Below are positions 1 through 58,195 of a stretch of DNA of 58,195 nucleotides, in pieces. Below the pieces are notes generated by a model. That model was not told the origin of the DNA. It searched no databases and worked only from the letters and a program-made list of their open reading frames with translations. How positions within the stretch are numbered: position 1 is the first letter of the stretch; every line of letters begins with the position of its first letter. This stretch comes from Gammaproteobacteria bacterium (lineage in GTDB: Bacteria > Pseudomonadota > Gammaproteobacteria > Steroidobacterales > Woeseiaceae), in assembly GCA_029863125.1 (NCBI GenBank), contig JAOTWB010000011.1:1-58195 (forward strand), read 5' to 3'. Position numbers and translations under genes: made by a program.

Positions 1-642
1 GCCACCGACTCCTGTGGTGGGACCGGAAGCGATACCTCGGCGGTAACGATCGAAGAAGAGGCTGCGAACCAGGCGCCGACGGCCGATCCCAATGGGCCGT
101 ACAGCGCGCAGCTCGGAGACCCCATCACATTCGACGGCTCCGGCTCCTTTGATCCGGATGGCAACATCGTCGCCTATGACTGGGATTTCGGTGATGGCGG
201 CACGGGCACGGGTGTGAATCCGACCCATACCTATAGCACCGCGGGCACGTTCACCGTCACGCTGACGGTGACCGATGATGGCACATCGGCCCTGTCGGAC
301 AGCGCCACCACGACAGCGACTATCACGGATGTTCAGCCGCCGGACGATAATAAGGTTACGATCTGCCACAAAGGCAGGCAGACGATATCGGTCGCTGCAG
401 CGGCCGTGGATGCTCACCTGGGTCATGGCGACACGCTTGGTCCGTGCACGAACGACAGCGATAGCGACGACATTGACAGCGGCGACGACAACAGCAAGAA
501 AGACGCTGCTAGCTTGTCTGTCTTTTCCGGAAATGCAGTCAGCAATGACGCTCAATCCGGTGGTGGCGCCACCAGTCTGTCCTTCCTGTGGCTGCTCGGT
601 ATCGCGGTGTTTGTAATACGACGCCGCGCGATGAGTCTCTGA
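1..642 (+). CDS. PKD-domain surface protein with GlyGly-CTERM anchor (5' partial)
   Basis: The reading frame is open from the first base of the window, so this is the last 213 residues of a larger exported protein. A PKD (Ig-like) domain is visible at about residues 28-105, with the typical core YDWDFGDGG and the HTYSTAGTFTVTLTVTD strand. It is followed by a VTICHKG...HLGHGDTLGPC segment with paired cysteines, seen in many bacterial surface proteins, and an acidic Asp/Ser linker. The C-terminus is a GGGA motif, a hydrophobic helix and an RRR cluster. That is the GlyGly-CTERM signal known to be processed by rhombosortase in gammaproteobacteria that have a type II secretion system. The function beyond surface display cannot be told from this fragment. 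Confidence 0.85.
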   Translation, partial: ATDSCGGTGSDTSAVTIEEEAANQAPTADPNGPYSAQLGDPITFDGSGSFDPDGNIVAYDWDFGDGGTGTGVNPTHTYSTAGTFTVTLTVTDDGTSALSDSATTTATITDVQPPDDNKVTICHKGRQTISVAAAAVDAHLGHGDTLGPCTNDSDSDDIDSGDDNSKKDAASLSVFSGNAVSNDAQSGGGATSLSFLWLLGIAVFVIRRRAMSL

Positions 643-696
643 CACATCGCAGGTGGAATTGGTACCTCGTTACTTGGTACCAGGCCCGTAACTCAC

Positions 697-720
697 GGCG
701 GAGGCAAGGAAGCCTCCGCC
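697..720. terminator. GC-rich hairpin downstream of the PKD gene
   Basis: A perfect 9-bp inverted repeat (GGCGGAGGC / GCCTCCGCC) with a 6-nt loop lies 55 bases after the stop codon. There is no T-tract after it, so intrinsic termination is only a possibility. A second small palindrome, GGTACC...GGTACC, lies just upstream at 661-681. Confidence 0.35.
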
Positions 721-1220
721 GATGTCAGCGACAGGTCGCGCCGACGACACTCACGGGAGAACGGTGGCCGTACTCGCTTCCTTAGCTCAGTACCTTATCT
801 TCGGTGATTCTGGGGCATTTTGAACAGACGCCCATGGCCTGTCAGTCCACTCACAGAAAAGAGGTGACAGGCGGCTTTGGCTCAGTAGCCGTTATTCCAC
901 CTCGAACCGCGCGACTGGCGATTTCCGAGGGTAGAGCGGCCACTCAACTCCGCTCGACGCCACCGACTTGCAGCGGCCAGAAGCGGTCGTCACTACATGA
1001 CGTGCGGGCGCGATCTCGTGCTCGGTGCGGTTATTCGAACTTTCGCAGCAAGGCTTAAATTCCTTCGATAAGACCAGCAGGTTGAGAGAACATCGACAGA
1101 CTGCTCATTTGTTTCAAGCGGCAGCTAACGGCCAATAGCTGCCGTCGAGGACTTTCTTAACTTGTCGGAAAGACGGGGCCATACCAACTGACCCGAAGCT
1201 GATGTCTTACCCGTTCCGAT
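721..1220. other. Gene-free interval
   Basis: About 500 bases without a frame that looks like a protein; the open frames here have low-complexity Arg/Ser-rich translations typical of non-coding GC-rich DNA. The only structure seen is a perfect 9-bp inverted repeat (CGGCAGCTA / TAGCTGCCG, 8-nt loop) at 1119-1144. Confidence 0.5.
1119..1144. repeat. Perfect 9-bp inverted repeat
   Basis: CGGCAGCTA and TAGCTGCCG flank an 8-nt loop. No T-tract follows on either strand. It lies about 75 bases beyond the 3' end of the minus-strand hypothetical gene ending at 1221, so it could act as a transcript-end hairpin, or it could be a decayed palindromic repeat. Confidence 0.4.
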
Positions 1221-1628
1221 CTACCCGAGATTGCAGAATGTTAGGCTGGATCCCTTCCAGTCCCGGCGATGGCGGTGCCGCCTGTTATACCGCCGGCCCA
1301 GCTCATCAAGGTGCTGCCATTCGGACTCAGTATGATAGGTCTGTTTTCCATGCATGACATTGCAGGCGCAGGATCGACAGTTCTCACCAACTGAATACCC
1401 TTTGGCATCGGGAGTCAGCTCGTCGCGCGACTCACCTGCCATGAACCTGATAAGCAGATCGGCCAGATCTTCCGTCGTGTACCTATGGACTTTCATGGGA
1501 CACCCGGGTTGAGCACATGTGAGTCTTTGCCTGGGAGCGATACTGGCACTCATGGCCGCCTCCTGCCAACTTGCAAACCGCCACTTGCGGCAGCCCGGCG
1601 ATCTTGGGTCCTTCATGAAGTCTTCCAT
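1221..1628 (-). CDS. Hypothetical Cys-rich protein, possible zinc binder
   Basis: Not recognised. The 135-residue frame contains a CAQPGC pair near residue 38, a CRSCAC cluster followed by His near residue 83, and a strongly basic RRYNRRHRHRRDW stretch near the C-terminus. The cysteines could form a small zinc site; that is inference. The middle part (from KVHRYTTEDLADLL) has protein-like composition, while the first 44 residues are less convincing, and an internal ATG at 1496 would give a 91-residue product that loses the first Cys pair. It stands alone between two gene-free stretches, so it may be a decayed gene. Confidence 0.35.
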   Translation of the reverse strand: MEDFMKDPRSPGCRKWRFASWQEAAMSASIAPRQRLTCAQPGCPMKVHRYTTEDLADLLIRFMAGESRDELTPDAKGYSVGENCRSCACNVMHGKQTYHTESEWQHLDELGRRYNRRHRHRRDWKGSSLTFCNLG

Positions 1629-2147
1629 GGCTTCCGGGAGGAAACGAGGACCCGTGGCTTTGTGTCTCTGGCTTTCGCCAGATTTACCTTTGTCGCAATC
1701 ATAATTATCGCCCGTGGAAAAACGCCGTCAATCCGGGAAAATACGCAGAAAAGCCCAATCTTCGGCGCTAACTGATGCTGTGTAGCGTCCAATTCTCTAA
1801 ACAATTCAAGGGTTGGCTATGGGTCATTAACGGTCCTTTAGATCAAGTATGGTCGAGCGGCAGGTACAGGGCGGAAACGGCCGTACCGGGCGCGGGGAAC
1901 GAAGTCTTGGCCGGATCATCCACGGTTTTCAATGCAAGACCCATTACTCCGACGCGAAACGCTATACCGGCGATCCAGCGATATGTCGCGCTGCCGAATA
2001 CCGCTGCCGGCGGTATGTTGACTACACCGAGCGCAGGAGCTTGTGATGAGCCATGCCTGCAGGGTCAGGCGAGCCTGAACCGCGCCGTTAAGTCGCGATA
2101 GGGTAATATGTGCAACATTGAAGCAGACCCCAAAGGAAAGCGTCGCA
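1629..2147. other. Gene-free interval
   Basis: About 520 bases upstream of the PQQ-type dehydrogenase. Frames on both strands are short and overlap each other with no recognisable motif. No clear promoter, RNA gene or repeat was seen. Confidence 0.45.
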
Positions 2148-3296
2148 ATGACAATCAATCGACTTCTTGCCAGCGCACTGAGTGTGTTCCTGATGATGAG
2201 CACAGATGTCAGCGCTCAGGATGACCTGCCTTTCGATGCGTCGCCGGTCACATCGTTCGACGAGCCCTGGGCATTGGCGTTCCTGCCCGATGGCCGTATG
2301 CTGGTTACTGAAAAGAAAGGCAACCTGTATATCGTGACGCAGGACGGCGAGAAGTCTCGCCCTGTGGGCGGTATGCCGGACGTAGATTACGGCGGACAGG
2401 GCGGGTTGGGTGACGTTGCCCTGCATCCAGGCTTCGGCGACAACGGATTCATCTACCTGAGCTATGCGGAAGGCGGCATCGGTGGCACTCGTGGGGCCGC
2501 TGTAACACGAGCGGTACTCAATCTAACCGAGCGCGGCGGCTATCTCTCCGACGCCGAGGTTATCTGGCGGCAGTACCCGAAAGTCGTTGGCTTCGGCCAC
2601 TACGGTCATCGCCTGTTGTTCGATAAGGACGGCTACCTCTGGATATCATCGGGCGACCGGCAGAAGTTCACGCCGGCGCAGGACATGCAGTCGAACATCG
2701 GCAAGATACTGCGCCTCAATGACGATGGCAGCGTTCCCGACGACAATCCCTTTGTTAATTACATCGATCAAGACCCGCTCGTCGACGATGAGGGCGTCTA
2801 CGGGCAGATCTGGTCGATCGGTCACCGCAATCCGCTCGGCATCGCGATCGATCTCGACGGCCAGCTCTGGGTCATCGAGATGGGACCAGCGGGTGGCGAC
2901 GAACTGAACCGCGTGGTGCGCGGCGGCAATTACGGTTATCCGATCATCTCCAGCGGTGACCATTACGACGGCCGCGACATTCCCGATCACGACACCCGGC
3001 GGGAATACCTGAAACCCGCAGTCTGGTGGACGCCCGTCATTTCGCCGGGTGGCCTCATGGTCTACAGCGGCAAGCTGTTCGACGACTGGCATGGTGATCT
3101 CCTTGTCGCCGGTCTCTCGTCAGAGGCGCTCGTGCGTCTTGAAGTCCGGGGCGACGAAGCGCGCGAGGTCAATCGCTACCCGATGGGCGCACGCATCCGC
3201 GGTGTCGCCCAGGGGCCTGACGGCGCACTGTGGGTACTGGAGGATGAACGCGGGAGTAGCCAGGGGCGCTTGCTCAAGCTCACGCCCGCGAACTGA
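2148..3296 (+). CDS. PQQ-dependent sugar dehydrogenase, YliI/Asd type
   Basis: A soluble, exported six-bladed beta-propeller dehydrogenase of the GDH-B/Asd family, which oxidises aldose sugars in the periplasm using PQQ. The ATG at 2148 is preferred because it follows AAAGGAAAG at good spacing and opens a signal peptide (MTINRLLASALSVFLMMSTD, cleavage near VSAQ); an upstream TTG at 2118 is in frame but has no ribosome site. Family hallmarks seen are FDEPWALAFLPDGRMLVTEK, a GGQGGLGDVALHP segment, GHYGHRL and ISSGDRQ, GHRNPLG, and EMGPAGGDELN. The exact substrate is unknown. It stands alone in its transcription direction until the next gene 69 bases on. Confidence 0.88.
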   Translation: MTINRLLASALSVFLMMSTDVSAQDDLPFDASPVTSFDEPWALAFLPDGRMLVTEKKGNLYIVTQDGEKSRPVGGMPDVDYGGQGGLGDVALHPGFGDNGFIYLSYAEGGIGGTRGAAVTRAVLNLTERGGYLSDAEVIWRQYPKVVGFGHYGHRLLFDKDGYLWISSGDRQKFTPAQDMQSNIGKILRLNDDGSVPDDNPFVNYIDQDPLVDDEGVYGQIWSIGHRNPLGIAIDLDGQLWVIEMGPAGGDELNRVVRGGNYGYPIISSGDHYDGRDIPDHDTRREYLKPAVWWTPVISPGGLMVYSGKLFDDWHGDLLVAGLSSEALVRLEVRGDEAREVNRYPMGARIRGVAQGPDGALWVLEDERGSSQGRLLKLTPAN

Positions 3297-3320
3297 GTTC
3301 GCCATCCAGATTGGTGGTCG

Positions 3321-3349
3321 GCCGGGCTGCCCCTCAGCTGCGGCCCGGC
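3321..3349. other. Hairpin between dehydrogenase and radical SAM gene
   Basis: GCCGGGC and GCCCGGC form a perfect 7-bp stem around a 15-nt loop, 24 bases after the dehydrogenase stop. No T-run follows, so it may be a pause or attenuation hairpin rather than a terminator. Confidence 0.3.
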
Positions 3350-3365
3350 TGTACTATAGGACACA

Positions 3366-4268
3366 GTGAAACCGGCTTATCTCACGCTCGCCGAATCCGG
3401 CGAACTGTCGATGCGCGTTGCCGCCGCCTGGCAGCGCATGGAAGACTGCGATCTTTGCGCTCGCTACTGCCACGTCGACCGCAGGGCCACGATCAAGGGC
3501 GCCGTTTGCCGGACCGGCAGGCGCGCGATCGTACACGGCCACGGCCCGCATCACGGCGAGGAGGACCCGCTGCGCGGCAGCCTCGGCTCCGGCACGATCT
3601 TCTTCAGCTGGTGCAACTTGCGATGCGTCTATTGCCAGAACTGGGATATCAGCCAGAAAGGCCTTGGCCGGAAAGTCGAGCCGGACCAGCTGGCGGCGAT
3701 GATGCTCAGCCTGCAGGCCCAGGGCTGCCACAACATCAACTTCGTCACGCCGAGCCACGTCGTCGCGCAGATTATCGCGGCAGTGGACATCGCTGCGAAC
3801 AAGGGACTCCGATTGCCGCTCGTGTACAACACGGGCGGCTACGACAGCCTCGAAGCGCTCCGATTACTGGACGGCATCATCGATATCTACATGCCGGACC
3901 TGAAGTACGACGACTCCGACAAAGCGCACAGCTACTCGCACGTGCGGAACTACGTGGAAGTGAATCGCGCCGCAGTCAAAGAAATGCACCGGCAGGTCGG
4001 TGATCTTGTCGTCGACGCAAACGGCATTGCACAACGGGGCCTGCTGGTTCGACACCTCGTACTGCCGAACGACGTGGCCGGAACCGATCGGGTGCTCGAA
4101 TTCCTGGCCGACGAGATCTCGACTGACACCTACGTCAACATCATGGACCAGTACCGACCCTGTTACCGGGCCAACGATTATCCGGCGCTAAACCGCTCGC
4201 TCACGAGCCGTGAGTATGCCCGCACCCGTGCAGCCGCTGTATCGCTCGGTCTGCATCGCTTCGCATGA
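3366..4268 (+). CDS. Radical SAM protein, PflA-like (COG1313 type)
   Basis: A radical SAM enzyme of the pyruvate formate-lyase-activating-like family. The SAM/[4Fe-4S] motif CNLRCVYC lies at residues 83-90 (Cys83, 87, 90). An N-terminal cysteine group (CDLCARYC at 28-35, Cys48) may hold a further metal site. PSHVVAQI, YNTGGYDS, DIYMPDLKY and NIMDQYRPCY match the COG1313 subgroup, whose substrate protein is generally unknown and is not expected to be a classical formate lyase. The start is a GTG at 3366. No glycyl radical enzyme is nearby, and the next gene is convergent. Family assignment is firm; the target is not known. Confidence 0.85.
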   Translation: MKPAYLTLAESGELSMRVAAAWQRMEDCDLCARYCHVDRRATIKGAVCRTGRRAIVHGHGPHHGEEDPLRGSLGSGTIFFSWCNLRCVYCQNWDISQKGLGRKVEPDQLAAMMLSLQAQGCHNINFVTPSHVVAQIIAAVDIAANKGLRLPLVYNTGGYDSLEALRLLDGIIDIYMPDLKYDDSDKAHSYSHVRNYVEVNRAAVKEMHRQVGDLVVDANGIAQRGLLVRHLVLPNDVAGTDRVLEFLADEISTDTYVNIMDQYRPCYRANDYPALNRSLTSREYARTRAAAVSLGLHRFA

Positions 4269-4346
4269 TGGTCGGAGCGCAGACCCGTATCGTTAAGACC
4301 GGAAAAATACCGCTTCGAAGAACTCCAGTTGCCGGAGCGCCCCGAT

Positions 4347-5129
4347 TTACGGCTGGCGAGGTGCGACGTTCCGGGCCCGCTCGACGATCTTGTCGAGCCG
4401 CTTGAGGTGCGACCCCCTCCAGTAGACACGGTGACAGCGACGGCATTGCCTGAAGTCCCGGTAGACAAGAAAGACCTGTAGCGGTACGGAGTGCGCCACG
4501 GCCGAACGGTCCGCTTGCCGCAGGACGCCATTGCACTCCATGCAGCGCGTGTACGGCTCGATGTTGCGACCGAGGTCGATCGCGCGAATGACTTCTTCGA
4601 GTTGCCTTATCGGATCCGTGTTGCGCAGCCAGTAACCGTGTGTCACCCGCCCGTTCTTCAATATGCCCTTGTCCCGGGTCAGGATGATTCGTTGTTCGTC
4701 GCAGGCAATCTTCACAATCGCCTCGTCGTCAAGGTCACGTTCCCAGGCTGTATCGAAACCGAGCAGCCGCAAGTGTCGTGCGAGTAATCCCAGGTGCACG
4801 TCGGCGACGAATCGTGTGATCCTAAGCGGCGCCGGCCGCAGCCGTGTAAGCGGCGAGACGTCATAGCGCTCGAAGACCGGGTAAACGGCGACGCGTTCGC
4901 CGCCCTGCAACAGGTGCTCGAAACCGACCGAGCAACCGTCAACCAGTATGACATCCACCTCGGTGTGCGGCACGCCGATCGCCTCGATCGTGTCCTTGAC
5001 CGATGGTGTGCCGTGAAACGCATAGTTGAACGCGCGCTGCTGGCGTTGCGGCGACAGGAAGTCGTTCAGCTCCGCGTAAAAGCGGATCTCGATCACGTGC
5101 GATACGCGGGAATGCGGGTCAGGCGGCAT
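4347..5129 (-). CDS. Ubiquitin-like/Mut7-C RNase domain protein
   Basis: 260 residues with two domains. Residues about 12-85 resemble the Mut7-C ubiquitin-like domain (IEIRFYAELNDFL ... DVILVDG). Residues about 100-250 match the Mut7-C RNase domain: RFVADVHLGLLARHLRLLGFD, then IILTRDKGILK, then a zinc ribbon with CMEC near residue 195 and CRRCHRVYW near residue 230. Mut7-C is a PIN-fold nuclease with an appended zinc ribbon; acidic residues such as Asp in FVADVHLG and TRDKGIL are the expected catalytic ones. It lies 13 bases after the membrane protein gene, so the two are probably co-transcribed. The RNA target is unknown. Confidence 0.8.
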   Translation of the reverse strand: MPPDPHSRVSHVIEIRFYAELNDFLSPQRQQRAFNYAFHGTPSVKDTIEAIGVPHTEVDVILVDGCSVGFEHLLQGGERVAVYPVFERYDVSPLTRLRPAPLRITRFVADVHLGLLARHLRLLGFDTAWERDLDDEAIVKIACDEQRIILTRDKGILKNGRVTHGYWLRNTDPIRQLEEVIRAIDLGRNIEPYTRCMECNGVLRQADRSAVAHSVPLQVFLVYRDFRQCRRCHRVYWRGSHLKRLDKIVERARNVAPRQP

Positions 5130-5142
5130 ATCGAATCCGTCG

Positions 5143-5754
5143 TCAGTTTCCGGATAGCGCCCGCAGCAGCAGGTGTCCCGGCAGCTGCAGCAGCAGCGCC
5201 GCCGCTGTCATCTGCACCAGCATGTGTTGTACCGGCGTGAGCTTTACGCCTAAAGTGACCGGTAGTTCGTATACATGATTGATGTTGTCTTCGGGCTCTG
5301 TCAGCCAGCGCGTCAGCGGCAGCACGAGCCATGCAATCAGCACCGCCCATGGATAGACGCCGGGGTCATAACCAAGCCGCCACGTCCCCCAGACGATCAC
5401 CGCCAGCAACGGCACGTGGAACAAAGACACCGCCCGCAGCCACAGCGGACTTGGTTCGTCAAACATGTAGTCGGCAAGGCCAATCACTCGCGGCAGGTGC
5501 AGCAGCCGTCCGAAGAAGCTCACGCCCCACAAGATCTCCGGAACAAACACCATGCATGCCATCAGGCTGACAATGAACGAACTCTCGAGCCAAAGACCCG
5601 GCACCAGCGCGAGGAGCGCGATGTCGGAGAACCAGAGGAAATTGGCCGGGCCGCGGTGCCACCAGTAAATAATGACGATGACGAGAACCATCGCGGTCCA
5701 CGCAATTTTGAGCCATAGCGGCACAAGAGTGCTTACCAGCAGTTCGTCGCCCAT
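5143..5754 (-). CDS. Hypothetical integral membrane protein
   Basis: 203 residues with at least five hydrophobic segments, for example WTAMVLVIVIIYWW near 20, LLALVPGLWLESSFIVSLMACMV near 50-70, FHVPLLAVIVWGTW near 112, and a C-terminal TAAALLLQLPGHLLLRAL helix. Conserved-looking loop motifs are WFSD, DYMFD and EPEDNINHVY. I do not recognise the family with certainty. It precedes the Mut7-C protein by 13 bases on the same strand, which suggests a functional link, perhaps as a membrane partner; this is inference. Confidence 0.65.
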   Translation of the reverse strand: MGDELLVSTLVPLWLKIAWTAMVLVIVIIYWWHRGPANFLWFSDIALLALVPGLWLESSFIVSLMACMVFVPEILWGVSFFGRLLHLPRVIGLADYMFDEPSPLWLRAVSLFHVPLLAVIVWGTWRLGYDPGVYPWAVLIAWLVLPLTRWLTEPEDNINHVYELPVTLGVKLTPVQHMLVQMTAAALLLQLPGHLLLRALSGN

Positions 5755-5799
5755 GGGGCCCCGCCTGTATCGTCAGGTCGGCCGGTACCAGCCGATCGA

Positions 5800-6921
5800 C
5801 TAGTCGTCTTTCTCGCTTTGCAGCGACACTATCCAGACCGCGTCCAGCAATGCCTGGGTACGTTCCGTGGCCGTCATCCACTGGCCGCGAAATGAGGGAT
5901 TCGCAGCGGCGGCCGCCATGTCTTCGAACATCAGTGCAGCCCCCGGCTTAACCGAGGGGACGTTGATTTCCTCGGAAGTAACGCTGCCCCAGCCGCCCTT
6001 GCGGTACAGAAAGTCAGCCGAGCCATCGCGGTTCTGGCCAAGGAAGTCGTCAATATTAATAACACCTTCCGTGCCGGTTATGCGGAGGTCCATGACGAGC
6101 GCGCCGGAGTCGAAGCCGCAGTTCCAGGTTGACGTGGAGCCGTCGGTGAAATCAAGGACGCCCGTACCGCTTATCGCCGCGCCCGTTTCGCTGTCGCGCC
6201 GCAGGTGAGCGCTGACCGTATCCAGTAGGACATCGGGCGGCAGGTATTCGACCGCGGCACGCATGTTGTACCAGCCGGCATCGCCAATGGCTCCCATGGG
6301 TTCGAGCTCGGGGTTGAAGCGAATGTTGCCGCGGTCGGTGAGATTAAACTGAAACGCCGACGCGACCGACCAGACAAAGCCCAGCCGCTTCTCCCGGTTG
6401 CGCCTGATGTCATGAGTGCGCGGATGGTGAACAAAGTGCGTGCCGTCCATGAACGCCACGTCGTTATCGCGGCATGCTTCCGTAATGCGCTTTACCGACG
6501 GCAGGCTGGCAAACGGTTTTTCACCGAGCACGTGTTTGCCGCCTCTCGCCGCAGCGATGCAGATTTCCTCGCGGACGCTGGTCGGCGTCGCAACATAAAT
6601 CGCGTCGACAGCGTCCGAGTCGATCATTTCCTGCCAGGAATCAAAGGCCATCGGCACATCGTGGTCATTCGCGAACTCCCGTGCAGTTTTCATGCGGCGG
6701 CTTGATACGGCGCCAATATCGGAAGCGTCCGCGATTTTGATCATGCCCGCCATCGAATTTGCGATGCCGCCTGTGCCAACAATACCCCAGCGAATTGTTT
6801 TCACGGATTGAGCTCCTGAAATTCGAGACGCGCCAAGCATAGTACCGCCAAACACAGAGGCCAGCGTGGTGGCTCCGGCTGCCCTTAGGATACGACGTCG
6901 GGTTCGGTTGAATGTGCTCAT
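5800..6921 (-). CDS. Tat-exported Gfo/Idh/MocA-family oxidoreductase
   Basis: An NAD(P)-dependent sugar or inositol dehydrogenase-like protein. The N-terminus has a twin-arginine signal (RTRRRILRAAGA followed by a hydrophobic stretch ending near ISGAQ). The Rossmann motif GIVGTGGIANS starts near residue 47, and the family signature GEKPFAS lies near residue 133, with the usual Lys/Pro of the catalytic EKP motif. FMDGTHFVHHPR follows, and the C-terminal GFO/IDH domain ends at the end of the frame. Export of this family by Tat with bound nucleotide is known (glucose-fructose oxidoreductase), so a periplasmic role is plausible. The substrate cannot be told. Upstream is a REP-like palindrome at 6940-6978. 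Confidence 0.85.
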   Translation of the reverse strand: MSTFNRTRRRILRAAGATTLASVFGGTMLGASRISGAQSVKTIRWGIVGTGGIANSMAGMIKIADASDIGAVSSRRMKTAREFANDHDVPMAFDSWQEMIDSDAVDAIYVATPTSVREEICIAAARGGKHVLGEKPFASLPSVKRITEACRDNDVAFMDGTHFVHHPRTHDIRRNREKRLGFVWSVASAFQFNLTDRGNIRFNPELEPMGAIGDAGWYNMRAAVEYLPPDVLLDTVSAHLRRDSETGAAISGTGVLDFTDGSTSTWNCGFDSGALVMDLRITGTEGVINIDDFLGQNRDGSADFLYRKGGWGSVTSEEINVPSVKPGAALMFEDMAAAAANPSFRGQWMTATERTQALLDAVWIVSLQSEKDD

Positions 6922-6939
6922 GACTTTTTCCCAATATCA

Positions 6940-6978
6940 GGGGTCGAAGCACGATTTAAAAAACTGCAGCTCGACCCC
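6940..6978. repeat. REP-like palindrome, GGGGTCGA family
   Basis: GGGGTCGA and TCGACCCC form a perfect 8-bp stem around a 23-nt AT-richer loop, just after the rtcB stop codon. It belongs to a dispersed family also seen at 11338, 11904, 21036 and 25286. Confidence 0.6.
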
Positions 6979-6985
6979 GGTACAC

Positions 6986-8416
6986 TTAGCCCTTGATGCA
7001 GACCACCGGCTCGAGGCGAGCGACCTTGCGCGACAGGTGGGCACGCTCGGCGATATCCACCACGCGGTTCACGTCCTTGTAAGCCAGCGGCGCCTCTTCG
7101 GCCACGCCACGCGAAGAAGGGCTACGAATGACGATGCCTCGGTCAGCAAGCCCATCGACAATTTGTCGCCCGTGGAACTGGCGCCGGGCCTGCCGCCGAC
7201 TCATCGACCGCCCCGCGCCGTGGCAAGCCGAACTCAGCGCCGCCGTTTCGCTCTCCACCGTGCCGGCTAATACGTAAGATCCCGTGCCCATCGAACCGCC
7301 AATCAAAACAGGCTGGCCGACCGATCGCAGGCCCGGCTCGAGATCCGGACTGCCGGGCCCGAATGCACGTGTCGCTCCCTTGCGATGAACGTACAGTTCT
7401 TTTTCCTCGCCCTCGATAACGTGTCGCTCGACCTTGCAGATATTGTGCGACACGTCGTACAACATCGTTAGCCGGGCGTCGGGCAACAAGCGCTCGAACG
7501 CCTGCCGTGTGAGATGGGTAATAATCTGGCGATTCGCGAGCGCACAATTCATCCCTGCTCGCATGGCACCAAGATAACGTTGGCCGAGCGTTGACAGGAT
7601 CGGCGCACACGCCAGTTCGCGGTCCGGCAGCTCGAGTCCGAATTCCCCTGCCGCCAACGCCATCTCGCGCAGGTAATCCGTGCCAATCTGGTGGCCGAGG
7701 CCGCGCGATCCGCAGTGTATGCTGACGACGATATCATCCGCTGTCAGGCCATAAGCGGCCGCTATGGCGACATCAAACACCTCGGCGACGCGCTGAATCT
7801 CGAGATAATGATTACCGGAGCCAAGCGTGCCCATCTCGCGCCGCTGTCGCTTCTTCGCGCGATCGGAGACCGCTTCCGGCTTCGCGTCTGCGATACAACC
7901 GCGTTCCTCCGTTCTATCCAGGTCTTCGCTGACGCCGTAGCCTTGCTCCACGGCCCATCGCGCACCGCCGCACAGCATCGCGTCCATCTGCGCGTTGGAG
8001 AGGCGGATCGCTCCCTCGCTGCCTACGCCGACGGGAATGTCGGCGTACAGCGCATCGGCGAGCTCGGATTTAACGGGCTCCAGCTGTGCTGTCGTCAGTT
8101 TCGTGTGAAGCGTGCGGACGCCGCAGGAGATGTCGAAACCCACGCCACCGGCGGACACGACGCCGTCGGCCTCCGCGTCGAATGCCGCCACGCCTCCGAT
8201 CGGAAAGCCGTAGCCCCAATGCGCGTCGGGCATCGCATAGACCGGGCCGACGAGGCCTGGCAGCAGCGTGACGTTACGAAGCTGCTCGTATACCTTGTCG
8301 TCCATCTGCAGAATCTGCTCTTGATCACCGAAGATCACGCCGGGCACGTTCATCGGGCCGTCGACCGGGATCTGCCAGCGATACTCATCGATACGTTCAA
8401 GCCGGTTAAGGTCCAT
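6986..8416 (-). CDS. rtcB: RNA-splicing ligase RtcB
   Basis: 476 residues, full length for bacterial RtcB, the GTP- and Mn-dependent ligase that joins 2',3'-cyclic phosphate or 3'-phosphate RNA ends to 5'-OH ends. Conserved sites seen are MPDAHWGYGFPIGG near 62, the metal-binding DISCGVR (Asp95, Cys98), GSGNHYLE, SIHCGSRGLGHQ, and the CHGAGRSMSRRQA motif that carries the guanylylated histidine. The C-terminus VVCIKG is typical. The gene starts 12 bases after the archease stop, a common pairing in which archease supports multiple turnover of RtcB. Together they form an RNA repair operon. Confidence 0.95.
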   Translation of the reverse strand: MDLNRLERIDEYRWQIPVDGPMNVPGVIFGDQEQILQMDDKVYEQLRNVTLLPGLVGPVYAMPDAHWGYGFPIGGVAAFDAEADGVVSAGGVGFDISCGVRTLHTKLTTAQLEPVKSELADALYADIPVGVGSEGAIRLSNAQMDAMLCGGARWAVEQGYGVSEDLDRTEERGCIADAKPEAVSDRAKKRQRREMGTLGSGNHYLEIQRVAEVFDVAIAAAYGLTADDIVVSIHCGSRGLGHQIGTDYLREMALAAGEFGLELPDRELACAPILSTLGQRYLGAMRAGMNCALANRQIITHLTRQAFERLLPDARLTMLYDVSHNICKVERHVIEGEEKELYVHRKGATRAFGPGSPDLEPGLRSVGQPVLIGGSMGTGSYVLAGTVESETAALSSACHGAGRSMSRRQARRQFHGRQIVDGLADRGIVIRSPSSRGVAEEAPLAYKDVNRVVDIAERAHLSRKVARLEPVVCIKG

Positions 8417-8428
8417 CGTTGCCCGCTC

Positions 8429-8851
8429 CTACACGTCCACGACACACTGCGCCTGCCAGTTACCGGACGAATCCTGTTCGACTGATAGCGCGGTGTAAGT
8501 GGCTCCCTTGATTTCGACCACAGGACGGTGACGCGCGCGATCCACGGTTTCGCCTTCGACGCGCGCATCCAGCTTGTGCCCGTCGAACTTCACGCGCCAG
8601 CTTCCGAATATCATGCGACGGGTTGCCATTTCGTAGATCAATGCGTTCAGCCAATCGACCAGCAGTAAGGCATCATCCGGTGCCTCGCAATGAATATCGA
8701 GCTGCCGCTCCAGTCGGACAGACGCCGGATCCGTAACGACTGCGGTTAACGCCTCGCCCATGGCCTCGAACAGGCTTTCGCGAGAGGGTGCCCTGGCGCG
8801 AAGGCCTATATCGGCGTCGTGCTCAATATGGCTCCAGCTCGGATTCTGCAT
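8429..8851 (-). CDS. Archease
   Basis: A 140-residue archease, the small cofactor protein that accelerates RtcB guanylylation. The characteristic opening WSHIEHDADIGLRARA is followed by LFEAMGEALTAVVTD, LLVDWLNALIYEM and a C-terminal VVEIKGATYTALSVEQDSSG segment containing the metal-binding acidic residues. The ATG at 8851 is chosen because the homology begins almost at once; a longer in-frame start at 8911 adds 20 residues with no family match. The 12-base gap to rtcB argues for one transcript. No archetypal RtcR/sigma-54 activator gene is beside it. Confidence 0.92.
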   Translation of the reverse strand: MQNPSWSHIEHDADIGLRARAPSRESLFEAMGEALTAVVTDPASVRLERQLDIHCEAPDDALLLVDWLNALIYEMATRRMIFGSWRVKFDGHKLDARVEGETVDRARHRPVVEIKGATYTALSVEQDSSGNWQAQCVVDV

Positions 8852-8965
8852 CCTGCTGCCATGGTGATGCTTTCCCGGTGGCGCGTAAATAAGCAGTAGT
8901 GCATACAACAATGCGACCCGTTAACGGCAGTCGGCCCTGACCGCCCTGGTGAACCTCCTGCGGCG

Positions 8966-10105
8966 TTAGCCGCGTCGCTGCTGCAATCGCCGGGCGAGGT
9001 CGGCGGTGACAGCGTGCATTGAGTCGGTCGCGGAAAATACATCGAGCTGCGCCGAGTAGCCCATTCGGCCGTCAAGCATTGCCCTTGCCAGCTGGAGGCC
9101 CTCGCTTTCGCCGATTTCTTCTGCGATCGGGCCACACAACGCGATCAGGTCTTCGATCAAACCCCTTATCGGTCGGCGTCGGCCTTCTTCGTTATAAATA
9201 TAGTCCGCGTCGATGCCAATGCGACCAGCACGGTAGTGGTTTTCACGCTCGACCCAGACGGGCAGCGTCGCCGGCAAAATCCGGCGTACCTCGCCGTCCG
9301 TAGTACGCGCCATGCAAACCGCCAATACGCGCGCGAAAGCCGCCAGTGCGTGCACATCCTGCAGGCCCGATGCGGCGTCCATGACCCGGATCTCCAGGGT
9401 GCCAAAATCGGGATGGGGGCGGATATCCCAGTGGATGTCCTTGAAATGCTCAATCATGCCGGCGCTGATTGCGGCGTGATAAAACCCCTCAAAATCCGCC
9501 CAGCAGCCGAAGGAAGTCGGTATCCCGTACGTTGCTGCCGCCGCGAGGATACGGTGTCGGTATGCCGCGTGCCCGGTCTCGTGCCCGCGCCAGAATGGTG
9601 AGTTGGCGGATAGCGCGATGAGCGCCGGCAGCGCCGGTATCAGGCGCGACATCGCGCGCATCGCGTCGTCGCCCGAGGGCATGCCGACATGTACGTGCGT
9701 GCTGAACGTGATCTGCGTATGTGCGAGGATGCCGTGCGACTCCTCCAGGCGGCTATACCGCGGCGTCGGTGTGATGAGTGCAAGCCGTCGGCAAAACGGA
9801 TGCGTGCCGGCGCCGCACGCCGTCATGTCGAGTTCCTCGCAGCGTCGCAGGACTTTCGACGAGGTCTGGCCGATATGCCGAACCGCATCATCGGTCGTGT
9901 CCGAAACCGGGCTCGTCAACTCAACGCAGGACTGGACAAACTCGGGTTTGACAAAGTCGCCGCCTGGATAAAGCTCCATGAGCGGCATGATGCCGGGCCG
10001 AAGGTCGAGCGTTTCGGCGTCCAGCAGCTGAAGTTCCCATTCGATGCCAACGGTTGGGTTTGCACAACGCTTAAACTCCATCGAACTCGGCCCCGATTCT
10101 GCCAT
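8966..10105 (-). CDS. Carboxylate-amine ligase, YbdK/GCS2 family
   Basis: 379 residues of the glutamate-cysteine ligase type 2 family (YbdK-like), ATP-dependent enzymes joining a carboxylate to an amine. Family features are PTVGIEWELQLLD near 18, FVQSCVELTSPV near 57, GAGTHPF near 98, ITFSTHVHVGMPSGDDA near 131, and RVMDAASGLQDVHALAA near 240. The natural substrate of this family is mostly unsettled; E. coli YbdK shows weak gamma-glutamyl-cysteine ligase activity. The chosen start overlaps the end of the M20 gene by 35 bases; an internal ATG at 10081 would reduce the overlap to 11. Translational coupling with the M20 amidohydrolase is likely. Confidence 0.85.
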   Translation of the reverse strand: MAESGPSSMEFKRCANPTVGIEWELQLLDAETLDLRPGIMPLMELYPGGDFVKPEFVQSCVELTSPVSDTTDDAVRHIGQTSSKVLRRCEELDMTACGAGTHPFCRRLALITPTPRYSRLEESHGILAHTQITFSTHVHVGMPSGDDAMRAMSRLIPALPALIALSANSPFWRGHETGHAAYRHRILAAAATYGIPTSFGCWADFEGFYHAAISAGMIEHFKDIHWDIRPHPDFGTLEIRVMDAASGLQDVHALAAFARVLAVCMARTTDGEVRRILPATLPVWVERENHYRAGRIGIDADYIYNEEGRRRPIRGLIEDLIALCGPIAEEIGESEGLQLARAMLDGRMGYSAQLDVFSATDSMHAVTADLARRLQQRRG

Positions 10106-11255
10106 GCGCAGTCCGGACTACCTGATCATAGAATCGTGCGCCGACGGCGAGCGCCTTCTCGTCGATGTCAAATGCCGGACTGTGCAGCGGCACCGGGGCC
10201 CAACGCTCTTCGCGAGCGCCAAAACGTACGAATGCGCCGGGCACGTGCTCCAGGAAGAAGGAAAAGTCCTCGGACCCCATGCTGGGATGCTCCGAACCAA
10301 CCACGTTATCGGCGCCGACGATCCGGCTCGCCGCCTCTCGCGCAATCGCCGCGCCGGCGGGATCATTGATGACCGGAGGGTATCCTGCGCCGAACTCCAC
10401 CGTAATCTTCGCATTGTGCAGTTCGGCGGCCGCACTGATCATTCGCTCGATGCCACGCAGGATGTGTTGTCGGACATCCGGATTGGAGGTTCGTATCGAT
10501 CCCTCGAGTATCGCTTCTTCGGCGATCACATTCGGTGCCGAGCCCGCGTGGATCTTGCCGATCGTCACAACGGTGGGATGGAACGGATTGGTTTCCCGTG
10601 ACACCAGTGTCTGCAAAGCAATAATGAGGAATCCGCTGATGACGACGGCGTCGACAGCCTCGTGCGGTCGTGCCCCGTGGCCTCCCCTGCCACGGATGCG
10701 AATCGAGAAACGATCCGACTGTGCCGTAACTACGCCGTCGCGAACCATGATCTGACCGGTGTGGTAGTCGTGGGTCACGTGACCCGCGAAGATCGCTGCG
10801 ACGTTTTGCAGCGCGCCGTCCGCGATCGCGGTCCTCGCGCCGCCGCCTCTTTCCTCGGCCGGTTGAAAAATCAGCCGTACCGGTCCTGGTGGCGAGTCGT
10901 TACAGAGCAGCTCCGCGGCACCAATCAGCATAGCCATGTGCGCGCCGTGCCCGCAGGCATGCATCTTTCCCGGATTCACCGACGCGTACGCGACGCCCGT
11001 CGTCTCGTCACCCGGCAGCGCATCCATTTCGGCACGAAGGCCGATGACGGGCCGGGTGGAGTCCAGTCCCGCCACGTGGCCGATGACGGCGTGACCAATG
11101 CCGGCATAATCGTAATCTATCTTGAGGCGTTCGAGTTCCCTGATGATCCGCTGCGCAGTATCTGCTTCTTCGAACGCGAGTTCGGGATGCTGGTGAAACC
11201 AGCGTCGCAGTACGACCAGCCTGCTAAACAGCTCATCGCTGAGACCGTATGCCAT
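10071..11255 (-). CDS. M20-family amidohydrolase
   Basis: A zinc-type amidohydrolase of the hippurate/IAA-amino acid hydrolase group, which cleaves N-acyl amino acids. Signatures are FHQHPELAFEE near residue 19, GLRAEMDALPG near 70, the metal motif HACGH near 96, FQPAEERGGGA near 127, and a dimerisation domain with GGHGARPHEAVDAV. The residue after CGH is Gly where Asp is usual (CGHGAH); the known metal ligands are still present. The start at 11255 (MAYGLSDELF) is chosen because the upstream 68 residues have no family match and run through an AT-rich, promoter-like stretch. It is coupled to the following ligase gene, so it may act on the same amide. Confidence 0.85.
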   Translation of the reverse strand: MAYGLSDELFSRLVVLRRWFHQHPELAFEEADTAQRIIRELERLKIDYDYAGIGHAVIGHVAGLDSTRPVIGLRAEMDALPGDETTGVAYASVNPGKMHACGHGAHMAMLIGAAELLCNDSPPGPVRLIFQPAEERGGGARTAIADGALQNVAAIFAGHVTHDYHTGQIMVRDGVVTAQSDRFSIRIRGRGGHGARPHEAVDAVVISGFLIIALQTLVSRETNPFHPTVVTIGKIHAGSAPNVIAEEAILEGSIRTSNPDVRQHILRGIERMISAAAELHNAKITVEFGAGYPPVINDPAGAAIAREAASRIVGADNVVGSEHPSMGSEDFSFFLEHVPGAFVRFGAREERWAPVPLHSPAFDIDEKALAVGARFYDQVVRTAHGRIGAEFDGV

Positions 11256-11337
11256 CTCAGAAATCGCTGCGTCTTTAGGCGTGTTCACGTCGATTGAACA
11301 ACTGGTGAGCTTATCGGCAAATATTTTACACCTTATA

Positions 11338-11385
11338 TAAACAGCGGTCGAACCGGGGTCTTTCCAGAACCTCGCTTCGAGCGCC
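11338..11385. repeat. Degenerate REP-like element, TAAACAG(G/C)GGTCGAAC family
   Basis: TAAACAGCGGTCGAACCG matches the left arm of the copies at 11904 and 25286 with one change; the right arm (CTTCGAGCGC) is decayed. It lies between the divergent M20 and DUF4124 genes. Confidence 0.4.
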
Positions 11386-11407
11386 GGCGAGTGTAGACTG
11401 TGTCCCC

Positions 11408-11902
11408 ATGGCAGGTGGTTGCACAAACTGTGGCACATCCAGGACTCGATCGAGGGCACGGTCCGGCGCGCGCGTCGGCATGGTGATCTTGATGCTCGCT
11501 GCTACGAGCGTCGCAGCGGCGACCGAGATCCACCGTTGTTTGCTGGAAGATGGCACGTTCGCCTTTCAGGAAACCCCGTGCCCCGGGCCCGCCGTGCATG
11601 TCGACAACGGCAGCAAAGCCGGCGAAAGTCATAGCGAAAGCAGTACACCCGCTGCTGACGATGACGTCTTCGACTTCGTCAATCCTTTCGACGAATCCGT
11701 AACCGCGCCGACGTCCGACGAATCAGCGCTACCCGAACCGGTATCGGAGGACCGTGCCGCGTGCGAAAAAACAACACGGGATGCGATCGACGCGATTGAC
11801 CTCGAGATGCGCGGGAATGCCTACACGAAGGAACAGGGCGAGGAATACCTTGCGGAGCTGCTCACATTGACGCGACAGTTACGCGCCTGCAAGCAGCTAT
11901 AA
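11408..11902 (+). CDS. DUF4124-domain exported protein
   Basis: 164 residues. After a basic N-terminus (SRTRSRARSGAR) comes a hydrophobic stretch MVILMLAATSVAAA that looks like a signal peptide. The mature start ATEIHRCLLEDGTFAFQETPCP is the DUF4124 pattern, a short domain common at the N-terminus of periplasmic gammaproteobacterial proteins, with two cysteines that probably pair. The rest is an acidic linker and a C-terminal helical region with two more cysteines (CEKTTRD ... RACKQL). An alternative start is the ATG at 11480. The function is unknown. Confidence 0.7.
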   Translation: MAGGCTNCGTSRTRSRARSGARVGMVILMLAATSVAAATEIHRCLLEDGTFAFQETPCPGPAVHVDNGSKAGESHSESSTPAADDDVFDFVNPFDESVTAPTSDESALPEPVSEDRAACEKTTRDAIDAIDLEMRGNAYTKEQGEEYLAELLTLTRQLRACKQL

Positions 11903-11903
11903 G

Positions 11904-11949
11904 TAAACAGGGGTCGAACTGCAGTTGTCCAACACGTCCGTTCGACCCC
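11904..11949. repeat. REP-like palindrome, GGGGTCGAA family
   Basis: Left arm TAAACAGGGGTCGAA and right arm TTCGACCCC form a perfect 9-bp stem (11910-11918 with 11941-11949) around a 22-nt loop. The loop end CAACACGTCCG is nearly identical to the loop of the copy at 21036 (CAACACATCCG), so these are true repeats. It starts 2 bases after a stop codon and could also act as a transcript-end hairpin. Confidence 0.65.
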
Positions 11950-11984
11950 CCGGCATAATCTAACAACACCAGCGGGGTGTATGT

Positions 11985-13229
11985 ATGAACTTTGGCTTTT
12001 CCATTTCTCTTTCCGTTGGACTGCTGTCGACCTTCGCAGTTTTTGCGAACGCTGCCGCCGACATCGTAGTCGGGGACCGCGGCGTAAGCTGCGCCGACGA
12101 TCCGGCCTGTATTAACCGCCTGCATCCCGACATCCCGACGGTTGCGAATGCCGATCCCGGTGAACGCATCGTATTCGTCGGCCGCGATGCCTTTGACCTG
12201 ACGCTCGATCCGGACGAATTTTCGAGCGCCAAGTCCATGCCGCGGGAAGGAATCGGCATCGTCCATGCGCTCACCGGCCCGGTCTTCATCAACGGCGCCA
12301 AAGCGGGCGACGTGCTGGCGGTTACAATCGAGGCATTCGAGCCTGACAAGGTCGGCTGGACCGAAGCCGGACCATTCGGCTTTGCCGGCGACCAGTTCGG
12401 TACCGACGAGCGCTTTATCGTCTGGCGCATCAACGACAAATATGCGGTCAGCGATGCACTCCCCGGTGTGCGCATCCCGAACGCGAGTTTTCCCGGCGTC
12501 GTGACAACGCTGCCCGGGCCGGCGCTGGTCGCCGAGGTGCTGGCGCGGGAGACACAGCTGCTCGAATCGGGCGGCGTCGTGCTGAATCCGGACCCGGATG
12601 AGGCGGAGCCGGCGTCGGTATGCGGAGCGGAAGGAACAAGAGCGGCAGAGTGCCTGCGCACGATCCCGCCGCGGGAGCACGGCGGCAACATGGACATCCG
12701 CTACATTACTACCGGTACAACCGTCTACCTGCCTTGTTTCATCGACGGCTGTGGGCTCGCGGTCGGCGACTTCCACTACGCGCAGGGCGATGGCGAGGTG
12801 GCGGGCACGGCCATCGAGATGGGCGGCCGGATGACCGTCACCACCCGCGTTGTCGAAGACCCGCCCGACCTGTCCCGCGGCCCCCACTACGAAGGTCCGG
12901 CTTCGGTGCTCGGGATCCCGTCGAAGCGCTTCTATGCCGTCACCGGCTTCCCGCTAAAGGAAAAAGGCAGCGTACCGGCGGACCTTGCCTACCTGGACTC
13001 GCCGAAGATTGCAGGCTTGAGCAACCTGTCGAGCGATATCAATCTCGCGGCGCGAAATGCTCTCGCGGCCATTATCGACTACATCATGTCGGAATACGGC
13101 TATGACCGGACGCAGGCTTACATGATCGCGAGCGTCGCGGTGGACATGCGTATCGGTCAGCTGGTCGACGTGCCGAACGTCGGCGTGACCGCGGTACTGC
13201 CGCTGGATATATTCGTGGGAAATGACTGA
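11985..13229 (+). CDS. Exported acetamidase/formamidase family protein
   Basis: 414 residues of the FmdA/AmdA family, which hydrolyses small amides to ammonia and carboxylates. A signal peptide (MNFGFSISLSVGLLSTFAVF ... ANAA) is followed by the family fold: GPVFINGAKAGDVLAVTIEAF, PREHGGNMDIRYITTGTTVYLP, the metal-site motif VGDFHYAQGDGEVAGTAIEMGG, and C-terminal DVPNVGVTAVLPLDIF. Most FmdA enzymes are cytoplasmic; secreted versions with such signals are known in proteobacteria. The substrate is unknown. It has no co-directional neighbour until the SDR gene 79 bases on. Confidence 0.88.
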   Translation: MNFGFSISLSVGLLSTFAVFANAAADIVVGDRGVSCADDPACINRLHPDIPTVANADPGERIVFVGRDAFDLTLDPDEFSSAKSMPREGIGIVHALTGPVFINGAKAGDVLAVTIEAFEPDKVGWTEAGPFGFAGDQFGTDERFIVWRINDKYAVSDALPGVRIPNASFPGVVTTLPGPALVAEVLARETQLLESGGVVLNPDPDEAEPASVCGAEGTRAAECLRTIPPREHGGNMDIRYITTGTTVYLPCFIDGCGLAVGDFHYAQGDGEVAGTAIEMGGRMTVTTRVVEDPPDLSRGPHYEGPASVLGIPSKRFYAVTGFPLKEKGSVPADLAYLDSPKIAGLSNLSSDINLAARNALAAIIDYIMSEYGYDRTQAYMIASVAVDMRIGQLVDVPNVGVTAVLPLDIFVGND

Positions 13230-13308
13230 CAGCTGGCGACAGTGTCAGCGCGGACTAAAGCGCAGCTGATTGTGCTAGTGTCGTCGTCAATAACAACAGG
13301 TAAACGCC

Positions 13309-14265
13309 ATGAATAAGCTTTTCCGCATCGTCGCTGCGGTCATTTTTATTGTTGCCGCACCGCCTACCGTTGCGGCAGACGGTCACAGGTCGATCCTGGT
13401 AAGCGGCGCCAGCACCGGCATCGGCCGCAACCTGACCGAAACGCTCGCCAAGAATGGCTATCACGTCTACGCCGGCGCGCGTAAAGACGAGGATCTCGCG
13501 GCGCTGAATGCAATTGACAACGTTACGGCCGTAAGACTCGACGTCACCAACCAGGAGCACGTCGACGCTGTTGTCGCGATGATCCGCGAAAAAGGCACCG
13601 GGCTGTACGCGCTTGTCAACAACGCCGGCGTTGGCGGCCGCGGACAGGTTGTCGACACGCCGATTGAGAATCAAAGCTTTGTCTACGCGGTCAATGTTGA
13701 AGGCGTCTACCGCACGACCAAGGCGTTTGCGCCGCTGGTTATCGAATCCAGGGGCCGCATCGTGACGACGGGATCCATCGCTGGAACGATCTCGGCAATC
13801 CCGGGTTTCAGCGCCTACAGCGGGAGCAAACACTGGATCGAGGCATATACCGACTCCCTGGCGACCGAAATGGAGCCGCACGGCGTCGTCGTCAGCGTCG
13901 TTGAACCCGGCAACTACAAGTCGAACATCCGTCGTAGCCGCGTAGCGCGTGAGATAACCCAGGCAAAAGCTGCAGCCGGCGAGATGACCGACGACATGCA
14001 AGCCGCCTACGAAGCGACGGCCGAGCGTGAGCTGTCCCTAAAGGAACCCGATGAGGTGTCCGAAGCGTTCATGCATGCCTTGTTCGACGACAAGCCGCTG
14101 CGCCGCTACGTGGTTGTCCCCAACGCGCAGGAACACGAGGCAACCATCCGCACGAAGTTCAACGAGCTCGTGCAGCTGAACCAGTGGGGCCCCTACAGTT
14201 ACGACCGGGATCAGTTGGTTGAGCTATTGGATGAGGTCCTCGGCGGAGATGCCGCAGCCGAGTGA
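13309..14265 (+). CDS. SDR-family oxidoreductase with signal peptide
   Basis: 318 residues. A classical short-chain dehydrogenase core follows an apparent signal peptide or anchor (MNKLFRIVAAVIFIVAA, then PPTVAADG). Motifs are the nucleotide-binding GASTGIGR near 33, NNAGVGG near 104, the catalytic Ser in TTGSIAG near 150, and YSGSK near 165. The region KSNIRRSR after the active site is unusually basic. An exported SDR needs a periplasmic source of NAD(P); the hydrophobic start might instead be a membrane anchor. The substrate is unknown. It is one of four exported or lipid-anchored Rossmann proteins in this window. Confidence 0.85.
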   Translation: MNKLFRIVAAVIFIVAAPPTVAADGHRSILVSGASTGIGRNLTETLAKNGYHVYAGARKDEDLAALNAIDNVTAVRLDVTNQEHVDAVVAMIREKGTGLYALVNNAGVGGRGQVVDTPIENQSFVYAVNVEGVYRTTKAFAPLVIESRGRIVTTGSIAGTISAIPGFSAYSGSKHWIEAYTDSLATEMEPHGVVVSVVEPGNYKSNIRRSRVAREITQAKAAAGEMTDDMQAAYEATAERELSLKEPDEVSEAFMHALFDDKPLRRYVVVPNAQEHEATIRTKFNELVQLNQWGPYSYDRDQLVELLDEVLGGDAAAE

Positions 14266-14360
14266 TGGTCTGCCCCGTATGACCACCCCAGCACTTAGCT
14301 GATCTCGACACATGGAGCGAGTACATCATGCCGGGATTGAAGGGCTTTGATGTCGACGGC

Positions 14361-14744
14361 TTATTTTTTCGATATTCCGAGCCAATCCATCGCCGGGTTC
14401 AAATCGCGGAATATTCGGACATTCCGATTCTGTTCGGAGGACATCATTTCGTACATGACGCCCATTCCATATTCAAGGGCTCCAGACACCACGATGGCCA
14501 GCTTGTAATCTTTCAGTAGTTCGGCATCCGATGCATCCTGTTCCACAAACTTTTCAATACCAGATGGCGAAATCGCCACTTCTGAGATTGCTCGCACATC
14601 TGAAAGCTCGACGAGACCCGGTCGGAATTTCGGATCCGAGATGATTTTTCGCTTGTGTTCGAGAAGCTCTTCTTCCGTCAGCACCGCCGACGCGGTAGTG
14701 AAAATGGCTCCCAGGCCCTCGTCGATGGAATATTCGATTGGCAT
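14361..14744 (-). CDS. SpoIIAA/STAS-like hypothetical protein
   Basis: 127 residues. Sequence pattern (PIEYSIDEGLGAIFTTASAVLTEEELLEHKRKI ... PGLVELSDVRAI) is that of small soluble proteins with a SpoIIAA-like/STAS-related fold found in many environmental proteobacteria and myxobacteria. The fold assignment is from pattern memory, and the role is unknown. It stands alone on the minus strand between two plus-strand genes. Confidence 0.65.
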   Translation of the reverse strand: MPIEYSIDEGLGAIFTTASAVLTEEELLEHKRKIISDPKFRPGLVELSDVRAISEVAISPSGIEKFVEQDASDAELLKDYKLAIVVSGALEYGMGVMYEMMSSEQNRNVRIFRDLNPAMDWLGISKK

Positions 14745-14880
14745 CTGCGCCGTACCTCATAGTGCCCGCTTGGCGCGTAATATACAGCCGCAGCGCTCAA
14801 GACGACAAGCTTTGGCAAGACTGTAGCAATCTTTGCGGTTACTATTTGACGCGATTGCCTGTACTGAACGAGGTAAGAAA

Positions 14881-15948
14881 ATGCGCGTTCTGACCTGTCT
14901 CCTGGTTTTTTCTCTGCTTCCGACCTGGGCCCTGGCAACCGACCTGCCGCGGCGGCCTGATGCTCACGACGAATCCTACCCGGGTATTGCAGTCGAGTAC
15001 GGCTCGCTCGATGTTGGTGGCGAGGTCCGGCTGCGGACGATTATTACGCGACCCGAAAGCACCAAAAAGCCGCCCGTCATCCTGTTCGTACAGTGGCTCT
15101 CCTGCGACACCGTCGAGGTTCAGCCGGACCGTAATGATGGCTGGTCCCAGATGTTGCGCGGGCTGATCCGCGATTCCGGCTGGGCCGTCGTGCGGACCGA
15201 CAAACGCGGTATCGGTGATTCCAAAGGCGCGCCCTGTTCTGCGCTGGATTACGAGACGGAACTCGCCGACCATCGCGCCGCGCTCGCGGCATTGGCCTCG
15301 CGAGCCGATCTCGATACAGACAGAATCGTCGTGTTCGGCGCCAGCATGGGCTCGCGCATGGCGGCACAGGTGGCGGCCGGGGCCCCGGGGGTGATTGGTG
15401 TGCTCGGATGGGGCGGCGGCTCGAAGACGTGGTTCGAGCGCATGCTCGCCTTCGATCGCAACGCCATGGAACGGGGCGGCGACGATGCCACGCAGATAGC
15501 CAAGCGCATGCACGAGCACGCGACCTTCTATGCACGCTACCTGCTGGAGGGCCAGGATCCACCCGACATCATCGAGGCTGACCCGAGCATGGCGGACGTC
15601 TGGTCGGATATTATCGGCACCTCGCCGACGGATCATTACGGACGCGCCTTCGCGTTTCACCACCAGGCACAGACGGCTGACTGGACAGCCGCGTGGGGCC
15701 GGATCGACGTCCCGGTCCTGATGACCATGGGGGAGTTCGACTGGTTCGAGAACCGTGCCGGCCACGAGACCGTGATCCGAATCGTCAACCGTCGCGACCC
15801 CGGTCTCGCACGTCTCGCGATGATCCCGCAGATGGACCATCACTTCACGCTATTCGAGAGTGAAGGCGACGCGTTTCGTGACGAAGGCGGACGGGCCGAT
15901 GCCGGGCCTTTCCTCCGCATCGCACTAGAGTGGTTGCGCGGATTTTGA
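14881..15948 (+). CDS. Exported alpha/beta hydrolase
   Basis: 355 residues. The ATG at 14881 follows GAGGTAAG at ideal spacing and opens a signal peptide (MRVLTCLLVFSLLPTWALA). The alpha/beta hydrolase core shows RTDKRGIGDSKG, the nucleophile elbow GASMGSRMAA (Ser), and a late QMDHHFTLF histidine motif. The overall layout (two-strand start, oxyanion region VILFVQWLSCDTVE) resembles acyl peptidase/dienelactone-like hydrolases. The substrate is unknown. The next gene starts inside or just before its stop codon, so they are translationally coupled. Confidence 0.82.
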   Translation: MRVLTCLLVFSLLPTWALATDLPRRPDAHDESYPGIAVEYGSLDVGGEVRLRTIITRPESTKKPPVILFVQWLSCDTVEVQPDRNDGWSQMLRGLIRDSGWAVVRTDKRGIGDSKGAPCSALDYETELADHRAALAALASRADLDTDRIVVFGASMGSRMAAQVAAGAPGVIGVLGWGGGSKTWFERMLAFDRNAMERGGDDATQIAKRMHEHATFYARYLLEGQDPPDIIEADPSMADVWSDIIGTSPTDHYGRAFAFHHQAQTADWTAAWGRIDVPVLMTMGEFDWFENRAGHETVIRIVNRRDPGLARLAMIPQMDHHFTLFESEGDAFRDEGGRADAGPFLRIALEWLRGF

Positions 15949-17534
15949 GCACGGCCCCGTTTCAATCGCGCGCCCCGGGTAAAGCGCGGCAGCTCATGTG
16001 GCTGACCGGCCTCACCCTGTTGCTGTCGGCCTGCGCGAATAACGCCGATAACCTCGAAACGGGCGGCACACGGGTTATTGATCGCGCGATCGCGGCGCAC
16101 GGCGGAGACCGGTTGGCGCGCATGACAACGGTCGTTACAGAATGTTCGTTTGACGACTCACAGGTATTCGAGAGCCGTGGGCCGGTGCCGCCCTGGGACC
16201 GTGCCAGGCGATGGGAAGCTTACGCGATCGATTTCGGTTCGCGTCGATACGCAGACGCCCGATACGACAGCGGCGGCGGCTACGAGTGGATTACCGGGAC
16301 CGTCTACAGAGAAACCACAGCGTATCGACTCGACTATCGCAACCGCAGCTACAGGCGGACGAGCCTGGAATTCGACGACGCCATCGCGGATGCCATGGTG
16401 CTGTCGCCGCTGGTCCTGCTGCGCTGGCTCACAGACCATCGTGAGCTTACAGAGTACACAGGGCAACGGCGGGAGCACGACACGGACCTGCAAATCTTGA
16501 AGGTGATTCGCAACAATGACCACGAGATCGAGATCTCGTTCGAACTCGACTCCGGGCGGATCCACGGCCTTGAATCCGGATACACCGACTACGACGGCAG
16601 TCACGTGCCGTTACACTTTCGCTACGCTGACTGGCGCACATCCGATGGAGTTCACTACCCGACTCGCGTAGAGGTAAGCGCACACGGCTACGTCGCCAGG
16701 CGGGCGTCTCTCGCACACGTCAGTTTCGGCGAGTCGATAACAATGTATCTCGACATCCCCGAAAGTTTCATCGAAACGGCGAACGAAGCAAAAGACGTAC
16801 GCGATTTTCGACTCGAAGAGATTGCCGATGGCGTTTACTTTGTCGGGGAAGGCGTTATGTATCAGCTGATCGTCGAGTTCGATGATTTTCTCGTCGCACT
16901 CGACGGCAGCAGCGGCGACGTCACGCGCAGGATCGACGCCGTGCGGGAACGGATTCCGGACAAGCCGTTCCGATACGTACTCGCGTCACACCATCACAAC
17001 GATCATTTACATGGCCTCGACGATTTCGCGATGCGCGGTTCGACAGTCCTGGCTTCGCCGGAACACGCTGCCACCGTCACGAAATACGTGGAAGAACGAC
17101 TGGGCCGCAAACCGGAGATAGTTGAGGTAACCGACCAATACATCATCGACGACGGCGACCGCGAACTATATGTCATGGACATCGGGCCCACGCCGCACAG
17201 CGAGTACATGCTCGCCGCCTATCTGCCCAGGGAGAAGATACTTTTCGCCGCCGACCTGTTCGTCCTCGGCGGCCGCAGAACGCCCGTGAAACCCGCAATG
17301 CCCAACGGGCTTGCGCTTTTCGACTGGATCTCAAGTCACGATCTCGACGTCGAACGCATCGTCGATCCCCACAGCCCGCTGATTGCGACGATGGCCGATT
17401 TGCAGCGGTCCATCGACAAGCTGCAAGATGTGCCTGCAGACATCGCGAGCCGTGCACGTTCCGACCTGACTGCCTGGCGAACCGCTGACAAACATGTGCG
17501 CCGGCCGCTCGGGCTGCAGCCCGTCCCGAAATAA
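15930..17534 (+). CDS. Lipoprotein: LolA-like domain plus metallo-beta-lactamase domain
   Basis: About 530 residues. A lipobox (LTLLLSAC) near residue 34 predicts a lipid-anchored periplasmic protein. Residues about 45-285 have the beta-rich look of outer-membrane lipoprotein carrier (LolA-like) domains (VIDRAIAAHGGDRLARM). Residues about 295-480 are an MBL-fold hydrolase: LDGSSGD, the metal motif SHHHNDHLHG (HxHxDH), DIGPTPHSEYML and FAADLFV. GTG at 15930, TTG at 15945 (overlapping the previous stop as TTGA) and ATG at 15996 are all possible starts; the earlier two keep a basic n-region. The substrate is unknown. Confidence 0.8.
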   Translation: MVARILSTAPFQSRAPGKARQLMWLTGLTLLLSACANNADNLETGGTRVIDRAIAAHGGDRLARMTTVVTECSFDDSQVFESRGPVPPWDRARRWEAYAIDFGSRRYADARYDSGGGYEWITGTVYRETTAYRLDYRNRSYRRTSLEFDDAIADAMVLSPLVLLRWLTDHRELTEYTGQRREHDTDLQILKVIRNNDHEIEISFELDSGRIHGLESGYTDYDGSHVPLHFRYADWRTSDGVHYPTRVEVSAHGYVARRASLAHVSFGESITMYLDIPESFIETANEAKDVRDFRLEEIADGVYFVGEGVMYQLIVEFDDFLVALDGSSGDVTRRIDAVRERIPDKPFRYVLASHHHNDHLHGLDDFAMRGSTVLASPEHAATVTKYVEERLGRKPEIVEVTDQYIIDDGDRELYVMDIGPTPHSEYMLAAYLPREKILFAADLFVLGGRRTPVKPAMPNGLALFDWISSHDLDVERIVDPHSPLIATMADLQRSIDKLQDVPADIASRARSDLTAWRTADKHVRRPLGLQPVPK

Positions 17535-17557
17535 CCCCACACCGCAGGATTCATACG

Positions 17558-18487
17558 ATGCGCCAAGTTTTCTATCTGTTATTGGTTCTGTTTCTGTTGA
17601 ATCCGGTTGCGTGCGCGGGAAGATCGTCCTCTGTCATTGATACATCGTCTGAAACGATCCTTGTCACCGGCGTTACGGGTCGCCAGGGCGGCGCGGTGGC
17701 CCGGGAACTATTGCGTCGCGGCTATTCCGTCCGCGGTTTGACGCGCAATCCGGAAAGCCAGAGGGCACTTGCGTTGACCGAACTCGATGTCGAATTGTTC
17801 CGGGGAGACTTCGATGATGCCGCATCGTTGGATGCCGCTCTCGAAGGCGCCGACGGTATCTTCGCCGTTACGGATTTTTGGGAGCACGGTTACGAGCAAG
17901 AAGTAGCGCACGGACGCAACCTGGTCGATGCGGCCGTGCGTGCCGAGATCTCCTTTTTTGTCTTTTCTTCAGTCGCCAGCGCCGATCAGGCAACCAATAT
18001 CCCGCATTTTGACAGCAAATGGGAAGTCGAGAAATACCTGCGAGAGAGCGGGCTGGATCATGCCGTTGTACGCCCGGTTTCATTCATGGAAAACTGGTCC
18101 CTTGACAGTGACGATGTAATCGCTGGCCGCATCGTGACCGCCGGTAATCCGGAACGGTTACATCAATACATCTCGGTACGGGACATAGCGAGATTTGTCG
18201 CCGACGCCTTCGATGCACCGGGCCGATGGAACGGCGTTGCGCTCGATATCGCGGCGGATGAAATATCGCTTGTCAGAATCTGCGAGGTATTGACAGAGAT
18301 CACGGGGCAACCAGTCAAGGCCGAGCAGATCAACTGGGCGGATTACGAGGCACTTGCCGGTGAGGAAATGGCGACGATGAGCCGCTGGTTCGACGCCGTC
18401 GGCTACAGCGTGGATGTCGCGGCGCTTCGCAAGCAGCATCCGGGCATGATGACGATGGAAGACTACTTGCGCAGCCTGGCCCGTTGA
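17558..18487 (+). CDS. NmrA-like NAD(P)-binding lipoprotein
   Basis: 309 residues. The N-terminus MRQVFYLLLVLFLLNPVACA ends in a lipobox-like VACA, so the protein is probably exported and lipidated. It then shows an NmrA/atypical SDR core: VTGVTGRQGGAVARELL near 36, VFSSVASA near 132, a RPVSFMENW segment, and an SVRDIARFVADAF segment. NmrA proteins usually sense or use NAD(P) in the cytoplasm, so the lipid anchor is odd. It lies 23 bases after the MBL lipoprotein and is likely in the same transcript. The function is unknown. Confidence 0.8.
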   Translation: MRQVFYLLLVLFLLNPVACAGRSSSVIDTSSETILVTGVTGRQGGAVARELLRRGYSVRGLTRNPESQRALALTELDVELFRGDFDDAASLDAALEGADGIFAVTDFWEHGYEQEVAHGRNLVDAAVRAEISFFVFSSVASADQATNIPHFDSKWEVEKYLRESGLDHAVVRPVSFMENWSLDSDDVIAGRIVTAGNPERLHQYISVRDIARFVADAFDAPGRWNGVALDIAADEISLVRICEVLTEITGQPVKAEQINWADYEALAGEEMATMSRWFDAVGYSVDVAALRKQHPGMMTMEDYLRSLAR

Positions 18488-18596
18488 AAGCATGGTTTTA
18501 GCAAGACAACCTGATAACTGAAAAGCGCCAATTGGCAATCCGGCGAGGAAAGATCGAGAAGATAGGTCGCCGGAGCGGATCGATTGGCAATGTGAA

Positions 18597-19850
18597 TCAG
18601 GGGACACCGCATTTATCGCTCATAACAGTCGACGCAAGATTGGATTTCCGGACCTTTCGGGGTTTCAACCCCACGAGCGGTCGCAGCCAGGCAGTTCTTC
18701 GCAATAATAGTTCGTAGCTACCGAGCGACAGGACGATCGTCCCGGTCGTAATAGCCAGGTACTTTGTCAATATCGACCAATCAAGAGGGACAACCAAATA
18801 ACCCAGCGCGACAATGATAGTTAAGTGTAAACAAAATAACGGGTAAACCGCGCCGTTGAGATACGTCAGGAGGCGGCTTGGGCGTTGCAGGTAACGTCCC
18901 GCGAAACCCAGGCAAGCCGACAGCCAGAACCAGACGTTGGCTACCCGCAATACGCAGAACCAGATATAGGCTGCAATATCGGCTTCCCCATTTACGAAAG
19001 GCGAGAAATGTCCCTTCTCGGGCAACCAGAACTGCGCGAACAAGGCCACGGTGGTGATCAGCGCTAACGCGAAAGAAAGGCCCCGCAATTGCTGCGTTCG
19101 ATCCAGCAGCGGCCGGCTCGAAGCCAGCAAGAACCCGGCTATAAAAATCATGAACCAGTGACCGAAGTTCGCCCAATCGTGGATCAGGTCTGGAAATCCC
19201 GGAAACCACGCTCGCAACAGGCTCTCGACGACGGCAAGGGGAACGATCGCCAGGTACAAGAAACCTCCTCGCGAAAGTATGGGCGACCAGCGCGCGAGTT
19301 GCCGCAGTCCGGCAGAGCACTTGAAGTACGCGAATATCGGCCAGCCCAGCACGCAAAACAGGTACAGATAGACGATGAACCAATAGTGATGCCAGCTCAG
19401 GTTGCCGCGAGGGTACACGCCCTCGGTGAAGAACTTTGGATAGAACTCGGCGAATGAGCCGGTGAACGCGCCAACGAACTGTTTCTCGAGGAATATCATC
19501 GGTGGCACGATGACCAGGACGCCGAAAACCAGTGGCACGAGCAATCGCACCGCGCGATCCTGCATAAATACGGCTTTGTTTCGATGCCGAAGCGCAAACG
19601 ACACGCCGACACCAGAGATGAGGAATAGCAGAGCCAGCCTGAACTCGTGCAGGAAGCCGGCCATTACCTGCAGCAAAGGGCTTGAATCGGCGTTTTGAAT
19701 CATGGGAATGCCACCCGGCATGAAGGCTATCGCCGCGTGGTAGTAGATCAACAGCCAAAAAGCGATCACACGCATCCAGTCCAGATCTGCACGCCTCTCC
19801 CGGATGGCGAGATCGCTGGTTCGATGCGCGTCGCGAATCGCGTGTCCCAT
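18597..19850 (-). CDS. Membrane acyltransferase, acyltransferase-3/OpgC-like
   Basis: About 417 residues with roughly ten transmembrane helices. The start RRADLDWMRVIAFWLLIYYH and the LISGVGVSFALRHR loop are typical of acyltransferase family 3 proteins, which transfer acyl groups to extracytoplasmic glycans or lipids. The ATG at 19850 is chosen because AGGAG lies seven bases upstream; two earlier ATGs at 19856 and 19874 are less well placed. The last residues (SDKCGVP) are read from a GGGGACACC repeat-like sequence at 18599, so the C-terminus may have been altered by insertion. An AraC regulator gene lies 107 bases upstream on the same strand. Confidence 0.82.
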   Translation of the reverse strand: MGHAIRDAHRTSDLAIRERRADLDWMRVIAFWLLIYYHAAIAFMPGGIPMIQNADSSPLLQVMAGFLHEFRLALLFLISGVGVSFALRHRNKAVFMQDRAVRLLVPLVFGVLVIVPPMIFLEKQFVGAFTGSFAEFYPKFFTEGVYPRGNLSWHHYWFIVYLYLFCVLGWPIFAYFKCSAGLRQLARWSPILSRGGFLYLAIVPLAVVESLLRAWFPGFPDLIHDWANFGHWFMIFIAGFLLASSRPLLDRTQQLRGLSFALALITTVALFAQFWLPEKGHFSPFVNGEADIAAYIWFCVLRVANVWFWLSACLGFAGRYLQRPSRLLTYLNGAVYPLFCLHLTIIVALGYLVVPLDWSILTKYLAITTGTIVLSLGSYELLLRRTAWLRPLVGLKPRKVRKSNLASTVMSDKCGVP

Positions 19851-19956
19851 CGTCATACTCCTGTGAAACAACAATGGGTATTACACGCTTATGGGCGCCT
19901 CCGATTCTCCCGAAAACGTTTCAGCTTCTGACGAATTTCAAAATCCGATAGCTCTT

Positions 19957-20988
19957 CTAAGAATCCGCCAGCCTGCTCTTTCGGTAGTTTGTCGGCGTCT
20001 TCTCGTAATGAGCCCGAAAGGCGGTATTGAAGGACGAGATCGAGCGAAAACCGACGTCTAAAGCGATGGTAAGCACCGGGGTTCTTGGCTCAGCGAGCAA
20101 TCGTCGCGCAGCTTCTTCGACACGATAGCGGTTGACGAACTGATTAAAGTTTTGAAAGCCGAGATTGCGGTTGATCGTACGGCGCAGCTGATACTCCGGC
20201 ACCTTCAGGCTTGCTGCAAGGTCCGCGATGCGCAGGTCATGATTTGTATAGGCGCAGCCTTCAATCATTGCCTTATTGAGCGCGTCAACAAGCGGCGTTT
20301 TTTCGGCCGACACCAACGGCAGGGGCTGGGATTCCCGCAGAACAAAGGTCGGGTTAAGCCGCAGGAAAGACAGGTTGATCATCAGGGTTGCAATGAAAAT
20401 CCCGGCCATTCCGAATAACTCAACTATTTCGGGTACGTTCCATCCCGTGACCAGCTCGGTTGCCACGACCGCTGCAACGATGATGCCGATGCTGGCGGCA
20501 AAGACGCGGCGTAGTTTCAATCGACTCTCTACAACATCGTTTTCTCGACCGCGCCAGACGATGACTATTGCACCGACGGCAAATCCCAGCTTGATCAGCT
20601 GAACGGGCACCAAGAGGTAAATGTTCGCCGTGCCACCCGTTAGCTCTCTCTCGATCCCCATCCATACCGCTGCCAGGAGGTAGATTGCCGCAATTAACCA
20701 TGCGGATAACGGCGCCTTTTTGTCATCCTCGAACAGATCCCAGGTGAAAAAAAACAGCAAAGGTGGAATAGCATCGGCCGGCAAAACAAGCCATGGCTCA
20801 ACCTCCACATTAATCTCGCTGAAAACGGGCGATGAAATCAGGTAGGAAACGGCGCCTATTACAAGTGCTATGCCAAGGAAGCGTGTGCGATAAGGATTTG
20901 GCGAAATTGCAATCGCTATCGCTGAAAGTAATACCTGGGACACAGCCAGTATGCGCAGTGCCAGGATGACGGCCGTCATTGTGGTCAT
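19957..20988 (-). CDS. Membrane-anchored AraC-family regulator
   Basis: 343 residues. The N-terminal half has about seven hydrophobic segments (for example LALRILAVSQVLLSAIAIAI, LVIGAVSYLI, AWLIAAIYLLAAVW, GIIVAAVVATELV). The C-terminal about 110 residues are an AraC DNA-binding domain: DLRIADLAASLKVPEYQLRRTINRNLGFQNFNQFVNRYRVEEA and the second helix-turn-helix VLTIALDVGFRSISSFNTAF ending TPTNYRKS. This layout suits a membrane sensor that controls nearby genes, likely the acyltransferase downstream. The signal is unknown. Confidence 0.88.
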   Translation of the reverse strand: MTTMTAVILALRILAVSQVLLSAIAIAISPNPYRTRFLGIALVIGAVSYLISSPVFSEINVEVEPWLVLPADAIPPLLFFFTWDLFEDDKKAPLSAWLIAAIYLLAAVWMGIERELTGGTANIYLLVPVQLIKLGFAVGAIVIVWRGRENDVVESRLKLRRVFAASIGIIVAAVVATELVTGWNVPEIVELFGMAGIFIATLMINLSFLRLNPTFVLRESQPLPLVSAEKTPLVDALNKAMIEGCAYTNHDLRIADLAASLKVPEYQLRRTINRNLGFQNFNQFVNRYRVEEAARRLLAEPRTPVLTIALDVGFRSISSFNTAFRAHYEKTPTNYRKSRLADS

Positions 20989-21035
20989 GCCCGTAGACTA
21001 CATGTAGCCCAATGCGAGTGCATCAGCATGAGTCA

Positions 21036-21076
21036 GGGGTCGAACCGAGATCTTCTCAACACATCCGTTCGACCCC
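21036..21076. repeat. REP-like palindrome, GGGGTCGAA family
   Basis: GGGGTCGAA (21036-21044) and TTCGACCCC (21068-21076) form a perfect 9-bp stem; the loop shares CAACACATCCG with the copy at 11904. It lies between two minus-strand genes, downstream of yaiI. Confidence 0.65.
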
Positions 21077-21106
21077 CATTAATGCGAATCACAGTTAACT
21101 GATGCA

Positions 21107-21565
21107 CTAGCAATCGTTACCGTATCGCGTCAGGAAACGATCGAGATTGTTTGCAAACGCCTGTTTGTCTCGCTGGCTATAGGCATCGGGTCCACCACCC
21201 ATTTCGACGCCGCTCGATCGCATAGTATCCATGAAATCACGCATGTTGAGCTTCGCACCGATGTTCTCTTTGGTGTGAAGCTCGCCGCGCGGACTGAGTG
21301 CATGGGCATCTTTCGCGATGACTTCGGCCGCCAGGGGGATATCACTGGTGATGACGAGGTCGCCCGCCTCGACCCGTTTGACGATTTCGTCGTCGGCCAC
21401 ATCGAAGCCCTTTGGCACCTGAAGGGATTTAATGTTTTTCGAATACGGTGTGCTAAGTGGCTGGTTGGCGACCAGCACCACCTGAGTACCCGTCCGATCA
21501 GCAGCTCGGTACAGTATATCCCTGGCGACCACCGGACAGGCATCCGCATCAACCCATATCTTCAT
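21107..21565 (-). CDS. yaiI: YaiI/YqxD-family protein (UPF0178)
   Basis: 152 residues, the usual length. The family start [22 protein letters not shown], the [11 protein letters not shown] segment, [16 protein letters not shown] and [16 protein letters not shown] are all present. These proteins have a PIN-like (NYN-related) fold with conserved Asp residues, so a nuclease activity is suspected, but the role is not established. The gene is separated by 33 bases from the M28 peptidase gene end upstream on the same strand. Confidence 0.92.
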
Positions 21566-21598
21566 GGAATTACGCTTTCGAATCTGGTGTCAGGTTAA

Positions 21599-23275
21599 TT
21601 AATCCATGGCCCGGCGAGCATCCGCGCTTGTATCCCGGATAGCCTTGAATTCCGATCCTGCCTTCCACTCGGGCCAGCGCGATGAGTTGCCGAGGTCCTC
21701 GACGATTGTCCTGAACAGCTCGATATCCTGCACAGCGCCCGCGAGATTCCAGTCGGGGTCCCAGGCGTCGCAGGTCTGGTGATAGCAATTGGCGATGTAA
21801 TCGGCGATCCACTGATCGCCGGCTGCGCGGCCACCCTCGACCAGGTCCGAACCGCCGGCGATGCCCATGATTAGCAGAACGGGGACACCGCGCCTGGCAA
21901 TTGAAAAGTGGTCGGCGCGAAAGAACAACCCGTTCTCCGGAAGATTCTCGGGTGTCACAACGCGGCCCTGTCTTGCAGCCGCGCGTTCGAGATCGTCCTC
22001 GAGTTCGCTCTGACCTTCCCCGACCAATATGACGTCCCGCGCCAGGCCCGCGGTTTGCAGTATATCCAGCGTCAGGTTCGCCGCTGTTTTCTCAAGCGGA
22101 TAGATCGGCTCGGCCGCGTAGGCCTCCGATCCCAGCAGGCCGCTCTCCTCCGCCGTCCACGCCGCAAACACGACCGATCTCGCGAGCGGAGGCCCGGCTT
22201 TCAGCACCCGGGCCAATTCGATAACACCTGCCGTGCCCAATGCGTCATCGTTGGCGCCCGGACGAACGCGCCGGCCATCGGCATCCGGTTCTCCAAGCCC
22301 GTAGGCATCCCAGTGCGCCGACAACATGATCGTTTCATCGGGACGACTGCTGCCCGGCAGCTTGGCGAGCACATTCAGGCTTTCAATCGTCTCCACCGAC
22401 ACAGACAGGTCGGCGTTGAAGGTGGCGCGCGGCAACTCGAACGCCCGGAAATCACGGCCTCTTGCAGCAACGCGCTGCGCTTCGAGATCGAGGCCCGCCG
22501 CTGCGAAGAGCCGCGTCGCGGCATCGTAATGCAGCCAGCCCTGCAGCGTCACGGGCGTAGCCGCGTCATCGGCTCGCACGATCGAGTAATTCTCTCCCGG
22601 CGACGATGAGGCGACGTTCCAGCCATAACCCGCTGCTTCGGTTTCGTGGATCACGAGCGCAGCGACTGCGCCGCGCCGCGCCGCTTCTTCGAACTTGTAG
22701 GTCCAGCGGCCGTAATACGTCATGCGCCGATTGCCGAAGACGCCGGCAACGGGTTCATCGGGCGACGCCGCAAAGTCCGGGTCGTTCACCAGGAACAAGG
22801 CGACTTTGCCTTCGAGATCGATGTCGCCGAAGTCATCCCAGTCGCGTTCCGGCGCGCTGACGCCGAATCCCACGAAAACAACCGGCGCGCTCTTGATAAT
22901 TACCTTCTCGAGGGGCCTCACCGTGCTGACTTCCAGATCAGCCGCCTGCTGCAACTCGAGCAGCTCATCCGCGACTGCGATCGTTAGCGGTGGCGGATCC
23001 TCGATCAGCGTGTGGAAAAGCGGAACGGACTGCGTCCAGCCGCCGTTTTCTCCGCCCGGCTCCACCCCCGCTTTCTCGAACTCACCGATCAGATAAGCGA
23101 CGGTCTTTTGTTCGCCCGCCGTGCCGGGTGCCCGGCCTTCGAACTCATCAGACGCGAGCACCTTAACGATGTTGGACAGACGCTCCGCTTCGATTCGCGG
23201 CGCTTCGTCCGTCGCGGGACCGCAGGCAGCGACGACGAACAGTGTGAACAGGACGGGCAGGTGTTTTTCGGCCAT
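21599..23275 (-). CDS. M28-family peptidase lipoprotein with PA domain
   Basis: 558 residues. A lipobox (LFVVAAC, Cys18) predicts lipidation. Residues about 100-260 form a protease-associated (PA) insert, and the catalytic M28 zinc-peptidase domain follows: LSAHWDAYG (metal His and Asp), PGANDDALGTAGVIELA (bridging Asp), AAWTAEESGLLGSEAYA (catalytic Glu pair), a LTLDILQTAG segment, and a late NCYHQTCDAWD motif with the last His ligand. Members are aminopeptidases or carboxypeptidases in the periplasm. The gene is divergent from the MFS transporter gene. Confidence 0.9.
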   Translation of the reverse strand: MAEKHLPVLFTLFVVAACGPATDEAPRIEAERLSNIVKVLASDEFEGRAPGTAGEQKTVAYLIGEFEKAGVEPGGENGGWTQSVPLFHTLIEDPPPLTIAVADELLELQQAADLEVSTVRPLEKVIIKSAPVVFVGFGVSAPERDWDDFGDIDLEGKVALFLVNDPDFAASPDEPVAGVFGNRRMTYYGRWTYKFEEAARRGAVAALVIHETEAAGYGWNVASSSPGENYSIVRADDAATPVTLQGWLHYDAATRLFAAAGLDLEAQRVAARGRDFRAFELPRATFNADLSVSVETIESLNVLAKLPGSSRPDETIMLSAHWDAYGLGEPDADGRRVRPGANDDALGTAGVIELARVLKAGPPLARSVVFAAWTAEESGLLGSEAYAAEPIYPLEKTAANLTLDILQTAGLARDVILVGEGQSELEDDLERAAARQGRVVTPENLPENGLFFRADHFSIARRGVPVLLIMGIAGGSDLVEGGRAAGDQWIADYIANCYHQTCDAWDPDWNLAGAVQDIELFRTIVEDLGNSSRWPEWKAGSEFKAIRDTSADARRAMD

Positions 23276-23572
23276 TACTCGGATCCGGTAGGTTAAACGA
23301 TCAGTCTACCCGATTGAGATGCAGATGTAGGGGCCCGCAGGAACGGCGTGGTCGGCAACAACGGCAATACCACGCCAACGGCGCCGACAAGTCCGGAGTC
23401 ACACGATCATCGTATAGGCGACACGCGGGTTGCCGGAACGCCCACTGATCCGTTTCCGTTCCCTGGGTCACTGTATTCACCTAAGAGCACGAGTAGAAAC
23501 TCAACACACGGCAGGTGCCATATCGGACTCGCCGGGTTATCATTCCGTTCGAACTGACTCGGGAAAATAACA

Positions 23573-25288
23573 ATGACAATCAACTGGGTTCTCGCGGAAA
23601 GCTCGCGCATGCGTTACGCAGCCGGCTCATCCATGTATTTTGCACAGGGAATTCCCTACGGCCTGATGAACATTGCCGTGCCCGCCTGGCTGGCGAGCAA
23701 GGGGGTCGGGGCTGGCGAAATCGCATCCTTCCTGGCCGTCATCATCCTGCCGTGGGCCTTCAAACTGTTGTCCGGGCCACTGATGGACCGCTACCAGTTC
23801 CTGGCTATGGGCAGGCGGCGACCCTGGGTGCTGGGCGCACAGCTCGGCATGACGCTGTCGTTTTTCGGCCTTGTCCTCGTCGATAACCCGGCCGAACAGA
23901 TTGGCCTGTTGATGATTCTCGGCCTCCTCATCAATGTGTTCGCAGCGACGCAGGATGTGGCGGTGGACGGCATGTCGATTGACGTCACGCCCGTCAACGA
24001 GCAAGGTCGCCTGAACGGCTTCATGGTGTTCGGCAAGGCCATCGGCTGGGGAACCACGTCGGCCGTGACCGGCGTTATGCTGGTGCAGTTCGGCCTGGGC
24101 GTCACGGCGATGACCGCCGCGGCCGTGCAGGCCGTTGTATTGCTCGGCTTTATGCTGACGATGGAGCGTCGTGGCGAGCGCCGCCTGCCGTGGAGTTCCG
24201 GCGAGGCGATGTCCGAGCGGCGTGCCGCCAAGTCGATCGCGGAGCTGATGAAAGGCCTGAACGCGGTGCTATGGACCCGCGTCAGCCTGATCCTGATGGC
24301 AATCATGATCTTCGACGGTTTCATTGGCGGCTACGGTCACGCGCTGATGCCCATCGCGGCAATCAACCTGTTCGGTTTTACGACGCCGCAGTGGTCGCAG
24401 CTCGTTGCCGTCATGGGGCTCGCCGGTGCCGCAGCGGCGTTGGTGCTGGGCCCGATGATCGATCGCTTCGGCGCCAAGCGAATGCTGGTGCTGACCATAT
24501 CGCTGGTTGCAATTCACGCATTCCTTCTCGCAGAGACGCAGTACCTGTGGGAGAACGCGACCTACGTCAAAGTGATGCTGGCGGCCTGGGTGATGCTCGG
24601 CCCGGTGACGATGGTGTGCATGATCGCGCTGGCGATGACGATCTGCTCCAGCGGGACGTCCGCGACGCAGTTCGCCATTTACATGTCGCTGGCTAATCTT
24701 GGCGCGTCGGCTGGCTCGAAGACCTATGGACTGATCGCCGAGCAAACGTCGTACGTCGAGGCCTACCTGCTGCTCGGCGCCGTCACCGCAGCGATGATCG
24801 GGATCATTTTGTTCCATCGACATAACCCGGAAAGGACAAGCGCTCGTAAACGTGCGCCGAGCTACACGGTTGGCATGAGCACGACTGGCGCCGGCATGTA
24901 CTTTTCCGGTGAGATGCGTTGTCCCAAGTGCCGATCCGACATGCAGCAGATCATGATCGACGGCACAGAGGTCGATCGCTGCTCGGCTTGCCACGGCCTG
25001 TGGTTTGATGCCGGCGAGCTCAGCAAGCTGCGCAACAAGCAGGCGGCCGCGGTACTCGACATTGGCGACGTAACGATCGGCAAGGAGCAGAACAAAATCG
25101 AACGCTATCGATGCCCGCGCTGCGCTGGCTCGATGATTCGACTGGTCGATCCCGAGCAACCGCATATCTGGTTCGAGCAGTGCGGTTCCTGCCACGGATC
25201 GTATTTCGATGCCGGCGAGCTGACCGACCTGGCGACGGTGTCCGTGTCGGATTTCTTCAAGCGCTTTGTAACGGACGAGCGCTCGTAA
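23573..25288 (+). CDS. MFS transporter fused to two zf-TFIIB zinc ribbons
   Basis: 571 residues. Residues 1-435 are a 12-helix MFS transporter of the AmpG/PucC-like type (FAQGIPYGLMNIAVPAWLASKG, ATQDVAVDGMSIDV, GRRRPWVLGAQ). Residues 448-571 carry two zf-TFIIB-type ribbons, each Cx2C ... Cx2C followed by HG.(W/Y)FDAGEL: Cys450/453/470/473 and Cys514/517/537/540. The zinc ribbon part begins with MRCPKC, just as free-standing zf-TFIIB proteins do, so the frame looks like a fusion of two former genes through the linker near 430-447. No stop or frameshift separates them in this sequence. The transported substrate is unknown. Confidence 0.82.
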   Translation: MTINWVLAESSRMRYAAGSSMYFAQGIPYGLMNIAVPAWLASKGVGAGEIASFLAVIILPWAFKLLSGPLMDRYQFLAMGRRRPWVLGAQLGMTLSFFGLVLVDNPAEQIGLLMILGLLINVFAATQDVAVDGMSIDVTPVNEQGRLNGFMVFGKAIGWGTTSAVTGVMLVQFGLGVTAMTAAAVQAVVLLGFMLTMERRGERRLPWSSGEAMSERRAAKSIAELMKGLNAVLWTRVSLILMAIMIFDGFIGGYGHALMPIAAINLFGFTTPQWSQLVAVMGLAGAAAALVLGPMIDRFGAKRMLVLTISLVAIHAFLLAETQYLWENATYVKVMLAAWVMLGPVTMVCMIALAMTICSSGTSATQFAIYMSLANLGASAGSKTYGLIAEQTSYVEAYLLLGAVTAAMIGIILFHRHNPERTSARKRAPSYTVGMSTTGAGMYFSGEMRCPKCRSDMQQIMIDGTEVDRCSACHGLWFDAGELSKLRNKQAAAVLDIGDVTIGKEQNKIERYRCPRCAGSMIRLVDPEQPHIWFEQCGSCHGSYFDAGELTDLATVSVSDFFKRFVTDERS

Positions 25289-25320
25289 ACAGGGGTCGAA
25301 CCGAAGTTTTTAGAAATACT
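25286..25320. repeat. Single-arm REP-like element
   Basis: TAAACAGGGGTCGAACCGAAG matches the left arm of the copies at 11904 and 21036. The right arm TTCGACCCC is missing. The first three bases are the stop codon of the MFS gene, so the element sits exactly at its 3' end. Confidence 0.5.
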
Positions 25321-25337
25321 GGCCGCGAGACGCGCAG

Positions 25338-25760
25338 TCAACCATCCGGATCCGCACCGTCGATCAATCCGTCATCGTCATTGTCAATGCCGTCAGAGCA
25401 CTTCTTGCGACCCTTCTCCGAGGCCGTCTTCGTCGTTCCGCCGTCTCCGCCCACCGAACCGGATGTGTTACCGCGATTTTTCACGCGGAACGTGGCGCTG
25501 ACGGTATCAGTCTCATTTTCCGCATCGGCAACGGTGAGCATCACCGTGTAGTTGCCCTGCAACGCATACGTGTGCGCTGCGTTTTCATCGGACGAGGTGG
25601 ACCCGTCACCGAAGTTCCAGCTCCAGCCGACGATGTCGACGTCGTCGCTTGAGCCGGACGAATCAAATAGACAGCTGCGGGCATTGCATTCGTACGAAAA
25701 TGCTGCAACCGGGGATGCGTTACCGCCAGCATCGGCGACCGTTAGCTGCTGGCCCGCCGC
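25338..25760 (-). pseudogene. Truncated PKD-domain protein (3' part)
   Basis: A PKD domain (FDSSGSSDDVDIVGWSWNFGDG ... HTYALQGNYTVMLTVAD) is followed by a Gly/Thr linker and a C-terminal KCSDGIDNDDDGLIDGADPDG calcium-type Asp repeat. The frame continues upstream to an ATG at 25859, but those first about 30 residues do not look like a signal peptide and are antisense to what seems to be the 3' end of a membrane protein gene. The likeliest reading is that the 5' part was lost at a junction near 25745-25760. It could also be an intact small gene with an odd start. Confidence 0.5.
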
Positions 25761-25911
25761 ATCCTCCGCAGTCCGTGGATCTACCGTCGGCCCACCGACC
25801 CGGCGATCAACGTCCTGGTCATGTTCGGACCGGTGATGGGCGGCTTTCGCCGGCGCCACATTCCTGGTCGCGGCAGCAATTGGCTACGAGCTACTCAATA
25901 GCCGACGCTAA
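25755..25911 (+). pseudogene. Possible 3' remnant of a membrane protein gene
   Basis: In one plus-strand frame the sequence reads RSPWIYRRPTDPAINVLVMF and then GPVMG; one base shift later another frame reads AAFAGATFLVAAAIGYELLNSRR and a stop at 25909. Joined, these look like the last transmembrane helix of a membrane protein broken by a frameshift. The parent gene is not recognised. Evidence is only the translated pattern. Confidence 0.25.
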
Positions 25912-25925
25912 TTCGAATACCGGTT

Positions 25926-26303
25926 CTATTTCAACTCACGCATGACATGCCCAAACGGCAGCAACGCCATCGGTACAAGTTTCATGTGCTGTACCGCGAT
26001 CGGAAAGCCAACGATCGTTAACGCAAACAACAATGCGAGAACCAGGTGCATGATGGCAAGTTCGAGGCCCGGGAGAATGATCCAGATGATGTTCATGATC
26101 AGCGAAAGCGCGCCGCCCGGTGGTTCCGTCTCACGCACCTCGCGTCCGAATGGCGCGATGACGCTGCCGGCGAGCCTGAAACACATAAAGCCGAACGGAA
26201 TGCCTATGATCGTCAGGCACAACAAGATGCCACCGAGAACATAGCCGAGGAAGATTATGAACCCGCCAAAAACGAAGAATACGATGTTGCCGATCAAAGA
26301 CAT
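25926..26303 (-). CDS. yccF: YccF domain-containing membrane protein, full length
   Basis: 125 residues, the usual YccF size. The protein has an internal duplication: LGGILLCLTIIGIPF...PFGREVRE in the first half and LALLFALTIVGFPI...PFGHVMREL in the second. Each half has a hydrophobic hairpin. The function of YccF is unknown. A half-size paralogue lies at 55399. Upstream at about 26321-26345 is a TCAGAGTACATTTCT repeat arm. Confidence 0.88.
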   Translation of the reverse strand: MSLIGNIVFFVFGGFIIFLGYVLGGILLCLTIIGIPFGFMCFRLAGSVIAPFGREVRETEPPGGALSLIMNIIWIILPGLELAIMHLVLALLFALTIVGFPIAVQHMKLVPMALLPFGHVMRELK

Positions 26304-26319
26304 GATGATTCCTGGATAA

Positions 26320-26345
26320 TGGGATCAGAGTACATTTCTCCATGC
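26320..26345. repeat. REP-like arm, TCAGAGTAxATTTCT family
   Basis: GGGATCAGAGTACATTTCTCC shares TCAGAGTA.ATTTCT with the hairpin at 54912-54943. No returning arm is present, so this is a partial copy. Confidence 0.4.
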
Positions 26346-26482
26346 GATGGATCTAGCTGACCACGTAGATTTTCAGCCAAGTCACGCAAACTCCACGTAA
26401 TATTGGCCTGCATCTTTTAGATAGTTTCAGTCACTCGATTCCAATCGGCATCATCGTTGCAGGAATTCAAGGGGATTTAATC

Positions 26483-27460
26483 GTGAAACTCAATCGCTTT
26501 TTTCTGATTGCCGTCTTGGGCGCCAGTTCTTCGCTCGCCGCGAATGCGGCGGTCAAGGTCGATGTCATCAAGAACCCGTACGGCGGCGCGCGCAACTCTC
26601 CGGAGCTTTCTACCAACCCTGACTACATTCACGCTGCGGGGCTCGAACGCCTTATCGGCGAGTGGGGCGGCGAGCTGATTCGACCCATTCAGGACGTTCG
26701 CCTGAATGCAGAGCAGGCGCGCCAGTACGGTGAGTGGAATCGCATGGCACTGGCGAACGCAAATTTCGCCGATACGGTTCGTGAAGGATTGCAGGACGGT
26801 CTGATTACGATTGGCCTGGAGGCAAACTGTAACGATTTGCTCGGTATGCTTTCTGGACTCAAATACGATTCTGACGGCAATGCGCGGCGCGTCGGGTTGG
26901 TCTTTATCGACGCGCATGGGGATTTCAATACGCCGGAAACCACGTTGTCCGGAATGCTCGGCGGCATGCCCGTGGCAGTTGCTGCAGGACATGCGCTGCA
27001 CAATATTCGCAGGACAACGGGGCTGGCAGAGCCATTGCTCATGAGTGATATCGTCTGGGGCGGGGTACGTGACCTGGACCCACTCGAGGCCGATCGTTTT
27101 GTGGAGTATGAGGTCCAGCAATTTTCTGTGCAGGACATTCGTGAGCTGTCCGCCAACCTGAAAAAGCAGATGGATGGGCTCGCCGACAGGGTCGATGCGA
27201 TCTACGTTCACATCGATATGGACGTACTCGACCCGGCCGAGGTACCCGGGCATAACCTGACGGTAGCCGGCGGTCCGAGCAGCAAAGACCTCGCCGCGGC
27301 ACTGACATTGATGTTCAGGAACCCCAAGACTGTCGCACTCGGTATAGCATCCACACCGTCCTTCAATCTCGATCCCGACGGCGTGAGCCGCCAGGCGGCG
27401 CTCAACCTCATCGAAGGTGCCATCAGGGGCGCGCAGGCCCGGGGGAATCCACCGAACTGA
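26483..27460 (+). CDS. Exported arginase/agmatinase-family protein
   Basis: 325 residues. Start is GTG at 26483 after AAGGGG; a signal peptide (MKLNRFFLIAVLGASSSLAA) follows. The ureohydrolase fold is shown by FIDAHGDFNTPE near 141 (metal Asp, His, Asp) and VHIDMDVLDP near 241 (SxDxDxxDP-like). The first metal motif, normally GGDH, reads GLEANCND near 112, so one Mn ligand seems absent or replaced. The activity could be on a different guanidino or amide substrate, or require one metal less. Export of ureohydrolases is uncommon. Confidence 0.8.
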   Translation: MKLNRFFLIAVLGASSSLAANAAVKVDVIKNPYGGARNSPELSTNPDYIHAAGLERLIGEWGGELIRPIQDVRLNAEQARQYGEWNRMALANANFADTVREGLQDGLITIGLEANCNDLLGMLSGLKYDSDGNARRVGLVFIDAHGDFNTPETTLSGMLGGMPVAVAAGHALHNIRRTTGLAEPLLMSDIVWGGVRDLDPLEADRFVEYEVQQFSVQDIRELSANLKKQMDGLADRVDAIYVHIDMDVLDPAEVPGHNLTVAGGPSSKDLAAALTLMFRNPKTVALGIASTPSFNLDPDGVSRQAALNLIEGAIRGAQARGNPPN

Positions 27461-27641
27461 GACGGCGAAGCTGCCTTTGGTTCCGCTACCCGCGAGCGTC
27501 TGCTACTGTTTGCGCATTATCCTGTACATTGTTTCGTGCCCGGTGCTGACTGCTCAGGGCCGTAGATCGAGCTTCACGAACCGGGCGGTAAATAAGAAAC
27601 GGAAATTGTATTTATTGGCTCTGTCATTTGAGAAAGACTTC

Positions 27642-28721
27642 ATGTCAGATCATCATCGCGCCGCGGCCACACTGTTCCTTACGTTCTTGTCGATTACCGC
27701 TTTTGCGCAGGTACCGGTGCAGGTCGAAACCGTCTCGAAGCGTTCAATTGTCAACCAGATCAATGTAACCGGTACTGTAACGTCTCCACGCAGGGCGGTG
27801 CTAAGCACCGCGGTCGCTGGGCTCGTTGCCGAGCTGATGATCGATGAGGGGCATCGCGTCGAGACCGGTGACGCACTGCTTAAGCTGGATGCGGAATTGG
27901 CGCAACTCGCGCTCGAACGCGCAGTTGCCGAGGTGCGGCAGCGTGAAACTGCCCTTGAAGATGCCAGGCGACGTTTTACCGAAGCGGAAAATGTCGGTGC
28001 CCAGCGCGGCATCGCACGCACGCAAATCGAATCGCTTCGGGCGGAGGTGACGAGCGACGAGGCGGCTCTCGCGGCGTGGCAAGCAGCTGCCCGTCAGCAG
28101 CGGGCCATCGTCGAACGACATACGCTCAAGGCTCCGTTCGCCGGGGTTATTAGTGAGCGCCTCGCCGAGTTGGGTGAGTGGGTGAATCCTGGCGACGGAC
28201 TGCTCGAGCTGGTCGCAACCGATAACCTGCGATTCGATTTTCGTGTCGGACAGGAGAGTTTCGCCGTGATATCGCCGCAAACCCCTGTCGAAATCACGCT
28301 CGATGCGTTGCCGGATCGCTCGGTTTCGGGTCGCGTCGATACGATTGTGCCGATCAAGAGCCCTGGTGCCCGGACATTCCTGATCAGGGTTCTTACTGAT
28401 AGCATGGAGGCCGACGATCCGCTCACGATTACGCCGGGCATGTCGGTCCGCGGCAAACTCAAGGTCGACACCGGCCGCGACGGAATCGCGGTTTCGAGGG
28501 ACTCAATTCTGCGCTTTCCGGACGGGCGGGTGACCGTCTGGGTCGTCGACCCCGACGGCGAAATTCCTGTCGTTCGCGAGCAGGTCGTGCGCACAGGATT
28601 GGAATTTGCCGGTGTCGTGGAAATCTCGAGCGGACTCTCCGCCGGTGATCTCGTCGTGGTCCGTGGAAACGAAATGCTGCAGGAAGGCCAAACGGTATCG
28701 ATCCTGAAAGGTAGTCCCTAG
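27642..28721 (+). CDS. RND efflux periplasmic adaptor (MFP)
   Basis: 359 residues. ATG at 27642 after GAGAAAG; signal peptide ending near ITAFAQ. Membrane fusion protein layout: first half of the lipoyl-like domain (TVTSPRRAVLSTAVAGLVAELMIDEGHRVETGD), a helical hairpin (about 95-155), the second lipoyl half (APFAGVISERLAELGEWVNPGD), then beta-barrel and membrane-proximal domains (GRVDTIVPIKSPGARTFLIRV). It bridges the inner membrane RND pump encoded two bases downstream with an outer membrane factor not encoded here. Confidence 0.92.
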   Translation: MSDHHRAAATLFLTFLSITAFAQVPVQVETVSKRSIVNQINVTGTVTSPRRAVLSTAVAGLVAELMIDEGHRVETGDALLKLDAELAQLALERAVAEVRQRETALEDARRRFTEAENVGAQRGIARTQIESLRAEVTSDEAALAAWQAAARQQRAIVERHTLKAPFAGVISERLAELGEWVNPGDGLLELVATDNLRFDFRVGQESFAVISPQTPVEITLDALPDRSVSGRVDTIVPIKSPGARTFLIRVLTDSMEADDPLTITPGMSVRGKLKVDTGRDGIAVSRDSILRFPDGRVTVWVVDPDGEIPVVREQVVRTGLEFAGVVEISSGLSAGDLVVVRGNEMLQEGQTVSILKGSP

Positions 28722-28723
28722 TC

Positions 28724-31700
28724 ATGTTCGAGACCTTCGTACGCAACGGCATCCTCATGACAGTGGTGGCGCTGATCATCTCCGTACTGGGCGTTCTCGC
28801 GGCGATTCGCGTTCCCGTGCAAATGATTCCGGATCTCGAAGTACGAACGGTATCAATCCAGACGTCGTGGCCTGGCGCAACCCCGCAAGACGTTGAAAAG
28901 GAAATCCTGATAGAGCAAGAGGAATACCTTCGCACCCTGCCCTACATGCAACGGCTTGAATCCACGGCATCCAGAGGAAGAGCGGTTATCGAGCTCGACT
29001 TTCCGTTTGGCGTTGACATGACGCAAACACTGATCGAGGTGAACAACGCACTGAACCAGGTGCCGTCCTATCCTGAGAATGTCGACGAGCCGCGAGTATT
29101 TGCCAACTCGTTCTCGGCGAACTCTTTCATGTATTTCGCAATATCGCCGCTACCTGGAAACCCGCGCAACATCAATATGGTCATGATGCGCGACTTTGTC
29201 GTAGACAACGTGCGCACACGCCTGTCCGGAGTGCCCGGCGTATCGCAAGTCAATGTATCCGGCGGCGCTGAGCGCCAGATCAAAATACTGGTGGACCCGA
29301 CACGACTGGCAGACCGTCAGCTCACGATTCTCGACTTGCGTAACGCGATCCGGGCTCGCAATCGTGATGTATCGGGCGGCGAGGTAGATAGCGGCAAGCG
29401 ACGCTATCTGCTGCGGACGATTGGCCGATTCGAATCGGTCGAATCGCTTAAAGACCTGATAATCGATCGGCGCGGTGATTCGCTGATTCGCCTGGGCGAT
29501 GTCGCCCTCGTCGAGTTGGACCATTCCGAGATACAGAATTACGCTTATTTCAACGGAGAGCCGATCCTCTTTACTTCGGTTAATCGCGAGGCAGGTTCGA
29601 ACGTCATCGACATCAAGTACGCGATGCTCGACGCGGTCGAGCTAGTGAACCGGGATGTCCTGCAGCCCAACGGCATGCGTATGCAGCTGATGGCTGAAGA
29701 TGCCGGCTACGTAGAGGCGTCGATCCGCAACGTTTGGCTGAATCTGTCGCTTGGCGCGCTCTTTGCAACTGCCGTGATGTTCCTGTTCCTCAAGTCTGCG
29801 CGTGCCACTGCGGTCGGCGTACTGGGCATTCCGGTCTGTACGATCGCGGCGTTCATCGGGTTGCTTGCAACGGGCCGCACGATCAATGTCATTTCGCTGG
29901 CCGGGGTCGCCTTCGCGATTGGCATGACGCTCGACAACAGCATTGTCGTAATAGAAAGCATTGAGCTCAAGCGAAGACAGGGCCTTGATCGGTTCCGCGC
30001 GGCGGTCGAAGGCGTCAAGAGTGTCTGGACGGCTGTGCTGGCCTCGACGCTGACAACGATCCTTGTTTTCCTGCCGATCCTGTTCATACGCGAAGAAGCA
30101 GGCCAGCTCTATTCCGATGTTGCGATTGCGATTTCTGCTTCGATACTCGCTTCGATGCTGGTTGCCATCACGCTGATTCCAACGGCCAGTGCACGATTAT
30201 CGTTCGGCACCGAAAGTCGCTCGCACGCGGCTGGTGCTTTCGGCGAGCGAATGCTCGCACGTATAGATGGCTTGATTGCCACGCGCAAACAGCGACGATT
30301 GACAATCGGTATCACGGTTGCCACAAGCGCCGCCGTTATTCTGTTACTTACGCCGCCGGCCGAGTACTTGCCGGAGGGCGAAGAGCCAAAGACGTTTGCA
30401 TCGATGAGCGCGCCGCCCGGCTATAACATCGAAACGATGAAAGAGATCGGCCTCGACGTGCAGGATTATTTCCTGCAATTCGTTGGCGATGATCCCCAGC
30501 GCTTTGATCGCGGCGAGACCAAGGTACCGGCGATCAAGTATCTGAACACGCGCATATCGGCTGACGGGTTTCGCATCATATCGGAACCGGTGCGGCACGC
30601 CGACATCGACGAGCTGATGGATGCAATCACCGAGCGGTACCGGCAGTATCCAGGAATGCGTGCGTTCGCCGCGCGTGGCTCAATCATCTCCAGCAACGAT
30701 GGCGGAACGCGTAGCATCAACCTGGATGTCTCCGGTCCGAATCTCGGCGTTATCTACGATGCGGCATTGGCGACGTACCGCCGGGCGGAGGAGGTCTTTG
30801 GCAATCCTCGAATACAGTCCAGCCCGTCTTCGCTCGCCCTGTCGCAACCATTGCTCGAGGTTCGACCCGACTGGGCGCGCGCGGCAGAACTCGGTCTCGC
30901 CGCAAGCGAAGTCGGCTACACGGTCGCGGCTCTCACCGACGGTGCGTTCGTCGACGAGTACTTCGAGTCTGATGACAAAATCGACATGTATCTTTATGGC
31001 ACCTCGGGCGGCCACGCAGATGTAGACAGTCTCGGCGGGATGCCCATCTATACGCCGCAGGGCAGCATCCTGCCACTGGACGCAATTGCAGCGATTCACG
31101 AGACGGTGGACACGAACTCAGTCCGGCGCATCAACGGTCAACGAACGGTAACGCTCAATATAATACCGCCAGCTTCCATTCCACTCGAGAAAGGCGTCGA
31201 GATCGTTCGCAACGACGTTGTTGCATATCTGAGAGAGTCCGGTGCCTTTCCAGCAAGCGTCAACATCGATATCTCCGGCGCCAGCGATCAGCTTGATGCC
31301 ACCAAGGCGGCGCTCGCCGCGAATCTGCCGGTCGCGCTCATCATCGTGTATCTATTGCTGGTTGCGATCTTCAAGCACTGGGGATACCCGCTGCTGATTA
31401 TGACGACGATTCCGCTTGGCATCGCGGGCGGTATTGTCGGTCTTGCATTGCTGAACCTCGTGGGCGCCCTGCTGGGGTGGCTGGGACTGGGCGACCTGCA
31501 TCAATCATTCGATATGATCTCCATGCTGGGCTTCCTGATCTTGATGGGCACAGTCGTCAACAACCCTATTCTCATTGTCGATCGCGCAATGCAGCGTATG
31601 AAAGAAGAGCGCTCCTCAGCGATCGACGCGGTTCGGGATGCGGTCGCCTCGCGCCTGCGGCCCATCGCAATGTCGACGCTCACGACGATATGCGGGCTCT

Positions 31701-31873
31701 CTCCGCTGGTGTTTATTCCCGGCGCCGGAACGGAGCTATATCGTGGCGTCGGTGCAATCGTACTCTTTGGCATTCTGGGCGCGGCAGTGGTATCGCTCAC
31801 GATGTTGCCGGCATTGACGATCTCGGTGCTGGAATGGAACGAAAACAGAAAGACTTCGCTCGTCAGTGCGTAG
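28724..31873 (+). CDS. RND efflux transporter permease
   Basis: 1049 residues, the normal size of AcrB-type pumps. It starts with TM1 (FVRNGILMTVVALIISVLGV) and has the porter loop signatures SIQTSWPGATPQDVEKEI and SQVNVSGG, TM4 GMTLDNSIVVIESIELKRR (a DN pair in place of AcrB Asp407-Asp408), the second large loop, and TM10-12 with MGTVVNNPILIVDRAMQR and TTICGLSPLVFIPGAGTELYRG. It is driven by the proton gradient; the substrates are unknown. It forms an operon with the adaptor upstream (2-base gap) and probably the NAD(P)-binding gene downstream (37-base gap). Confidence 0.95.
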   Translation: MFETFVRNGILMTVVALIISVLGVLAAIRVPVQMIPDLEVRTVSIQTSWPGATPQDVEKEILIEQEEYLRTLPYMQRLESTASRGRAVIELDFPFGVDMTQTLIEVNNALNQVPSYPENVDEPRVFANSFSANSFMYFAISPLPGNPRNINMVMMRDFVVDNVRTRLSGVPGVSQVNVSGGAERQIKILVDPTRLADRQLTILDLRNAIRARNRDVSGGEVDSGKRRYLLRTIGRFESVESLKDLIIDRRGDSLIRLGDVALVELDHSEIQNYAYFNGEPILFTSVNREAGSNVIDIKYAMLDAVELVNRDVLQPNGMRMQLMAEDAGYVEASIRNVWLNLSLGALFATAVMFLFLKSARATAVGVLGIPVCTIAAFIGLLATGRTINVISLAGVAFAIGMTLDNSIVVIESIELKRRQGLDRFRAAVEGVKSVWTAVLASTLTTILVFLPILFIREEAGQLYSDVAIAISASILASMLVAITLIPTASARLSFGTESRSHAAGAFGERMLARIDGLIATRKQRRLTIGITVATSAAVILLLTPPAEYLPEGEEPKTFASMSAPPGYNIETMKEIGLDVQDYFLQFVGDDPQRFDRGETKVPAIKYLNTRISADGFRIISEPVRHADIDELMDAITERYRQYPGMRAFAARGSIISSNDGGTRSINLDVSGPNLGVIYDAALATYRRAEEVFGNPRIQSSPSSLALSQPLLEVRPDWARAAELGLAASEVGYTVAALTDGAFVDEYFESDDKIDMYLYGTSGGHADVDSLGGMPIYTPQGSILPLDAIAAIHETVDTNSVRRINGQRTVTLNIIPPASIPLEKGVEIVRNDVVAYLRESGAFPASVNIDISGASDQLDATKAALAANLPVALIIVYLLLVAIFKHWGYPLLIMTTIPLGIAGGIVGLALLNLVGALLGWLGLGDLHQSFDMISMLGFLILMGTVVNNPILIVDRAMQRMKEERSSAIDAVRDAVASRLRPIAMSTLTTICGLSPLVFIPGAGTELYRGVGAIVLFGILGAAVVSLTMLPALTISVLEWNENRKTSLVSA

Positions 31874-31910
31874 GCAACCTGAGGCGGATCGCGGGATAAG
31901 GAGCAGGTCA

Positions 31911-32645
31911 ATGCGACGGGCAGTCATTGCGTATTTGACGCTGGTACTAACGGCAGGCGCCGGACACACCGACCATACGCTCGACCTCGTCATCTACGGC
32001 GCTACCGGAGAAGTTGGCTCGCACGTTATGCAGGAAGCGCTGGATCGCGGTCACCGCGTCACGGCAGTGTCGCGGAACCCCGCACAGCTCGCAATGCAGC
32101 ATCCGAACCTGTCGGTCGTCAAAGGTGACCTGCTCGACACGGCGAGTGTCACTGAAACCGTGACCGGCCAGGACGTAGTGATCTTATCCGTGCGTGGTGT
32201 GATCGGCGATTCAGGCTCGCCGGAGAGCGCATTACAATTTATTGCCGCCGAGACCCTCGTCGATGTCCTGTTTCAGCAGGGAGATCGCGCGCCGCGACTG
32301 ATCCACGTCGGTGGCTCGGGATCACTCGAGGTCGAGCCGGGCGTCCTGTTCGCCGCGAAGCTGCCGAAGATCCTGCTGCCAAAAGACCTCGAGGTAGAAA
32401 TCCTGGGCCAGATACTGGCGCTGGAGTTCTACCGTAAGGTCGACGACGTCAAGTGGACCTACATAACGCCGCCCAAGAATTTTACGAACGGGCCACGGAC
32501 CGGCGTATTCCGCATTGGCGGCGACCGCGCACTCGAGGATGACAGGGGCAGAACTCGCGTCTCACGTACCGATTTCGCGGTGGCACTTGTCGACGAAGCG
32601 GAACAGGCGAGGCATGTGAGGCAGCGATTTGCAGTCGCTTACTAA
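31911..32645 (+). CDS. Exported NAD(P)H-binding (atypical SDR) protein
   Basis: 244 residues. ATG at 31911 follows AAGGAG at good spacing. A short signal-like start (MRRAVIAYLTLVLTAGAGHT) is followed by the Rossmann motif LVIYGATGEVGSHVMQEAL, then VTAVSRNP, VVKGDLLDTASV and HVGGSGSLEV. This matches the NAD(P)H-binding family related to NmrA/YwnB. If exported it would lack an obvious nucleotide supply; the signal could also be an uncleaved anchor. It is probably co-transcribed with the RND pump. Confidence 0.8.
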   Translation: MRRAVIAYLTLVLTAGAGHTDHTLDLVIYGATGEVGSHVMQEALDRGHRVTAVSRNPAQLAMQHPNLSVVKGDLLDTASVTETVTGQDVVILSVRGVIGDSGSPESALQFIAAETLVDVLFQQGDRAPRLIHVGGSGSLEVEPGVLFAAKLPKILLPKDLEVEILGQILALEFYRKVDDVKWTYITPPKNFTNGPRTGVFRIGGDRALEDDRGRTRVSRTDFAVALVDEAEQARHVRQRFAVAY

Positions 32646-32849
32646 AGAATAGGTGACGCGAAGGGCGAAAGCGTCAGCGAGAGGCCAACTCGCACTTCGT
32701 GCGTCTGTCGCCGGTGCGCGGCTCGGTTGAATTGCCGACACGCAAATTTTCAGGCCGCCGGTCAACGCTTCACGCCTGACATTTTAACGAGCCGTCCGGG
32801 CGCCCTTCGTACAGTTTGGATGACGACGCTAAATGATGCATGGTGTAAT

Positions 32850-34259
32850 TTACGCAGGATACCCGCACACGATCTTCGATTTCTCCCGGACAAACCCGAC
32901 GAAACGACTGACCCAGGGGTCTGCCTCCGTGTTTCGATGGTGCACAAACCCCGCGAGGAAATTTCCAACGATCAGGCCGTCACGATGACCATCGATACCG
33001 TGGCCACGGATTACTCGATAGGCGTAGTCAAGATCAGCGGGCAGGTTCTCCAGTCGAGCATAATGAAATTCGTGCGCGGGAATGCCGGCTCCTGAATGGC
33101 TGGTGCTACGGGATGCCGCGGGCCACAATCCCTTTCCTGTTTCCTCTATCATCACATAGCCTCTGCCCTGCGGTCGGTCCTCGACGATGACGTCGCCCGG
33201 CACCGCCCCGACCATTTCGCACTTCTCACCACGCCACCGGATATTTCTTGCCAGATACATCAAGCCGCCGCACTCCGCGTACGCGGGCATACCTGCGGCT
33301 AGTTTCTGACGGATGTCTGCGCGCAGGCTCTTGTTCGCCGCCAGGGCGGGCAGACACATTTCGGGGAATCCGCCGCCAATGAAAAGACCGTCGGCCGCAG
33401 GCAATTCCGAATCACTCAGCGCATCGAAAAAGAGAAGTTCGGCACCGGCATCCTCGAATGCCTCGAGATCGTCCGGGTAATAAAAGCCGAAAGCTGCATC
33501 GCGGGCGACAGCGATACGCACATCGGGCTTTGCCGCAGCAGGTGCGCCAGCAATCTGTGGTTCCATGTGGGCCGATTCCGCCATGCCGGCGATCCCGATC
33601 AGGCGATCGACATCCATGCCGGCAGATGCCGCATCGGCAAGCCGGCGGATCGTCGCATCGACGGCTTCAGCTTCATTGGCCGGAATGAGCCCGAGATGCC
33701 GCTCCGGAATCTCGAGCGCCTGGTCACGGCCGATCGCCCCGATTATTTCCGCGTCCGTGTAACGCTCCAGTGCCGCACGGAGCTTACCCTCATGGCGTGG
33801 GCCGCCGACTTTGTTGAAGATCACGCCGCAAACATCGACGCCCCGATCGAAGTCCAGGTATCCATTAATCAAGGGGGCGATGCCCCTCGTCATGCCGGTG
33901 GCGTCTATTACCAGCACCACCGGCGCCGACAGCATTTTCGCCAGCGCTGCATTGCTGTCGGATCCTTCGACGTCAATACCGTCGAAGAGCCCTTTGTTGC
34001 CCTCGATCAGGCTGATATCGGCGCCGGCTGATCTGGTGGCGAAACTGGTGACAATCTCAGTATGGGACATGGTAAAGAAATCGAGGTTGTAGCAAGGGCG
34101 TCCTGCGGCACGTCCCAACCATAAGGGATCGATATAATCAGGGCCTTTCTTGAATGGCTGTACTGCCAGACCCCGTCTTAGCATTTCGGCCGCAAGTCCG
34201 ATCGCAACCGACGTCTTGCCGGAGGACTTATGCGCGGCTGCTATCAGAAGGTGTGCCAA
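32850..34259 (-). CDS. dsrN: DsrN, cobyrinate a,c-diamide synthase-like siroheme amidase
   Basis: 469 residues of the CbiA/CobB family: N-terminal P-loop HKSSGKTSVAIGL near 10, KGPDYIDP near 39, IEGNKGLFDG near 85, and a C-terminal class I-like glutamine amidotransferase with the Cys in YAECGGLMYLAR near 332. In sulfur oxidisers the last gene of the dsr cluster encodes this protein, which is held to amidate siroheme to siroamide for DsrAB. A TTG start at 34259 fits the homology; the nearby ATGs are out of frame. It lies 36 bases after dsrJ, where dsrO and dsrP would normally stand. Confidence 0.88.
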   Translation of the reverse strand: MAHLLIAAAHKSSGKTSVAIGLAAEMLRRGLAVQPFKKGPDYIDPLWLGRAAGRPCYNLDFFTMSHTEIVTSFATRSAGADISLIEGNKGLFDGIDVEGSDSNAALAKMLSAPVVLVIDATGMTRGIAPLINGYLDFDRGVDVCGVIFNKVGGPRHEGKLRAALERYTDAEIIGAIGRDQALEIPERHLGLIPANEAEAVDATIRRLADAASAGMDVDRLIGIAGMAESAHMEPQIAGAPAAAKPDVRIAVARDAAFGFYYPDDLEAFEDAGAELLFFDALSDSELPAADGLFIGGGFPEMCLPALAANKSLRADIRQKLAAGMPAYAECGGLMYLARNIRWRGEKCEMVGAVPGDVIVEDRPQGRGYVMIEETGKGLWPAASRSTSHSGAGIPAHEFHYARLENLPADLDYAYRVIRGHGIDGHRDGLIVGNFLAGFVHHRNTEADPWVSRFVGFVREKSKIVCGYPA

Positions 34260-34295
34260 AACAGCATCGCTCCGCCGCCGGTCCTGCCATGTGCT

Positions 34296-34700
34296 TCAAC
34301 GCCGGCGCCAACGCGATCTGTGGCAGTCGAAACAATCGATCTGCACCGCGGCGTAATCGTGACACGTGCGACAAAAATGTTGCGGGCTGTCCGCAGTCAC
34401 TATGCTTCCGTCCGACCCCTTGACCGCATGACAGGTTACGCATTCTTTGAGGCTGTACTTGTCGGCGGGTATGCCTGTCAATGTGGTTTCGTCATGCTGA
34501 CGCTTGAGTACCGACATATGGTACCGGCGTATAAACTCCGTATCGTCGACACAGCTGTCGCCTTGCCCCCGGGCAATCACCGGCATCGGTACGCCCTCGT
34601 TCCCCGACGCGTCCAAAGCGCCGTTCAGGCCGGTCAGTACAACCAGTGCCAGGAGCAGGACCAGTGCGACAGTCACGATTGGGCCGTGGCGCGTTGCCAT
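34296..34700 (-). CDS. dsrJ: DsrJ, periplasmic triheme cytochrome c
   Basis: 134 residues. An uncleaved or cleavable signal anchor (VTVALVLLLALVVLTGL) leads to three CxxCH haem motifs: CVTCH at 87-91, CRTCH at 110-114 and CFDCH at 123-127. Cys50 in GDSCVDDTEFIRRYHM corresponds to the conserved extra cysteine that gives DsrJ its unusual His/Cys haem ligation. In the known DsrMKJOP complex DsrJ sits on the periplasmic face with DsrO and DsrP. It starts 3 bases after dsrL. The C-terminus ends soon after the third haem (RSRWRRR), at the position where dsrO would follow. Confidence 0.92.
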   Translation of the reverse strand: MATRHGPIVTVALVLLLALVVLTGLNGALDASGNEGVPMPVIARGQGDSCVDDTEFIRRYHMSVLKRQHDETTLTGIPADKYSLKECVTCHAVKGSDGSIVTADSPQHFCRTCHDYAAVQIDCFDCHRSRWRRR

Positions 34701-34703
34701 GAA

Positions 34704-36632
34704 TTACTCTCCCAATCCCATCCGGATATACCCCGACGGACAGACATCTGCACAAATGTGACAACCGATACATTTCGTATAGTCGGTGTCAACATAGTGG
34801 CCCGTGGTCGATACCGATTTATCGACCCGGAAAATCGCATCCTGCGGACAATAGATGACACAGTTATCACACTCGAAACACATGCCGCAGCTCATACAGC
34901 GGCTGGCTTCCTGCCGGGCTTCTTCTTCTGTCAAACCTTGTATCCGTTCGCCGAAATGCCCCAGCACGGAGTCTTCGCCGATTTCGATTTCCTTGCGCAA
35001 GCGCCTGGCATCGTATTTGAAATGGCCGAGAAACAACTGGTCCGACGGTACGATTTCCGCAACCGAGCGGTCTTCATAATTGTGAATCGCAAAATCGGCT
35101 TCGTCAGTTCCCCGCTCCTGTACATGTTCATATTCGCTCGGTGCGTGGTCAATTTCCCGTAACTTCTCCAGCAGGCTGAAGTGATGTACGTCGACCCTGG
35201 GTCGCCGTGACAGGTTGGCACCGGTCACAAAACTGTCTATTCCGTCCGCCGCGATCGAGGCGTGCCCGATCGCGGTCGTCAACAGATGCGGCTTCACAAT
35301 GTCGCCACCTACGAACAGATCGGCATGATTCTCGATCCGATAGAACCCGTCAGCATCGATCAGCCCCGAACCATTATCGAGGTTTTCCAGGCCGACGAGG
35401 TCCCCTTGCTGACCGATAGCCGCGACGATCAGGTCGCACTCGATATCCTTTTCGGTCCCTTCCTTGACGACCATCTTGCCGGTGCTCCAATCGGCCTCGA
35501 TGACACGCAATGCCGTGGCGCGGCCATCGTCACCGACTACCACCGAAACAGGCGCCAGCGAGGTGCGGATCTGCACGCCCTCCCGGGTCACGTGCTCGAT
35601 CTCCATCCTCGTGGCCGGCATTTTGTCGAGAGGCCGCCGGTAAACGATCGTCACCTCGGCACCCTGCCGGTGGGCGACTGTCGCCACATCGTGCACCGTT
35701 TGGCCGAGAACGACGCTTTCCGGCCTGTCGTGGTCACGTTGTTGCTGGATGTGCCCGAGGCGCCTGGCAACCGCGGCAACGTCCATCGCCGTATCGCCGC
35801 CACCGATCACCAGCACGCGCTCGGCGGAGTGCTTCAGGCGCCCGTCATTGAATGCCTCCAAGAAGGCGATGCCGCTAATGCAGTTGGGCGCGTCCCCGCC
35901 CGGCACCGGCAAGGCCGCGCCGGACTGTGCGCCAATACCAAAAAATATGGCATCGAATTCCGCCCGTAGATCCTCGAGCGACATATCGGCACCGATCTTG
36001 AAATTCGTGCGGACCTCAACGTCGAGATCGAGAATGCGCCGGATTTCGCCGTCGAGCACTTCACGCGGCACCCGATACCCGGGAATACCGTAGCGCATCA
36101 TGCCGCCCAGTTCGTCGTGCGCCTCGAAGATCGTGCAGGCATGCCCCTTGCGGCGTAACTGATAGGCGCACGCGAGGCCGGCTACCCCACCGCCGACAAT
36201 CGCGACCTTCTTGCCGGTATCTTTCCCCGCCGGTCGAAGCTTCAGTCCATGTTCGAGGGCATAGTCGCCGATGAACTGCTCGATCGAATTGATGCCGACA
36301 TGATCCTCGACTTCATTTCGGTTGCAGCCATCTTCACATGGCGCCGGGCATACCCTGCCCATGATGGCTGGAAACGGGTTGGCATCGGTAACGCGGTTGA
36401 ACGCGTATTCCTGCCAGGCCATATCTCCGGGAGCTTTTTCGATCCCGCGCACGATATTCAGCCAGCCACGGATATCCTCGCCCGACGGGCAGCTTCCCTG
36501 GCATGGCGGCGTACGGTGAACGTATGTCGGGCACTTGAATGACGAATCGGCCGTGAAAATTTGTTCCTGCCAGGGTCGATGTGCGTTGTCGCCATCTTTG
36601 TAACGACGTATGGTGAGAAGTTTCTCGTTCAT
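34704..36632 (-). CDS. dsrL: DsrL, iron-sulfur flavoprotein oxidoreductase
   Basis: 642 residues, related to the small subunit of glutamate synthase. N-terminal cysteine cluster (CQGSCPSGEDIRGW, then CPAPCEDGCNR), FAD motif VAIVGGGVAGLACAYQL near 141, NAD(P) motif VLVIGGGDTAMDVA near 264, and a C-terminal ferredoxin domain with CMSCGMCFECDNCVIYCP and CIGCHICADVCP. In sulfur oxidisers DsrL couples DsrAB turnover to NAD(P). Start ATG overlaps the dsrK stop by four bases. DsrL marks the oxidative form of the pathway together with DsrEFH. Confidence 0.95.
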   Translation of the reverse strand: MNEKLLTIRRYKDGDNAHRPWQEQIFTADSSFKCPTYVHRTPPCQGSCPSGEDIRGWLNIVRGIEKAPGDMAWQEYAFNRVTDANPFPAIMGRVCPAPCEDGCNRNEVEDHVGINSIEQFIGDYALEHGLKLRPAGKDTGKKVAIVGGGVAGLACAYQLRRKGHACTIFEAHDELGGMMRYGIPGYRVPREVLDGEIRRILDLDVEVRTNFKIGADMSLEDLRAEFDAIFFGIGAQSGAALPVPGGDAPNCISGIAFLEAFNDGRLKHSAERVLVIGGGDTAMDVAAVARRLGHIQQQRDHDRPESVVLGQTVHDVATVAHRQGAEVTIVYRRPLDKMPATRMEIEHVTREGVQIRTSLAPVSVVVGDDGRATALRVIEADWSTGKMVVKEGTEKDIECDLIVAAIGQQGDLVGLENLDNGSGLIDADGFYRIENHADLFVGGDIVKPHLLTTAIGHASIAADGIDSFVTGANLSRRPRVDVHHFSLLEKLREIDHAPSEYEHVQERGTDEADFAIHNYEDRSVAEIVPSDQLFLGHFKYDARRLRKEIEIGEDSVLGHFGERIQGLTEEEARQEASRCMSCGMCFECDNCVIYCPQDAIFRVDKSVSTTGHYVDTDYTKCIGCHICADVCPSGYIRMGLGE

Positions 36633-38149
36633 TCTGTACTCATTTCCTCGGAGTGACTGGTCGTCTGCCCGTCAAGGACGATGGCATTCGAAACCAGCTG
36701 ATGCAGGCTGACAACGCAGTCCATATCAAATCCATAGGCTGGCATGACTTTCGCAAATTGCGACTTGCAGATCGCACAGATCGCCGCCATGTGCGTGACG
36801 CCATGATCTTTTACGACTTCCTGCAGTGCCCGCATGCGCGGTGCCGCGCCCTTGGTCCGGATTTCCAGCAGGTCATCCGTCAGCAGCCCGCCGCCCCCGC
36901 CGCAGCAAAACGTCTTTTCCCTGATGGTGTCGGCAGCCATGTCGACGAAGTTGTTGCAGCAGGCCCTGATTATCGCTCGCGGAATCTCGAACTGCCCGCC
37001 GGGACTGCTGCCCATGCGCGAGCCACGCGCGACATTGCACGAATCATGATAGGTCAGCGTCATGTGATCGTTGGCTGACTTGTCCAGCGTCAACTCGCCT
37101 CTTTCGATGAGGTCGTAGGTAAATTCGCAAATGTGTTGCGGTATCGGGTAAGCCGGATCGAGAAAGTCGAAAGGCCCGGCCAGCGTGTTGAGAAAGCTGT
37201 AGGCGACTCGCCACGCATGCCCGCACTCGCCGAAAACGATGCGCTTGACGCCGAGATCCTCGGCAGCTTTCCGGATGCGCTCCGCGATCAGCTTCATTTG
37301 CTCGTAAGAGCCGATGAACAGGGCGAAATTCGCCGCTTCTGAGGCATAAGAACTGAGTGTCCAGCTGACTCCCGCCTGATGAAACACCTTGGCGTAGCCG
37401 ATCAGGCCATCGACGTGAGGCTCCGCAAAAAAGTCGGCACTGGGCGTCACCAACAGGATTTCCGCGCCTTTCACATTGACCGGTAGCTTTACCTGCACAC
37501 CGGTGTCTTCCTCGATGTCCTCTTCCAGGCCGTCCAGCGTATCGCGCAGTGCCGCCTCGGGCAGCCCGAGGTTGTTGCCGATCTTGTGAACCTTGCCGAT
37601 AATCTCGTTGCAGTATTTCTGGCCTTTGCCGATGTGATCCATGATCTCGCGTGCGGCCATCGATACTTCCGCGGTATCGATACCGTAGGGGCAAAAAACC
37701 GAGCATCGCCGACACTGTGAACATTGGTGGAAATAGGTGTACCAGTCGTCGAGCAGCTCTTCGGTCAGATCCTCGGCGTCGACCAGCCATGGCACAAGCT
37801 TGCCCGCCCATGTGAAGTTGCGACGATAGACCTTGCGCATTAGATCCTGGCGCGCAACCGGCATGTTTTTCGGATCCCCGCTGCCAAGGAAATAGTGGCA
37901 TTTGTCGGTGCAAGCTCCACACTTCACGCAGCTGTCCATGTAGACCTTGAGCGCCCGCGACCTGCGGAGCAATTCGGCAAACTTGTCGATCGCCTTCGAT
38001 TGCCAGTCGTCGACCAGTTCGCCCGGGAAACCAAGCGCCTCCTGGTGTGCCGGGGCTGCCGCAAACGGCGACAGGTGTTCCATTGCCCCTTTCTTGAGAG
38101 CCGGAATGTCAATCGGCGCGGTGATCGAAGGTATGTCGTAATCAGCCAT
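36629..38149 (-). CDS. dsrK: DsrK, HdrD-like iron-sulfur subunit
   Basis: 506 residues. Two ferredoxin-type clusters (CVKCGACTDKCHYF near 74 and CSQCRRCSVFCPYG near 145) and two CCG-type domains (CGHAW, YHDSCNVARGS, FCCGGGGG) that hold the special [4Fe-4S] cluster as in heterodisulfide reductase HdrD. It acts on DsrC trisulfide/persulfide on the cytoplasmic face, passing electrons to or from DsrM. Start is 3 bases after dsrM. Confidence 0.95.
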   Translation of the reverse strand: MADYDIPSITAPIDIPALKKGAMEHLSPFAAAPAHQEALGFPGELVDDWQSKAIDKFAELLRRSRALKVYMDSCVKCGACTDKCHYFLGSGDPKNMPVARQDLMRKVYRRNFTWAGKLVPWLVDAEDLTEELLDDWYTYFHQCSQCRRCSVFCPYGIDTAEVSMAAREIMDHIGKGQKYCNEIIGKVHKIGNNLGLPEAALRDTLDGLEEDIEEDTGVQVKLPVNVKGAEILLVTPSADFFAEPHVDGLIGYAKVFHQAGVSWTLSSYASEAANFALFIGSYEQMKLIAERIRKAAEDLGVKRIVFGECGHAWRVAYSFLNTLAGPFDFLDPAYPIPQHICEFTYDLIERGELTLDKSANDHMTLTYHDSCNVARGSRMGSSPGGQFEIPRAIIRACCNNFVDMAADTIREKTFCCGGGGGLLTDDLLEIRTKGAAPRMRALQEVVKDHGVTHMAAICAICKSQFAKVMPAYGFDMDCVVSLHQLVSNAIVLDGQTTSHSEEMSTE

Positions 38150-38152
38150 CGC

Positions 38153-38902
38153 CTATTTGCCTCCGGCTTTTTGCCGTCCTGCATCCAATGCCGCGGCCCA
38201 CGGCGCAAGGTGTCTTTTCTCGCGGGGATTATCGGCCTGGTTGCGGCCGGGACTGAAAAAGACGCCAGGAGCATGGAGCAGCTTCGAAAACGGGAACACG
38301 ATCATCAATGCCAATACCAGCCCCAGGTGGATCAGCAACACCGCGTCGTTGGGAATTGGCTGCCAGTCGAAATAGATCAGCCCGAGCACGAATGCTTTCA
38401 ATGCGACGATGTCTGTGCGCACCACGTACTTCATCAGCAGTCCGGTTGCCGCGATACCGATCAGCAACAGCAACATGAGATGGTCGGAAGGCCCGGAAAT
38501 ATAACGTATGCGTTCGACCACGAAGCGCCGCAGCCAGAGCGCAACCAGCCCGGCGAGCATCGCGAAGCTGGCGTACAACCCGAAAGGCTGGACCCACTTT
38601 ACCCAGGACCAGACCGGCTCGGTGAAGTAACGCAGATGGCGCATCACTACCAGCAACAATGCCGCGTGAAATACCCAGCCGAACAGCCAGGTCCATTTGT
38701 TGGCCTTGAAAAGACTTTCAAAGAAGACGACTTCCTTCGCCATGCGGATGACCACGCCCGATGGTTTCACGGGCGCCGGCGTCGTCGGGATTTTCAGTGG
38801 AGCGGGTGTTCTGGCATAGACCACAATTCTGTACAGCAGGCCGACGACGAAAACCGCCGTAGCGAAGTAGGCCAGTACTGCAAAGATGGTGCCCAGAAGC
38901 AA
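38153..38902 (-). CDS. dsrM: DsrM, membrane cytochrome b subunit
   Basis: 249 residues with about six hydrophobic helices (for example LLGTIFAVLAYFATAVFVVGLLYRI, FHAALLLVVMRHLRYF, HLMLLLLIGIAATGLLMKY, LIHLGLVLALMIVFPFSKLLH). Histidines within helices fit a NarI-like dihaem cytochrome b that exchanges electrons between DsrK and quinone. It lies directly after dsrC (15-base gap) and before dsrK. Confidence 0.92.
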   Translation of the reverse strand: MLLGTIFAVLAYFATAVFVVGLLYRIVVYARTPAPLKIPTTPAPVKPSGVVIRMAKEVVFFESLFKANKWTWLFGWVFHAALLLVVMRHLRYFTEPVWSWVKWVQPFGLYASFAMLAGLVALWLRRFVVERIRYISGPSDHLMLLLLIGIAATGLLMKYVVRTDIVALKAFVLGLIYFDWQPIPNDAVLLIHLGLVLALMIVFPFSKLLHAPGVFFSPGRNQADNPREKRHLAPWAAALDAGRQKAGGK

Positions 38903-38917
38903 ATTTCTAACCTGTCA

Positions 38918-39250
38918 TCAAATGCAACCCGTTGGTTTCGGCAAACCGGCAATTTTGCAGGCCTGCTTGGCCGGTCCATAAGGGAACAACTCATACAGGT
39001 ATTTGCTGTTCCCCTTATCCGCCCCCAGTGTTTTTTTGATCGCCTTGGTCAATACCCGTACTGCCGGGGCGATCTGGTATTCCTCGTAGTAATTGCGCAG
39101 GAAGTTGACGACCTCCCAGTGGTCATCGTCCATCTCGATGTCTTCTTCGGCTGCAATCTGGATCGCCAATTCCCGGCTCCAAAGGCTGATATCAGTGATA
39201 TAGCCTTCCTCATCCGTTTCGACTGTTACTCCGTTGCATTCATAAGCCAT
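38918..39250 (-). CDS. dsrC: DsrC, sulfur carrier protein
   Basis: 110 residues. The C-terminal arm holds both redox cysteines, Cys98 (KQACKIAGLPKP) and the penultimate Cys109 (TGCI), eleven residues apart as in true DsrC. DsrC carries sulfur as persulfide/trisulfide between DsrEFH, DsrAB and DsrMK. The 73-base gap to dsrH is the largest inside this part of the cluster and holds a GTCACGTGAC palindrome, so dsrC may have an extra promoter or a processing site. Confidence 0.97.
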   Translation of the reverse strand: MAYECNGVTVETDEEGYITDISLWSRELAIQIAAEEDIEMDDDHWEVVNFLRNYYEEYQIAPAVRVLTKAIKKTLGADKGNSKYLYELFPYGPAKQACKIAGLPKPTGCI

Positions 39251-39293
39251 GGCTTGCCTCTTGCTCGTACTTGATACTTAGTTGATCACCCGG

Positions 39294-39303
39294 GTCACGT
39301 GAC
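39294..39303. promoter_or_regulatory. Perfect palindrome GTCACGTGAC before dsrC
   Basis: A 10-bp perfect palindrome centred in the gap between dsrH and dsrC, about 44 bases before the dsrC start. It could be an operator or simply a chance palindrome; no matching copy was found elsewhere in the window. Confidence 0.25.
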
Positions 39304-39323
39304 ACCTCCGCCAGTCATTGGGC

Positions 39324-39635
39324 TCATAGCCATGACTGCGTGGCATCATGTTCCGCCACCATATCGACGAAGCCTTCATAGTCGACAATATCAATGCCCT
39401 CGATCAACGGCGCGTCACTCAGACCCCGCGCCGCAACATCAGGACCAAGAACATAAAAAGAAAAATCGCCCATCCGTCCGATGATTTTTTCGGCGTGGGC
39501 GGATTTCGCCAACGCCGCATAAACGCCGTCCTCGATGAGCAAGATCGCGCTTCCGGACTTCGCCATGCGAAGGCAGCTATCCAGTGCGTTTCTCTCGAAC
39601 GGCGACTTGTTGACTAAATGCAGCATCGAACTCAC
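39324..39635 (-). CDS. dsrH: DsrH, sulfurtransferase subunit
   Basis: 103 residues, TusB-like. The pattern LHLVNKSPFERNALDSCLRMA places the conserved Cys at position 21, and the end VDYEGFVDMVAEHDATQSWL is typical. It forms the DsrE2F2H2 hexamer that passes sulfur to DsrC. A GTG start at 39635 overlaps the dsrF stop (GTGA); an internal ATG at 39626 is also possible. Confidence 0.93.
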   Translation of the reverse strand: MSSMLHLVNKSPFERNALDSCLRMAKSGSAILLIEDGVYAALAKSAHAEKIIGRMGDFSFYVLGPDVAARGLSDAPLIEGIDIVDYEGFVDMVAEHDATQSWL

Positions 39636-40030
39636 GAACTAATAATGACGTCTTGTTGCGCCATGACCTCGCGCAGCTCATCTGCGGCCATGACCTCAAC
39701 CGGGATCACCAGGTCGCCGGCCGTCAGGCCGCGCGCATCAAGCGATTCTTTTTCCACGTAGATTTTCTCAACATCGTAGTCATCGAGCGCCCCGTAGGTC
39801 TTCGAGAAATTCTTCATGCCGATACCTGTCGTGTCCTGATTCTTCTTCAGCTGACATACGCCATCGTCCAGGAACACAACGCTGACATCCTGATCGAACG
39901 CCGCAGCAATCAAAACGACTTCGAGACATTCAAGTGCGTAAATCGTGCCGTACGGTGCCCTGCGATTCACATACATGAATCGCTTGACAATCTCGGGAAC
40001 GTCCTCGTCGAATTCGTTCATTTCACTCAT
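39632..40030 (-). CDS. dsrF: DsrF, sulfurtransferase subunit
   Basis: 132 residues, TusC-like. Pattern FMYVNRRAPYGTIYALECLEVVLIAAAFDQDVSVVFLDDGVCQL is characteristic. Structural partner of DsrE and DsrH. It begins 6 bases after dsrE and overlaps dsrH by 4. Confidence 0.93.
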   Translation of the reverse strand: MSEMNEFDEDVPEIVKRFMYVNRRAPYGTIYALECLEVVLIAAAFDQDVSVVFLDDGVCQLKKNQDTTGIGMKNFSKTYGALDDYDVEKIYVEKESLDARGLTAGDLVIPVEVMAADELREVMAQQDVIISS

Positions 40031-40036
40031 GCCGTA

Positions 40037-40396
40037 TCAGTCGCCGAACACGATGAGCCGGTCCGCCTGGATGCCCGCCTCGACGAGTTGACCAAGCCCG
40101 GAGATCCGAAACCCGTTTTCAAGAACCTCATCCTTGATCCCACGGCGCAGTGCGGCGGCAACGCACACGACCAGGTCGATGTCGTGGTCCCTGCCCAGCC
40201 GCGACCACAACGAGACCAGGTTACGATCATCGGTCTGAGGTTCGGACAGTCTGTTGGAGTTGTATACGCCATCGTTGTAGAAAAACACGCGATAGATTTC
40301 ATGCCCCTTGGCGAGCGCGGCTGCCGTAAAGCGATACGCACTGTCCGAAGCCTGGTGCGTGAACGGACCTTCGTTGATGAGGACCGCGAATTTCAT
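40037..40396 (-). CDS. dsrE: DsrE, sulfurtransferase subunit
   Basis: 119 residues, TusD-like. The active-site cysteine is Cys78 (DIDLVVCVAAALRRG), at the same position as the persulfide-carrying cysteine of the Allochromatium protein. The presence of DsrEFH marks a sulfur-oxidising rather than a sulfate-reducing dsr system. Its start overlaps the last base of dsrB. Confidence 0.95.
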   Translation of the reverse strand: MKFAVLINEGPFTHQASDSAYRFTAAALAKGHEIYRVFFYNDGVYNSNRLSEPQTDDRNLVSLWSRLGRDHDIDLVVCVAAALRRGIKDEVLENGFRISGLGQLVEAGIQADRLIVFGD

Positions 40397-41475
40397 CAGA
40401 AGTGAATATGCGTGGATGCGTTCAGACTACCGCGCGCACCACGCCAATCGTCGATGTGATGCCGGGTGAAGGCAAGCCCGGTTTTTTCGAAGAATCGCGG
40501 CCAGCCGATACGTTCGATCCACTCACCCATGCGTTCCCAGTCGCGACCGTCCTCCTTATACACATAAAGGATGGTCTTCACGATCTCCGCCACTTCGGGC
40601 CAGCGCGGCGGATTGTTCGGCAGACCCGCGGCCACCAGCTTGTGAAAGGTCGGCTTCGAGCGCGCATTCGAATGCTTGCCGCCCACCCAGATTGCCAGCC
40701 TGGTTGAATCGGGTCCGTTGATCTGCATCGGCGGACAGGGTGGATAGCACGCGCCGCAGCAGATGCATTTCTTCTCGTCGACCTCGAGCGAGGGCTTGCC
40801 ATTGACCATCGCCGGGCGGATCGCCGCCACCGGGCAGCGCGCCACAACTGCCGGACGCTCGCAAACATTGGCGACAAGATCGTGGTTGATTTTCGGTGGT
40901 TTCGTGTACTGCACGTTGATTGCAATGTCTCCCTGGCCACCGCAATTAATCTGGCAGCACGAGGTTGTGATGCGTACCCGGTTTGGCATTTCTTCGTGCG
41001 TGAATTCGTGGTGCAATTCATCCATCAACGCTTTAACGACACCGGATGCATCAGTGCCCGGGATGTCACAGTGCAGCCACCCCTGGGTATGGGAAATCAT
41101 CGATATTGAATTACCGGTACCTCCGACCGGAAAGCCCGCCGCGTTAAGTCGTTCGATTAGCGGTCCCGTCTTGTCCTGGGACGTAACCATGAACTCTGCA
41201 TTGCTGCGGGTTGTAAAGCGTAAATGGCCATCGGCGAATTCATCCGCAATGTCACACAGTTTGCGGATCGTATGCACATCCATCTGGCGCTGCGTCCCGG
41301 CACGCACTGTCCATACTTCATCACCGCTCTTGGCGACATGGTGCAGGACACCCGGCCGTGGCCGGTCGTGCCAGTCCCATTGCCCATAGTTCTTCTTCAG
41401 CAACGGGTGCATTTGCGGGAACGGATCCATGACCCCGGTTTCGTCCGCTCTACGAGGTTTTTTGGCCCCTTTCAT
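40396..41475 (-). CDS. dsrB: DsrB, reverse dissimilatory sulfite reductase beta subunit
   Basis: 359 residues. Siroheme/[4Fe-4S] region motifs include FTTRSNAEFMV, HTQGWLHCDIPGTDASG and TTSCCQINCGGQGDIAIN; the ferredoxin domain is CICCGACYPPCPP near 239. Together with DsrA it forms the alpha2beta2 enzyme that here is expected to oxidise DsrC-bound sulfur to sulfite. It lies 72 bases after dsrA. Confidence 0.97.
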   Translation of the reverse strand: MKGAKKPRRADETGVMDPFPQMHPLLKKNYGQWDWHDRPRPGVLHHVAKSGDEVWTVRAGTQRQMDVHTIRKLCDIADEFADGHLRFTTRSNAEFMVTSQDKTGPLIERLNAAGFPVGGTGNSISMISHTQGWLHCDIPGTDASGVVKALMDELHHEFTHEEMPNRVRITTSCCQINCGGQGDIAINVQYTKPPKINHDLVANVCERPAVVARCPVAAIRPAMVNGKPSLEVDEKKCICCGACYPPCPPMQINGPDSTRLAIWVGGKHSNARSKPTFHKLVAAGLPNNPPRWPEVAEIVKTILYVYKEDGRDWERMGEWIERIGWPRFFEKTGLAFTRHHIDDWRGARGSLNASTHIHF

Positions 41476-41547
41476 CGATCGCTACTCATATTCGCTACTC
41501 TTTGCCGGTTGTCTATTCTTATGTCTTTCTACAGATACTCCAGTGGC

Positions 41548-42798
41548 CTACTCGACCGCAGCGCTTTTCCGTTCGAACCATTTTCCAGCCTCCTCATCCC
41601 AATCGTCGGTTCGAACATATGAACTGGTACGCGGATGATTGACCATGTTGGGGTCGACTTCGACGCCGATGCCTGTGAGGAAATTGGCAAGGCCGATGCG
41701 ATCGATGGTCTCACCGATACGTTCGTGTTCGAGCGCATTCTCGGCGAAGAACTCGATAACCGTTTCCGCGAGTTCATAAAGCCGGTCGAAGTCCTCATCG
41801 GTCTCAAGCGGCATGAACGGAATGATGACCGTGCCCATCTGGTCACCGATTTTCAGTGATCGCTTGCCACCGATCAGGACGGTGGCGCCACGTTCCTTGC
41901 CGGGTGACAGGGCTTTCGTCATGACATTGATACAGTGCATGCAACGCACGCAGCTGCTGTTGTCGACGTCGAGAGTGTCGTCGTCGTTCAGGCTCAGCGC
42001 ACGCGTCGGGCAGTTGGCGATCACCGTATCGATCATCAGTTTTCGGCCTACCCTGGCCACGTGTTCCTTAACCTTCTCCTGGTCGACCTGGATGCTGTCG
42101 CGCCAGATGCCGATTACCGCGAAATCCGCGCGGTGGATGGAATTCACACAGTCGTTCGGGCAGCCCGAGAATTTGAATTTGAATTTGTACGGCAATGCCG
42201 GGCGGTGCATTTCATCAAGCAGGCCGTTGATGATTTTTCGATGAACGCGAACCTCGTCATAACACGACTGCTCGCAGCGAGCATGGCCGACGCAGCTCAT
42301 GGCCGTCCGCAAAGCGGGCCCGGCGCCACCCATGTCCATGCCGATTTCGTTCAGATCATCGAATGCCTTTTGCACATTATCGGAGCTGCACCCCTGGAAC
42401 ATGATGTCCCCGGACTGGCCATGGAGTGCAATCAGGCCCGAACCATGCTTCTCCCAGATGTCGCACATATTGCGCAACAGCTCTGTGGAATAATGCAGTC
42501 CAGCCGGGGGTTGCACACGCAGCGTGTGAAACTCTGAAGAGTCGGGATAGTCCGCGGCGACTTCGGAGAACCTGGGAATGACGCCCCCACCATAGCCGAA
42601 GACGCTGACCGTGCCGCCCTTCCAGTAACCCATGCGGGTTTCGTAGGAGTGTTCGAGCTGACCCAGCAGGTCCTTCATCATATTGGCGTACGGCTTGTCG
42701 TTGTCGCTCGCCAATCGTTTGAGGCCTGAAACAAAACTCGGCCAGGGACCTTGTTCCAGTTCATTCAACAACGGGGTTTCGTGTGGTCTCTTCGACAT
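41548..42798 (-). CDS. dsrA: DsrA, reverse dissimilatory sulfite reductase alpha subunit
   Basis: 416 residues. The ATG at 42798 is preferred because AGGTGGGG lies at good spacing and the protein then starts MSKRPHETPLLNELEQGPWP; a start at 42846 adds residues without match. Cluster ligands appear in SCVGHARCEQSC and FKFSGCPNDCVNSIHRAD, and the ferredoxin domain has CVRCMHCINVM near 305. It is the first gene of an eleven-gene cluster read from a divergent promoter region at about 42.9 kb. Confidence 0.97.
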   Translation of the reverse strand: MSKRPHETPLLNELEQGPWPSFVSGLKRLASDNDKPYANMMKDLLGQLEHSYETRMGYWKGGTVSVFGYGGGVIPRFSEVAADYPDSSEFHTLRVQPPAGLHYSTELLRNMCDIWEKHGSGLIALHGQSGDIMFQGCSSDNVQKAFDDLNEIGMDMGGAGPALRTAMSCVGHARCEQSCYDEVRVHRKIINGLLDEMHRPALPYKFKFKFSGCPNDCVNSIHRADFAVIGIWRDSIQVDQEKVKEHVARVGRKLMIDTVIANCPTRALSLNDDDTLDVDNSSCVRCMHCINVMTKALSPGKERGATVLIGGKRSLKIGDQMGTVIIPFMPLETDEDFDRLYELAETVIEFFAENALEHERIGETIDRIGLANFLTGIGVEVDPNMVNHPRTSSYVRTDDWDEEAGKWFERKSAAVE

Positions 42799-42903
42799 AG
42801 CAATCCCCACCTGTCGGGCGTCGCAGAATTGTACCGACCGGTGCAACTCTCAGGTAATTGCAGAAAACACCTAGCCGGTACCTCCGACCTTCTAATTTAG
42901 TAT

Positions 42904-42932
42904 ATTATAATATATTAATAAAGGGTTGTCTG
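42904..42932 (-). promoter_or_regulatory. Predicted sigma-70-type promoter of the dsr operon
   Basis: On the minus strand CAGACA (-35, 42932-42927) and a perfect TATAAT (-10, 42909-42904) are separated by 17 bases. This would start transcription near 42897, about 100 bases before the dsrA ATG. The -10 lies in a strikingly AT-rich island that includes the perfect palindrome TATATTATAATATA at 42901-42914. Predicted by eye only. Confidence 0.5.
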
Positions 42933-42945
42933 CTGCTATTGCAGC

Positions 42946-42959
42946 GTAGTATTTCCTAC
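42946..42959. promoter_or_regulatory. Imperfect dyad GTAGTATTTCCTAC upstream of dsr
   Basis: A 14-bp imperfect palindrome centred about 55 bases before the predicted dsr transcription start, a position suited to an activator. The core GTATTTCC recurs, on the minus strand, at 53500-53493 upstream of aprB. No regulator gene is adjacent. Confidence 0.35.
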
Positions 42960-42997
42960 ACCGGAAACCCCTATTCGACCGCGTCAGGCTCACAGTA

Positions 42998-43858
42998 ATG
43001 TTTCTCTCCAGTGCAACGGATTACCGTGAATGGCGTGCCGCCAAGCTCGACAGGTACCCGACCCGCGTCGACGAACTGATCGTCAATATCGGCGAGCTGG
43101 CCGACCTGGATTACCGCGGCACAGAGGCCATCCGCTCAAGTTGCAGGCGGGCAAATATGGCCATCTATTCCTGCAATGACAGCGGTGTCGATCACACAGC
43201 GATACTCGCGTTCGCCGCAAATTTCGGCCTTCGCCGAATCGACCATCACCTTTGTGCGAGTAACGACGGCGTTGCCGAGCTGACCGTCGCATCCGAGGGT
43301 GCTGGAAGTGACTATGTACCGTATTCCGACCATAGCCTCGGCTGGCATACCGATGGCTACTACAATGCGGAGTCGAGCCGGGTGCGCGCTGTCATCCTCC
43401 ACTGCGTGCAGGACGCGACGACAGGAGGAGAGACTGGCGCGCTTGACCCCGAGATCGTCTACATCAGATTGCGTGACGCAAACCCCGCGTTCATCACAGC
43501 CCTTGAGCATCCTGAGTGCATGACGATTCCGGCCAACGTCGGCAATCGGGGGGAGATCCGGCCCGCAATCTGCGGACCGGTATTCTCGTACGACGCCGCC
43601 GACGGAGCTCTGCACATGCGCTACAGCGCCCGCAAGAAAAACATTTGCTGGCGCGACGACCCGACGACCAGGGCCGCCCGCGAATTCCTGTCAGAGCTGC
43701 TCGACGATAAAAGCGGTCCTGTTTTGCGCTTCCGCCTGCAGCCGGGGCAAGGACTTATTTCCAACAATGTGCTGCATAACAGGACCGCTTTCCAAGACGG
43801 ACCGTCTCGCAAACGCTTGCTGTATCGCGTCCGCTTTTTCGATCGCATAAACTCCTGA
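42998..43858 (+). CDS. TauD/TfdA-type Fe(II)/2-oxoglutarate dioxygenase
   Basis: 286 residues. The iron ligands are visible as HTD (His117, Asp119 in LGWHTDGYYN) and the distal His260 in NNVLHNRTAF, with an Arg-rich 2-oxoglutarate site RKRLLYRVRF after it. Members oxidise sulfonates, carnitine-type compounds and many other small molecules. It is divergent from dsrA and is the first of four same-strand genes ending with the Rieske fusion. Its location inside the sulfur island suggests an organosulfur or redox substrate; this is inference only. Confidence 0.8.
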   Translation: MFLSSATDYREWRAAKLDRYPTRVDELIVNIGELADLDYRGTEAIRSSCRRANMAIYSCNDSGVDHTAILAFAANFGLRRIDHHLCASNDGVAELTVASEGAGSDYVPYSDHSLGWHTDGYYNAESSRVRAVILHCVQDATTGGETGALDPEIVYIRLRDANPAFITALEHPECMTIPANVGNRGEIRPAICGPVFSYDAADGALHMRYSARKKNICWRDDPTTRAAREFLSELLDDKSGPVLRFRLQPGQGLISNNVLHNRTAFQDGPSRKRLLYRVRFFDRINS

Positions 43859-43899
43859 TTCGCCGTTTTTTCGTCGACATCAGGCTGTAAGCTCACACA

Positions 43900-44124
43900 A
43901 TGAAGACCATCCAGATCTTGATCAGCGACATCATCATCCAGCACCCGGAAATCAACTCGTTCGATGAGCTGCTGGCCGCGGTGCGTCACATCAGCTCTGA
44001 CGATATGCTTTTTCTCGAATTTGACGTCAAGCCTGACTACCGCGACACACCGCGCGACTGGCAGTGGCAACTCGAAGGAGCCTTTGTCGGCGGCCGGCAA
44101 AACTCTTCAAGATCGCCGCAATAA
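43900..44124 (+). CDS. Small hypothetical protein in the sulfur island
   Basis: 74 residues, not recognised. The first 62 residues (TIQILISDIIIQHPEINSF, then DELLAAVRHISSDDMLFLEF, then DVKPDYRDTPRDWQWQLEG) have amphipathic helix and strand character and are acidic; the last dozen residues are Ser/Arg-rich. Two tryptophans and many Asp are notable; there are no cysteines. It sits 41 bases after the dioxygenase and 12 before cysG on the same strand, so it is very likely translated as part of that unit. Confidence 0.55.
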   Translation: MKTIQILISDIIIQHPEINSFDELLAAVRHISSDDMLFLEFDVKPDYRDTPRDWQWQLEGAFVGGRQNSSRSPQ

Positions 44125-44136
44125 TGAGATATTGAA

Positions 44137-45546
44137 TTGGATCATCTACCCATCTTTCTGGATGTAAAGGGACGTCGCGCCCTGGTCGTCGGCGGCGGCC
44201 CGGTGGCCGCACGCAAAGCAGATCTTCTGCTGCGTGCCGGTTGCGACTTCACCGTGGTGGCCCCAACGCTGAATGATTGCATGGCCCGCCTGGTGCAGGA
44301 ACATAGGATCAAACACAGAACCGGCAGGCTGAGCGCAGAAGACCTCGACGGTTGCGTGATCGCCTTTGGGGCTTCTGCGGACCGGGCGACTAACCAGAAG
44401 CTGCACGACCTGGGCACCGCGGCCGGAATACCGGTTAACGTCAGCGACGACCCGGAGCTCTGCGATTTCATCGTACCGGCAGTGGTTGATCGGTCGCCGC
44501 TGCTGATCGCAATCGCAAGCGGCGGTACTGCCCCACTGCTGACGCGCATGCTCAAAGCCCGCTTTGAAACGACCGTTCCGGCGGCATACGGTCGGTTGGC
44601 CGAGTTTGCCGGCCGCTATCGCCAGCGCGTCAAGGACACCATCCCCAACATGACTCGGCGGCGGCGCTTCTGGGAAACGATGATCGCCGGACCGATCGCC
44701 GAGCACCTGTTTTCCGCCCGGGAAGACCTGGCAGCGAACCTGATGGACCGCCTGCTCGAGGAGGCCGCCATTGATGGCAGCAAGTCGCCGCGCGGCGAGG
44801 TGTACCTGGTGGGAACCGGGCCGGGTGATCCGGATCTGCTGACATTCCGCGCGCTGCGCCTGATGCAACAAGCCGATGTGGTGTTGTACGACCGGCTCAT
44901 CGGCGACGGCATTCTCAATCTCGTGCGCCGGGATGCAGAACGGATCTACGTCGGAAAAATGCCGAAAGAACACACCTTACCCCAGGAAGAAATCAGCAAA
45001 ATGCTGATTCGCCTGGCGCAGGAAGGAAAACGCGTGCTGCGCCTCAAAGGAGGCGATCCGTTTGTGTTTGGCCGGGGCGGAGAGGAAATCGAAACCCTGG
45101 CGGAAAACGGCGTTTCCTTTCAGGTGATACCGGGAGTTACGGCGGCCACCGGCTGTGCAGCCTATGCGGGTATACCGCTCACCCACCGAGACCATGCCCA
45201 GGCTTGCATCGTCGTCACCGGGCATGAAAAAAATGGCGAGCTGAACCTCAACTGGAGCAGCCTGATCCAGCCCCACCAGACTGTTGTCATCTATATGGGA
45301 CTCACGTCCCTCGCTACGATCACCCGGGGATTCGTGGAACACGGAGCGGACCCCGCAACGCCGGCAGCCATTATCGAAAACGGGACTCGCACAGGCCAGC
45401 GTGTGATCACCGGGACCCTGGATACCCTGCCCGATAAATCCGCCGCTGCCGATATCAAGAGTCCCGCCCTGATCATTGTGGGCAGTGTCGTGACTCTGCA
45501 GGACAAACTTTCCTGGTTTTCCAATACGGGCGCTCCTGCAGAATAA
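44137..45546 (+). CDS. cysG: Siroheme synthase CysG (trifunctional)
   Basis: 469 residues. N-terminal precorrin-2 dehydrogenase/sirohydrochlorin ferrochelatase part (DHLPIFLDVKGRRALVVGGG; catalytic Asp in NVSDDPELCDF; SGGTAPLLTR) and C-terminal uroporphyrinogen III methyltransferase part (VYLVGTGPGDPDLLTFRAL; VVLYDRLI; LRLKGGDPFVFGRGGEE; GIPLTHRDHA; ending DKLSWFS). It makes siroheme from uroporphyrinogen III. A TTG start fits the homology (MDHLPIF as in E. coli). Its place between dsr and apr suggests it supplies siroheme to DsrAB, after which DsrN amidates it. Confidence 0.95.
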   Translation: MDHLPIFLDVKGRRALVVGGGPVAARKADLLLRAGCDFTVVAPTLNDCMARLVQEHRIKHRTGRLSAEDLDGCVIAFGASADRATNQKLHDLGTAAGIPVNVSDDPELCDFIVPAVVDRSPLLIAIASGGTAPLLTRMLKARFETTVPAAYGRLAEFAGRYRQRVKDTIPNMTRRRRFWETMIAGPIAEHLFSAREDLAANLMDRLLEEAAIDGSKSPRGEVYLVGTGPGDPDLLTFRALRLMQQADVVLYDRLIGDGILNLVRRDAERIYVGKMPKEHTLPQEEISKMLIRLAQEGKRVLRLKGGDPFVFGRGGEEIETLAENGVSFQVIPGVTAATGCAAYAGIPLTHRDHAQACIVVTGHEKNGELNLNWSSLIQPHQTVVIYMGLTSLATITRGFVEHGADPATPAAIIENGTRTGQRVITGTLDTLPDKSAAADIKSPALIIVGSVVTLQDKLSWFSNTGAPAE

Positions 45547-45578
45547 TGTTTGGGGCGTGCCAGTCCGGAGTACGAGAT

Positions 45579-46208
45579 ATGAGTGACGCACTGAACTACC
45601 TGATCAAGGCCCGCCCGGAGGCGATGAAAGCCTATTTCACATTCCTGAAAGAAAGCGGTAAACACCTCGACCCCAAAACCCGCTCGTTGATATCCGTGAT
45701 CACCAAGATAGACAGCCAGACGGAACGCGGCTTGCGGCAGTATCTGCCGCGCGCATTGCGTGACGGCGCTACACCGGACGAAATACTGGATGCCATCCTC
45801 ACGGCATTTCCAACGTTGGGCCTGGCGAAAATCGTCTGGGCAATGGACATCATCCTGGACATGGACATACCCGAGTTCCGGACACAATGGCTGGGCGCTG
45901 AAGTAGCGTGGCACGACCTGATCGATTGGGCACAAGTGCGGGACGGCGAGATCACCTATGTAGAAGATTGCGATGGAAGAAGTCTTTTTATCTATCGTTC
46001 CGGCGAGGACTGTCGCGTATACGACAGTCGCTGCCCACACCAGGTCACTAACATCCCGCACCTGGCGTTATCGGGAATGCGCCTGACCTGTCCGAAACAC
46101 CAGTGGGCTTTTGACGTTGCAACCGGCGAATGCGTCGACAAGGGCACCCGGCCGCTGCGGCAGTTCGAAAGCAGGCTCCTGGAGGGCCGCGTGCAAGCCC
46201 GCTGGTAA
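45579..46208 (+). CDS. Carboxymuconolactone decarboxylase-like domain fused to Rieske domain
   Basis: 209 residues. ATG at 45579 with GGAG upstream. Residues about 15-95 resemble a carboxymuconolactone decarboxylase/AhpD fold (ALRDGATPDEILDAILTAFPTLG), but the CxxC and His of the catalytic motif are missing (SQTERGLRQYL instead). Residues about 115-205 are a Rieske [2Fe-2S] domain with CPH at 152-154 and CPKH at 171-174. A Rieske domain on a redox-dead CMD domain would act as an electron carrier or as a docking module. It ends the four-gene unit and is convergent with qmoC, 22 bases away. Confidence 0.78.
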   Translation: MSDALNYLIKARPEAMKAYFTFLKESGKHLDPKTRSLISVITKIDSQTERGLRQYLPRALRDGATPDEILDAILTAFPTLGLAKIVWAMDIILDMDIPEFRTQWLGAEVAWHDLIDWAQVRDGEITYVEDCDGRSLFIYRSGEDCRVYDSRCPHQVTNIPHLALSGMRLTCPKHQWAFDVATGECVDKGTRPLRQFESRLLEGRVQARW

Positions 46209-46230
46209 CACTGTCACACTTTATTGACGG

Positions 46231-47457
46231 TCAGGATTCTGCCCGAACATTATATTTGACCTGCCCGTCCCTGATTACCGGCCGGACGGCGGCGCGGCCG
46301 GACCAGCGCGCGTAAACCATGGCCACAACGCGGAACAGGATATGCCCCATCTTGGTATAGGGCATGTAGGCCAGCAGGAAGAACACCAGCACAAGGTGCA
46401 CGTAATAGATGCCATAGGCCGGGATCGCCAGGTCGGAGACCCGGAACACCTGGGAAGCAAAGCCCGTTATCACGGTCATGAAAAGTGCCCAGATGAAGGT
46501 CCAGTCGAAGGCTGTCGCCTTGCCGGATTTGTCGGAGGCCATCCGTCGGGCAAGCAACACCGAACAGCCCAGGAAAACAAGCGTACCGCTGACGTTCCCG
46601 AGCACCTTGACCGGATGGAAGAAGTCGTAGGGGCTAAGCTGCGCGTCCATGCCGAACTGATTCATGTAATACAGGATTCCCACCAGGGTGGTGGTGACGA
46701 CCAGGCCGATAAACCCGTACATGACCAATGCATGCGCGCCGGCCCGGGACTTGTCGGTCGTGCATTCGAGGAACTTGCGATGCGACAACACATCCAGCAG
46801 CGTTCCCATGATCGCGGCGGGCAGGGATTCCCCGCTTTCGGTGCGCGGATATTCCACCGCCAGCGAGCGCAGGAAACCCGTAATGCTCAGCAGGGCTGTG
46901 ACAATGGCGAACGCGATGGCCGGGATGAAGACGACATCAATAGCCGGCACCGGCATCATCTTCGAGAACACGATCGTGCCGGACAGGAACCCGAACGCCG
47001 AGCCGCCGGGTAACGCCAGGATCACGGCGGCGATGATGATCATTGGGATCAGGAACAGCATCCAGATGCGCGAGGGCGTCTGCGCAGCCGCGGCCAGGAA
47101 TGCGGGCCTGGCGAAATGGACGATGCTCATTGAGCGAATCACGTTCATCACATCACCCGGCCTGGCGCTGCGCGGACAATGCGTCGAGCAATCATTGCAA
47201 TGGATGCACAGCCAGGCGTCCAGGCTGGACACCAGTTTTTCTTTCAGGCCGAACTGGGCACGAATCATTTCCTTGCGCGGAAACGGGGATTCATCCGGCG
47301 TGATCGGACAAACCACCGTGCAGGTGGAGCATTGGTAACAATACTTCAGATCCGCTGCGCCGGAACCCAGGAGTTTTTCGACGAACTCCAGGTCGCCGTT
47401 GATGGCGACTCGCTCGTTCGCAGATTCTGTTACCGGTTGGATCGTCGTTTCCATCAT
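46231..47457 (-). CDS. qmoC: QmoC, membrane subunit of quinone-interacting oxidoreductase
   Basis: About 408 residues. Two [4Fe-4S] motifs near the N-terminus (YCYQCSTCTVVCP and WLCIHCNDCSTHCPRSARPGD), then a HdrE/NarI-like cytochrome b domain with about six helices (FLIPMIIIAAVILALPG, AIAFAIVTALLSITGFL, ALVMYGFIGLVVTTTLVGILYYM, IYYVHLVLVFFLLAYM). It links QmoAB to menaquinone or ubiquinone. ATG pair at 47457/47454 follows qmoB by 10 bases. Known from sulfate reducers and from sulfur oxidisers, where it takes electrons from APS reductase. Confidence 0.94.
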   Translation of the reverse strand: MMETTIQPVTESANERVAINGDLEFVEKLLGSGAADLKYCYQCSTCTVVCPITPDESPFPRKEMIRAQFGLKEKLVSSLDAWLCIHCNDCSTHCPRSARPGDVMNVIRSMSIVHFARPAFLAAAAQTPSRIWMLFLIPMIIIAAVILALPGGSAFGFLSGTIVFSKMMPVPAIDVVFIPAIAFAIVTALLSITGFLRSLAVEYPRTESGESLPAAIMGTLLDVLSHRKFLECTTDKSRAGAHALVMYGFIGLVVTTTLVGILYYMNQFGMDAQLSPYDFFHPVKVLGNVSGTLVFLGCSVLLARRMASDKSGKATAFDWTFIWALFMTVITGFASQVFRVSDLAIPAYGIYYVHLVLVFFLLAYMPYTKMGHILFRVVAMVYARWSGRAAVRPVIRDGQVKYNVRAES

Positions 47458-47467
47458 CGTTGTCGGC

Positions 47468-49606
47468 CTACATTCCCTTGAACGGGTTCGGCCCGTAATC
47501 GTCGATATCCGCGGCAAAGGTCTCGATCAGCTTCGCCACCTGCCTGTAGTCGTTCATGGAAACCTCGTACTGGCGGATGCGTTCCGGTTCGAGCTGTAAG
47601 CGGCCTAGCGTCTCTTCCACTTTGGAAAGGCGAGTGTTGGCAAGTTCGGAGCCTTTCACAAAATGGCACTGATAGTCGTCGCCGTACTTGCAGCCCATGA
47701 ACATCACACCATCGAAACCCACCGAGAGTGCGTCCGAGACCCACACCAGGTTGACGCCACCCAGGCAACGCAGGGGGATGATCCGCACATACGGGCTGTA
47801 CCTGATTCGTTCCAGCGCCATCATATCGATGGCCGGCAAGGTGTCGTTTTCACAGGCGAAGATCAGGATCCGCGGTTTCTCTTCAAATTCGTCGGGAATC
47901 TCGATGCTCTTGATCATGTCCCCGATTATGTCGACGCTGTAATCCCTGAACGAGATGATGCGCACCGGGCAGGCGCCCATGCAGACGCCGCAACCACGGC
48001 AGCGCGACTCGTGAATCGACGGCGTGCCGCGCGCGTCCTCTTCCAGCACGCCGAAGGGACATTCCTCCGTGCAGCGCTTGCACTGGGTGCATTGATCCAG
48101 GCGGAATACCGGGAAGGTCTCGTCACCTACCCGTGGATGCACGGTCTTGCCCTGTTTCGTCAACTCGATGGTCTGAATGGCCTTCAACGCAGCTCCCGCA
48201 GCGTCCTTTCTGGAGAAGTTCATGTCCATCGGTTGATGGACGGCCCCGGCGGTGAAAATACCGGTGCGCCGGGTCTCGTACGGGAAGCAGATAAAGTGGG
48301 AATCCGGAAAGCCGTATTGCTGATCCGGCAGGCCGGGTCCCTGGCGGTACTGCAGGTTCAGGATGGGGTCGTCCCTGGTCGAAGCCTCGATACCGACGGC
48401 CAGCACCACCAGGTCCGCCGCGATCGCCACCTTCTCTCCCAGCAGCGAGTTATCCACATCGACGGTGACGGTCTTGTCGGGGTTTTCATGGACGCCCGAT
48501 ACGTCCCCCTTGGTGAGGAAAATGCCCGGGTCGTTCTGACCGGCGCGGTAAAAATTCTCGTATTGCCCGGGCGTGATCATGTCCCTGTAGATCACATAGG
48601 CTTTCTTGTCCGCGCCGAACTCGCGTACGTATGCGGCCTGTTTGAGGCTGACCGTGCAACAGAAGGAAGAACAATACGGGAGATGATCGGGATCCCGGGA
48701 ACCGGCGCACTGGATGAAGACCACGCTGTTAGCCTCCTGCCCGTCCTTGCGCACGAGTCTGCCCGAGGCCGCCATCTGTTCGAATTCGACACTGCTGATC
48801 ACGTTGTCATGGGCGATGCCGAGGTGTGTCAACTTCGAGGCATCGTAAGGCTTGCCGCCCGTGGCCAGCACCACCGCTCCCGCGCGCAGGTTTTTTTCGC
48901 CACTGCCATTCGCGGTCAACCGGACTGAAAAATCCCCCGGTGCGCCCGCAATCGACGCGATCGTGGAGGACAGGTGCAGCGTGATCCTGCCGTGTGATTC
49001 AACCTCGCGGATCAGTTCGTCCAGATCCGGGGACTCGGCGCGCTCGAACGGCGACCGGGAAGGTGTACGCCGGTGCAATTTCCTGGCGAAGCCGCCGAGG
49101 CGATCGCTTTTTTCCACCAGGTGCACCACGTACCCGGCCTGCGCCGATTCGAGCGCAGACGTCATGCCGGTCACGCCACCTCCCACCACCAGCACGGCTT
49201 CCTCCGTATTTTGCTCGAACGGTATGGCCGGCCGTTTCATCTGCGCGGCAGTAGTGTGCATGCGGATGTAATCCGCCGCCAGCATTTGGGTATCTTCTTC
49301 CTGGTGGGGCTGGGTCCAGGAGACGTACTCTCGCAAAGGCGCTCGCTCGACCACGACCTCCTTGCCGAAATCGAAGGTGTCCTCATGGTAGCGGCGCGAG
49401 CAGGCGCCCAACACCAACCGGTCGAGGCCCTCGTTTTCCAGATCGCCTTTCAGCAGGTTGACCCCTTCCTCGCTGCAGAGGATGGGGTGGATTTTGCAGA
49501 CGGGAACCCGAAACTCGTTGACGGCGACCTGTTGGAGCTCTTCCACGTTGGTCGCCTCTCCGATCTCGCAGCCGGAACAAATATAAACGCCGGTTTTGTT
49601 CGCCAC
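47468..49606 (-). CDS. qmoB: QmoB, HdrA-like flavoprotein with MvhD-like domain
   Basis: 712 residues. FAD motif VLVVGGGVTGMTSALESAQ near 138, HdrA-type VFIQCAGSRDPDHLPYCSSFCC near 302, two ferredoxin clusters (CTQCKRCTEECPFG and CRGCGVCMGACP) near 515-550, and a C-terminal MvhD-like domain (ILIFACENDTLPAID ... LRCLGGVN ... MGCKYGDDYQCHF). It is a soluble partner of QmoA facing APS reductase. It begins 4 bases after the qmoA stop. Confidence 0.95.
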   Translation of the reverse strand: MANKTGVYICSGCEIGEATNVEELQQVAVNEFRVPVCKIHPILCSEEGVNLLKGDLENEGLDRLVLGACSRRYHEDTFDFGKEVVVERAPLREYVSWTQPHQEEDTQMLAADYIRMHTTAAQMKRPAIPFEQNTEEAVLVVGGGVTGMTSALESAQAGYVVHLVEKSDRLGGFARKLHRRTPSRSPFERAESPDLDELIREVESHGRITLHLSSTIASIAGAPGDFSVRLTANGSGEKNLRAGAVVLATGGKPYDASKLTHLGIAHDNVISSVEFEQMAASGRLVRKDGQEANSVVFIQCAGSRDPDHLPYCSSFCCTVSLKQAAYVREFGADKKAYVIYRDMITPGQYENFYRAGQNDPGIFLTKGDVSGVHENPDKTVTVDVDNSLLGEKVAIAADLVVLAVGIEASTRDDPILNLQYRQGPGLPDQQYGFPDSHFICFPYETRRTGIFTAGAVHQPMDMNFSRKDAAGAALKAIQTIELTKQGKTVHPRVGDETFPVFRLDQCTQCKRCTEECPFGVLEEDARGTPSIHESRCRGCGVCMGACPVRIISFRDYSVDIIGDMIKSIEIPDEFEEKPRILIFACENDTLPAIDMMALERIRYSPYVRIIPLRCLGGVNLVWVSDALSVGFDGVMFMGCKYGDDYQCHFVKGSELANTRLSKVEETLGRLQLEPERIRQYEVSMNDYRQVAKLIETFAADIDDYGPNPFKGM

Positions 49607-49610
49607 CGTC

Positions 49611-50867
49611 CTATTCTCCTGCCGCGACCTGGATGGCCTTCAACGCCACACCGGTGGCTTCCTGGATCGAAGAGTTGACATCCACCGGTCCCTGGGCGAC
49701 CCCGGCTGCGAAGATTCCGGGTTGTTGCAAGTGCGCCGACGCGAAGCCGTCTTCATCCAGGTGAACGATGTTGCCGTCCAATCCATTCGCTTTCAGGTTC
49801 GATTCCATGCCGGTTGCCAGCACCACCAGGTCCACTTCCACCCGGACTTTCCCGCCATGGAGAATGTCCTCGGCCTCCACGATCACCCGGCCGTCCTCAC
49901 CCGGCTCGACCCGGGCCACCTTGCCCTTGATGAACTCGATGTTGCTGTCCTTCCTGGTACGCGAGTAGAACGCTTCGAATTTTCCCGGCGTACGGATATC
50001 GATGTAGAAAATATAGACCCTGGCGTCGGGATTAGCGGTACGGACATAATTGGCCTGCTTGAGCGAAGCCAGGCAACAGACGGAGGAGCAGTACGGCAGA
50101 TGGTCCTGGTCGCGGGAACCAGCGCACTGGACGAAGACCACCGTCTCCACCTTCCTGCCGTCCGAGGGCCGGGTGATTTCTCCGGCCGTTGGGCCATCCG
50201 TCGCCGCCAGCCGTTCCATCATCACGTTGGTGATCACATTCGGCAGGGCGCCAAACTGCATGCGCTCGAGCCTGGTGGCATCGTAGGGCCGCCACCCGGT
50301 CGCCATGACAATCGATGCCGCGTTGATCTCGAACTCGCGGGCTTCCATGTCGAGGTCGATGGCGTCGTAGGGGCAGGCCGACACACACTTGTCGCATCCG
50401 GACGGGCAATGCGCACGCTCCACCACAAAGCGCGGCGGGTAGGCCATCCGGTGGGGCATGTGAATGGCCCTGGTGTTCCGCATCCCGTAGTCATGGTCGC
50501 TGGGCACCTCCACGGGGCACACCGGCGTGCATTTGTCGCACATCACGCACTTGTTATTGACATAGGCCGGAGATTTCACCAGTTTCACGGTGAAATTCCC
50601 GGCCTCGCCTGATATCGCGCCCACCTGCGTGTTGGTGTGCACCTGGACGCGCCGGTTGCGCCGCAACCTCTGGTAATTGATCTCCACCCCACAGGTCGGG
50701 GGGCACAGTTTTGGGAAATACTGGTGAAAGCCGGCGACCCGCCCACCGAGGGAGGGGCGTTTCTCGATCAGAATGACCTCGTATCCGGTCTCCGCAGCCT
50801 CCAGGGCCGTGCTGATCCCGGAGATGCCGCCACCCACGACGAGAATTGGACCTTTTTTCTCCCCCAT
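49611..50867 (-). CDS. qmoA: QmoA, HdrA-like flavoprotein
   Basis: 418 residues. FAD-binding ILVVGGGISGISTALEAAE near 9, PTCGVEINYQRL, ferredoxin clusters CVMCDKCTPVCP and CPSGCDKCVSACPYD, and VFVQCAGSRDQDHLPYCSSVCC near 243. It pairs with QmoB to pass electrons between AprAB and QmoC. It follows aprA by 27 bases, so aprBA-qmoABC is one transcription unit. Confidence 0.95.
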   Translation of the reverse strand: MGEKKGPILVVGGGISGISTALEAAETGYEVILIEKRPSLGGRVAGFHQYFPKLCPPTCGVEINYQRLRRNRRVQVHTNTQVGAISGEAGNFTVKLVKSPAYVNNKCVMCDKCTPVCPVEVPSDHDYGMRNTRAIHMPHRMAYPPRFVVERAHCPSGCDKCVSACPYDAIDLDMEAREFEINAASIVMATGWRPYDATRLERMQFGALPNVITNVMMERLAATDGPTAGEITRPSDGRKVETVVFVQCAGSRDQDHLPYCSSVCCLASLKQANYVRTANPDARVYIFYIDIRTPGKFEAFYSRTRKDSNIEFIKGKVARVEPGEDGRVIVEAEDILHGGKVRVEVDLVVLATGMESNLKANGLDGNIVHLDEDGFASAHLQQPGIFAAGVAQGPVDVNSSIQEATGVALKAIQVAAGE

Positions 50868-50894
50868 GTCTTGGTTCTCATCCGGCCGGCTGGA

Positions 50895-52862
50895 TCAGGA
50901 TACGAGTTGGTGATAAGTCCTCTTGAACAAATCCCAGGTGTTGCTTTCCTTGTCGTACCTGGAGTTGACGAAGCATTTCCAGTTTTCGTCGTCGATGGCG
51001 AGATGGTCGCCCCGGTAGTAATACCCCGGGTAGCGAGTTTCCTCGCGAAAACGTATGTGCCGAGCATGCGCTTCGCCAGCCACGATGCGATGGTAGTTCT
51101 CCCACGCCCGCAGCAGTTCGTGCAGATTTTCCGCACACATATGCTGGGAATCCTCCTTGATCATTTCCAGGTACTTGAAGCCCTCATCCAGCATCGTGCC
51201 GCTGGTCATGTACCAGGTGCCGACGCCGCCCACGTAATCGTCCATGCACTTCTGCAGGCGCTGTTGAAGCATCCTGGGACGGATGTAGTACGGGTTGATG
51301 TTGGCGTCGGTTGTATATTTGTTGTACTTCCCCCAGGTTTCCATGGGCATGAAGACTTCCTTGGCCAGTTCTTCATGGTCCTCGGAAAACTGCGGGTCAT
51401 CGTCCCTGTGGTCCAGCAGGAACGACACCAGGCTCTTGCCGGCAATGCGGCCTTCGCTGTGGGAGCCCGACGAGAATTTGTGGCCCGACGCACCGACGCC
51501 GTCACCCGCGGTAAACAGGCCCTTGACGGTGGTCATCCGGTTGTATCCCCAGTGGTACTCATCGGGACCAATATCTTCCGGACCGCTGACCCAGATGCCC
51601 GCGCAACCGGCGTGGGACCCCAGCAGGTAAGGCTCGGAGGGCATCAACTCAGAGGGTGTTTTTTCGGGCTCCACGTTGTTGGCGGCCCAAACGCCGGCCT
51701 GGGCGACAGTCATGTCAAGGAAGTCTTCCCAGGCTTCTGCCTCGAGATGTTTGATTTCCCTGGGCGTCATGGTCTCGGCCAAAGTTTGCATGGCCTTGTC
51801 GGTGTGGATCTTGATGGGACCCTTGCCGTCCTTCATGTCCTGGATCATCAGGTGATTGCGCATGCAGGTTCCCATGTTGTCCACATAGTCCCCGTACAGC
51901 TTGCGGGCCCCTTCCTTGTTGGTCACCTCGTATTCCTCACCCAGGGCGTTGGTGGCCTTGGCCTTGAACAACAGGAACCAGGCCCCCACCGGGCCATAAC
52001 CGTCCTTGAAGCGTGTCGGCACGAAGCGATTTTCCATCATGGTCAGTTCGGCGCCCAGTTCCGCGGCCATGGCGTAAGTGGAGCCGGCATTCCAGACCGG
52101 AAACCAGGCCCGACCCTGGCCTTCGCCCGTGGCGCGGGTTTTGAAGACGTTGACCGCACCGCCGGCCGCCAGCAGCGCTGCCTTGCACTTGAACACGTAC
52201 AGTTTCTGCTCGCGCACGCTAAAGCCCACCGCACCGGCAATCCTGTCCGGGTCATTCCTGTCTTTGAGCAGCTTGACGATAAACACCCGCTCGAAGTGGT
52301 TTTGTTCGACGCCAGTGGCTTTGCGGTTGTTCTCGAGGGCAAGCTTGGCAGCCTCCGCGACAACCACTTTGTAGGATTCGCCGTTGATCATGATTTGCCA
52401 GCGGCCCGAGCGCACCGGCTTGCCGCCATCTTCCAGGCTGGGCTCGCTTCGTTTGGCCGCGGCCCCGTCCAGGCGTCGTCCATCCTCGGTGGTTTTCCAA
52501 ATGGGGAGACCCCATTCTTCGAACTTGTGTACCGAGTCGTCAACGTGGCGGCCCAGATCGTAGACCAGGTCCTCCCGGGTGATGCCCATCAGATCCTGCC
52601 GTACGTAACGCACGTAATCTTCCGGAGAGTTCTCGCCCAGGTAGGTGTTGATCGCCGACAGGCCCTGCGCCACTGCGCCACTGCGATCCGTGGCGGCCTT
52701 GTCCACCATCGTGATGCGCAGTCCCTGTGAAGTCGCCCAGCGGTCGGTCTCGTACGCGGCCCCACAACAGGCCATCCCGCCACCGATGAGAAGAATATCG
52801 GTCTCATGCACGACTATTTCAGGTTTCTCGCAGTGCTCCCAGTTGTTGGTTTTCGCTTCCAT
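50895..52862 (-). CDS. aprA: AprA, adenylylsulfate reductase alpha subunit
   Basis: 655 residues, full length. ATG at 52862 follows AAGGAAAGAG. The FAD domain starts DILLIGGGMACCGAAYE near 22; SGAVAQGLSAINTYLG, MMENRFVPTRFKDGYGPVG, NNVEPEKTPSELMPSEPYLLGSHAG (quoted in parts) and FTAGDGVGASGHKFSSGSHSEGR are the expected active-site and FAD regions. In sulfur oxidisers it converts sulfite and AMP to APS, giving electrons to AprB and Qmo. A longer upstream extension of the frame overlaps aprB and is not used. No ATP sulfurylase gene follows within the window. Confidence 0.97.
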   Translation of the reverse strand: MEAKTNNWEHCEKPEIVVHETDILLIGGGMACCGAAYETDRWATSQGLRITMVDKAATDRSGAVAQGLSAINTYLGENSPEDYVRYVRQDLMGITREDLVYDLGRHVDDSVHKFEEWGLPIWKTTEDGRRLDGAAAKRSEPSLEDGGKPVRSGRWQIMINGESYKVVVAEAAKLALENNRKATGVEQNHFERVFIVKLLKDRNDPDRIAGAVGFSVREQKLYVFKCKAALLAAGGAVNVFKTRATGEGQGRAWFPVWNAGSTYAMAAELGAELTMMENRFVPTRFKDGYGPVGAWFLLFKAKATNALGEEYEVTNKEGARKLYGDYVDNMGTCMRNHLMIQDMKDGKGPIKIHTDKAMQTLAETMTPREIKHLEAEAWEDFLDMTVAQAGVWAANNVEPEKTPSELMPSEPYLLGSHAGCAGIWVSGPEDIGPDEYHWGYNRMTTVKGLFTAGDGVGASGHKFSSGSHSEGRIAGKSLVSFLLDHRDDDPQFSEDHEELAKEVFMPMETWGKYNKYTTDANINPYYIRPRMLQQRLQKCMDDYVGGVGTWYMTSGTMLDEGFKYLEMIKEDSQHMCAENLHELLRAWENYHRIVAGEAHARHIRFREETRYPGYYYRGDHLAIDDENWKCFVNSRYDKESNTWDLFKRTYHQLVS

Positions 52863-52915
52863 TTCTCTTTCCTTGGCCCATGGTTTACGCGGGTGATGCC
52901 GGCCATTCGCCAGAC

Positions 52916-53362
52916 TTAAGGGTTGCCGGATGGAGTAGGCAGCGAATCCCCGCGGGCCTGATGGGTGAAAAATCCAGGCTCCTTGATTTTGCTCACGTCG
53001 CCTGTAAAAGAATCGGAGTAAATGTCCACCTGACCGGCGGCCACGGTTCGGTTGGGAAACTTGAAGCGCTTGAGATTCCCGTTGCGGAACTTGACAGTCC
53101 ACATAATCGTGTCCGATCCCATCATCGGAATAACCGAACCGCCCAGGGGAGCGAGATCGGCATAGCAGCGAATTTCGATGGCCTGCTGCGGGCAAATCTT
53201 CACACAGTTATAGCATTCCCAGCACTGCTCCGGTTCCTGATTGAAGCCCTTGCGGGTATCAGGGTTGAGCGCCATCAGATCGTGCGGACAGATGTACATG
53301 CAGGCGGTCTTATCCCGCCCCATGCAGCCATCGCATTTTTCAGTGATCACAAAACTAGGCAT
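52916..53362 (-). CDS. aprB: AprB, adenylylsulfate reductase beta subunit
   Basis: 148 residues. Two [4Fe-4S] clusters: CDGCMGRDKTACMYICPHD near 10-28 and CWECYNCVKICPQQAI near 47-62, the diagnostic spacing of AprB. The C-terminal tail (RNGNLKRFKFPNRTVAAGQV) wraps around AprA. It is the first gene of the apr-qmo unit, with a GGGGG-type ribosome site before the ATG, and is 53 bases upstream of aprA. Confidence 0.96.
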   Translation of the reverse strand: MPSFVITEKCDGCMGRDKTACMYICPHDLMALNPDTRKGFNQEPEQCWECYNCVKICPQQAIEIRCYADLAPLGGSVIPMMGSDTIMWTVKFRNGNLKRFKFPNRTVAAGQVDIYSDSFTGDVSKIKEPGFFTHQARGDSLPTPSGNP

Positions 53363-53491
53363 TGAACCCCCTTATGATCCTGGCAATTGCGCCGGCGGTT
53401 TTCTTTGGATCACTTTCAGCGCACATCAGGATATTGCCGAACCCTCCTCGCTCGGATTTATTCTCCGCCGAAAGCCCGGTGCGTCAATGTC

Positions 53492-53503
53492 GGGAAATAC
53501 CTA
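53492..53503. promoter_or_regulatory. GGAAATAC motif upstream of aprB
   Basis: GGGAAATACCTA on the plus strand (GTATTTCC on the minus strand, 53500-53493) lies about 130 bases before the aprB start. The same 8-mer core is in the dyad upstream of dsrA at 42946. No convincing -10/-35 pair was found for aprB. Confidence 0.3.
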
Positions 53504-53514
53504 ATAAATGGACG

Positions 53515-53537
53515 TTAATGGGGTCTGTCCCCATTAA
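53515..53537. repeat. Hairpin TTAATGGGG-TCTGT-CCCCATTAA
   Basis: A perfect 9-bp stem with a 5-nt loop between the divergent apr and ars promoter regions. It resembles short GGGGTC-type palindromes found as dispersed repeats in gammaproteobacteria, and could insulate the two divergent units. Confidence 0.5.
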
Positions 53538-53556
53538 TCTATTGCAAAGAAAGCAC

Positions 53557-53585
53557 TTGACAAATTAGTTGAATAGCTCAATTAT
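53557..53585 (+). promoter_or_regulatory. Predicted arsM promoter
   Basis: A consensus TTGACA (-35) at 53557-53562 is followed after 17 bases by AATTAT at 53580-53585; alternatives TTATAT or TATATA give spacers of 19 or 20. The element overlaps the first operator copy, so a repressor would block polymerase. Confidence 0.5.
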
Positions 53586-53602
53586 ATAGTTGAGTAGCTC
53601 AA
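53569..53602. promoter_or_regulatory. Tandem operator TTGA(A/G)TAGCTCAA
   Basis: Two 13-bp dyads, TTGAATAGCTCAA (53569-53581) and TTGAGTAGCTCAA (53590-53602), lie 21 bases apart start to start, that is two helical turns on the same face. They cover the -10 region and the 5' leader of arsM, and are likely bound by the MarR-type protein encoded downstream. Confidence 0.6.
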
Positions 53603-53617
53603 CTAAGGAGCTGTGCC

Positions 53618-54430
53618 ATGAAAGAAACACAAACACATGCGGCCGTGCGCGAAGGGTACGCACACGTTGCGAAGGAAAAGACGAGCTGCTGCGGACCGAC
53701 TGGCCGCGGCGCCGAAATCGATATCGCGAAGCAGATCGGGTATTCCGACGCGGATCTCGCCGGACCTGCTGCTACGGGAAATCTCGGCCTCGGTTGCGGC
53801 AACCCGACGGCAATTGCGAATCTACAGCCGGGCGAGGTCGTCGTTGATCTTGGGTCGGGCGCCGGGTTCGATGCATTGCTCGCCGCAGATAAGCTCGGTA
53901 GCGACGGGCGTTTCATCGGTGTCGACATGACGCCCGAGATGCTGGCGCGCGCACGCACCAACGCCGTAAACGCCGGCTACGCGCGGACGGTCGAATTTCG
54001 TGAGGGCTTGATCGAGGCGCTGCCCGTCGCTTCGGAGTCGGCGGACGTCGTCATCTCCAACTGCGTCATCAACCTGAGCCCGGACAAAGCGACGGTGTTT
54101 CGCGAAGTGTTTCGCGTATTGAAGCCCGGCGGCCGGTTGGCGATCAGCGACATCCTGCTCACGAAGCCATTGCCGCCTGAGGTTGGGCAGAGCGTCTCTG
54201 CGTTGATCGGATGCGTCGCCGGTGCGGAAACGGAGGAAGTTTACGTGGGACACATCCGCGACGCCGGTTTCGTGGACATCGAGCTGCAGCGACGGCCGGC
54301 TGGAGAAGTATTCGACTTTGCCACGGATGATCCGGTCATCAGCGCGGCGATCGCGGAGTTTGGCATCGAGCGCGCCAAAGAGGTTGCGGGGACTGTGTTC
54401 AGCTACACGATTCAGGCAACGAAACCATGA
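53618..54430 (+). CDS. arsM: Arsenite methyltransferase ArsM
   Basis: 270 residues, SAM-dependent methyltransferase. SAM motif VVDLGSGAGFDALLAA near 75, GVDMTPEML near 101, and cysteines Cys24-Cys25 (SCCGPTG), Cys60 (LGCGNPTAIA), Cys149 (SNCVINLSPDK) and Cys199 (IGCVAGA), which match the conserved arsenic-binding cysteine pattern of ArsM. It methylates As(III) for detoxification. GGAG lies just upstream of the ATG. The stop overlaps the start of the regulator gene (ATGA). Confidence 0.93.
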   Translation: MKETQTHAAVREGYAHVAKEKTSCCGPTGRGAEIDIAKQIGYSDADLAGPAATGNLGLGCGNPTAIANLQPGEVVVDLGSGAGFDALLAADKLGSDGRFIGVDMTPEMLARARTNAVNAGYARTVEFREGLIEALPVASESADVVISNCVINLSPDKATVFREVFRVLKPGGRLAISDILLTKPLPPEVGQSVSALIGCVAGAETEEVYVGHIRDAGFVDIELQRRPAGEVFDFATDDPVISAAIAEFGIERAKEVAGTVFSYTIQATKP

Positions 54431-54861
54431 GCACACTCGTCGATGACATCGTCGCGTTCTGTCGTATGTTCGCGATGGTGGAACGCGATCAGGTCTGCTG
54501 TGGCACTGTGACCGTCGCGCAATGCGTGGTCCTTCAGACGCTGCTCGAAGGCAGCTGGGATGCATCGACCCTTGCCAGCCATGCGCGCGTGACAAAAGGC
54601 GCAATGACGCGACTGCTCGACGGGCTGGAGTCACGCGGATTCGTCGAGCGGCACCAGGACGCGGATGACGGACGCCGCTGGCTGATCGAACTGACCGCTG
54701 CCGGCACGAAGGAGGCCAGGCGGCTCTCCAGCATGACCGGGGACGCGGTCGCGCTGATCATGTCGCGAATGCCAAAGGACATGCGCAAGCCGGCGGTCGC
54801 CATGATCTCGGAACTGCGCAGGGCCGCCGAAGAGGTGCGCGACCAGATCGACTGTTGCTGA
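54427..54861 (+). CDS. MarR-family regulator with cysteine pairs, likely arsenic-responsive
   Basis: 144 residues. A winged helix-turn-helix: LASHARVTKGAMTRLLDGLESRGFVERHQDADDGRRWLIELTAAG at about 49-93 (quoted by position; key DxDDGR wing at 78-83). Cysteines at 12, 24, 25 and 33 and a C-terminal Cys143-Cys144 pair could bind As(III) or sense thiol oxidation; most ars repressors are instead ArsR-type. It overlaps arsM by four bases and probably represses the operon through the tandem operator. Confidence 0.85.
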   Translation: MSTLVDDIVAFCRMFAMVERDQVCCGTVTVAQCVVLQTLLEGSWDASTLASHARVTKGAMTRLLDGLESRGFVERHQDADDGRRWLIELTAAGTKEARRLSSMTGDAVALIMSRMPKDMRKPAVAMISELRRAAEEVRDQIDCC

Positions 54862-54911
54862 GGGATCGGGCCCGGAGAAGGACGGGCGTTTTCCTAACCG
54901 CAACAACTGGC

Positions 54912-54943
54912 GTCAGAGTAAATTTCTTTCTTGGTACTCTGAC
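54912..54943. repeat. REP-like hairpin, GTCAGAGTA family
   Basis: GTCAGAGTA (54912-54920) and TACTCTGAC (54935-54943) form a perfect 9-bp stem; the loop AATTTCTTTCTTGG shares ATTTCT with the arm at 26321. It lies after the marR-like gene. Confidence 0.6.
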
Positions 54944-55009
54944 CTCGTTATCCACTTGAGATGATGCTCCGTTGCACGGCCTCTGACCGGGTACCGCTAT
55001 AATCAGCCG

Positions 55010-55363
55010 ATGCAACATGTCGACTTCGAAGAGGTGGTCCGGGAAACCGTCGCCGAGCTGCCGCACTGGGTTCAGGAAGCGATGCAAAACGTCGAGATCC
55101 TCGTACACGACAAAGCCGATGGTCGTCTCGACCCGGACAACGAGGGGCTGCTCGGGCTGTACACCGGCGTACCGCTACCCGAGCGCGAAGCCAATCACGC
55201 GGGCGAGTTGCCCGACGTCATCTACATCTTTCGTCTTCCCCACCTGGAGCTTGGGCTCCAGCCGGATGCGCTACGCGAGGAAATTCATCGCACGCTTGTC
55301 CACGAGATCGCACATTACTTCGGCATGGATGACAATCATGTGGAGGAGCTGGGCTGGGGCTGA
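55010..55363 (+). CDS. Metallopeptidase-family (zincin) small protein
   Basis: 117 residues. HEIAH at 98-102 with GMDDNHVEELGWG after it is the pattern of the small bacterial metallopeptidase family (DUF1025-like zincin). The N-terminal FEEVVRETVAELPHWVQEAM segment also fits. No signal peptide, so probably cytoplasmic. The substrate and role are unknown. Confidence 0.85.
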   Translation: MQHVDFEEVVRETVAELPHWVQEAMQNVEILVHDKADGRLDPDNEGLLGLYTGVPLPEREANHAGELPDVIYIFRLPHLELGLQPDALREEIHRTLVHEIAHYFGMDDNHVEELGWG

Positions 55364-55398
55364 TAGCGCCATACTGACCGCAAAATTCAGGAATCAGC

Positions 55399-55593
55399 AT
55401 GTCTTTGGTCGGTAACGTCGTATTCTTCGTTTTCGGTGGGTTCTTAATCTTCTTTGGCTACGTTCTCGGTGGCATCTTGTTGTGCCTTGCGATCACAGGC
55501 ATTCCGATCACGGTACAGCACATGAAACTTGTACCGATGGCATTGCTGTCATTCGGCCATGTGATGCGTGAATTGAAGCCGCTACGGCACTAG
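55399..55593 (+). CDS. Half-length YccF paralogue
   Basis: 64 residues. Residues 1-36 match residues 1-36 of the full YccF at 25926 (about 30 of 36 identical), and residues 37-60 match residues 102-125 (22 of 24). Residues 37-101 of the parent are absent, a clean in-frame loss between its two internal repeats (GIP / GFP). The leader CAGGAATCA before the ATG is also shared. The product would have one hydrophobic hairpin and the conserved tail PFGHVMREL (SFGHVMREL here). It may still be functional or may be a decaying duplicate. Confidence 0.6.
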   Translation: MSLVGNVVFFVFGGFLIFFGYVLGGILLCLAITGIPITVQHMKLVPMALLSFGHVMRELKPLRH

Positions 55594-55831
55594 CTCTGTA
55601 AGGTAGTGTGTATTCAGCGGCACCAGCCCCCAAAGTACACCGACGCAAAGGGCAGCGGCCTGCCTGCCCTTGAAGATCAGAAAGCGATCGTCAGGAGGGC
55701 GGGACAATCGCCTGGCGTGAGGCTCCGGGCAGACTGCCTGCGCCCAAGGCCGCTTCCTGCAGAAATTGCCTGATCCTGGCCACCAATTCCCCACCGGGAA
55801 TCGGTGGCCATTGTTGTTCAGAGCTGTGGCT
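55594..55831. other. Intergenic region between convergent genes
   Basis: No convincing gene. A minus-strand frame reads RFLIFKGRQAAALCVGVLWG with a membrane-like look but no start or family match, so at most it is a remnant. Confidence 0.35.
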
Positions 55832-56269
55832 TTATGCGGAAGCCGGCCAAACGAAATCGGGACGCAGACCTTCGTAAACGGGACGTCCGTCGTCCGGTCT
55901 CGGAACACCAGTGGCCGGATCATAAAATGCGTGGTAAGTCGCAGGCAGGGGTCCGGCATCATATCCCATCAGGTTCGGCACGATCACGCGGATCCGTCGT
56001 TGTTTGTCATCGAGCATGATAGGTGTGCCACAAGTCTCGCACGTGCACAGCTCCAGCGGCCCATCGGGATTCTGATCGTTGAATGGCTGACGATTCAAAC
56101 CGTCGAGATTGTCGACGGCCAGGTCTCCGTGATTGAAGAAAACGACATGGGTGGTGTCCTGCCCCGTAACACGTTTACAGACCGAGCAGTGGCACGTGTG
56201 ATTGTCAATCGGGTCGGCATTTGAATGGGTGTGGATGTGGTCACAACCCCCAGCATATTTTTGTGACAT
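55832..56269 (-). CDS. GFA-family (glutathione-dependent formaldehyde-activating-like) zinc protein
   Basis: 145 residues. Zinc ligands fit the GFA pattern: CHCSVC at 26-31 and CTCETC at 75-80. The fold binds a structural zinc and a glutathione-modulated one. Family members are mostly of unknown substrate. It stands alone on the minus strand. Confidence 0.85.
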   Translation of the reverse strand: MSQKYAGGCDHIHTHSNADPIDNHTCHCSVCKRVTGQDTTHVVFFNHGDLAVDNLDGLNRQPFNDQNPDGPLELCTCETCGTPIMLDDKQRRIRVIVPNLMGYDAGPLPATYHAFYDPATGVPRPDDGRPVYEGLRPDFVWPASA

Positions 56270-56370
56270 GGCTCATTACCTTTTTTTTGTGGACTAGGCT
56301 CCATCGACCACAACGGTCAACGATGATTACAACCATGTTAACAATTATAGCAGCGAATAGCCGCAAGTGC

Positions 56371-56907
56371 TCAGAGAACCCGCGACGTACCAGGCGTGTC
56401 AGGACTTCGGGGACGCGAGGCGGCTTTGCTACGCGGATACCACCACGAGAGGTATCTGGGATGCGTAACGGGCTCCTGACCTCGAGAGTTCATCGAGGCG
56501 TTGGGGTAGTTGCAGGTTGTTTGGCCCGGCAGGAGCAAACTGACGTTCCCCAGAATTTCTATGCTGTAGCGATTCTGTACGGCGTAGGCCTCGCGCTCAC
56601 GCTGTACGCTATCCTCGCACGAATTCGAGTTATAGATCTCACTCTTGTGTTGGAGATAGTGAGTAAGCTCGTGGACGACCAAACCCGAAGCGAATCCGTC
56701 CTCGATGTTTCTGTACTTTTGATCGATATAGACGATGTCTGCATCATTATACCAACCGACAACATCGCACTCCTTGCTGCCACAGACGTTCTCAACAAAG
56801 AATTCGTGTTGCTCAAACCGGACTTCGGGCATTTCAGCCGGCATCGGGTATCCCGACAGATGAGATGCCCAACTCAGAAGAATCGTCAGGATGGCGTCCA
56901 ATTCCAT
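56371..56907 (-). CDS. HExxH-containing protein, DUF6647-like
   Basis: 178 residues. GLVVHELTHYLQHKS carries HELTH at 79-83, followed by a REREAYAVQNRY Glu motif that could give the third ligand, as in gluzincin-type sites. Cys42-Cys47 (VCGSKEC) and Cys98 may form disulfides, which suggests export, yet the N-terminus (ELDAILTILLSWASHL) is only weakly signal-like and may be incomplete. The C-terminal 40 residues are Arg/Pro/Ser-rich and less well conserved-looking. Confidence 0.6.
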   Translation of the reverse strand: MELDAILTILLSWASHLSGYPMPAEMPEVRFEQHEFFVENVCGSKECDVVGWYNDADIVYIDQKYRNIEDGFASGLVVHELTHYLQHKSEIYNSNSCEDSVQREREAYAVQNRYSIEILGNVSLLLPGQTTCNYPNASMNSRGQEPVTHPRYLSWWYPRSKAASRPRSPDTPGTSRVL

Positions 56908-57236
56908 AACGGATTACCACACTCGAATTCAGAACTCGATTGCTCTGCAATCTAACGCGGCCAGCGACGGACCAATCTACAAGGCCGGAACCGGCCGCTT
57001 CTCGATACAGCCTGTGCGAATTTCCGAATTTGTGCCGTGTCATGATCCACGGTTACGCGAACGAAACTGGAAAAGTTTGTGATTCATCTCACACTTTTGG
57101 AAATCAATAGTGCAGATCAGTGAGGTTCGTGTGCAAGTCACTGTATTTGCAGAAAAATAGACACCCATTCCCATGAACGCTGTGCATCGCCGCATTGAGC
57201 CTATAATGGACATCAGGCCAACTGCTGGAGACAAGA
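56908..57236. other. Intergenic region with CRP-like site
   Basis: No gene seen. It contains a small GGCCGGAACCGGCC palindrome (about 56982-56995), a perfect CRP-type site at 57078-57093, and a TATAAT at 57202-57207 before the pentapeptide gene. Confidence 0.5.
57078..57093. promoter_or_regulatory. CRP/Vfr-type site TGTGA-N6-TCACA
   Basis: TGTGATTCATCTCACA is a perfect match to the consensus half-sites. It lies about 145 bases before the pentapeptide-repeat gene start, and about 110 before a TATAAT, farther than usual for class I activation; it could also control the divergent HExxH gene 170 bases away. Confidence 0.4.
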
Positions 57237-58046
57237 ATGGTTTCAGCTCGTAGCGTCATTTCCATGCTTGCGGTATGTGGAATTCTGCTCATGCAGGCCG
57301 ATGGGGTTGTGGCGCAGGATGTCATGGACCATGTCGACATGACTGGCGCTGAAATGACCGAATCGGAGCTGACACGCGAGGAATTGTTGGCCCTTCTGTC
57401 CACCGCGACTTCAGACAACCCCATCGATCTGACGAGCAAACGACTATCCGGACTTGATTTGCGGAATATTGATTTTAAAGCTGCGAATTTGCGGTGGGCG
57501 CGATTGAACAACGCAGATCTCAGAGGCGCAAACCTGAGTAACGCAGTTCTGGACTCGGCGTGGCTCATCGATGCGAATCTCGAAGATGCGAATTTGCGCG
57601 GCGCCAGTCTGGCCTCGACGCAAATGCGTCGCGCGAATCTCCGCGCTGCCGATCTTTCGGGCGCGCGCATCGTGGCAAACCTGCAACGTGCCGATTTGCA
57701 GAACGCGAACCTGAGAAATGCAAACATGGGCGCCAACATGAAGAACCAGTCGATGGGGCTCATGCGCACGGTCTTACGAATGGCGACCCTCGACGGCGCC
57801 GATTTACGCAACGTCAATGCCATGCGTATGGACGCCGAATACGCCTCGATGCGTGGCGCTTTGCTGGATAATGCCAGTTTCCGTGGCGTGGAACTGACGG
57901 GTGCTGACCTCACCAATGCGTCGGTCGCGGGCCTTGACCTAAGCGGTTCCGACGTGTCTGGCGCCTATCTCGTGCAGATGATCGGCAAGGAAAAGATTCG
58001 CGGACTGGATAGCGTCAAGAACCTCGAAGAGGCAGAAACTGACTGA
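57237..58046 (+). CDS. Exported pentapeptide-repeat protein
   Basis: 269 residues. ATG preceded by GGAG; signal peptide VISMLAVCGILLMQADGVVA. After an acidic segment (about 25-60) come some 30 pentapeptide repeats A(D/N)LxX (for example LRGANLSNAVLDSAWLIDAN, LRAADLSGARI, LQNANLRNANM) forming a right-handed beta-helix. A Met-rich break lies near 165-180 (ANMGANMKNQSMGLM). The C-terminal tail is charged. Roles of exported pentapeptide proteins are mostly unknown. Confidence 0.88.
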   Translation: MVSARSVISMLAVCGILLMQADGVVAQDVMDHVDMTGAEMTESELTREELLALLSTATSDNPIDLTSKRLSGLDLRNIDFKAANLRWARLNNADLRGANLSNAVLDSAWLIDANLEDANLRGASLASTQMRRANLRAADLSGARIVANLQRADLQNANLRNANMGANMKNQSMGLMRTVLRMATLDGADLRNVNAMRMDAEYASMRGALLDNASFRGVELTGADLTNASVAGLDLSGSDVSGAYLVQMIGKEKIRGLDSVKNLEEAETD

Positions 58047-58079
58047 TAGCGCCCGCGAGGCGGATCTGCCCCCGTGCCC

Positions 58080-58195
58080 CTAGTTTTCTGTGACCGTCAG
58101 TTCGACGTTGCCGATACCGGTATTGCCGGTTTCTGAATCGTAGGCGTATACCGCAATATCATAGACACCGGGGAGCCGTGTAGTGAACACGCCTG
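58080..58195 (-). CDS. C-terminus of an exported Ig-fold-like protein (5' part outside window)
   Basis: The minus strand reads TRLPGVYDIAVYAYDSETGN and then TGIGNVELTVTEN followed by TAG at 58082-58080. The alternating pattern is that of the last strands of an Ig-like or PKD-type domain. The start lies beyond the window end, so the product cannot be named. Confidence 0.5.
   Translation of the reverse strand, partial: GVFTTRLPGVYDIAVYAYDSETGNTGIGNVELTVTEN

Follow-up and report, generated by a model that had tools for sequence, protein, structure and literature searches.

Sulfur oxidisers of the reverse dissimilatory sulfite reductase (rDsr) type, such as Allochromatium vinosum, carry a five-subunit DsrMKJOP complex. 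Mutants of A. vinosum in dsrO or dsrP are reportedly unable to oxidise stored sulfur. A dsrJ mutant likewise leaves its stored sulfur unoxidised (PMC4213376). It is because of these mutants that DsrO and DsrP (OP) have been regarded as needed. The role of DsrJOP is described as unclear (PMC10926707). Smaller arrangements are also on record: cable bacteria have a dsrTMKJ locus without OP together with a distal dsrOhPh-tetrahaem module (PMC13047784), and DsrMK-only complexes occur in archaea, Clostridia and some Deltaproteobacteria (PMC10504309).

The locus considered here lies in a window of 58,195 nucleotides, by which we mean the whole stretch of DNA analysed, from a metagenome-assembled genome of the Woeseiaceae, a family described as an abundant part of the core community in marine sediments worldwide (PMC5573963). 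The genes of interest are as follows.

32850..34259, minus strand: dsrN, CobB-type a,c-diamide synthase; TTG start; TIGR00379, E 8e-124
34259..34318, minus strand: dsrO-like out-of-frame remnant at the dsrJ-dsrN junction, reading GVEAHGRTGGGAMLF; overlaps the 3' end of dsrJ
34296..34700, minus strand: dsrJ, triheme cytochrome c of 134 aa; NCBIfam DsrJ, E 8.5e-14, below cut-off
34704..36632, minus strand: dsrL, NAD(P)-binding Fe-S flavoprotein of 642 aa; NF009410, E 5e-216, above cut-off
36629..38149, minus strand: dsrK, 506 aa; NF045796 DsrK, 598 bits, cut-off 400
38153..38902, minus strand: dsrM, cytochrome b subunit of 249 aa; NF038037, E 3e-54, below cut-off, and alignment
38918..39250, minus strand: dsrC; TIGR03342
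39324..39635, minus strand: dsrH; TIGR03011
39632..40030, minus strand: dsrF; TIGR03010
40037..40396, minus strand: dsrE; TIGR03012
40396..41475, minus strand: dsrB; TIGR02066, 519 bits, cut-off 341.5
41548..42846, minus strand: dsrA; TIGR02064, 572 bits, cut-off 393
46231..53362, minus strand: upstream aprBA-qmoABC-like cluster, the sulfite to sulfate arm; Pfam domains including APS-reductase_C

Family models identified dsrA, dsrB, dsrE, dsrF and dsrH, and DsrC, DsrK, the DsrL-type NAD(P)-binding protein and the CobB-type DsrN all scored above curated cut-offs, the name dsrL being taken from gene order and relatives. DsrM (184 bits, cut-off 300) and DsrJ (52 bits, cut-off 100) gave significant, sub-threshold matches to models whose names refer to sulfate reducers. 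For aprA and qmoABC the naming follows from domains and gene order, the start of aprA is approximate, and the upstream cluster includes an HdrA-type protein at 49611-50867. With DsrEFH and DsrL encoded beside DsrAB, the cluster is provisionally assigned by its gene content to the oxidative (rDsr) type. The first-pass annotation had described all other core genes from dsrA to dsrL as intact, a DsrJ of 134 residues with three haems, and an absence of dsrO and dsrP between dsrJ and dsrN; in each respect it was right, as dsrA, dsrB, dsrE, dsrF, dsrH, dsrC, dsrM, dsrK and dsrL are present, the CxxCH motifs of DsrJ stand at residues 87, 110 and 123, dsrM and dsrK of the DsrMKJOP complex are both intact, and only 36 bp separate dsrJ from dsrN (3 bp separate dsrL from dsrJ).

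In the window genome as a whole, which is 74% complete, we found no canonical DsrP and no NrfD match, and the DsrO matches were short and ferredoxin-like only (best E 8e-4). Because this genome is so incomplete, it is the evidence from relatives that decides on the absence of OP. Direct adjacency of dsrJ and dsrN occurs in five of the seven genus genomes with a readable junction, namely the window genome (G000), G012, G013, G024 and G027, one of the five being rated 100% complete; the order dsrJ-O-P-N is kept in two genus members and in one genome of a sister genus. A tblastn search of these five dsr loci with DsrO and DsrP queries, two of each, detected neither DsrP (best E 1.7) nor an intact DsrO. 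Canonical DsrP was recovered from 4 of 107 family genomes and from none of the five, and the same DsrP query also recovered it in four genomes outside the clade in the wide survey. That survey covered 56 dsrJ loci, in 51 of which both O and P are present while three are cut off; one has P elsewhere in the genome, and the last, the sole case of dsrJ-dsrN adjacency without OP, is that of the Woeseiaceae clade. A locus from Thiotrichaceae (L165) was considered as a second loss and ruled out, since DsrP is encoded elsewhere in that genome. The OP-less sequences group as a single clade (100/99) in the trees of DsrK (4 rows) and DsrL (5 rows), and are not grouped in the DsrN tree. The organisms of this group are marine-sediment bacteria.

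The junction itself appears to preserve a trace of the lost genes. The remnant was first seen as weak tblastn matches in two genomes (E 0.046 in the window and 0.026), in a list where matches to the ferredoxin domain of dsrL had lower E values (0.002-0.014). In local alignment the junction segment scores 53-58 against seven DsrO sequences and 22-31 against reversed DsrO, and, when shuffles were scored against two DsrO, the score of the whole segment was reached by 0 of 2000 in the window and by 0 of 2000 in G024. With the GGGAMLF part left out, 9 of 2000 shuffles attained the score in G024 and 270 of 2000 in the window. The presence of this out-of-frame scrap at the window junction indicates that the O and P genes were deleted. 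No such scrap was found in G012, G027 or G013. A second type of junction points to at least two deletion events. We had also regarded the bases before dsrN as a common end of dsrO; this was dropped and the argument for a single common deletion abandoned with it, because G097, which retains OP, natively has similar bases.

Gene content, its recurrence in five genomes and the scar indicate that OP were deleted within one Woeseiaceae lineage in at least two events, and with purifying selection continuing on the genes that are left, the remainder is predicted to be, most likely, a working DsrMKJ. On balance we lean towards the fuller proposal that this lineage exchanged the five-subunit complex for an oxidative DsrMKJ of three subunits, in which DsrJ is anchored through its own membrane helix, and that OP became dispensable before being deleted. 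In such a complex DsrK would accept electrons from DsrC at the cytoplasmic face and the haems of DsrM would relay them into the quinone pool, as in DsrMK complexes. DsrJ would be held in the membrane by its hydrophobic N-terminal helix rather than docked on OP, and may serve as an electron or sulfur-ligand arm on the periplasmic side; the functions attributed to DsrP, a second quinone site and coupling, would have been given up. That the rest of the pathway is intact without OP suggests that three parts can be enough for a functional complex.

The properties of DsrJ are of particular relevance to this proposal. Its three CxxCH motifs and C50 are invariant in an alignment of seven sequences, and the window DsrJ has the three motifs together with the distal Cys, which serves as a ligand. 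The hydrophobicity of its N-terminus is 2.75-3.03 in six OP-less rows versus 1.48-2.69 in 55 others, a contrast in which the OP-less clade amounts to little more than one evolutionary sample and in which DsrJ of G097, with OP, lies just under the OP-less minimum at 2.69. The C-terminus is shortened in G024 and in the window, where it ends ...CHRSRWRRR. Among OP-less pairs dN/dS is 0.06-0.18 for dsrC, dsrM, dsrK and dsrL and 0.26-0.65 for dsrJ, the fastest-evolving of six genes compared, and all five remain under purifying selection. Values for dsrM, dsrK and dsrL are two- to fivefold above those of the one usable pair with OP, so the increase is not specific to dsrJ and a relaxation particular to DsrJ is unsupported.

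The alternative that survives best, although we think it unlikely, is that a distal module of a multihaem cytochrome with DsrO-like and DsrP-like proteins docks on DsrMKJ in place of OP. G027 and G012 carry such a module; in G027 its DsrP-like protein reaches 405 bits on the DsrP model (cut-off 350), its DsrO-like protein 194 (cut-off 200). It is perhaps present in G013 too, where a contig ends inside the gene adjoining its place. It is enriched in OP-less genomes (2/5 versus 3/102; Fisher p 0.017, kinship ignored), and cable bacteria offer a like pairing. However, of its five carriers in the family three lack any match to dsrJ and any DsrK match above cut-off, the module is absent, as searched, from G024 and from the incomplete window genome, and G024 has a homologous cytochrome island without it. 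The DsrP-like protein shares just about 24% identity with canonical DsrP, and since the model gives the canonical DsrP of G014 just 60 bits, passing it marks likeness to the reductive type. The cable-bacteria authors themselves doubt that their module joins DsrMKJ (PMC13047784). DsrO/NrfD pairs with comparable scores also occur in G014 and G028, both with OP, and in G017. Two other NrfD proteins were rejected as DsrP. They score 44 and 29 bits on the DsrP model, which with 60 bits for canonical G014 DsrP separates them poorly; direct identity does so better, as DsrP of G014 and G028 are 83% alike and the others reach at most 33% over part of their length, or 47% over a stretch of 15 residues. 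Of the two, one stands beside an eight-haem cytochrome and what is presumably an Isp-type [NiFe] hydrogenase (G027, G012 and G013), the other beside a four-haem cytochrome (G024). A further DsrK-like gene in the window genome was set aside as belonging to a hydrogenase-like cluster, and PF14589, which matched nothing, controls included, was not used as evidence.

A less probable reading, and one we doubt, is that the dsr cluster of this lineage is undergoing decay, with the loss of OP as an early sign of lost function. In G024 dsrL is frameshifted and dsrB has a 43-residue gap, DsrK exceeds its cut-off in just 7 of 73 genus genomes, and the upper dN/dS of dsrJ could be taken in the same sense. 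Against this stand the low ratios of dsrC, dsrM, dsrK and dsrL across the clade, the invariant haem motifs, and full-length dsr genes in the window and in the readable parts of G012 and G027; rdsrAB of Woeseiales, whatever their OP status, are moreover transcribed in sediment (PMC7451513). Slighter still is the chance that DsrMK alone performs the DsrC chemistry while DsrJ is retained for another task in the periplasm: the existence of DsrMK-only complexes (PMC10504309) and the rapid evolution of dsrJ would fit, but in all five genomes dsrJ has stayed in place between dsrL and dsrN, and its haem motifs and C50 are conserved. That dsrOP are encoded elsewhere, or were lost through misassembly of an incomplete window genome, is already largely refuted, as dsrJ and dsrN adjoin in four other assemblies (which makes misassembly very unlikely even without reads), canonical DsrP was found in none of the five genomes, their missing fractions multiply to about 3e-6 (the complete genome floored at 1%), and the junction holds a dsrO-like scrap.

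If a working DsrMKJ is indeed what remains, this lineage represents a natural deletion experiment on DsrOP function. It has lost exactly O and P while congeners keep both, so that the role of DsrOP is testable by comparison, and the work of DsrMK and DsrJ is separated from the quinone/proton work attributed to DsrP. Of the first-pass choice between DsrMKJ only and O/P elsewhere, the former agrees with the lack of canonical DsrP and the latter persists as the distant module in two, perhaps three, of five genomes. Its claim of a new form needs narrowing: OP-less dsrTMKJ and DsrMK-only complexes were already known, and what looks new is the loss of OP from an rDsr cluster of the oxidative type, where a scar of the deletion is left. 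With the A. vinosum-type DsrMKJOP locus the window shares the genes and order dsrABEFHCMKLJ plus dsrN, including triheme DsrJ, DsrL and DsrEFH, whereas its clade is without dsrO and dsrP and has a DsrJ with a more hydrophobic N-terminus and, in the window and G024, a shortened C-terminus. With cable bacteria it shares dsrMKJ without OP in the locus, and two of the five Woeseiaceae carry a distal module similar in make-up; the cable-bacteria system (PMC13047784) differs in being of the reductive type with dsrD/dsrT, where the Woeseiaceae cluster has DsrEFH and DsrL, and in its distal module, the like of which was not found in G024 or the 74% complete window genome. The DsrMK-only complexes (PMC10504309) are alike in linking DsrMK to quinone without an NrfD module, and in contrast to them the window keeps dsrJ, in a cluster of the sulfur-oxidising kind.

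The window (contig C23 of a 2.49-Mb genome, 74% complete) carries on its minus strand the order dsrA-B-E-F-H-C-M-K-L-J-N, in which only 36 bp separate dsrJ from dsrN. The first-pass annotation had reported dsrO and dsrP missing between these two genes, and its coordinates and counts proved correct. Family models match dsrA, B, E, F and H as well as dsrC, K, L and N; the matches of dsrM and dsrJ are significant, yet below the cut-off. Features at or near the cluster are:

34318-34259, minus strand: weak DsrO match, exactly at the dsrJ-dsrN junction
42998-43858, plus strand: TauD-family dioxygenase gene, divergent from dsrA and directly upstream of it
45546-46208, plus strand: 220-aa protein with a carboxymuconolactone-decarboxylase-like domain fused to a Rieske [2Fe-2S] domain, its gene adjoining cysG and lying between the dsr and apr-qmo clusters

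DsrJ searches gave matches in 7/60 genomes, and in 8/107 genomes of the family, the window's own genome being counted each time. Four relatives (G024, G012, G027 and G013) also have dsrN directly after dsrJ, with gaps of 5 to 36 bp. In two members of the genus, G028 and G014, about 2 kb lie between J and N and encode two proteins: one of NrfD type, about 410 aa long, and one of ferredoxin type, which in G014 reaches 316 bits against a DsrO-model cut-off of 200. O and P are also present in G097, from a different genus. The dsr contig of G017 ends within dsrL, before any J-N stretch. In the G024 locus, a frameshift at about residue 96 breaks dsrL (2366-4296) in two, and dsrB (8059-9009) shows a 43-residue gap relative to the window.

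Could the two genes lie elsewhere? A canonical DsrP query found four of the 107 family genomes at E up to 1e-30 (G014, G028, G097 and G117), and its best value in the five genomes lacking O and P at the junction was 1e-12, where it hit other NrfD proteins. Run as a control on four other genomes, it found DsrP at E below 1e-120. G027, in about 40 contigs, has a completeness rating of 100%; multiplying the missing fractions of the five genomes, with a floor of 1% for G027, gives about 3e-6. G117, which belongs to another genus and is 71% complete, has its canonical DsrP on contig C115 (L204); a DsrJ search of this genome gave no match.

The arrangement is rare in a DsrL-alignment scan, which is weighted towards close relatives and does not amount to a census of rDsr organisms at large: among the best 80 of 555 confirmed loci, dsrJ is absent in 24 and present in 56. 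Within these same 80, O and P accompany 51 of the 56 (counting L095 and L091, duplicates of G014 and G097), three are cut off, in genomes that contain DsrP, one (L165) has DsrP elsewhere in the genome and not beside J, and one (L093, regarded as G024) is without O and P. In the genome of L093, G131, the DsrP query reached only 8e-4. At L165 (Thiotrichaceae) dsrJ is followed by none of dsrO, P and N, and a long repetitive protein is encoded downstream.

The junctions themselves suggest how the genes were lost. A low-stringency search gave the DsrO match in the window at E 0.046 and one at the G024 junction at E 0.026; neither value is telling alone, hits from chance or from ferredoxins in that search scoring equally or better, and it was the position that drew attention. 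In a frame unused by dsrJ the window reads GVEAHGRTGGGAMLF and G024 reads GVEACAGTRGGAMLF, the corresponding segment of G097 DsrO being CVEACSDTGGGAMLF. Local scores against seven DsrO proteins were 53-58 (window) and 50-65 (G024), as against 21-31 for reversed DsrO, and 0/2000 shuffles, scored against two DsrO, reached them in either case. At the G012, G027 and G013 junctions no dsrO remnant was found (the score is reached by 844, 1673 and 1423 shuffles out of 2000), and the end of DsrJ is longer and native-looking. Because neither junction type can be derived from the other by deletion alone, we infer that deletion took place at least twice, in independent events or on an ancestor that had already lost part of the region.

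The genomes lacking O and P form one clade, with support 100/99, in the DsrK tree (24 rows, four of them lacking O and P) and in the DsrL tree (27 rows, five lacking them; two rows under half filled). In the DsrN tree (23 rows, five lacking them) they do not, a 95/91 fork placing the window and G012 with G028 and G014, which have both genes. Pairwise dN/dS within the clade is 0.06-0.10 for dsrC, 0.12-0.18 for dsrM, 0.07-0.12 for dsrK, 0.11-0.12 for dsrL, 0.26-0.65 for dsrJ and 0.14-0.24 for dsrN; the one usable pair with O and P gives 0.03, 0.05, 0.03, 0.04 and 0.14 for the first five, dsrN being saturated. All six genes are constrained, dsrJ least, and the clade is looser overall than that pair.

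DsrJ may now be held in the membrane by its own N-terminus, a lead that comes from the most hydrophobic 19-residue stretch ahead of the first haem. This averages 2.96 (2.75-3.03) in six rows without O and P, one repeating G024, and 2.08 (1.48-2.69) in 55 others; among these 55 are two duplicate records as well as four loci (L135, L145, L165 and L168) with O and P off the locus or unseen. The scan loci L097, L121 and L158 have dsrJ and are not represented by a row; reading frames ran from stop to stop, L159 and L168 being among the few with the stretch a long way upstream of the haems. The two ranges are separate, but G097, with O and P, reaches 2.69, and the clade amounts to barely more than one evolutionary sample.

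It has been proposed that DsrM and DsrP both contain quinone sites and that quinone cycles between DsrMK and DsrJOP (PMC8076601). Without O and P the simplest route would start at DsrC, pass through DsrK and the DsrM haems and end at quinone, DsrJ serving as a periplasmic arm. In the available portions of the literature on DsrMKJOP/dsrMKJ and Woeseia(ceae) dsr we found no report of O and P loss in an oxidative-type cluster; what these portions yield on missing O and P concerns cable bacteria and organisms with DsrMK only (PMC10504309). The relevant passages of two Woeseiales papers (PMC7451513, PMC7082342) do not mention dsrO or dsrP.

A separate module in G027 comprises a cytochrome with four CxxCH motifs, a DsrO-like protein, which at 194 bits stays under its cut-off of 200, and an NrfD protein, whose 405 bits on the DsrP model clear the cut-off of 350. 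That model marks the reductive type, since the canonical DsrP of G014 gets only 60 bits on it. All three genes recur in G012, where the count for the cytochrome is three CxxCH. The DsrP-like gene occurs in 5/107 family genomes, namely G027, G012 and three in which the DsrJ search had no match; G017 and G024 have a homologous cytochrome island without it, the G013 contig breaks in the gene neighbouring the module site, and in the window's genome the contig ends short of where the module would lie. As it is found in only part of the clade, and also where dsrJ has no match, the module is a possible dsr partner in some of these genomes and is not tied to dsr. Beside it in G027 (L083, C15:1-16000) and G012 (L086) lie multihaem cytochrome islands with up to 19 CxxCH per protein, and a hydrogenase-like cluster shares their contigs. 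The window's genome also has a hydrogenase-like cluster (L170, C71:1-9000), with subunits resembling DsrM and DsrK. Cable bacteria are described, in the part of the source available, as having dsrTMKJ without O and P and a dsrOhPh-tetrahaem locus (PMC13047784), and by that description the make-up of the G027 and G012 module fits the latter.
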